Under the pieces are notes generated by a model. That model was given only the letters and a program-made list of their open reading frames with translations. It had not been told where the DNA came from and did no database searches. Below are positions 1 through 34,108 of a stretch of 34,108 bases of DNA, in pieces. The DNA is taken from NCBI GenBank assembly GCA_937923965.1, contig CALDTL010000058.1:1-34108 (forward strand), given 5' to 3'. Within the stretch, counting starts at the first letter, position 1. Every line of letters starts with the position of its first letter. Source of the DNA: an uncultured Caulobacterales bacterium. GTDB lineage: Bacteria; Pseudomonadota; Alphaproteobacteria; Caulobacterales; Maricaulaceae. The translations under genes and the position numbers were made by a program.

Positions 1-428
1 CGTCTGAGTTCGAAAGGCTCTGGTCAGTCCGTGGCGATCCCTCTGCCGGTTAGTCCGATTTCATCCCTGTGCTAACCTGAGCACGTGCTGTCAGCGTGGA
101 CGACCAGTCTATATCGAAGCCCATAATGGAGCGCAGAATTACTTTGATGACTCCGGATAGAAGAGCGAATGCAGACGAAAGCAGAGCGACCGTAACCCGA
201 ATGGGACAAGACCCCGCGAGCGAATAGCGAGGCGTGGCTTGGTTGGAGGCCGCTTGTCGGCCGGAAATAGAGCGCGGTCGCGCAACGCGCGGCTGCCCCA
301 AAAGTGCTGTCAAAAGGATAGATAAATGAAGCAAAAAAACCTCAAAAAACCGTGTTGACTATACCAAATCAATTATAGAAGCGATCGTCACCCAAATGGG
401 CTGGGACATTGCCCAGCGGCGGCAGCCG

Positions 429-455
429 TAGAGCGCGGCCGCGTCATTGACGCGG
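429..455. repeat. Copy B of an imperfect direct repeat (TAGAGCGCGG[T/C]CGCG...ACGCG), containing the perfect inverted repeat CCGCGTCA-T-TGACGCGG at 439-455
   Basis: TAGAGCGCGGCCGCGTCATTGACGCGG at 429 resembles TAGAGCGCGGTCGCGCAACGCGCGG at 268; the palindrome was checked by reverse complement. Confidence 0.6.
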
Positions 456-513
456 GACGCCATCCCTTCAATAAACAAGTTTCTCTTTTGGCTTGCAGGA
501 GGCATATCTTTTC

Positions 514-1803
514 ATGGCAAAGCATCTAAACCTGAATTCCTCCAAGTTTCTGGTCAAGGCCGTTAGTCAGGACGTCAGCCTATATGGAGATTTCATAGAG
601 AGACTGAACCATGCTTTAGCCCAAGAGCGGTTTTCAATCTTTGCAAAATCAACTTTTGAAAGAATTTCAAATTCAGAACGTCAACGTAAAGTTAGGATCC
701 CAATTATAAAAAGTCTCGTATGGGTCTTCAGCGCTTTGACCTTAATTGCTATATCCGCACTCATACGAACATTCAATTATTATAGCCTTATCAGTACTCT
801 TATTGTGCTGATCTTTGCAATCTCCAGCTGGTCCTATTTAAAATACCTGATAGATCGACCGGAGAGCCACCTCGCCGATGCTTTACTGGAAGGCAGTCCG
901 AACTACGGGACAGCAAAAATCGTCCAAACATGGATGGAAGGAGTCATAGCCAACGGCACTCGACTTTTTATACAAAATGCGTCGGAAGACATATATAAAT
1001 GTAGCCAAGCGTTCTTGAACGGCCGCAACGCCGTAATGGTAGCCTTGGGAACACACGAACATCGTCAAGTTATAGGTATACCAGAACTCATTCCTGAAGG
1101 TCCTTTCATGTACCGGAAAGACGATGAAGAAGATATTTTCGCATCGCTCGAAAGCGCGCTAGAACTTAACCGACAAGGGCGCCCTCCCAATCCGAAAGTA
1201 ACGCCCTCCCAAGAGCAGGTCTCAGTCTCCAACACTAAAATCGCGAATGAGAAAACGTCCACACCTTTATCTTCCGTGAAAACTGAACAGTTAGAGTCAT
1301 TCGAACAGGATCAAAAGCCCCCCGAACAACTTAGAATACTATCCGCAAAGAAGCGTGGAACATACTATGAAAAGGCGTCTTATAAAGCGCATGACAATAA
1401 GCATTTGAAGACCGTTATAAACAATCGAGAAATGCTGGGCTTGCTTGTTGACTATTTAAAGACGGATGACGCCAAATTATTTGTCTTAAAAGACATCGCC
1501 GCAAGAGAGGGCTGGGGGGACGGCTTTAAATATATGTATGACCATCCCGCAGAACTCAGAAGTTATCTCCTGAATAAAACTGCATCACGGCAGTTCGTGC
1601 AAAAACTATACGGACCAGAGATGTTCAATTTTCCGACCGACAGCAAAAACGGTAAAAAACGAAGGAAAAAATTCCGGCTTGGCGAGGATCGGGACATAAA
1701 CAATTTCATAATCGAGTGCTATGTTATTCCAGTCGATCAGTTATTGACAGACTCAGCAGAAAATACTCAACCGAACTTGTTTGGTTGGCTCAATTTTCCC
1801 TGA
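514..1803 (+). CDS. Hypothetical protein with two predicted TM segments and a C-terminal soluble region
   Basis: Long ORF. The track starts at TTG 493, but AGGAGG at 498-503 precedes in-frame ATG 514. Hydrophobic stretch VWVFSALTLIAISALI...LISTLIVLIFAISSWSYL. No family recognised. Confidence 0.75.
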   Translation: MAKHLNLNSSKFLVKAVSQDVSLYGDFIERLNHALAQERFSIFAKSTFERISNSERQRKVRIPIIKSLVWVFSALTLIAISALIRTFNYYSLISTLIVLIFAISSWSYLKYLIDRPESHLADALLEGSPNYGTAKIVQTWMEGVIANGTRLFIQNASEDIYKCSQAFLNGRNAVMVALGTHEHRQVIGIPELIPEGPFMYRKDDEEDIFASLESALELNRQGRPPNPKVTPSQEQVSVSNTKIANEKTSTPLSSVKTEQLESFEQDQKPPEQLRILSAKKRGTYYEKASYKAHDNKHLKTVINNREMLGLLVDYLKTDDAKLFVLKDIAAREGWGDGFKYMYDHPAELRSYLLNKTASRQFVQKLYGPEMFNFPTDSKNGKKRRKKFRLGEDRDINNFIIECYVIPVDQLLTDSAENTQPNLFGWLNFP

Positions 1804-1943
1804 ATCTCCATCTCAGCGAATTTTTTCTGGGTCCCCCATGGGACCCCAACTTCCAGCCTCTTCACCCAACCATATGCCTATGCAAGCGTACATATGCCTC
1901 GAACCGAACGGCAATAACTACAAACGCAACATAGGAGATCAAC

Positions 1944-2129
1944 ATGATCGATAAATTACTTACTTTTGACGAAGTCGCCGAAATCACCAGGCTCCATAAA
2001 TCCTCGCTTTATCGTAAGGCGCATGAGGAGACGGACCCCTTTCCTAGCTATTACATCTATGGCCCTCGCTATGCGCGCTTTAAAGCCTCTGAGATTGAGA
2101 ATTGGCTGAATAACTTGGAGCCGTCGTAA
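1944..2129 (+). CDS. AlpA/MerR-like helix-turn-helix DNA-binding protein
   Basis: MIDKLLTFDEVAEITRLHKSSLYRKAHEE...ASEIENWL has the layout of AlpA/excisionase HTH_17 proteins; RBS-like aggagat upstream. Confidence 0.75.
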   Translation: MIDKLLTFDEVAEITRLHKSSLYRKAHEETDPFPSYYIYGPRYARFKASEIENWLNNLEPS

Positions 2130-2434
2130 TGCCCCGGCGCAAGCACCCTAAACTCCATATACCCTTTAAGAGTTTTAGGGATATGGACATACTCGAATTC
2201 TGCGCCAACCGAAACGGCATGAAGCTAGTCCCCTGGGCGCGTAAAGCGCTTTTGGCGCAAGCCAGAGCTGAGACCAAGGACGCTATACTCCGGTCAATGT
2301 CCAGGCGTGCGGTCCTAGAAATTCTCTACATATTGCGCGCGCTCGCCGGGCCAGACGTCACGCAGAGAGCGGCTGCACAGGCGGCGGCCACCTTGAGAAA
2401 GGCAGAGTCTGATGCGTCTCAAGAATTGGAATAA
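2129..2434 (+). CDS. Small basic protein, possible relaxosome accessory (MobC-like) protein
   Basis: Overlaps the previous stop (TAATG) and lies in the relaxase operon; basic N-terminus and helical Ala-rich C-terminus. Function inferred from context. Confidence 0.5.
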   Translation: MPRRKHPKLHIPFKSFRDMDILEFCANRNGMKLVPWARKALLAQARAETKDAILRSMSRRAVLEILYILRALAGPDVTQRAAAQAAATLRKAESDASQELE

Positions 2435-2942
2435 TCACCCCATTGAGGAACTCGCGCTTCGGTTTTTTTGGGATCACCCTGCTCTGGTCTTTATGGCTCT
2501 AAGCCTCCTGTTTGCCATGGATGATCTGGGCAAACCGTTTTTATATGGTCTCGCTTTCTTTTGGGCCCTGCGTCGGTTTCGACTGCCGAACCCTGGTCAT
2601 GACGAGACGATTGAAGGGTTACGCGCAAAAATTAAAGATCTTGAAAAAGTAATTGAAGATCAGAACAAAACTAATAGTCAACAAAGCCAAATCTTACTGT
2701 CTTTGACGCCAGCCGCAGATTTTACGGAAAAATGCCTTGAGGCCATTGAGGCTATGGAGCGTCTGGTTCTGCGCCATGAGCAATATGCGATAGCTTTGAC
2801 GCCGAGCTTGGCTGAAAACATCAAGCATATACGCCGCGATGAGAATTTCCCGGATTTATTCGATAGGATGAAACCGCCGGGGGAAAAGCGCAAACGCAAG
2901 CGCGAGCAGACCAAAGACATAAAATTCAAGAAAAAGCCTTAG
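2412..2942 (+). CDS. Membrane/coiled-coil hypothetical protein of the mobilization operon
   Basis: Overlaps the upstream CDS by 23 nt; hydrophobic ALVFMALSLLFAMDDLGKPFLYGLAFFWAL, then a coiled-coil-like segment and a Lys/Arg-rich tail. Confidence 0.6.
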   Translation: MRLKNWNNHPIEELALRFFWDHPALVFMALSLLFAMDDLGKPFLYGLAFFWALRRFRLPNPGHDETIEGLRAKIKDLEKVIEDQNKTNSQQSQILLSLTPAADFTEKCLEAIEAMERLVLRHEQYAIALTPSLAENIKHIRRDENFPDLFDRMKPPGEKRKRKREQTKDIKFKKKP

Positions 2943-2945
2943 GTC

Positions 2946-5657
2946 ATGCTGTCCCTTGGATCATTAAGCTCTGCTTCGGGCGCGGCTAATTACTTCATAA
3001 AGGGCGGCAATGAAGTCGTTGGCTATTTTGCAGGATCTCAAGCCGCATCAGAATGGGGCGGCTCCGCCCAAGCCCATTTTAAGCTTAAGGATGGCCCCAT
3101 TGATTTAGAAGCCTTTGAAGCTCTCTTGGACGGACGAGTCTCGGACAAACAAACATTGGGGCGTATGGTAAAAGGCGAGCGGCTGCGCGACCCTGGGCGC
3201 GACTTTACGTTCTCCGCGCCAAAATCGGTTTCGCTGGCTGCAATTGGAGTTTTGGAAAAACCAATCCTGGACGCGTTCTCCCGATCGGTCAAAACCGCCA
3301 TGGACTATTACGAAACCCATTTCGCGCAAGCGAAGATTTGGGACAAAAAATTAGGGAAGCAAGTCAAAACAGGCGGGCAGCAAATTCTCTTTGCGCATTT
3401 TTTAGACTTTGTTTCTCGCGCGAATGATCCTCAGCTTCACATGCATACCCCGGTCATAAATTTGGCAATCGGGCAAGACGGAAAGATCAGGTCCCTGAAT
3501 TTCGATCTCGCCTATAAGCATAAAATCCTCCTCGGAAATATTCAGAGGGCTGAACTGGCCAAAGAGCTAAAGGCGCTGGGCTTTACTATTCGCCCCGCCG
3601 GTAAAAACGGTCTCTGGGAATTGGAAGGCCCAACACCAGAGGTCTTAAAGACCTTTAGTAAGCGCCGTGAGCATATGGTCCGCACAGCGCCGCACAGAAC
3701 CCAAGATGCCAAGTCCATGGCGCTTCTGGCCAAGGTCACGCGACCGAATAAAACGAATATCTCACCAGCCGTGCAAAAAACCAAATGGACGCAAGAGTTA
3801 GCTCAGTTAGGGACATCCATTGCGGGTTTCACCAAATCTCTCACGCACGGGGACAAACAAGCACATGAGGCGCCGAGCGCCGCGGACGCGGTTAGCTACG
3901 CAATCTCGCATATGTCGGAGACAGAGCATCAATTTGATCGATATGCGCTCCTGAGACATGCCATGGTCGCAGCTTACGGCAATATTGATATTAAAACCAT
4001 GGAGTCAGAACTGCAAAGCCGCGTGGATAAGGGACAGTTACTAATCTCGGAAGATGAGCGCTGGTTTAAACCCATGGCTGCGGTAAGGCTGGAGCAACAG
4101 CTACTCACTGACCTGGATAAGGGTCACCTTAAGGCCCGCGTTATCACGCCTAAAGCTTTTGCCGCCGAGGAGGGTCGATTAATAGGCCTTACGTCCGGTC
4201 AGCAAAAGGCGGCCGAGTTAGTCTTGACAGATTTACACCGCTTTATCGGGGTGGATGGCGTCGCAGGCACAGGTAAAACCTATTCGCTGCGGCAGCCTCT
4301 TACAGTGTTAAAAGCAAAAGGCTATGAGATCATCGGCCTGGCCCCAACGGGCAGGGCTGTAGAAAATCTCACAGAAAAACAAATTTTTGATAAAACTCTG
4401 ACCGTTCAGAAGTTTCATAAAAACCCAATCGGCAATTCCAAAACAGTTTTGGTCGTTGATGAAGCCGGAATGGTTGGCAGTAAGATTTTTCGCGAGATTA
4501 TGCATTATGCGAACAGCAAGAATATGCCTCGGGTTATTTTTATGGGCGACCCAGAGCAGCTCCCTCCGATTGAAGCGGGACGCCCCTTTGAACATCTGAT
4601 CAAGAATGGACTTCGCTCAGTACGCATGGAAGATGTTTTTCGGCAGGCATCAACACGCCACCGCAAAGGCGTTGTGGAGTTATCTAGGCATGAGCTCAAA
4701 GCGGCGTTTAAGACCTTCGAAAAAGAAATCCACGAAATCCCTAAGCCGGATCAACTCAAGGAGGCTCTAAAGCTGCGCGGGAAAATGGATGACCCGATGA
4801 TTATCGTAAATACCAATGCTGAGCGGCGCGCAATCAATACGGCCATATCCGAACAAAACCGCGACGCCTCCGGCCAGAAACAGAGGATTTGGGATCCCTT
4901 TTATATGACAAAGGCCGAGAAAACCCGTGTCGGCAATTATGAGGGTGCAACGCATATCCGGTTTAAGCGCAATGTTGGGCGCGATTTTAAGCGCGGAGAG
5001 ATTTACCGGATTGCTGGCATCGATTACCAGCGGGCTAAACTGCAGCTCAGAGGCAAAGACGGCGATAAGCTCTACTCGCCTGCCCGCCATGGCAGCGGAA
5101 ATAGCTTTACAGACGTATACAAACAAGCCGAGGTCAATTTGCGTCCGGGTGATAGGGTAAAATTCAGACAGGCAGATAAGAAGCTTGGAATTTCGAATAA
5201 TGACTTTGGCCGCATCGTTAGTCTTAGTCAGTCCGCCGTCAATATTGAGCTCGATGATAAAAAGACAATATCGCTGCCGAGAGACCACAGAATGCTAGGG
5301 CATCTAGATCAGGCTTGGGCGAACACAGCCTATTCAGCTCAAGGCGACACCGTCAAAGACGCGGTGACCATCATGAATGGGGACAGCAATCCCCTGACAA
5401 CCCTCGCAGCGCTTTATGTCGGCGCCTCTCGGCACAAAAACAGGCTTGCGATTATCACGGATGATAAAGACCGCCTGCTTGCGACAATATCTGAAAAACT
5501 GGATTTAAGGAAAGAAGAGATAAAATACCAAGACCCCTCACGGCAGCTCGTTCCTGCCAAAGAGATTACTGGGCGTAATCAAAGGCGCCAAAACATGATC
5601 TCGCCCGATCCGATTTTACAAAATCCGGAGAGGGAAAGAAGCGATCGAGGTCGTTAG
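2946..5657 (+). CDS. MobF-family conjugative relaxase with helicase domain (TrwC/TraI-like)
   Basis: N-terminal TrwC domain with FTFSAPKSVSL and NDPQLHMHTPVIN (His triad region); helicase Walker A GVAGTGKTYSL, VVDEAGMVGS, FMGDPEQLPPIEAG. Confidence 0.93.
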   Translation: MLSLGSLSSASGAANYFIKGGNEVVGYFAGSQAASEWGGSAQAHFKLKDGPIDLEAFEALLDGRVSDKQTLGRMVKGERLRDPGRDFTFSAPKSVSLAAIGVLEKPILDAFSRSVKTAMDYYETHFAQAKIWDKKLGKQVKTGGQQILFAHFLDFVSRANDPQLHMHTPVINLAIGQDGKIRSLNFDLAYKHKILLGNIQRAELAKELKALGFTIRPAGKNGLWELEGPTPEVLKTFSKRREHMVRTAPHRTQDAKSMALLAKVTRPNKTNISPAVQKTKWTQELAQLGTSIAGFTKSLTHGDKQAHEAPSAADAVSYAISHMSETEHQFDRYALLRHAMVAAYGNIDIKTMESELQSRVDKGQLLISEDERWFKPMAAVRLEQQLLTDLDKGHLKARVITPKAFAAEEGRLIGLTSGQQKAAELVLTDLHRFIGVDGVAGTGKTYSLRQPLTVLKAKGYEIIGLAPTGRAVENLTEKQIFDKTLTVQKFHKNPIGNSKTVLVVDEAGMVGSKIFREIMHYANSKNMPRVIFMGDPEQLPPIEAGRPFEHLIKNGLRSVRMEDVFRQASTRHRKGVVELSRHELKAAFKTFEKEIHEIPKPDQLKEALKLRGKMDDPMIIVNTNAERRAINTAISEQNRDASGQKQRIWDPFYMTKAEKTRVGNYEGATHIRFKRNVGRDFKRGEIYRIAGIDYQRAKLQLRGKDGDKLYSPARHGSGNSFTDVYKQAEVNLRPGDRVKFRQADKKLGISNNDFGRIVSLSQSAVNIELDDKKTISLPRDHRMLGHLDQAWANTAYSAQGDTVKDAVTIMNGDSNPLTTLAALYVGASRHKNRLAIITDDKDRLLATISEKLDLRKEEIKYQDPSRQLVPAKEITGRNQRRQNMISPDPILQNPERERSDRGR

Positions 5658-5667
5658 AGTTCGCATA

Positions 5668-5790
5668 CTATCGATCCCATTTGCGGTCATCGAACCAAAC
5701 ATAAGCATAGGTGCAGATAGCCACGAAAATGAGAATTAGAAAAACAACTATGACGGGATACACGTCCTCCATGGCAATAACACCTTTCAT
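5668..5790 (-). CDS. Small single-TM membrane protein (40 aa)
   Basis: Hand translation of the minus strand: MKGVIAMEDVYPVIVVFLILIFVAICTYAYVWFDDRKWDR*. Below the track length cutoff. Alternative start at the second Met. Confidence 0.5.
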   Translation of the reverse strand: MKGVIAMEDVYPVIVVFLILIFVAICTYAYVWFDDRKWDR

Positions 5791-6049
5791 TTGAGCTTTC
5801 CCGTAAAAATAGCATTTTTTATCCAAAGGCACAAATTGGAAGATTGGCTATCTTTGATTTACCCTGAAAAATCGCCTCACTGCCCCCAACCTGAAGTCAC
5901 GATGATCCTCATTGCGGACCTTAGCTGAATGCCGCATTTTTCAAATATGAGCGATCACGAGCTCCTTAAAGAGGCGAAAATTTAGCATTTGAGCTTGTCG
6001 TAAGACCGCGTTTTCGAATGCTCGCAACAACTTAAGAACCTTCACTTGT

Positions 6050-8662
6050 CTAGAACTCGCGCTTCAAATTGACAGATACTGTTGTCCCCGGATCATAGCT
6101 GTCGACGACAATTACTGTATCACCCAAAGATTGGCTGGCTTCGTAATTATCACCAAAGATATTTTGGACTTTAAACCCGACTTTGTAATCACCACCACGC
6201 AGAGTGAAATCCTTGTTGAAAACAAAATCAACCGTTAACGGCAAGCTTTCGATGATAGACGGCAATCCGTTGGACCTATCCTCAACTGCACGAATACGAT
6301 CAGACGAATAATTCATCAGAAAAGTCGCCTCCCAATTTGCATCAAAGTCTTCGACACCTAATTGCAAATTCGCAAGATGATCGCTTTGCCCCTGGAGTCT
6401 CCGTCCATCGCTGTACAGACCCTCAGCGGAGAGTATCAGCGGCGAGACCCCTGAACTCGGGTTAACTGAAGGCGGCGTAATCGAGACGTTGCCATCCGCA
6501 CTAACGGAACTATCCGTGTAAGTGTAATTGGCGCGAATGATTAGCTCTTTTGTTTCGAACTTTTCGCTTTTTAAGCCTAGCTGATCGAAGGGCATGACTT
6601 TTTCGAACTCTGCTTCAACCCCGAACAGCTCGGCGCTAGGCGCATTCAAAAAGCTGGTTGCATTGCTTTCGCCCAGCCCGTTAAAAATGAACTCTTCAAT
6701 CGGGTCAGTGAAATCTTTGTAAAACCCGCCTAATGTGACGAATTGCTTGCGGCCAAAATAATACTCTATTCTGGCGTCAAAGTTATTACTTTCTGAGTTC
6801 TTCAAGAACGGGTTCCCTACAAAGCGGTCATCTGTGTCGGTGTTTACAAAAATAGATGGCGTCAGTTCTCGAAATTGCGGACGGTTAATCGTCTTAGACG
6901 CCGCAAGACGAAACTGGAGATTATCAGCAAAGGTGTAAGTCAGGGTCGCCGCAGGTAGGAGGAAATCTTCTGACAAATCGTCAAACTCAAATCGACTGTC
7001 TGCAACAGTGGCCTGAGCAATCGCCGTTTCCTGCGTCGAATCTTCAAAACGTAAACCCGCCGAGAAACGGAGTTTTGTGTTAAGTTCAACATCCAGCGCG
7101 GCATAAGCCGCGAAAACATTCAACGCAGCTTCAGAGATATCGGGGAAACCAGTTGTTCCGCTTCGGCGAATTTCCAAAATCCCGGCATCAAGCACCTCGT
7201 CAGAGAAAATACTATCAATTCGAGAGAAGCGAAGCTCTTCGGGAATTGAGCCGAAATAGCGGAAGTCGGCCTGCTCGCTATCTCGTGATTTATCGAGATA
7301 TGCACCGCCCAATTTCAATTCAGTGGACGTGTCACCAAAATCGACAGGCAGAATAAAATCTAATCCGGCGTCAAATGTCGTGTCATCTAGTTCAGAGAAG
7401 CGAATGCTATTATTCGTCCCCGGACGATTAAACTGAAAACGGAATCCGTTTCCATCTTCAAAATCCTCATAGTTCACGCGCCGCTCGTAGGGGGCGTCCC
7501 TGCCAGCTTCCGCATAGGCCAAACGCCAGTTTACTTCAGCGTCATTTAGGCCTGAAAAATAATGCTCACCCAAAAGCTGCCCCATGTAGACTTCGCGCTC
7601 AAACCATTCCGTAAAATCTTGGCGGTAGATGCGGTCTTCGCGGTCCAAACCCGTAAGAATACGAGCTTCTGCAGACGACTGCCGCGTCGCAAGGCCTACT
7701 AATTGAACGCTGTGGTTTCCATCGAATTCGATACCCAATCCCACAAGACCATTCAGCGAGATTTTATTCTCTGTGGAGAGGCGCGTGCCTTGATCAAGCA
7801 ATACAAGTTGATCACCAGAACCGATGTTTGCGGTGTTGTCCTCGCCTTGTCGTGTTTCCCAACTATTGTCGTATCCGGCTGTTGCAACCAATCCAATCGA
7901 CATGCCGTTTTCTAGGTCCCAGCGTTCACCACCGGTCAGCCGAACACCTCCATTGAAGGGAACATTCTTGGATTCATCAACAACGAGTGTGTCAAATGTA
8001 TCAAAATTTTCTGTGGGAACACCATCTTCATCGAGGGCTGGCAGATCACGCAATCCGTCGTCAAACCCCGTAAAATCAGATCCAGACCCTTGATAGGTTA
8101 AGCCTGTCTCGAGTGTTGTCTCAGTATTTACAGATCCTGAAAGAGAGACCTCGAAGAAGCCTTCATTTGGCAGGTCTTTCGTCGTCATGTTGATGGCTCC
8201 GCCACCAAACTCACCCGAGAATTCAGGGGAATATGTTTTTGAGACTACGACGCCATCTAGGACTGATGTCGGGAATAAATCCAATGGCGCAACACGGCGT
8301 AAAGGTTCAGGTGATGGGAGCGGCGAGCCATTTAACGTCGCCGAAGAATACCGCTCATTCAGGCCGCGAACGACAACGAACTTACCTTGACTGAGCGATA
8401 AACCCGTTACGCGCGTAAGAGCCGATGCGATATCGCCCGCACCTGTGGTTTCAAACGCTCCGGTGTCTAGGACACTCGTGATTTCGGACGTTACACGTTT
8501 GGTATCAGGGATGTTTGTGGCAGTTACGACAATAACATCTTCGACTTGCTGGTCTTGCGCAAATCCAGCTGAGGCCAAAAGAGATGTTAGAGCCGTTGCG
8601 CAGAGTACACGCGATGAAAAAGAACGTTTTGAGAATGAATGCGTCATGAAATATTTGTCCAT
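6050..8662 (-). CDS. TonB-dependent outer membrane receptor
   Basis: Signal peptide, TonB-box-like VEDVIVVTATN, plug region (KFVVVRGLNERYSSATLNGSPLPSPEP), terminal Phe (NLKREF). Met at ~8647 may be the true start. Confidence 0.95.
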   Translation of the reverse strand: MDKYFMTHSFSKRSFSSRVLCATALTSLLASAGFAQDQQVEDVIVVTATNIPDTKRVTSEITSVLDTGAFETTGAGDIASALTRVTGLSLSQGKFVVVRGLNERYSSATLNGSPLPSPEPLRRVAPLDLFPTSVLDGVVVSKTYSPEFSGEFGGGAINMTTKDLPNEGFFEVSLSGSVNTETTLETGLTYQGSGSDFTGFDDGLRDLPALDEDGVPTENFDTFDTLVVDESKNVPFNGGVRLTGGERWDLENGMSIGLVATAGYDNSWETRQGEDNTANIGSGDQLVLLDQGTRLSTENKISLNGLVGLGIEFDGNHSVQLVGLATRQSSAEARILTGLDREDRIYRQDFTEWFEREVYMGQLLGEHYFSGLNDAEVNWRLAYAEAGRDAPYERRVNYEDFEDGNGFRFQFNRPGTNNSIRFSELDDTTFDAGLDFILPVDFGDTSTELKLGGAYLDKSRDSEQADFRYFGSIPEELRFSRIDSIFSDEVLDAGILEIRRSGTTGFPDISEAALNVFAAYAALDVELNTKLRFSAGLRFEDSTQETAIAQATVADSRFEFDDLSEDFLLPAATLTYTFADNLQFRLAASKTINRPQFRELTPSIFVNTDTDDRFVGNPFLKNSESNNFDARIEYYFGRKQFVTLGGFYKDFTDPIEEFIFNGLGESNATSFLNAPSAELFGVEAEFEKVMPFDQLGLKSEKFETKELIIRANYTYTDSSVSADGNVSITPPSVNPSSGVSPLILSAEGLYSDGRRLQGQSDHLANLQLGVEDFDANWEATFLMNYSSDRIRAVEDRSNGLPSIIESLPLTVDFVFNKDFTLRGGDYKVGFKVQNIFGDNYEASQSLGDTVIVVDSYDPGTTVSVNLKREF

Positions 8663-8683
8663 CTAACCTATGGAAAATTAGTC

Positions 8684-8715
8684 GGGCTGGTGATGAGGTT
8701 AGTAATCACCAGCCC
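8684..8715. terminator. Perfect 11-bp stem-loop between lipoprotein and TBDR genes
   Basis: GGGCTGGTGAT (8684-8694), 10-nt loop, ATCACCAGCCC (8705-8715). Terminator, attenuator or processing hairpin cannot be told apart by eye. Confidence 0.55.
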
Positions 8716-8745
8716 TACACCGGATAAATCCAGTGATTCGGGGGA

Positions 8746-8766
8746 GCCGCCGGCAAGACCGGCGGC
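8746..8766 (-). terminator. Strong GC hairpin just downstream of the lipoprotein stop
   Basis: GCCGCCGG-CAAGA-CCGGCGGC perfect 8-bp stem; no clear U-tract directly after it on the minus strand. Confidence 0.55.
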
Positions 8767-8771
8767 AGTGA

Positions 8772-11507
8772 TTATTGATCGACCAAAATGGTCCAACCTT
8801 CGTACCAAGTGTCGTCCGCATCCTCGACAGCACCAACGTAGGTCGCCGCATCAAAGAACGGGTCGATAGTAGAGGGATCAGTCGCTGTTGTGGTCGTATC
8901 CGTCGCGCCGGGAACATATTGCTCATCAGAAACTGATGTCGTTCCCGTCGTGACGTTGTTTGCACCGGCTGCGAAAGCTGCAACTGTGGCAGCATCGCCA
9001 TTGTCGTCATCTGTCTCTAGGTTCTCAGCGTTACCAACGACCAGCATCGAGTCGAATGTCACATTACCGGCAGTGGCTTGCACAGCGGTTTCATCGGAGT
9101 CGATATCAACGCCCGCATCTTGGAACCCTGTGATAAGCCCGTTTAAAAAGCTACCAGCTGTGCCTGCGCGGATGACCATGCCCGTGTCGCCCGAGGCACC
9201 ACCAACAAATGTGAAGTTGGAAACAGTTGGATTGGAGCGCGGAAGTAATGTGTTGTTAGAAGAGCGGTTATCGCCTTCGATACCGCGGTCACCCGCGTCA
9301 TCAGATTGATCAACAATGACGAACTGGGCTTTGCCTGTCCAGCCATCTGTCCAATCCATGCTATCATCACCATTACCCGTTAGGACAACGTGTTTGACGT
9401 TGACGGTTCCGCCGAAGAACTCGACGCCATCATCTGCATTGTTGTGAACCTGAATGAAATCAACCTGCGTACCATTACCAACACCTTGGAAAGCAATACC
9501 GTTTAGTTCGTCTTCGTCGTTAATGAGGTTGCCCGCGAAAGAAACGCGCGTGTAGAAAAGGTTGCCGGAGTTATCCGTAGCAGAGTTACCACCAAACAAG
9601 CCTGATGACCCCTCACCCGACTTCTCACAATCAGCCGTCCCGCCAATTGCCGTCGCATCAATACAGTCATTGATAGGCGCACGTCCGTTGATGATCAAAC
9701 CACCCCAAAGCGCACGATCTGTTGCCAGATCAGCTGTGCCGAAAACTTCATCACGCGATGTCATGTTGACTGGAGCAGAGGCCGTTCCGTTTGAACGAAT
9801 TTGCGAACCGCGCGAGATAACAAGGTAATCTTCACCTGACGCACCGAAAATTGTTGTGCCCGCATCAATCGTCAAAATCGCTGTTGTAGCCGCCGCATCA
9901 GGCGCTGCAGCATCGCCGCCGACATCTTCACCAACAAAGACTGCGCCTTCGAGTTGGTAAACAAAGTTACTGTTAAGGCGTGTATTTGATGTAATCGTCC
10001 CAGTTAGGGAACAGATGCTCTTTCCGCCGACAACGTCGCCAGTTGCAAGCGTACCCGTAGGGCATTCTGTTGAGCCCTCAGTAACACCGAATGTCCAACC
10101 CGTGGCCCAATTGCTATCAGCTGTCTCAGTAGGCCCAAACGCGCCAATATAATCAACATCGTCAAACCCGGTTTCCGTTGACAAATCATAAGGCGTAACG
10201 GCGAGCTCTGCAGCACCCGGGAAGAACTCGTCTGAAAGTGAGCTGTTTCCTTCAACGACATTCGCTGAACCGAGAATATAGGCTTCGGTGTCAAATGTTT
10301 CGCCGCTATCGAGATTTTCGATATTGTCAGCATTATCTAGGAATAGTGAGGCATATGTAAGACTTCCATTTTCAGCCCGCGCAATTGATCCGTCGTCGAT
10401 ATCAATCCCTGCGTCCTGGAAACCAGTGATAATACCGTTGACGATATTCCCGTCTGTGCCCGCCCGATTGACAACCCCAGAATCGCCTGCAGCGCCGCCG
10501 AGGAAAGTAAAGTTCGCAATTGTTGGGTTAGAGCGCGGCGTTAGATCATTGTTTGAAGAGCGATTGTCGCCTTCGATACCCCGGTCACCCGCGTCATCAG
10601 CTTGAACAACAAGTACATATTGTGCGCCGCCGACCCAGCCGTCTGTCCAGTCAAGACTGTCATCTCCAATACCTGTCAGAACTAGGTAGTTACACTGAAC
10701 AGATCCGCCGAAAAACTCGACGCCATCATCTGCGTTGTTGTGAACTTGGATGTGATCACATGTTGTCCCAGAGCCTACACCTTGGAATGCGATACCGTTA
10801 AGCTCGTCCTCGTCATTGATGAGGTTACCAGCATATTTTACTTGCATATATTGAAGCGTACCTGAGCTATCTGTTGGGTTATCGCCGCCAAATAAGCCTG
10901 AAGACCCTTCGCCCGATTTCTCGCAAGCAGCTGTTCCGCCTGTCGCATTTGCGTCGATACAGTCATTGATTGGCGCGTTACCGTTAATGACTAAACCACC
11001 CCAAAGCCCGCGATCAGTGTCCGCGACGGTACCTTGGATATCTTCGATTGATGTCATGATAACAGGTTCAGTTGCGGTGCCTGTTGCGTTCAACCGGGAA
11101 CCGCGTGTGACGACGAGATAATCTTCGCCGCTTTTACCAAAAACAGTTGTACCAGCCGGGATTGTTAGAGCAACGCTCGTTCCGCCGTCTTCGCCTACGA
11201 AAACAGGCCCGTCCAGAGCATAGCCGTTCTCAGACGTGAGTGTGAGGTTCTCAGTGATTGTGCCAGTGATTGTACACGCCTCAACAGTACCCGTCGCACC
11301 GTCAATAGTTTCGAGAGTCGTACCCGTTGGACAGGCATCATTCGGCACAAGGTCAAAATCAGCCGCAACAACGGGTGTACTCGTGTCGCCGCCACCAATA
11401 ACGACTGGTGTTGTATCACCCGGCGACGACGTTGTCGCAGAGTCACAAGCCACTAGTGATAAACTAGTGACGGTTGCGAGTAACAACCCGCGTAAAGAAA
11501 TAGACAT
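8772..11507 (-). CDS. Lipoprotein with two tandem ~425-aa repeat domains (beta-helix-like)
   Basis: Lipobox LSLVACD; two near-identical halves (NGIAFQGVG.GT..D.IQVHNNADDGVEFFGG, GDRGIEGDNRSSNN.L.PRSNPT); adjacent to the TBDR on the same strand. Confidence 0.9.
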   Translation of the reverse strand: MSISLRGLLLATVTSLSLVACDSATTSSPGDTTPVVIGGGDTSTPVVAADFDLVPNDACPTGTTLETIDGATGTVEACTITGTITENLTLTSENGYALDGPVFVGEDGGTSVALTIPAGTTVFGKSGEDYLVVTRGSRLNATGTATEPVIMTSIEDIQGTVADTDRGLWGGLVINGNAPINDCIDANATGGTAACEKSGEGSSGLFGGDNPTDSSGTLQYMQVKYAGNLINDEDELNGIAFQGVGSGTTCDHIQVHNNADDGVEFFGGSVQCNYLVLTGIGDDSLDWTDGWVGGAQYVLVVQADDAGDRGIEGDNRSSNNDLTPRSNPTIANFTFLGGAAGDSGVVNRAGTDGNIVNGIITGFQDAGIDIDDGSIARAENGSLTYASLFLDNADNIENLDSGETFDTEAYILGSANVVEGNSSLSDEFFPGAAELAVTPYDLSTETGFDDVDYIGAFGPTETADSNWATGWTFGVTEGSTECPTGTLATGDVVGGKSICSLTGTITSNTRLNSNFVYQLEGAVFVGEDVGGDAAAPDAAATTAILTIDAGTTIFGASGEDYLVISRGSQIRSNGTASAPVNMTSRDEVFGTADLATDRALWGGLIINGRAPINDCIDATAIGGTADCEKSGEGSSGLFGGNSATDNSGNLFYTRVSFAGNLINDEDELNGIAFQGVGNGTQVDFIQVHNNADDGVEFFGGTVNVKHVVLTGNGDDSMDWTDGWTGKAQFVIVDQSDDAGDRGIEGDNRSSNNTLLPRSNPTVSNFTFVGGASGDTGMVIRAGTAGSFLNGLITGFQDAGVDIDSDETAVQATAGNVTFDSMLVVGNAENLETDDDNGDAATVAAFAAGANNVTTGTTSVSDEQYVPGATDTTTTATDPSTIDPFFDAATYVGAVEDADDTWYEGWTILVDQ

Positions 11508-11599
11508 ATGAGCCTCACCATTAAAGTTTCTGGTGCAGACATCGGGACGAATCCTGATCTAACCTCGACCGCATTCGAAGCCGCATATGCCGATTGTTT

Positions 11600-11617
11600 G
11601 TGACAGACTCGTAACGT
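11600..11617 (-). promoter_or_regulatory. Candidate PhoB-box-like site upstream of the lipoprotein/TBDR genes
   Basis: Minus strand ACGTTAC-GAGT-CTGTCAC; only the second half-site matches CTGTCAY well. Confidence 0.35.
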
Positions 11618-11663
11618 TAAGATTTCATTTTTTTGAAATTTTTATGACGGAATTATTACACTC

Positions 11664-11695
11664 AATAAAAAAGCGCACCGAATAGCGGCGCGCTT
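11664..11695 (-). terminator. Rho-independent terminator downstream of the TPR gene
   Basis: Minus strand AAGCGCGCC-GCTATTC-GGTGCGCTT followed by a T-run. Confidence 0.75.
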
Positions 11696-11733
11696 GATCT
11701 TGACCAAATATATTGAGTCTATTAAGTAAAAGC

Positions 11734-12318
11734 CTAGGTATTCAACTTGAGATTAGCGAGGTTTTCTCGCGGAGCTGCCCAATCAGGTTTGAGGTCGAGT
11801 GCCCGCTGATACGCTTGAGCAGCCTCCCGTGTTTCTCCGTCCTGTTCTAGCGCAAGAGCCAACCCATAAGCCGCAAGCGGTGCGAGCTTTCCGTGATCAT
11901 CACAATCTCTGAATTTCGCCTTCGCGCTTTGCGTGTCATTTTCCATCAAAGCCGCAAATCCATATCCTAAATTTGCGAGATTATTATCTGCTGACAATTT
12001 CGATGCTTTTTTGAAATCATAAGCGGCTTTGTCAAATTTCCCGTTTGAAAATTGTAGCAAACCTCGGCGAGTCAGAATCTCAGACCGCAAATCATAAGAC
12101 GGAATCGAAGCTTGATAGGCTTTTGTACAGGCGCGAATTGACCGGCTGGAGGCAACTTCAGTATCTGCTTCAAGACAGTTCTGTAGATTTTTAACCGCTC
12201 GAGCATCGACTCCCGATAAGCCAGAAGAGACTGAGGCGTCTGAGAAGACCTCATTTGCGTGCGCGGAACCGCTTGCAAGGGCAATTGCAAGGCATGTGGT
12301 GCTTAAAACTGATCTCAT
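11734..12318 (-). CDS. Secreted/periplasmic TPR-repeat protein
   Basis: Signal peptide MRSVLSTTCLAIALASGSAHA; TPR-like helices (AAQAYQRALDLKPDWAAPRENLANL). Confidence 0.85.
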   Translation of the reverse strand: MRSVLSTTCLAIALASGSAHANEVFSDASVSSGLSGVDARAVKNLQNCLEADTEVASSRSIRACTKAYQASIPSYDLRSEILTRRGLLQFSNGKFDKAAYDFKKASKLSADNNLANLGYGFAALMENDTQSAKAKFRDCDDHGKLAPLAAYGLALALEQDGETREAAQAYQRALDLKPDWAAPRENLANLKLNT

Positions 12319-12403
12319 GGTGACCTCCTATCGAGACATCACCAACGTATTTATAAAGACTGCAAACGCGCGCCGTTGGCTTACGCATCGAGAGCCTAAC
12401 CTC

Positions 12404-12445
12404 TTTTGTGACAGTTCTGTTATATAACTGTCACAAAACTGTCAA
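12404..12445. promoter_or_regulatory. 13-bp perfect inverted repeat plus a PhoB-box-like direct repeat
   Basis: TTTTGTGACAGTT-N9-AACTGTCACAAAA (12404-12438); CTGTCAC-AAAA-CTGTCAA (12428-12445) has the 7-4-7 layout of a PHO box. Confidence 0.55.
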
Positions 12446-12521
12446 GAAAAAAAACCGAATGCCAGTGTATGTGCCCAATAAAGGCCGACCCAAACCCACT
12501 GGCTGACGTCCGCTTAGCCCC

Positions 12522-14061
12522 GATAGTGTTGAAAAACTCTCCACTTGAACGGTTTTGCGGTTTCTGATTCACTCTGTGTTATTGGCACGGAGAATTAGAT
12601 ATGATGGGTGAACGTCAATCGGGTCAGGACAGTCTGTTTTACGGGTTTAGCCTTGAGTCGCACGTGCCAGATGATCACATTTTGCGGGCAATAGATAAGT
12701 TTGCTGACCTTGGCTTTGTACGTGAACACCTTAAAGATTATTACAGCCATACAGGCCGCCCGTCGATTGATCCTGAACTGATGATTAGAATGTTGCTGGT
12801 TGGCTACTGCTTCGGCATTCGTTCCGAGCGACGTCTGTGCGAGGAAGTTCACCTTAACTTGGCCTATCGTTGGTTCTGTCGCTTGGGGTTGGACGCGCCT
12901 GTTCCAGATCATTCGACACTCTCCAAGAACCGTCATGGCCGTTTCCGTGAGAGTAAATTGCTTCGTGAGTTATTTGAGACAACTGTGCATCGCTGCATTG
13001 AAGAAGGTCTTGTTGGCGGTGATAATTTTGCCGTGGATGCCAGCCGTATTGATGCAAACGCTAATCGCGGCAAAGGGGATCTCAATAACCTTGTTTTGCC
13101 TAAAGCGGTTTTGCATCGCCGTGCGGTCCAGGAGTATATCGCAACATTAGATGACGCTGCCTTTGGCGCGGCCAGTGAGTCAAAATCAAAATATCTCTCG
13201 CCCGTCGATCCCGCGGCGCGTTGGACCCGCACAAACCGCTCTGGCATGGCGGTCTATTCTTACTCTGTGAACTATCTGATCGACTGCGAAGCCTCTGTTA
13301 TCATGGATGTGGAAGGTAGCGGCGCTATACGCCAAGCCGAAGTCAACGTCACACGCGATATGATTGAGCGGGTTGAGGCCACATATAATATGAAGCCCAA
13401 ACGCCTAGCAGCTGATACGGCTTATGGCTCTGCGCCCATGTTGAATTGGCTTGTGGAAGATAAAGATATTGAACCTCATATCCCCGTCTTTGATAAGTCA
13501 GCCCGCAAGGACGGAACCTTTGAGCGAAGTGACTTCACTTATGATGAAGCCGAAGACCGATATATCTGCCCGGCTGGCAAAGATCTAAAACGATACCGCG
13601 TGGCGGGCCGCAGGGCTAAGGCATCAGGTAATGTTCCGAAAGACGGAACCTATCGATACAGAGCGTTGAAAGCTGATTGCGATGCTTGCGCACTAAAACC
13701 CAAGTGTTGTCCGAAGCTACCGGCACGCAAAGTGCCGCGCTCTATTTATGAAAGCTCGCGTGATGTAGCCCGCAACCTGCGCGGCACGGCTGATTATGAA
13801 TTTATGCGCCATGAACGAAAGAAGGTGGAGATGAGCTTCGCTCATCTCAAAGCCATTCTCAAACTTGACCGCTTGCGACTGCGCGGCCCCACCGGGGTCA
13901 ATGATGAGTTTCTCCTCGCCGCAACCGCCCAGAATCTTCGGAAAATGGCCAAGCTTTACATGAATGGACGCAAAATGAGCACCTCTTAAGGAACGGGGGC
14001 GCTCGTCCAAATTTACTGAGCTGAATGCTCAGAGTTAAACACGGAGTTTTTCAACACTATC
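12522..14061 (+). mobile_element. IS1182-like insertion sequence
   Basis: 18-bp terminal inverted repeats GATAGTGTTGAAAAACTC (12522-12539; complement ends at 14061) flank an intact transposase. Possible CCCC target duplication. Confidence 0.88.
12601..13989 (+). CDS. IS1182-family transposase
   Basis: N-terminal IS5/IS1182-like region (PDDHILRAIDKFADL...GRPSIDPELMIRMLLVGYCFGIRSERRLCEEV); DDE-like residues in FAVDASRIDAN, LAADTAYGS, RKKVEMSFAHLK. Confidence 0.92.
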   Translation: MMGERQSGQDSLFYGFSLESHVPDDHILRAIDKFADLGFVREHLKDYYSHTGRPSIDPELMIRMLLVGYCFGIRSERRLCEEVHLNLAYRWFCRLGLDAPVPDHSTLSKNRHGRFRESKLLRELFETTVHRCIEEGLVGGDNFAVDASRIDANANRGKGDLNNLVLPKAVLHRRAVQEYIATLDDAAFGAASESKSKYLSPVDPAARWTRTNRSGMAVYSYSVNYLIDCEASVIMDVEGSGAIRQAEVNVTRDMIERVEATYNMKPKRLAADTAYGSAPMLNWLVEDKDIEPHIPVFDKSARKDGTFERSDFTYDEAEDRYICPAGKDLKRYRVAGRRAKASGNVPKDGTYRYRALKADCDACALKPKCCPKLPARKVPRSIYESSRDVARNLRGTADYEFMRHERKKVEMSFAHLKAILKLDRLRLRGPTGVNDEFLLAATAQNLRKMAKLYMNGRKMSTS

Positions 14062-14146
14062 CCCCCAAAGCAGAAATGTAAGTTTGTACTATTTCGACGA
14101 GGTTGCGAGCCGCTCGGCTAATCTTCGCTTACTTGCAAAACAATGC

Positions 14147-15379
14147 CTAAGCACCTTCGCAGTAAGCAGTCCAATCTTCCATAAGACGCCTTCTCTTTTC
14201 CAAGGCACTACGCCTCCTGTAAGCTTGCTCTACTTTGTTCCCAATTTTATGTGACAAAGCCGCCTCAGCAATTTCACGCGGATGGCTTGTATGGTCGCCA
14301 CACCAGTCTCGAAATGAGGATCTAAACCCGTGCACGGTAGCGTTCTCGACCCCCATCCGGCGCATGAGCATATTCATTGACATATTACTCAAAGGGCGCC
14401 CTGGTTTAGCTCCTGGGAAAACGTATTCCGAGGATTTAAATAAGTGTGCCTGCCTGAGGACGGCTAGCACTGTACCCGTTAATGGAATTGTGTGTTCCAA
14501 CTTGTTTTTCATTCGTTCTGCAGGGACTGTCCAAAGCTTATTTTCCAAATCGAGTTCAGACCACGTAGCCTCTAAAGTCTCGCTGGTCCTCGTGGCTGTG
14601 TGAATGGCAAACTGTAATGCCAGCGCCGACATACCTTGCTCTTTTTTCAAGCTCAAAAAGAACTCAGGTATTTTCTCATAAGGCATTGCAGCAAAATTGC
14701 GCTTTTTCAATTTATCCCGTTTTGGCAAAAGGTCTTTGAGATGCCCCTTCCAACGAGCAGGGTTTTCACCTTCACGCCATTTGTGCGCAGCGGCATAATC
14801 TAAAATTCTTTCTATGCGGGACCTTAAGCGTCTCGCCGTCTCCTCTTTCTCCTGCCAAATAGGCTTTAGAACCTTGAGTACATCATCCGTGTCAATATTG
14901 CTCACCGGAATGTTCCGGATGGGTTTACAATAATGCGAAATTGTTCGTATCCATTGTTGTCGATGTTTCTCATTAGTCCAATCTGCTTGCAGTGTTTCAA
15001 CAAGGTGATCAGCCGCTTCACCAAATGATTTCACGACGCGCTTTTTACTCTCATTTATAGGATCTTGACCATCCGCAATCAGCTCGCGAGCAAGCTGCGC
15101 TTTTTCTCGGGCTTTAGCTAGGGACACATCCGGAAAACCTCCCAGGCCCATCTCTCGGCGACGGTGGTTCCTGTTCCACATATAGACCCATGACTTACGT
15201 CCTGTTTTTTTGACAAGTAGATATAAGCCTTTACCATCACTGTGCCTGCCAGGTGATTTAACGCTCATCACCTTACGAGTTGAAAGTTTGTGAAAGCCGG
15301 CCAAAAGTCTCTCCTGCAACAGAGGGAATCGAACTAGCGTTCCCACTTCTATCCCTACTTTTGTTCCTACTTTGTGCAT
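14147..15379 (-). CDS. Tyrosine-type site-specific integrase (P4-like, DUF4102 N-terminus)
   Basis: SDGKGLYLLVKKTGRKSWVYMW...GLGGFPDVSLAKAREKA; catalytic motifs HTATRTSE, VHGFRSSFRDW, SHKIGNKVEQAYRR. True start uncertain. Confidence 0.93.
   Translation of the reverse strand: MHKVGTKVGIEVGTLVRFPLLQERLLAGFHKLSTRKVMSVKSPGRHSDGKGLYLLVKKTGRKSWVYMWNRNHRRREMGLGGFPDVSLAKAREKAQLARELIADGQDPINESKKRVVKSFGEAADHLVETLQADWTNEKHRQQWIRTISHYCKPIRNIPVSNIDTDDVLKVLKPIWQEKEETARRLRSRIERILDYAAAHKWREGENPARWKGHLKDLLPKRDKLKKRNFAAMPYEKIPEFFLSLKKEQGMSALALQFAIHTATRTSETLEATWSELDLENKLWTVPAERMKNKLEHTIPLTGTVLAVLRQAHLFKSSEYVFPGAKPGRPLSNMSMNMLMRRMGVENATVHGFRSSFRDWCGDHTSHPREIAEAALSHKIGNKVEQAYRRRSALEKRRRLMEDWTAYCEGA
15339..15374. 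repeat. Three tandem 12-bp imperfect repeats at the integrase 5' end
   Basis: GTTCCCACTTCT / ATCCCTACTTTT / GTTCCTACTTTG, contiguous. Confidence 0.6.
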
Positions 15380-15768
15380 GAGATTTAGTAAATACGTATA
15401 AAAGCCAATAAGAGATAAAATCTACCAACCAATTGATTTTATTCAATATATAGCACTCAATGAAACGCTATGAAATTATAGTTCGAAATTGGGTGGTACC
15501 TCCAAAGTTGTCGGACATTCAGAACTGTCAAGCTCGGTCTAAAATGACTCTGAAACGCTTATCCTTCCAGTTTGCCGCAAGACACAGCGACACCTCATCG
15601 AAAATGTCCTTCATATGTGCAGCCCGATTGACTGGCCGAATTGGGCCAAATTTCACGAGACATAGACTAAATAACCGTCTAATAAAGGATGAACCCACTG
15701 CGTTTACCCACGAAAAAAGGGCTATGACGCCAAAAGACTCCCGCAAGGCGCGGCATGGAGTGTGATGA

Positions 15769-16482
15769 ATGGAGACAATCGACGTTCGACCTGCCGTAAT
15801 CGGCACGATCGAGGCCCTAGGCATAGGTCGCCTTTATCACAATTTTTGGTGGGATAGAGTCAGCCGGCGACAAACGCCATGGACGGATTGGTCCCGGAAA
15901 AATCGTGTTGTTTTTATCCACGTTCCAAAGAACGCTGGCACAAGCCTTTATGAAACCTTTGGAATGGATATTCCGGATAATACACATTGTCCCGTGACTG
16001 GGTATCTCGCCTCCGATGCTGCGTGCTACCATGACTCCTATTCCTTTGGATTTGTCCGCAATCCCTGGGATAGAATAGTCTCGGCATTTCATTATTTGAA
16101 GCACAAACCCATAAGCCAAGATGACAAGCGTTGGGCATCGCTAACCCTTGCCCCGTTCAAGACATTTGAAGACTTTATGATGGAGATGGAACGTCCCAGT
16201 TTTCGTAATCGCGTCGTCGGCTGGCGGCATTTCAAACCGCAATGGCATTTCCTCACTGACTGGTCCGGGCGCAATGCCGTTGACTATATTGGACGCTTCG
16301 AAACCTTAGCCGAGGACGTGGACATTATCGGGAAAGCCATCGGGATCACGCCGCAACTCACACTCAAAAACAGCACGGAACGGCAACCTTATTCCAATTA
16401 TTTCACGCCCGAAAGCCGGCGGCTAGTCGCCAGAATTTATGCCAAAGACATCGAGCGATATAAATACGCTTGGCACAGTTAA
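15769..16482 (+). CDS. Sulfotransferase family protein
   Basis: VVFIHVPKNAGTSLYETFG (5'-phosphosulfate-binding-loop-like) and FGFVRNPWDRIVSAFHYL (3'-phosphate-binding-like), as in Sulfotransfer_2. Confidence 0.87.
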   Translation: METIDVRPAVIGTIEALGIGRLYHNFWWDRVSRRQTPWTDWSRKNRVVFIHVPKNAGTSLYETFGMDIPDNTHCPVTGYLASDAACYHDSYSFGFVRNPWDRIVSAFHYLKHKPISQDDKRWASLTLAPFKTFEDFMMEMERPSFRNRVVGWRHFKPQWHFLTDWSGRNAVDYIGRFETLAEDVDIIGKAIGITPQLTLKNSTERQPYSNYFTPESRRLVARIYAKDIERYKYAWHS

Positions 16483-16503
16483 AACCAAACAGGGGCACGC
16501 AAA

Positions 16504-17169
16504 ATGACAACAGACGCAGCAGCGATGGCAAGCTTATCTCATCACGAGAGCGCAAACCAAGATGAGACCCGCCCGCCCCCTACGGGCGCTAAGGGATCGG
16601 ACCTTATCAGCGAGCGCGGGTTCTGGCGGGTCGTCCGCGAGGACTTTCGCACACACCGTAAAATGGCGCTGGCGCCCGGATTTCATGCCATATTCGTTTA
16701 TCGCTTCGGAACATGGGTTGATACCATTCGGTTAAAACCGCTCTATGCCGTTCTGAATGTCATTTGGCATCTCGCATATCGATGGGTTCGAAATTTTTAC
16801 GGCATTGAAATGGAAAAAACGGTCAAGGCCGGGCGACGCCTCGAGCTTGGCCATCAGCACTGCATCGTTATTCATGCAAACGCGACGATCGGCGACGATG
16901 TCCTGATCCGTCATAATGTCACTTTTGGCATGGGAAATGAGTGGATTCAGGGCGTAGGGCCTATCATCGGTGACCGTGTCGAATTTAGTCCGGGCGTCGT
17001 CTTAGTCGGCAACGTAACGATCGGAGATGACGTATCGATCGGTCCGAACTGTACGGTCACAACAAATGTTCCTAGCAGCCGAACCTTATTCGTACCCCCG
17101 CCGCGCGTCATGCCAAAACAAGGGCCTCCGCCCAACCTCGCCAAGACTGTTGACGCCGCAAAACCATAA
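16504..17169 (+). CDS. Hexapeptide-repeat acyltransferase (serine acetyltransferase/CysE-like)
   Basis: Left-handed beta-helix repeats (ATIGDDVLIRHNVTFG, IIGDRVEFSPGVVLVGNVTIGDDVSIGPNC); SAT-like central region. Confidence 0.85.
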   Translation: MTTDAAAMASLSHHESANQDETRPPPTGAKGSDLISERGFWRVVREDFRTHRKMALAPGFHAIFVYRFGTWVDTIRLKPLYAVLNVIWHLAYRWVRNFYGIEMEKTVKAGRRLELGHQHCIVIHANATIGDDVLIRHNVTFGMGNEWIQGVGPIIGDRVEFSPGVVLVGNVTIGDDVSIGPNCTVTTNVPSSRTLFVPPPRVMPKQGPPPNLAKTVDAAKP

Positions 17170-17212
17170 AGTCTCTCAGAAACAAATTTTATTGATTAGA
17201 AAGGAAATCCTT

Positions 17213-17506
17213 ATGTCCCTCTCCCGAGAACAGGCCGTTACAGCCATTTACGAGGCCATCGACGAACTTAACCCACAATTAGACGGCATCAGTCTTGAAC
17301 GATCCGAAGACACGATACTCTTCGGTGAAGGCGCTGCGCTAGACTCGCTAAACCTCGTTAATCTTGTCATGATGGTTGAGCAGAATATCATGATGGAAAC
17401 TGGCACAGAAGTTCTGCTGGCCAGCGAAGCCGCCATGTCAAGAAAGCGCAGTCCCTACCGTTCAGTCAAAGCCCTAGCGGATTATGCCGCAGAGGTGGCG
17501 GCGTGA
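17213..17506 (+). CDS. Acyl carrier protein-like phosphopantetheine-binding protein
   Basis: MSLSREQAVTAIYEAIDELNPQL...GAALDSLNLVNLVMMVEQ; DSL attachment motif. Track ORF starts at 17027, but ATG 17213 with aaaggaaat upstream is more likely. Confidence 0.82.
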   Translation: MSLSREQAVTAIYEAIDELNPQLDGISLERSEDTILFGEGAALDSLNLVNLVMMVEQNIMMETGTEVLLASEAAMSRKRSPYRSVKALADYAAEVAA

Positions 17507-18207
17507 GCGACCAAAAACCCGTTATGGCCATCACCGGAACCCGTAAGGGGATCGGACGTTTTCTAGCTGAGCATTTTCTCAATCAAGGCTATATCGTTGA
17601 AGGATGTTCCCGCGGCGAAGCTGATCTGGAACATGACGACTATCGCCATCATTGTCTGGACGTCGCAGATGAGAAATCCGTCATCAGTATGATGCACGCG
17701 ATTTACCGGAGTCATAAGCGACTAGATGTTCTCATTAATAATGCCGGGATAGCGAGCATGAACCATATCATGCTCACACCAAAATCTCAGATCGAGCGAA
17801 TTTTTGAAACCAACGTATATGGAACGTTCCTATTTGCACGGGAAGCCGCCAAGCTTATGGGCAGACGAAAATACGGACGGATCGTCAATACAGCAACCGT
17901 GGCGACTCCGCTGAAGTTGGAAGGCGAAGCCGCTTATGCTGCCTCAAAAGCGGCTGTTGTATCATTAACAGAAATCATGGCACGGGAGGTCGCGGGATTA
18001 GGCATAACAGTCAATGCCGTTGGCCCCACGCCCGTCCCAACCGACCTCGTCGGGTCTGTTCCGCAAGCCAAGATGGACGCCCTGATTGCTCGCCAGGCCA
18101 TACCCCGTTATGGAGAGATGGCTGATGTGCTAAACGTTATCGAGTTTTTCATCCGAAAAGAATCCGATTTCGTCACAGGGCAAACGATTTATATGGGCGG
18201 AGTCTAG
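17503..18207 (+). CDS. Short-chain dehydrogenase/reductase (FabG-like)
   Basis: TGTRKGIG, NNAGIA, YAASKAA motifs; 4-nt overlap with the ACP gene. Confidence 0.92.
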   Translation: MSDQKPVMAITGTRKGIGRFLAEHFLNQGYIVEGCSRGEADLEHDDYRHHCLDVADEKSVISMMHAIYRSHKRLDVLINNAGIASMNHIMLTPKSQIERIFETNVYGTFLFAREAAKLMGRRKYGRIVNTATVATPLKLEGEAAYAASKAAVVSLTEIMAREVAGLGITVNAVGPTPVPTDLVGSVPQAKMDALIARQAIPRYGEMADVLNVIEFFIRKESDFVTGQTIYMGGV

Positions 18208-18214
18208 ACGGGTC

Positions 18215-19558
18215 ATGATTGGGCGCCTCATAGAAAGAATGGAGATTGTTCGCGGCCAGATTGCCGTTGTCGCCTCCGGCACGCCTGTTTCTTATGGCGA
18301 ATTACTCGAGAGCATTACCGACTGGGGAAAGCTTTTAGACGCTCAAGGTATCGGGCCCGGCGACGTGGTTTTGCTGAAAGGCACCTTCTCGCGCGCGTCG
18401 ATTTCTGCGCTCATTGCCCTTTTTCAGAAGCAAGCAATCGTGATTCTGCTGGCGCCCACATCATACGAGAAGGAAGCCGAGTTTTTGGAGGTCGGCCTCG
18501 CGCAATGGAAAATTCAAGCCAATAGCGGAGACATTGCGCCGCGCGAAACAACGGCCGAGCACCCCCTATACGAGACACTTCGTAAGGCCGAAGACCCGGG
18601 GCTTGTGCTCTTTTCGTCGGGCTCGACCGGTGTGTCCAAAGGCACAGTCCACAGTGCGGCGCGGCTCTTAAGTAAGTTTGCTACGCCCGGGAAGAATTTG
18701 CGAACGCTGGCATTCCTTTTGTTTGACCACATCGCCGGCGTCGACACGCTTTTCTATAGCTTGTTCAACCAGAGCACACTTGTGCTTCCCGAAAATCGCT
18801 CGCCCGAAGCCGTTTGCGCGCTCATCGCAAAACACCAAATCGAGGTACTGCCGACTGCGCCAAGTTTCCTCAACCTATTGCTCTTATCAGGCGCGCATGA
18901 AGCTCATGACCTAAGCTCACTGAAAATCATCACTTATGGTTCGGAGATGATGCCTGCATCGACCTTGCAACGCTGCGCGGAGGCTTTTCCTAATGTGCGT
19001 CTCATTCAGAAATATGGAACATCCGAAATCGGGGCCCCTCCCTCGAAATCCAAATCCAACGACTCGACCTGGGTAAAATTGGGCGGCGACGGTTTTGATT
19101 GGCGGGTGGCAGACGGAAAATTAGAAATATTGGCAAAAACCGCCATGCTCGGGTATCTCAACGCGCCCAGTCCCTTCACGCCAGACGGCTATTTTATCAC
19201 AGGCGACGCGGTCGAGGTGGATGGCGACTACGTGCGTTTCCTCGGGCGCGATAGCGATATCATCAATGTCGGCGGGCAGAAGGTGTTTCCGGCAGAAGTT
19301 GAAAATCTTATCCGTAAATTGCCTGAGGTCGAGGATGTTTCTGTTTACGGGGAACCCCATGCTATCCTTGGCGCGGCGGTTGTTGCAAAACTTAAACCCG
19401 TAAATTCTGAGGCGTCGCTTAAAGCCTTACGCATAGCGATCAGAGGTGCCCTCTCGGGGCAGATTGAGCCCTATAAAATACCTCAGAAATATGTACTGAC
19501 GCAAGAGAGCCTCACAACGGCCCGAGGTAAACAAATCCGCCGAACAAAGGACGGATAA
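18215..19558 (+). CDS. AMP-dependent acyl-CoA/acyl-ACP ligase
   Basis: LFSSGSTGVSKGTVHS, QKYGTSEIG, YFITGD, TARGKQIRR adenylation motifs. Confidence 0.9.
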   Translation: MIGRLIERMEIVRGQIAVVASGTPVSYGELLESITDWGKLLDAQGIGPGDVVLLKGTFSRASISALIALFQKQAIVILLAPTSYEKEAEFLEVGLAQWKIQANSGDIAPRETTAEHPLYETLRKAEDPGLVLFSSGSTGVSKGTVHSAARLLSKFATPGKNLRTLAFLLFDHIAGVDTLFYSLFNQSTLVLPENRSPEAVCALIAKHQIEVLPTAPSFLNLLLLSGAHEAHDLSSLKIITYGSEMMPASTLQRCAEAFPNVRLIQKYGTSEIGAPPSKSKSNDSTWVKLGGDGFDWRVADGKLEILAKTAMLGYLNAPSPFTPDGYFITGDAVEVDGDYVRFLGRDSDIINVGGQKVFPAEVENLIRKLPEVEDVSVYGEPHAILGAAVVAKLKPVNSEASLKALRIAIRGALSGQIEPYKIPQKYVLTQESLTTARGKQIRRTKDG

Positions 19559-19559
19559 G

Positions 19560-19988
19560 ATGCCCCTAATCCCCGAAGGCTTCAGCCCGATGCCGCCGCG
19601 CGGTGCCTTCATAGATTTGAATGGTCCATTTTACCACGACGGACACGTCCAGTTTGGATTCATCCCCAAGGAGCGGCACTGTAATTTACTAGGGTTTGCA
19701 CACGGCGGCATGATCGCGACATTCCTCGACAGCGCGATGGCCCATAGCGTCGTGACCGCACATGGCTACGCCATTGTGACGGAACAGCTGACGATAAATT
19801 ATATATCCGTTGTGGCTAAAAATCGCTGGGCCGAAGTCGAAGTCTGTTTGGATGAACGTGAAGACGATCACATTTTTGCAAAGGCCGTTTTGCAGTCTCG
19901 GGGGCAAATTTGTGCGAAGGGGCAGGCCAATTTCAAACTCTTAGTCAGACGACCTGTTCGAAATGATGGGCGGCAGACGTTGCGTTAA
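19560..19988 (+). CDS. PaaI-family hotdog thioesterase
   Basis: CNLLGFAHGGMIATFLDSAMAHSV: HGG-containing hotdog motif. Confidence 0.85.
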   Translation: MPLIPEGFSPMPPRGAFIDLNGPFYHDGHVQFGFIPKERHCNLLGFAHGGMIATFLDSAMAHSVVTAHGYAIVTEQLTINYISVVAKNRWAEVEVCLDEREDDHIFAKAVLQSRGQICAKGQANFKLLVRRPVRNDGRQTLR

Positions 19989-20897
19989 TCAAAAGTCATT
20001 GATCCGTTCGGGATGAATGCGTCCACGAACCCAATCGAACATTCCCATCCAATTGCCTTTCATTCGCCCCTTGCGGTCAACCCAAGCCTCGGGACGGAAC
20101 GTCTTGGCATGATTGGCAAGAACATTGCGGCCCATAATTCGGCCGCTCTGCCACCATTTCATGGTGCCTTTACGTGCCAAAAAGACAGGATTAGCGATCT
20201 GCGAATATCCAAATTTTATTCCGGAAACTCGGCCGCTCTTGGTGCCTAGGTGCACGCCTTTGCAGGTCCCCACGCCAACGACGCGGCCCTTCGCCAAGGC
20301 CTGTCCCGTATAATCGCGATCTTCGAGCCAGCCATAAGCCGGCAGATGCTCATCAAAACGATAGGCGCGGGTCACCGAACCAATAAAAGCCATATTGCAC
20401 CCGTAAGCGCTTTCTAGCGATTGCCCGATATGCTTGCGCGACTCATGCGGCTCCGGCGGAAGGTCGCCCGACAAATAACGCCTCGCATCAGCCTCGCTAA
20501 TTCCCGGCCCAGTGATTCCATCGGCCAACACCCATCCCGTTATTCCTGCGACGTCATTGTCTCCGAACGCGCGGTGCGCCTGTTCGATCCAATCGGATTG
20601 TGGGCGGTAATCATCATCAAAATAGACCACAAAGAACGCATCATCTTCTGAGCCATGTAGGTTTAATATCGCCTCGATCCCCACATTGCGCTGTATCGGC
20701 AATCCCGGTCGTTTAGAAATTTCAAAACTGACTGATGAATCATCTGCCGCCACGTTACGCCCGTTACCGAAGTCCGCCTCAGATGTACCCACGACCACGA
20801 CATGGTCGGGTTTCATCGTCTGGGTCTTCATTGAATCAAGTATAACTGGAATATCAGCCGGCCGGCCTTTTGTAGCTAAAACGACATAAGCTTTCAT
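19989..20897 (-). CDS. Family 2 glycosyltransferase
   Basis: N-terminal VVLATKGRPADIPVILDSMKTQT, DDDYRPQSDW acidic motif. Confidence 0.88.
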   Translation of the reverse strand: MKAYVVLATKGRPADIPVILDSMKTQTMKPDHVVVVGTSEADFGNGRNVAADDSSVSFEISKRPGLPIQRNVGIEAILNLHGSEDDAFFVVYFDDDYRPQSDWIEQAHRAFGDNDVAGITGWVLADGITGPGISEADARRYLSGDLPPEPHESRKHIGQSLESAYGCNMAFIGSVTRAYRFDEHLPAYGWLEDRDYTGQALAKGRVVGVGTCKGVHLGTKSGRVSGIKFGYSQIANPVFLARKGTMKWWQSGRIMGRNVLANHAKTFRPEAWVDRKGRMKGNWMGMFDWVRGRIHPERINDF

Positions 20898-22138
20898 GAG
20901 GCGATCTCCAATTTACTGGGGTTGGGTTGAACGCTGCGGTAGAGGCTTGCGTAGGCATCGAGCCAGCTATCAAGCGAATTAGCAAGCGCCGCTGTGTCGC
21001 TAAATGCTGCGCGGCTCATCTGCTCGACGCGCGGCGTATTATCGCGAATTTCTATAAGGGCCGAGACAACTGTATCGATTTTCAAGGGATCGAAAGTCAG
21101 GCCTGCGCCCGCATCAACAATATCCCCAGACAAGAAAGCGACTCCGCTAATCAGCACAGGCAGGCCGCTCCACAATGCCTCACCTGCCACCAGACCAAAG
21201 GGTTCCGCTAGGCGGCTGGGAACGATGACGCATCGCGCCTTCGCGGCAAGGGCGGCAAGTTGATCTCGATTGCAAAATCCTGCGAAATGCGCGTCCGGGT
21301 ATTCTTTCGCGAGGTCTTCAAACATCGGGCCATCCCCTGCAAAGACCATTTTCATGCCAGCCTGACGCGCAGCTTCAGCGGCGACATCAGCTCCCTTCTC
21401 AACGCCGAGCCTGCCAATAAATAGGACGGAGGCATTTTCTTCTGCCTGAATACGCGATGACGAATAAGGCTCAATCGGGTTTGCAATTGTGCGAATGCGT
21501 TGGGGCGGTAATCCGGCGCGTTCAAAGAACGGTCCTTGGCGCTGATGGATGACGGCCAGCTGTCCGCGAAAGCGCTTGAGCGGGAATGTATTCGATCGCA
21601 CCGCATGACGGGTCACGCGCCAAGCTTTGTGCATGGCCGACTGCCTATCGCATCGGGTCATTAGACAGGGCAGCGAGTTTCCAACCCGCGTACAAACTTC
21701 ATTTTTCTGAAAATCATATTGTCCGCCATTGCCGCAAGCGAGGAAGTAATCATGCGTTGTCAGTACAAGACGCTCCTCCACAGGGCGAAGCGCCTTGAAG
21801 ACAGCTGGCGAAAGAAAATGCGCCCAATTATGCAAGTGATAGACAGTGTCCGGCGTATCATGCTGAGAAATGAACTTTGTGACCGCATCAAGTGCTGCCT
21901 TGTTCCAAAGCCCCGTTCGCATTGCAGCGCGAGGACTGTCCCGCGAGACCCGTGCGCCTGAGATACCGTGAACTTTGACACCTGCCAACACCAGGCGCGC
22001 ATCCATACCTCCGGCTTGGGTCAAATAGCTGACGTCCCAGCCGCGACCAGCGGCGCCTAGAGCTGCGTCGAGCGCGAGTTTCGTCGCGCCGCCCGCCGTC
22101 ACACCGCTATCATTTATGATCACGAGACGGTTGGTCAT
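20894..22138 (-). CDS. Family 4 glycosyltransferase
   Basis: FIGRLGVEKGADVAAEAA, VPSRLAEPFGLVAGEALWSGLPVL; 4-nt overlap with the GT2 gene. Confidence 0.9.
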   Translation of the reverse strand: MTNRLVIINDSGVTAGGATKLALDAALGAAGRGWDVSYLTQAGGMDARLVLAGVKVHGISGARVSRDSPRAAMRTGLWNKAALDAVTKFISQHDTPDTVYHLHNWAHFLSPAVFKALRPVEERLVLTTHDYFLACGNGGQYDFQKNEVCTRVGNSLPCLMTRCDRQSAMHKAWRVTRHAVRSNTFPLKRFRGQLAVIHQRQGPFFERAGLPPQRIRTIANPIEPYSSSRIQAEENASVLFIGRLGVEKGADVAAEAARQAGMKMVFAGDGPMFEDLAKEYPDAHFAGFCNRDQLAALAAKARCVIVPSRLAEPFGLVAGEALWSGLPVLISGVAFLSGDIVDAGAGLTFDPLKIDTVVSALIEIRDNTPRVEQMSRAAFSDTAALANSLDSWLDAYASLYRSVQPNPSKLEIAS

Positions 22139-24090
22139 TGCGCAGCCCCAAAATCAAAATCTGCAAAGGCAAACTCCGATCCAAAGAGGCTCAGATGGTT
22201 ATCGTCTTCATAGAGCGGTTTATCGTCGACAACGTAAATACAAACCTCTTTGCAGAAACGTTGCATCACCTCATGACGATAGGCGCCGGAGGCATCAACG
22301 AAGGGGCCTATCCGATTGAAAACCCGGCCCCGTTTCTGCGCATGGGCCGCGTCGATAGCAGGCGGCAAGTCTGCGTTGAATCCTAAATTTCGACCGACAG
22401 CATATGATACTGCGAAAGATTGTTCTGGTACGCCTTCTACAATATGGACCGCTTTTCCGGCCGCCTTGAGCCGTTTTATCAAAGCCAGTAATCCTTCATC
22501 GAGATAATTGCGTGAATAATCATCGCCGGCGATGGGGCGAATGGAGGTATCTAGCAACTCAAAGGCAGGCGGCGCGCCAATTTCCCATGCTAAGCCCGGC
22601 TCTGAGTAGCGCGCCCAACGGGCATGCAGAATGACATCTGTTAGCGCATCGTCCGCCAAAATCATCGCCAAAATATTCTCGCGAAACCGTTCGCAAGACG
22701 ACCCGTTATGAAGCGGAGAGCCGCTGACACCAATAAGAGAGGGGCAATCAGAGTGGGAAGCAAGCAGACCACGGCGGCCCTTAGATTTAGCGGCGAGATC
22801 AAATCCATGTGCCGCAGACATTGCATGCGAGTCGCCCCAGAGTACAAAGCTCGGCGTTTTACTCTCATCGCCGATCTTGCAAAGGGCTTCGCGTGTTTTT
22901 AGCTCCATGCATCGTTCACGGTAGAGGTTGCCTTCAGCCGCGCGGAAGGCCGCATTTGTCTTTGCGTCAAATCGATGATCGAGTCCCTGAGCAGAAAATA
23001 CAACAAGCCCCGCCGCAGTGAATGCGGCAATCCCTGCCCCTGAGATCGTGAATATCTGCTTGCGCGAATATCCACGACTGGACCGGAAAGGTTGCTCGAC
23101 AAAACGCCAAGACAAATAGGCCAGCACGACAGAAAGTATCACACCGCTCGCCATCGCCCAGGCTGGGACATGATGCAGACCAAAATGAATATTGAGAAAG
23201 ACTAAAACGGGCCAATGCCAGAGATATAACGAATAGGAGATCAAGCCGATACCAACGAGCGGTTTCCACGAGAGTATCTGTCCCGCAATATTGGTGCCGC
23301 CCCGACCAGCTGCGATAATCATCGCCGTACCTAGAACGGGCGGGAGAGCGGCCAGTCCCGGAAATGGTGTCAACGGTGTGTAAAACACAACGGCGAAGAG
23401 TATCAGCGCCAATCCGATGAGTCCCACAGAATGCCGGACAGACGCAGGCCAAGACATCCCTATCGTAGAGAGCGCAACGATAGCGCCCAACCCCATTTCC
23501 CAGGCCCGCGTTGGAAGCCAGAAAAATGTCGGGTTAGGCGCGTTGCGCACGCCCCATTCCGCTAGGACAAATGACGCAAAGCTAATAAGAGAGACAATCA
23601 CCAGAGGACGGCGTTTAAGACCCTTGATAATCAAGAGCAGCAATATGGGATAGAAAATATAAAATTGTTCTTCGACTGAAAGTGACCACATATGCAGCAT
23701 CGGGTCATACTCGGACGAACTTTGGAAGTACCCGCTGCGCGACCACATCAATATGTTAGCGACATAAAAGACGGTCGCAACAATCGCGGTTCCCATATCC
23801 CGGAATTGGACTGGCGACATAACAAAGAACCCGACGACCAGACTAAAAGCTAAAACAGCAAAAAGTGCAGGCAAAAGGCGTCGTGCACGGCGTTCATAAA
23901 AATGCGTAAAGGTGAATGTGTCTTTTTCGATCCCTCGCATAATGACACTCGTTATGAGGAAGCCAGAGATGACGAAGAAGACATCCACACCCACATAACC
24001 GCCGGAGACAACGGCCAATCCAGCGTGGAAAAGCACCACCGGAATAATGGCAACAGACCGGAGGCCATCAATGTCAGTACGATATTTCAT
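22135..24090 (-). CDS. Acyltransferase 3 family protein with C-terminal SGNH-like domain (OafA-like)
   Basis: YRTDIDGLRSVAIIPVVLFHAG...GGYVGVDVFFVISGFLI; FERRARRLLPALF-like region; C-terminal VLWGDSHAMS. Confidence 0.93.
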   Translation of the reverse strand: MKYRTDIDGLRSVAIIPVVLFHAGLAVVSGGYVGVDVFFVISGFLITSVIMRGIEKDTFTFTHFYERRARRLLPALFAVLAFSLVVGFFVMSPVQFRDMGTAIVATVFYVANILMWSRSGYFQSSSEYDPMLHMWSLSVEEQFYIFYPILLLLIIKGLKRRPLVIVSLISFASFVLAEWGVRNAPNPTFFWLPTRAWEMGLGAIVALSTIGMSWPASVRHSVGLIGLALILFAVVFYTPLTPFPGLAALPPVLGTAMIIAAGRGGTNIAGQILSWKPLVGIGLISYSLYLWHWPVLVFLNIHFGLHHVPAWAMASGVILSVVLAYLSWRFVEQPFRSSRGYSRKQIFTISGAGIAAFTAAGLVVFSAQGLDHRFDAKTNAAFRAAEGNLYRERCMELKTREALCKIGDESKTPSFVLWGDSHAMSAAHGFDLAAKSKGRRGLLASHSDCPSLIGVSGSPLHNGSSCERFRENILAMILADDALTDVILHARWARYSEPGLAWEIGAPPAFELLDTSIRPIAGDDYSRNYLDEGLLALIKRLKAAGKAVHIVEGVPEQSFAVSYAVGRNLGFNADLPPAIDAAHAQKRGRVFNRIGPFVDASGAYRHEVMQRFCKEVCIYVVDDKPLYEDDNHLSLFGSEFAFADFDFGAAQ

Positions 24091-24104
24091 GCGCCCAACA
24101 CCCC

Positions 24105-25496
24105 TTAAACGTATCGCGGTTGTTTGGCGCTATAGACGACGACCACGGGCTTTCGCGCCGCAACGGATAGCGCGGCCAGTAATGCAAAATGCAGTCCGGG
24201 ATCTGGTGTTGTCGCCGTGGTTAAACCACCAATAATGAGCGCGGTAAGAGCAACGCCCGCTGCCGTAAAATATTTCTTATATTCAGGATTGGCAAAAGAG
24301 GACGCGCGCGCAAACAGCAAGTTTTTATAGATCCACAGAAACAGCAGCGTGCCTATCAAACCAAAATTAGATATCCAGACGGACAGGATTCCATTTGACC
24401 GCGTTGACCCCAAGCCAATGCCCAGTCCGTAGGATTCGACGCCAATCTCAAGGCCGCGCATCGCCCACTTGCCCCGTTCAAAACCTGAAACAGAGTCCGT
24501 TTTACTAAAGATCAGGTGATCTAGAAAATCGAGTGCAACCACGCCTGCGGGCGTCGCGACCATAGCGAGAGCCACGCTGCTACCGCAGAGAATAAGAAAC
24601 AAGACAAAGGGTTTGGACTGTGCTGAAACGCCGTTCCCGCGCAGGAGATAAAGCGTAAATTGCGCGGCTAAAACTAAGCTCATACCGGCAGCCACAACGA
24701 TGAAGGTTGAAGATAGCGAAAGCATCCCAAAAATGAGATTACCTCCGCCCAAAATGCCTGTGGCTACATTGCGCGTCGAGAACCACATGCGAATAAAGTA
24801 CCCCGCCAACACAGCTGTGAATCCACCAAAACTTGACGCTTCCGGAAAGCCGCCCGTCACGCGCTGCACACCGAGCATTTGGATATCAGTCAGATAGCTA
24901 TAAGTTGCTGTCTGAACAATCGAAAGTATTGCGCCGCCGCCCGCGAGATCTATCGCAGCCAATACAATGTTGACGATGGCAGCTCCCACCAAAGCCTTGT
25001 GAATTAACTCCGGCCCTGATTTTCGGGCCAGTGACAATGACATTAAAAAAACAGCAAATGTCACAAGAAAATACGCTAATTGGGATATGTTGCCGGTTGT
25101 TGGCACAAGCGGCGACAATCCGGAAAAAACGTCCCAACGCAATCGATAGCCCACCACGTTCCGGTCCATCGAGAACACCATAATTTCGCCCATGAACAAG
25201 CGGGGACCGATCATCGTGATCAGCAAGGCATAAATGCAAAGCGCAATGACCAGCAGGCTGGTAAATTCAAACCGAATGGCCGCATCACGCCCCGAGAGGC
25301 TCTTGATAGTCCAGAGACCAAGCAGCATGAGAAAGCTTGCAGAAAAAACCAGGACACTCATACCGCCAACAATGGCGACAGCCGCCGCACCAAAAGGCAG
25401 GAACGCCGTTGCTGCGCGGTAGCCTTGATCCAGACCCCGCGTTGCAAAAAATGCAAATATCGCAAACATCACTAAACCTGAGAGAACGGGGGTCAT
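24105..25496 (-). CDS. Multi-pass membrane protein, probable O-antigen/EPS polymerase (Wzy-like)
   Basis: Hydrophobic throughout with a central soluble loop; sits between GT and acyltransferase genes. Confidence 0.7.
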   Translation of the reverse strand: MTPVLSGLVMFAIFAFFATRGLDQGYRAATAFLPFGAAAVAIVGGMSVLVFSASFLMLLGLWTIKSLSGRDAAIRFEFTSLLVIALCIYALLITMIGPRLFMGEIMVFSMDRNVVGYRLRWDVFSGLSPLVPTTGNISQLAYFLVTFAVFLMSLSLARKSGPELIHKALVGAAIVNIVLAAIDLAGGGAILSIVQTATYSYLTDIQMLGVQRVTGGFPEASSFGGFTAVLAGYFIRMWFSTRNVATGILGGGNLIFGMLSLSSTFIVVAAGMSLVLAAQFTLYLLRGNGVSAQSKPFVLFLILCGSSVALAMVATPAGVVALDFLDHLIFSKTDSVSGFERGKWAMRGLEIGVESYGLGIGLGSTRSNGILSVWISNFGLIGTLLFLWIYKNLLFARASSFANPEYKKYFTAAGVALTALIIGGLTTATTPDPGLHFALLAALSVAARKPVVVVYSAKQPRYV

Positions 25497-26608
25497 GAGC
25501 CCGCCTTTAGCGCGGCGATTTCCGCATCAACAATTGTCTGAATTTCGGCCTGAAAACGGGCTTCATTGAAACTTTGCGCATGGTCCAATATCGCAGCCTG
25601 ATCTAGGTCATCCAACATGTCTGTCTCAAAGCGTTCAATGGCTGCGTTCAGCCCTTCGACAGTCGGATCATCGAAGAAAATACCGGAGAGTCCGTCGACA
25701 ACCGTATCCAGCGCGCCCCCTCGTCCAAAGGCAATAACGGGACGACCCGAAGCCATGACCTCGACTGGCACGATGCCAAAATCCTCCTCCCCTGGAAAAA
25801 TGAGCGCTCTGCAACGTGCCATGTGGGATTTGAGCGTTTGAAAATCTGTCTTTCCAAGGAAAGTGATATTTTCAGACGCGGACTTGCTCAGTGTCTTGAT
25901 TGCCGTGTCGGGACCGCCAATAACAATCAGGCGGCGACCTGATTTTGCGAAAGCCTCGACCATAATATCCGCGCGTTTGTAAGAGACTAACTCACCCACC
26001 CAGAGATAGAAGTTTTCAACTTCCTCTTTGGCAACGGGGGCGAAGTCTTCAACGAAAACAGGGGGGAAAACCACGCTAGAGTCGCGCCGCCAGAACTTAC
26101 GCACGCGGCGACGAATAAAATTGGAATTGGAGATGATATGGTCAACCCGCGCTGCACTGGTAACGTCCCAACGCCGGAGGGCAGGAGAAATAATAGGCAT
26201 CATCAGCTTTGCCAAAAAGCCCGCTTGATTGCGATATACATGATAATGGTCCCATAAATATCGCATTGGCGAATTACAGTAGCAAATGTGTACGGCGTCT
26301 GGTGAGGTGATGACCCCCTTGGACGGCCCGGACTCGATCGAAATGACTAAATCATAAGGCGTGAGGTCCAACGCCTCCAACGCGGCCGGCATCAGCGGCA
26401 GATATTTCTGATATAGGCGACTTGCGAATGGAAGTCGGGCAATGAAAGTTTCGGTAATTTTATGTCGCTGCAAGGTTTCAGACAGCGCCGATGGATTGGC
26501 TATATGCGTGAAAATATCAGCATCCGGATAGATTCGGCATAATGACTCCACGACTTTTTCGCCGCCCCGCATGTGGAGTAACCAGTGATGGACTATCGCG
26601 ACCCGCAT
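25493..26608 (-). CDS. Family 4 glycosyltransferase
   Basis: MRVAIVHHWLLHMRGGEKVVESLC, LIFPGEEDFGIVPVEVMASGRPVIAFGRGG. Confidence 0.93.
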   Translation of the reverse strand: MRVAIVHHWLLHMRGGEKVVESLCRIYPDADIFTHIANPSALSETLQRHKITETFIARLPFASRLYQKYLPLMPAALEALDLTPYDLVISIESGPSKGVITSPDAVHICYCNSPMRYLWDHYHVYRNQAGFLAKLMMPIISPALRRWDVTSAARVDHIISNSNFIRRRVRKFWRRDSSVVFPPVFVEDFAPVAKEEVENFYLWVGELVSYKRADIMVEAFAKSGRRLIVIGGPDTAIKTLSKSASENITFLGKTDFQTLKSHMARCRALIFPGEEDFGIVPVEVMASGRPVIAFGRGGALDTVVDGLSGIFFDDPTVEGLNAAIERFETDMLDDLDQAAILDHAQSFNEARFQAEIQTIVDAEIAALKAGS

Positions 26609-26610
26609 AA

Positions 26611-28869
26611 CTAATTCGAGTAATATTTCCGATAAGCACTATGGTCGAAGGCATATGACCCAACTGCGTAACGTTGGTTCATTTTGGTTTGAGTCATAAT
26701 CAAACCCAGAACATTGGCTCGCGCATCTTTTAGAATCTGATTCGCAAGAATGACTGCATCCTTCTTCGTCCGGCGCCAGCGGGCCGTGAGGATGACCCCA
26801 TCCGCCAGATTGGCCAATATACGTGTTTCGGCGACAGGTAACACAGGCGGGGTATCAAGGAGTATCAAGTCATAAGTGTCGCGTAATGTTTTCAGCACCT
26901 CGAGAAATTTCTTCGAGCCAAACAAATCGCGCGGCGAACTTTCGCCCATTGAAAGCGTGATCATATCTGTCTCTGTTTGCGTGTCGCGTTCGATATATTC
27001 TCCGAGTTCTTTGTCCTCGGATTGCAGGAAACGTGCAAAATCATGTCGTTGTTTCGCGATAACAGACTGCGAGAGTCCGCGCCGCCGCGTATCGCAATCT
27101 ATAACGATTGTCTTAGTGCCGGACATTGATGATAACCGAGCAAGGCTGAGCGCGGATGTCGTTTTACCATCACCAGAATTTGACGAGACAAACGCGATGA
27201 GCTGCAACGGGCGGCCGTCATTTTTACCTAACTGAATTGATGTTCGCACAGTTCGGTAACTCTCTGCATAGGACGAGAAAGGTTTATCGACGATGTAATC
27301 ATAGGGTTTGGGCGCTATACGGAACAGTCGGCGCAAGGTGCCGCGAGTGCCTGCATTTACCTTCGGGATGAACGCTAAGAACGGCACACCTATATCGGTC
27401 TCCACTTCCTTCGCGGACGCTAAGCCATTATCGAAAATTTCCGCCGCAACCACAGCCGCCATGCCCAATAGCGACCCTAACACAAAGGCCAGTAAGAGAT
27501 TAAATTTCAGCTTGGGCGAGCTTTGCGCAAACGGAAGCGTTGCCTTTGAAACGATGCGAGCGTCCGCTTCTATTATTCCGTCTTGCCCATCAGTCATTTT
27601 GAAGCGCTCTAGGAAATTATTATAGAGGTTCTGAGACCCCTGCGCCTCACGCTCCAGCTCTCGCAGACGAACAAGCGAGCGATTATTACCGTCGAGCTGA
27701 GCTTTCATACCGGTGAGCGCCTCTTCGAGGGAAACAACCCGCTGGCGGTCGATTTCATTTTCAGTTTCCAGGCTGGAAACAATTCGGCTTATCTCGCGAT
27801 CAAGTAACCGGTCAATATCGGCGAGCTCTTGATCAACTTTGTTAATTTCTGGATGCCTCGCACCATAGCGAGTCGAAAGCTCTGCTTTACGGCCGGCGAT
27901 CTGGGCTTGCTCGCGGCGCAAATCGCTAATGACCGTGGACGACAGAACCTCTGCAATACTATCCGCCGTGGCGCCGCGTGCGAGTTGATTGCGCACACTA
28001 TTCAAGCGCGCCGTACTCTCGCTATATTCAGCTCGCTGAACAATCAATTGTGCATTAATATCGGAGATCTGCTGCTCAGTCAGAGATGACCCTTCCGCGG
28101 ACAATAGTCCCGTCCGCGCTCGGTAAGCTTCTACCGCATTCTCGGCTGCCCGTAGATCGGTTCGCAGATCATCCAGCCTCTCCGTTAACCAGCCATTGAC
28201 CCGGGACGTTGCGTCAAACTTGGCATCAAGTTGCTCAGTTAGATATTGTTGCGCGAAACGATTGGCTATTAAGGCCGCCTTCTCTGGGTCCTCACTTCGA
28301 AAACTAATATCAATGACATAGGTCAGCCCCTTTCTTCCCACGCCAAGGCGCGAGATCACAGCCGACACGACTCCTGCTTCGATAACGTCCGCCGGAATAG
28401 TCTGGACGACATTGGTCTCCAGGCCGAGCGCGCCCTTGATCATAGTGGTCGTTTCGCCCCTGAACTTGGCAAAACCTTCGACCTCTCTCAGCGTGCCATT
28501 AAATTCAGGATCGGAAGTCAGATCTAGCGCACGGACCACCTTCTCCGCCAGATTTCGACTACGGATCGACTCTACTTCTGTATCAACCAAAGACGCGTCT
28601 GGTGCGAGGCCAGATAAAACGCTTGTGAAGTCCGGTTGTGCCTTATCCCTAAAATCCATCATGACACTCGCCATGGCGGTATATTGCGGAGTCGCCTTCA
28701 AGGTTCCAAAAATAACGGCTGCAACAACAAGTGCGAAAACGACTGCAAACAGCATTAACCGTCTCCGAAATGCCATAAGAATATCGCGCAAATCGACAAA
28801 GTCAGACGAGTTTTTTGCGAGTAACGTCGAGTTAGGCACGGATGGCAATATCGGCATGTGCATTTCCAT
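26611..28869 (-). CDS. Polysaccharide copolymerase/bacterial tyrosine kinase (Wzc/GumC-like)
   Basis: Wzz-like N-terminus, coiled-coil middle, Walker A SSNSGDGKTTS, VIDCDTRRRG, LILLDTPPVLP, C-terminal Tyr cluster RYAVGSYAFDHSAYRKYYSN. Confidence 0.94.
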   Translation of the reverse strand: MEMHMPILPSVPNSTLLAKNSSDFVDLRDILMAFRRRLMLFAVVFALVVAAVIFGTLKATPQYTAMASVMMDFRDKAQPDFTSVLSGLAPDASLVDTEVESIRSRNLAEKVVRALDLTSDPEFNGTLREVEGFAKFRGETTTMIKGALGLETNVVQTIPADVIEAGVVSAVISRLGVGRKGLTYVIDISFRSEDPEKAALIANRFAQQYLTEQLDAKFDATSRVNGWLTERLDDLRTDLRAAENAVEAYRARTGLLSAEGSSLTEQQISDINAQLIVQRAEYSESTARLNSVRNQLARGATADSIAEVLSSTVISDLRREQAQIAGRKAELSTRYGARHPEINKVDQELADIDRLLDREISRIVSSLETENEIDRQRVVSLEEALTGMKAQLDGNNRSLVRLRELEREAQGSQNLYNNFLERFKMTDGQDGIIEADARIVSKATLPFAQSSPKLKFNLLLAFVLGSLLGMAAVVAAEIFDNGLASAKEVETDIGVPFLAFIPKVNAGTRGTLRRLFRIAPKPYDYIVDKPFSSYAESYRTVRTSIQLGKNDGRPLQLIAFVSSNSGDGKTTSALSLARLSSMSGTKTIVIDCDTRRRGLSQSVIAKQRHDFARFLQSEDKELGEYIERDTQTETDMITLSMGESSPRDLFGSKKFLEVLKTLRDTYDLILLDTPPVLPVAETRILANLADGVILTARWRRTKKDAVILANQILKDARANVLGLIMTQTKMNQRYAVGSYAFDHSAYRKYYSN

Positions 28870-28879
28870 TGGTCAGCCC

Positions 28880-30247
28880 CTAAAGTTGCCAGCGAAGTCC
28901 GAGAAGCAGTCGCGTTTCGTCAAAATCTGATTGTGCAAGCGCCCCTTTTGAATCGAGCGAACGCCGCGCTATCCGCGCCTCCAGTCCGACATTGGGATTC
29001 AATAGAACCAGCCCAGCTAAGTAAAAATCGTTCCGTTTATCCGAGCGGTCGGCGAAATTGTAATCGTCATCAATAAAATCATAACCAGCCGACAAAATGA
29101 CATTTCTGCGGTATTCATAGTCAGCTCTCAAGCCGATCCGTGTTTGTATCGTGGCGGGGGAAATCAGGAGCTCGGAGGAGCGCGTCCCGCGCTCGCCGGA
29201 CGTTGTCACTGTGATAAGCGGCGTCGCAAACCATTCCAGCTCTGCGTCAAAACCAAATCCGTCAACCGTGTCCAACTCAGATGCAACAAAATCTGTCGTA
29301 AAGTACCCCAGCCCGACTTGGCCACGCACAAGACGGCTCAATTCGAAATCAACACCAACTCGTCCATTAATCGTCTGGCGGTTCCGGTCCTGACCTGTAA
29401 TCGGGAGTTGATCATGGTTCACATCGACATAGGCGACGCGGGCGAAAAAAGCGGTTTCAGGGCTGAACGCGTAGTCGGCACGGGCCGCAATGCTGGCCTG
29501 TGTCTGGTCTCGGAAATCTTGATCAATCTCTGTGCCATCCGGTAGCGCGGCATCTTTATAATTAGTCGTGAGAAACTTGCCATCAGCCGACAATCGGCTT
29601 CGGCCAAATTCGCGCGCCACACCCAGAAAAACATTCGTTTGCCCGTATTCAATTGGATCAACGGAGATTTGGCTGGCCCCAATCGCAGTCCGTCCCTCAA
29701 AAGCACGGCGGTAATCCGCGCCAGCGTCGATGCGAACGGCGCGACTCGCGTCCAGCTGTCCGCTCGCCCCTAGGGCATATCCTGTTGTGGATTCCCCTGA
29801 GTTTTCGAAATATTCCTGATGCAAGATATTGGCAAAAGCATCTATTCGGTTCGTATTCCAATCCGAGGCCACACGAATTGTGGGCTGTAAGGTCAAAACA
29901 CCATCGGCTTCTTCGTCTTGGTCTACCGCAAAAACATTATCTGAATAGGCCAAATAGCTATTCAGGCTCGGACGCCAAATAAATGCACCTCGCCGAAGTC
30001 CCTGGCTTTCATATTCCGGACGCGGGCGATCTTGAACACTAATGTTTCGGTCACGATTAAATGCGGACTGAGCCTGAGCTTCAGTCGGCGTTTGCGCATA
30101 GCTGGGAACTTGAGAAAAGGTGAGCGCAGCAAAGCCAACCACGCCAACCGCGCGAAACACGCGAGCTGTCTGGCAAAAGGGCACGTCCCTATTCGCTTTG
30201 GATTCTACATACATGTCAGGTTGCACCCCTTTGACGTTGTTTTGCAA
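28880..30247 (-). CDS. Outer membrane beta-barrel protein of the polysaccharide locus
   Basis: Signal-peptide-like N-terminus, alternating beta-strand pattern, C-terminal LLLGLRWQL. Confidence 0.82.
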   Translation of the reverse strand: MQNNVKGVQPDMYVESKANRDVPFCQTARVFRAVGVVGFAALTFSQVPSYAQTPTEAQAQSAFNRDRNISVQDRPRPEYESQGLRRGAFIWRPSLNSYLAYSDNVFAVDQDEEADGVLTLQPTIRVASDWNTNRIDAFANILHQEYFENSGESTTGYALGASGQLDASRAVRIDAGADYRRAFEGRTAIGASQISVDPIEYGQTNVFLGVAREFGRSRLSADGKFLTTNYKDAALPDGTEIDQDFRDQTQASIAARADYAFSPETAFFARVAYVDVNHDQLPITGQDRNRQTINGRVGVDFELSRLVRGQVGLGYFTTDFVASELDTVDGFGFDAELEWFATPLITVTTSGERGTRSSELLISPATIQTRIGLRADYEYRRNVILSAGYDFIDDDYNFADRSDKRNDFYLAGLVLLNPNVGLEARIARRSLDSKGALAQSDFDETRLLLGLRWQL

Positions 30248-30281
30248 TTTTCATTCCATTTAAACGGAACTTTGCCTCATT

Positions 30282-30893
30282 TTAGAATAATCGTTCACCA
30301 ATCCTAATTGTGTCACCCGGCTGAACGGGCGTCGTTGCCGTAAGCGAAAACCGCTCCTCCGCAGCCGCGCCAGCGCGTTTTATAAAGACCGATTTCTTGT
30401 TCGCGCGGTAAGTAAAACCACCCGCGGTAGCCACAGCATTAAGAACGGTCATATCTTCAGAATACGGATACTCACCAGAATTTGCGACTTCGCCCAGCAC
30501 AAAGAACGGACGGTAGTTGAGAAGCTCAATATTGACCCTTGGCGCTTTTAGATACCCATCTGCGAGAGCAGCTTCGATATCAGTTTTTAGTTCTATAGGG
30601 CTTTTACCTGTCGCCATTATTTCCCCGATCAACGGTAAAGAGACAGTGCCCGCGCCGCCGACGACAAACTCGCCTGAGAGATTATCCTCTCCAAAGACAT
30701 TTAGACGTAGGCGGTCACCCGTTCCCAATCGATAAACTTCGACTTGGCGCTGTAGGGTTTCATTCGAATAACCTGGGGCAATGCCGCCTGTTGCGCAGCC
30801 CCCCAACATCGGCACAAGGAAACCTGCCCCAATTAGACATGCGAAAATACGATTACGAAAAGTGATAGGTCCTTCGACCTTTGTTGCGCCCAT
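30282..30893 (-). CDS. Polysaccharide export lipoprotein (Wza/GumB-like)
   Basis: Lipobox MLGGCATG; YRLGTGDRLRLNVFGEDNLSGEFVVGGAGTVSLPLIGEI (Poly_export) followed by SLBB-like region. Start chosen at MGATKV rather than 30980, which overlaps the upstream gene. Confidence 0.9.
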   Translation of the reverse strand: MGATKVEGPITFRNRIFACLIGAGFLVPMLGGCATGGIAPGYSNETLQRQVEVYRLGTGDRLRLNVFGEDNLSGEFVVGGAGTVSLPLIGEIMATGKSPIELKTDIEAALADGYLKAPRVNIELLNYRPFFVLGEVANSGEYPYSEDMTVLNAVATAGGFTYRANKKSVFIKRAGAAAEERFSLTATTPVQPGDTIRIGERLF

Positions 30894-30933
30894 TATTTTG
30901 CCCCAAAACGATGTGTCCTTCGCGCCCTCAACC

Positions 30934-31710
30934 TCATGTCGAGATGAATTCCACCTGCTTCCCATGTACCTTAGCACCATTTAATCGGTTTGTGAAGTAG
31001 GCACCTGTGTCGAGGCCGATTCTTCTTCCATCCCAGCTAGGTTCGTCTTGTGGCGTGTGCCCGTGAACGATTATGGCCTCCAATGGTTTTCGGTTACGCA
31101 AGAAAGCCTCACGTATCCAAAGATAGTCATCATCATCCTGAAGTTTCAAAGGCTTATCCGGATTTACACCGGCATGAACGAAAAAGAGCGGCGCAAGATC
31201 ATGATAAGAAGGAAGGTCTTCCAAAAATGCCCGATGTTCTTTTGGAAACTTCTGACTGAAAGATTGCCTGTCTATCTCGAGCTTATCTGGCTCTTGATTT
31301 GGATTCACTTTAACGCCGTATGAAAGCAGTGTTTCGACTCCGCCATGTCGGAGCCAATCCCTGAAAACAGATGGATTATCTAAACTTGAGAGCATGACCG
31401 CCTCATGATTGCCTTTCAGGCATATAACTTCGAGCTCGCTGCTGTCTAACGAAACAAGGGTTGAAATTACACCGCAGGAGTCGGGGCCTCGGTCGACATA
31501 ATCGCCTAAAAACACAATCCGGCCCCTGAGCGGGAAACTAACTTGCGCCTTTGACGCCGCGAAATCCTCCATGATCTTGGACATCAATATATCCAAAAGA
31601 TCCTTACGCCCATGAATATCACCGACGGCGTAGATCACTTCATCAAACGCTGTTAGCGGCCTGTCGCGCAAATTTGTCTTTTGCGATGTCTTTCGGCGGA
31701 ACCGGCGCAT
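30934..31710 (-). CDS. PPP-family metallophosphoesterase (Ser/Thr phosphatase-like)
   Basis: YAVGDIHGRKDLLD, FLGDYVDRGPDS, LKGNHE, FVHAGVNP, VHGHTP motifs. Confidence 0.93.
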   Translation of the reverse strand: MRRFRRKTSQKTNLRDRPLTAFDEVIYAVGDIHGRKDLLDILMSKIMEDFAASKAQVSFPLRGRIVFLGDYVDRGPDSCGVISTLVSLDSSELEVICLKGNHEAVMLSSLDNPSVFRDWLRHGGVETLLSYGVKVNPNQEPDKLEIDRQSFSQKFPKEHRAFLEDLPSYHDLAPLFFVHAGVNPDKPLKLQDDDDYLWIREAFLRNRKPLEAIIVHGHTPQDEPSWDGRRIGLDTGAYFTNRLNGAKVHGKQVEFIST

Positions 31711-31951
31711 ATATGTTGCGCCTCCCGCGCCCTAGAACCGCAGGTCATGCGGCACATTTCTACCCTGTAAACCTATAATGAAAGCAGGCCAAAACGCAAT
31801 AATGGGAAGGCTGGGCGTATATTTAGTTGGGAATTAAGAATTTTTACTTTCCCGAAACGCTGATCGTAGTATGCATGATCACATCAAAGACGGGCTTTTC
31901 ATGCGCGTTCGTTGGGGCGCGACCCAAGGACGAAGAACTTTGGGGCACAGA

Positions 31952-33442
31952 ATGAATACAAACAAAGTCGCCTTGGCGACCGTCATTCACGTATGCGACC
32001 GGCTTTTAAGCCGCATCCTTGATTTTGCCGGGGCCTTAATCGTGGCCCGCATCTTGGCCCCAGAAGCCTTTGGCGTCGTGATGATCGGCGTGTCTGCCCT
32101 CACGATGGCGCGAGGACTAACTGAGTTTCCAGTCGCAAATGCACTCATTCAGAAAAAGAAGGTGGATGAAAGTGACTACGCAACTGTCTTCGCCCTAACG
32201 AATGCCCGGGGTCTTTTGCTGGCGCTTGTCATGGCGGGCGTCGCCGGATTACTCGCCAATATATTTGATGAGCCTGCCGTAATCGCCATTATGTATTGCC
32301 TCGCCATCGCGCCCCTTGCCGAAGGTTTTGGTAGTCCGATGATGGCGAAACATTTGCGGAATATGAATTTTGTTCCTCTTGCAATTGCGAGTTTGGCGGG
32401 CCGACTAGCTGGATTCATTGCAACGGTCGTCATTATTTTATCGACCGGATCAATGTGGGCCTTGATCATTGGGATCGTAACGACACCGATTGTGACCACA
32501 ATTCTGACCTATATTTTAGCCCCCTCCAAGATCAGTTTTTCCCTTGCGCATGGTAAAGAATATTTCGCGTTTTCGAGTTGGATGAGCTTAGCAGGCGGCG
32601 TTTTGATCGCCTATGCGGATGGCGCAAAATTCATTGTTGGAATATTTGTCAGCACGGCTGCATTGGGCATATATACAGTCGGATATAGCCTGGCCAGAAC
32701 GGCAATTTTTGCTCTGGCGGGCCCCACAGTTCAAACATTCTTTGTTGGATTTTCGACGATCAATGATGACCCAGCACGCTTGCGATCCTCCTACCTTAAA
32801 GCGCAGTCAGTGCTCGTCACATTATTCATGCCCGTCGGCATCGGGTTGGTTGTGATTTCGGAGCCATTGATAGAGCTTTTGTTAGGACCCGAATGGTCTG
32901 ACGCAGCGTTCGTTATTGCCTGGCTTGCACCTGGAATGGCCTATTTCGTTGGCGCCGCGCCAGCACAGGCGATGGCGATGGCGGTTAACGAGACCCGTTC
33001 CATGTTCTATCGCAATCTGGCCGTTGTACTCATTAGCTTGCCTCTGCTTATCTATGGCGCAGCCTATCATGGTCTCTTGGGTATCGTCATCGCACGGCTA
33101 ATCGGCTCCGTTGTAAACACATTTGCAGGCTTCGCGCTCATCCAGAAGCTCATTGGATTATCCTTTACCAAGCAAATGATTGCAGGCTGGCGGAGCATGT
33201 TTGCATCGGCTCTGATGCTGATTTTTCACACGTCCCTGATTGCCCCGCTCATCGAGACATCGGGACAACCCGTCCTTGTCCAAAGCAGTGTTTTGCTGGG
33301 GATGATCGCAGTAAACGGGGTCGTTTTCGTGACCGCAATTAGTACGCTCTGGGTTTTGTGCGGCCGGCCCGTAGGTCCAGAAACGGCGCTTGTTGATATG
33401 GTAATGCAGAGAGTTCGCGCGTTTCGGGACCGTGCGTCGTAA
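31952..33442 (+). CDS. Oligosaccharide flippase (Wzx/MOP superfamily)
   Basis: Multi-TM; ILDFAGALIVARILAPEAFGVVMIGVSALTMARGLTEF N-terminus. Track start 31871 possible; MNTNKV at 31952 more likely. Confidence 0.9.
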   Translation: MNTNKVALATVIHVCDRLLSRILDFAGALIVARILAPEAFGVVMIGVSALTMARGLTEFPVANALIQKKKVDESDYATVFALTNARGLLLALVMAGVAGLLANIFDEPAVIAIMYCLAIAPLAEGFGSPMMAKHLRNMNFVPLAIASLAGRLAGFIATVVIILSTGSMWALIIGIVTTPIVTTILTYILAPSKISFSLAHGKEYFAFSSWMSLAGGVLIAYADGAKFIVGIFVSTAALGIYTVGYSLARTAIFALAGPTVQTFFVGFSTINDDPARLRSSYLKAQSVLVTLFMPVGIGLVVISEPLIELLLGPEWSDAAFVIAWLAPGMAYFVGAAPAQAMAMAVNETRSMFYRNLAVVLISLPLLIYGAAYHGLLGIVIARLIGSVVNTFAGFALIQKLIGLSFTKQMIAGWRSMFASALMLIFHTSLIAPLIETSGQPVLVQSSVLLGMIAVNGVVFVTAISTLWVLCGRPVGPETALVDMVMQRVRAFRDRAS

Positions 33443-33518
33443 CCTAAAATCGACGTTAAGGTCGCGTTAATATTTGTATTTCTAAAGTTAAAGTCCGACC
33501 TATCCTTGCTTTTTTGAG

Positions 33519-33624
33519 ACTTAACTGCATAAGTTGAGTGGGAGAGGGCTGCAAACTTAACGCACATGCAAGTGCGAGAAAACCCAAGGCCGCAAAGACG
33601 ACCTAGGGTCCGGGCATTCGCCCG
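33519..33624 (+). ncRNA. Candidate structured leader RNA (four consecutive hairpins)
   Basis: ACTTAACT-GCATA-AGTTGAGT (33519-33539), CGCAC-ATGCAA-GTGCG (33561-33576), GACC-TAG-GGTC (33600-33610), CGGGC-ATTC-GCCCG (33611-33624), then an RBS-like GGGAGAG. Confidence 0.4.
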
Positions 33625-33640
33625 AAACGGGAGAGACTAT

Positions 33641-33880
33641 ATGAATGGAAAGCGCCCACGCCGGACACTGAAAAATAGAGTGACTGGACTTCACATCGCT
33701 ATTCTATTCTCTGCTGCTGTCTGGTTCGGCATTTTTAAATTTATGGGCGCACACTCTATCGCCAAGGGCGTTATCTGGCTCACGCTTGCCGTAATCATCT
33801 TTCTCGAGGGCTACCTCGCTCTCGCTCACGCGCGCAGCAAACCAAAAGCTGACCCACAGATAGATGTCATCGCTGATTAA
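33641..33880 (+). CDS. Small membrane protein (79 aa), two hydrophobic segments
   Basis: MNGKRPRRTLKNRVTGLHIAILFSAAVWFGIFKFMGAHSIAKGVIWLTLAVIIFLEGYLALAHARS...; GGGAGAG upstream. Track start 33566 falls in a hairpin loop. Confidence 0.65.
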   Translation: MNGKRPRRTLKNRVTGLHIAILFSAAVWFGIFKFMGAHSIAKGVIWLTLAVIIFLEGYLALAHARSKPKADPQIDVIAD

Positions 33881-34048
33881 TTAAAAAATAAATTTCTATA
33901 GCCCCTAAAAGCAACGACGCCCTCTAACCTTCCTCTGAAGGACGGCAAGAAGGCGCCGCACCGAAGAACTGCGTTTTACATGTCAGGGGGCATAACTGAC
34001 GTGCAACAGACGCTCCGGCTAGCTAACAATAATCCCGCCTCAAGGGCT

Positions 34049-34108
34049 TTAAAACAGGAAGTCGTCAGCAGTTAGGTCACTTATGTCGTCCAAACCCTCA
34101 AAGGTAAT
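34049..34108 (-). CDS. C-terminus of a truncated ORF, probable type-I-secreted (RTX-type) protein
   Basis: Minus-strand translation from the window edge: ITFEGLDDISDLTADDFLF*, resembling the acidic ends of calcium-binding T1SS substrates. Confidence 0.5.
   Translation of the reverse strand: MTFEGLDDISDLTADDFLF

Follow-up and report, generated by a model that had tools for sequence, protein, structure and literature searches.

The gene block and its surroundings

The window, a 34,108-nucleotide stretch of contig CALDTL010000058.1 from an uncultured Caulobacterales bacterium, has six open reading frames on the forward strand between positions 15769 and 19988, with neighbours no more than 43 bases apart (Table 1). 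The original prediction described six same-strand genes, of which the last four were tightly packed. All six were present, five of them with domain matches, and the intergenic gaps of 21, 43, -4, 7 and 1 bases show that the packing is not confined to the last four genes but extends across the entire block. The block converges on a neighbouring Wzx/Wzy-type polysaccharide locus, whose assembly backbone (24105-31710) is common to loci in three genomes (G080, G075 and G069) that are without the cassette.

Table 1. Features of the block and of the adjacent polysaccharide locus
Feature	Positions	Strand	Basis
PAPS-type sulfotransferase	15769-16482	+	PF03567, E 5.5e-15; HVPKNAGTS and FVRNPWDR motifs
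CysE/WcaB-like left-handed beta-helix acyltransferase (HEXA)	16504-17169	+	PF00132
Dedicated acyl carrier protein (ACP), predicted phosphopantetheine site Ser45 (DSL)	17213-17506	+	invariant Asp-Ser, AlphaFold
Short-chain dehydrogenase/reductase (SDR), N-T-Y-K tetrad	17503-18207	+	PF00106/PF13561
AMP-forming acyl ligase	18215-19558	+	PF00501 and PF13193
Hotdog-fold thioesterase, HGGM...D motif	19560-19988	+	PF03061
Glycosyltransferase, convergent polysaccharide locus	19989-20897	-	weak glycosyltransferase model matches only; relatives in related polysaccharide loci
Glycosyltransferase, convergent polysaccharide locus	20894-22138	-	PF00534
OafA-type acyltransferase (Acyl_transf_3 and SGNH)	22135-24090	-	PF01757 and PF19040
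Wzy-like membrane protein	24105-25496	-	Pfam
GT4	25493-26608	-	Pfam
Wzz/Wzc	26611-28869	-	Pfam
BBP2 barrel	28880-30247	-	Pfam
Wza	30282-30980	-	Pfam
Metallophosphoesterase	30934-31710	-	Pfam
Wzx-like flippase	31871-33442	+	PF13440, E 1.1e-56

A transposase and an integrase are encoded just upstream of the block. A tRNA search of the window found none marking an island end, and the GC content of the block (about 52%) was not distinct from that of the polysaccharide locus. Within the order the cassette is sporadic, the ACP being present in 5 of 398 genomes. A Pfam scan of the window found no ketosynthase in the block, bearing out the absence noted originally, and de novo type II fatty-acid synthesis, which calls for a ketosynthase together with the ACP and the reductase, was rejected as a function.

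The proteins encoded by the block

The ATG at 17213, immediately preceded on its 5' side by GAAAGGAAATCC, was preferred as the start of the ACP over a longer reading frame from 17027. The protein matched no Pfam or NCBIfam model. Asp44-Ser45 was invariant in 30 of 30 ACP sequences, and the AlphaFold model (pLDDT 89.4) was a helical bundle in which a helix spanning residues 45-63 begins at Ser45, as expected of an acyl carrier protein, where a serine opens helix II. When the model was submitted to Foldseek, carrier proteins ranked best, with no E-value reaching significance, and a plain search of PDB sequences returned only CurB (E 0.77). The identification as a carrier protein is based on the invariant Asp-Ser pair, the model and the Foldseek ranking, and the predicted structure agrees with the ACP-like carrier with a DSL motif that had been proposed. 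The genome encodes one AcpS-family PPTase.

The closest solved structures to HEXA were serine acetyltransferases, and the protein shares the fold and overall alignment of the CysE, WcaB and EpsC O-acetyltransferases. However, it scored below every NCBIfam equivalog cut-off, reaching about half or less of the curated value for each of these three enzymes, and identity as the CysE serine acetyltransferase was rejected (72 bits against a cut-off of 210.65). His117 and His124 were invariant in the alignment; in comparison with CysE the catalytic histidine was kept, but the aspartate preceding it and the histidine of the RHP motif were not.

The SDR was FabG-like by family search. In the 44 SDRs examined from loci with the ACP-SDR-ligase trio described below, the catalytic serine was invariably replaced by threonine (Thr132), giving a fixed N-T-Y-K tetrad, and these SDRs formed a clade apart from the 11 other SDRs of the genome bearing the present block that were compared. 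The ligase keeps an SSGSTG-type loop, a GR...INVGG.K motif and Lys439. HGGMxAxFLD was conserved in the thioesterase alignment. The enzyme had been called a PaaI-type thioesterase; its place in the hotdog/4HBT superfamily was upheld but the PaaI name was not, since it scored 25.3 bits against a PaaD/PaaI cut-off of 118.9.

The original prediction counted the sulfotransferase as a member of the unit. It adjoins none of the related cassettes that were compared and has a scattered distribution in the order (21 of 299 genomes), and on this evidence it is probably a passenger or local addition outside the conserved five-gene unit. The genome encodes an APS kinase, and the sulfotransferase may sulfate the same glycan that the cassette would acylate.

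Conservation and related systems

The co-occurrence expected of all six genes was found for five of them. The genes for HEXA, ACP, SDR, ligase and thioesterase were present in identical order in three other alphaproteobacterial genomes (L038, L091 and L169), always amid glycan genes, which in L169 included Wza, phosphoesterase, GT8 and Wzx-like genes adjoining the cassette. The thioesterase occupied the same position in all three (42-46% identity), and the HEXA gene lay directly upstream of the ACP gene in these loci and in L039, L040, L041 and L044. Of the latter, L044 (Cereibacter changlensis) and L040 (Halovulum marinum) represent a four-gene form of the cassette. The SDRs of HEXA-bearing cassettes were 71-82% identical, and these cassettes grouped together in both the ligase tree (support 100) and the SDR tree (support 99), a pattern consistent with joint inheritance of the cassette. 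As judged by comparative sequence analysis, the five genes are a real unit, conserved in this version in Alphaproteobacteria.

At least 67 of 80 loci, drawn from many phyla, retained the order ACP, SDR, ligase, and the recurrence of this order in such distant loci places the arrangement of the trio beyond chance. Of 44 genes scanned immediately 3' of the trio, 10 encode hexapeptide acyltransferases and several others encode GNATs. L089 has the trio flanked by genes for a PseF-type cytidylyltransferase and for a PseH-like GNAT, and the operon also has PseB-, PseC-, NeuB/PseI- and PseG-like genes (pseudaminic acid). A crude clustering made without a control picked out glycan genes in 45 of the 80 loci, and some loci have other neighbours. 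On the evidence of gene order, the trio is a fixed-order conserved unit in glycan loci, often adjoined by a sugar acyltransferase gene.

The view that no similar system was known had to be amended in the light of the literature. Flagellin glycosylation islands have the same three gene types, annotated as ACP (orf1), 3-oxoacyl-ACP reductase (orf2) and AMP-dependent synthetase (orf3) in Aeromonas group II (PMC7874193), and as acp/fabG/caiC in enterobacteria (PMC4875605). Neither set was assigned a function, and glycan acylation was suspected. In the Aeromonas figure legend the genes stand in the order of the trio between pseudaminic-acid genes, as in L089, and in the present block too an ACP, a 3-oxoacyl-ACP-reductase-like SDR and an AMP synthetase occur in sequence with sugar genes. 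The islands differ from the present block in that they serve a flagellin glycan, are adjoined by luxC/luxE and were not described as having a hexapeptide/thioesterase unit; no records of Aeromonas or enterobacterial islands were among the trio loci collected. A trio of this composition is known by description from earlier work. A second parallel is the WfpC-WfpG route of Flavobacterium psychrophilum, in which an O-polysaccharide-specific ACP was proposed to feed a sugar acyltransferase, and the ACP, reductase and acyltransferase were predicted to N-acylate a sugar; the available part of that report names two ketoacyl-ACP synthases and no ligase, whereas the present block has a ligase and no ketosynthase (PMC6519341).

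Proposed pathway, alternatives and significance

The block is probably a glycan-acylation cassette in which the ligase loads the ACP, the SDR reduces the bound group and the acyltransferase delivers it to the glycan. The AMP-ligase would adenylate a short carboxylic acid and load it onto the dedicated ACP, the SDR would reduce the ACP-bound acyl group to hydroxyacyl-ACP, and HEXA would move the acyl group from the ACP to a hydroxyl or, with less likelihood, an amine group on a sugar of the adjacent Wzx/Wzy polysaccharide, while the hotdog thioesterase would clear wrongly loaded ACP. We infer this chemistry, much as originally proposed, and it fits both the way the five genes occur together in polysaccharide loci and the presence of acyltransferases after the trio elsewhere. 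Ligases of the TmlQ/MupQ type are also characterised as partners of an ACP and an SDR (PMC10098928). Against ACP as the donor, acyl-CoA is the normal donor in the family of HEXA. A literature search found no assayed enzyme of any glycan-associated trio.

Two special cases of this pathway specify the acid. In the first, which is possible although the odds are against it, acetoacetate or another 3-keto acid would be the substrate, and the SDR an ordinary FabG-like ketoreductase that would provide 3-hydroxybutyryl for the glycan. The family assignment of the SDR favours this, a KASIII-type enzyme present in six trio loci, and also seen in L174, fits ketoacyl chemistry, and bacterial glycans often carry hydroxybutyryl. 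However, the block is without a ketosynthase, the use of free acetoacetate is speculative, and the clade of trio SDRs is separate from the other SDRs of the genome that were compared.

The second, somewhat less likely still, follows the chemistry of antibiotic starter units: the free carboxylate of malonyl- or succinyl-CoA would be coupled to the ACP and the thioester reduced, placing 3-hydroxypropionyl or 4-hydroxybutyryl on the glycan. MupQ/MupS/MacpD make 3-hydroxypropionyl-ACP from malonyl-CoA in mupirocin synthesis, and the start unit of thiomarinol is 4-hydroxybutanoyl (PMC10098928). Both sets, like the trio, combine a dedicated ACP, an SDR and a short AMP-ligase. The 22 trio and PKS ligases, TmlQ included, formed one clade against 8 generic ligases (support 100/100); the ligase of the block is 35% identical to TmlQ, and the AU test did not separate a nested from a sister position of TmlQ (p 0.136). 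In contrast, the SDRs and ACPs belong to other subfamilies: TmlS (N-S-Y-K rather than N-T-Y-K) grouped with PKS-plasmid and generic SDRs and not with those of the trio (98*), and a TacpD-group profile, built from three sequences only, aligned with the ACP profile off register at a probability of 0.5%. Moreover, the mupirocin/thiomarinol order is ligase, SDR, ACP, the reverse of the trio, and the acyl product is built into a polyketide rather than a glycan. As tmlQ, tmlS and tacpD are not mentioned in the main text of the paper on the thiomarinol plasmid, these genes were identified on pTML1 by their position beside the tmlM-like ileS and mupA-like genes. On the evidence of the SDR and ACP, the block was rejected as a MupQ/MupS/MacpD cassette proper, and because these two proteins lack orthology to TmlS and TacpD the mupirocin/thiomarinol chemistry is not transferable; other substrates are equally possible.

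In favour of the second case, the O-polysaccharide of the marine bacterium Idiomarina abyssalis, by a title cited in PMC7281560, has a 2-O-sulfated 3-N-(4-hydroxybutanoyl) sugar; a search for literature linking 3-hydroxypropionyl to O-antigen or capsule yielded nothing useful. The fullest version of the idea, which we regard as a long shot, is that an omega-hydroxyacyl group derived from malonyl- or succinyl-CoA would pass via the dedicated ACP to the polysaccharide, where its hydroxyl would be sulfated by the sulfotransferase, and that the N-T-Y-K trio would be a general, phylum-crossing module supplying acyl donors for glycans with chemistry unlike that of FabG.

Production of a small secreted metabolite or signal independent of the polysaccharide is similarly improbable: relatives of the ligase do lie beside PKS genes on plasmids and a halogenase in Rhizobium, but the block has no PKS/NRPS or exporter gene, and the five-gene cassettes are embedded in glycan loci. 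Least likely of all is an operon for degradation or fatty-acid scavenging (ligase, SDR and thioesterase) placed by a mobile element, for although the transposase and integrase and the rarity of the ACP in the order agree with it, neither a dedicated ACP nor a hexapeptide acyltransferase is a catabolic component and the same block recurs in glycan loci with unrelated surroundings.

Short acyl groups are abundant on bacterial surface sugars, and their supply is mostly unexplained. If the glycan-acylation pathway is correct, 1) a trio that crosses phyla and adjoins varied sugar acyltransferases would make acyl-ACP, not acyl-CoA, a general donor, 2) the signature of DS...SPxR in the ACP and N-T-Y-K in the SDR would flag acylated glycans in genomes, and 3) one ligase family would tie together flagellin glycosylation islands, exopolysaccharide loci and antibiotic starter units.

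The cassette and the adjoining polysaccharide locus

The six open reading frames of the original prediction were all found as described, on one strand of the window, and encode a sulfotransferase, a hexapeptide (CysE/WcaB-like) acyltransferase, an acyl carrier protein (ACP), an SDR, an AMP-ligase and a hotdog thioesterase. The intergenic gaps were 21, 43, -4, 7 and 1 bases, so that the six genes could share one transcript. The window ACP had no match in Pfam or NCBIfam models; its fold and invariant Asp-Ser support its identity, and the host genome encodes a PPTase.

The block closes with the hotdog gene at 19988, and at 19989 lies the end of the first gene in a polysaccharide locus on the opposite strand. 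This locus encodes two or three glycosyltransferases, an OafA-type acyltransferase, a Wzy-like protein, Wzc, an outer-membrane barrel, Wza, a phosphoesterase and a Wzx-like flippase. Resembling backbones occurred without the cassette in three genomes (G080, G075, G069), and of 398 genomes in the window's order just 5 had the ACP. The cassette is therefore an add-on to the polysaccharide locus, in agreement with the mobile genes upstream. The relaxase, transposase and integrase mark the left part of the contig as mobile DNA. A predicted lipoprotein of 911 residues, with two similar halves and no Pfam match, adjoins a TonB-dependent receptor.

Coordinates of features in the window and in related loci
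Feature	Location	Remark
TrwC-type relaxase/helicase	window 2946-5657	upstream of cassette
Predicted lipoprotein	window 8772-11507	
IS transposase (DUF772/DDE)	window 12601-13989	upstream of cassette
P4-like integrase	window 14147-15379	upstream of cassette
Six-gene cassette	window 15769-19988	+ strand
Hexapeptide acyltransferase gene	window 16504-17169	
SDR gene	window 17503-18207	
Hotdog gene	window 19560-19988	
Halogenase locus	L036:7004-12657	Rhizobium plasmid
Double-ligase locus	L064:9298-13500	gammaproteobacterial
Sulfotransferase-like gene	L145:9045-9911	genome G020

Conservation of the block

Relatives were sought by ligase alignment with one genome per species, and the best 80 of at least 477 matches were made into loci with mechanical gene calls. 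In 67 of the 80 loci a script placed ACP and SDR genes shortly before a same-strand ligase gene (the trio), and by inspection the true count is slightly higher, since some contigs are cut. The hosts included Chloroflexota, Nitrospirota, Cyanobacteriota, Planctomycetota, Myxococcota and Bacillota, among others. The hexapeptide gene preceded the ACP only in one alphaproteobacterial group (L038, L039, L040, L041, L044, L091 and also L169), recovered in the ligase and SDR trees alike, and placement of the hotdog gene after the ligase was confined to the window's own subgroup (L038, L091, L169), with identities to the window of 49-63% (hexapeptide protein), 52-68% (ACP), 71-82% (SDR), 53-63% (ligase) and 42-46% (hotdog). 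Because L170 and L091 are the same contig, the five-gene block has been seen in four genomes, the window's included.

The predicted co-occurrence thus held from the hexapeptide gene to the hotdog gene. The sulfotransferase, also assigned to the cassette, had no counterpart beside any related cassette compared and its relatives were scattered across the window's order, so its membership was abandoned. It carries the usual PAPS motifs, the host genome encodes an APS kinase, and the enzyme may sulfate the neighbouring polysaccharide. The Idiomarina abyssalis O-polysaccharide bears sulfate and 4-hydroxybutanoyl on one sugar, according to a title cited in PMC7281560, which makes sulfate and a hydroxyacyl group on one glycan chemically plausible, nothing more. 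A related polysaccharide locus, L145, also has a sulfotransferase-like gene, assigned to the PAPS type from its sequence, that differs from the one in the window.

Comparison with thiomarinol and mupirocin

Among the relatives, the thiomarinol ligase TmlQ, encoded on pTML1 next to an SDR and an ACP, is the best characterised. The original enzymology of the mupirocin and thiomarinol enzymes, by Walker and colleagues in 2020, reportedly had a mixed CoA/ACP thioester as intermediate. The mupirocin counterparts turn malonyl-CoA into 3-hydroxypropionyl-ACP, and the thiomarinol starter is a 4-hydroxybutanoyl unit (PMC10098928). Trio and PKS ligases formed one clade versus generic CoA ligases with support of 100/100, the outgroup being alphaproteobacterial CoA ligases of the window's order only, and TmlQ may be either nested or sister there (AU p 0.136).

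The partner proteins differ, however. TmlS, the thiomarinol SDR, fell outside the trio SDR clade, and the tetrad alignment had 44 NTYK rows versus 14 NSYK rows: trio SDRs have Thr at the catalytic Ser position, whereas TmlS and the genome's other SDRs have Ser. Among the glycan-associated trio SDRs compared, Thr was present in all (window, L038-L116) but that of the basal Rhizobium locus L036, which keeps Ser. The thiomarinol ACP and the trio ACPs failed to align. Membership in a TmlQ/MupQ-type starter cassette was therefore rejected; the window cassette would work somewhat like the thiomarinol/mupirocin one. Locus L064 combines a glycan-type trio with a second ligase and SDR and a thiomarinol-like ACP.

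Glycan neighbourhood of the trio

Glycan genes were recognised in 45 of the 80 loci, a count made without a control set. Wza-, phosphoesterase-, GT8- and Wzx-like genes adjoin the five-gene block in L169. In L038 and L091 its neighbours, as named from sequence, encode an RmlC-like enzyme, an epimerase of nucleotide sugars and an RfbF-like cytidylyltransferase. PMC7874193 lists ACP, reductase and AMP-synthetase gene types in Aeromonas flagellin-glycosylation islands, in the order of the window trio and without assay; PMC4875605 lists them for enterobacterial islands, likewise without assay.

Several trio loci hold further genes. A LamG/concanavalin-like secreted protein is encoded near the trio in 12 loci, mostly of Chloroflexota (including L050, L051, L059, L066, L070, L086, L088, L105 and L106); several of these have it immediately before the ACP. 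A KASIII-type ketosynthase is present in L072, L081, L082, L095, L099, L107 and also L174, so a chain-extending variant may exist. In L036 the ACP, SDR and ligase are followed by a CmlS-like halogenase, and a halogenated small molecule is a possible product.

Among 44 genes near the downstream end of the ligase, 10 matched hexapeptide transferases and several matched GNAT models (three models, 2-3 members each). The clearest case of a trio beside a sugar acyltransferase is L089, in which pse-type genes (Pfam-backed PseB-, PseC-, PseF-, NeuB/PseI- and PseG-like proteins) and a second cytidylyltransferase are followed by ACP, SDR, ligase and a PseH-like GNAT. A similar GNAT directly follows the ligase in L194 (genome G349), together with polysaccharide genes, and in L192 the genes after the ligase encode a hexapeptide protein and a protein named acyltransferase-3-like on sequence grounds. 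With functions assigned from families and gene neighbourhood, we infer that the trio is an acyl-ACP source for the adjoining sugar acyltransferase and would supply whichever such enzyme its neighbour gene encodes.
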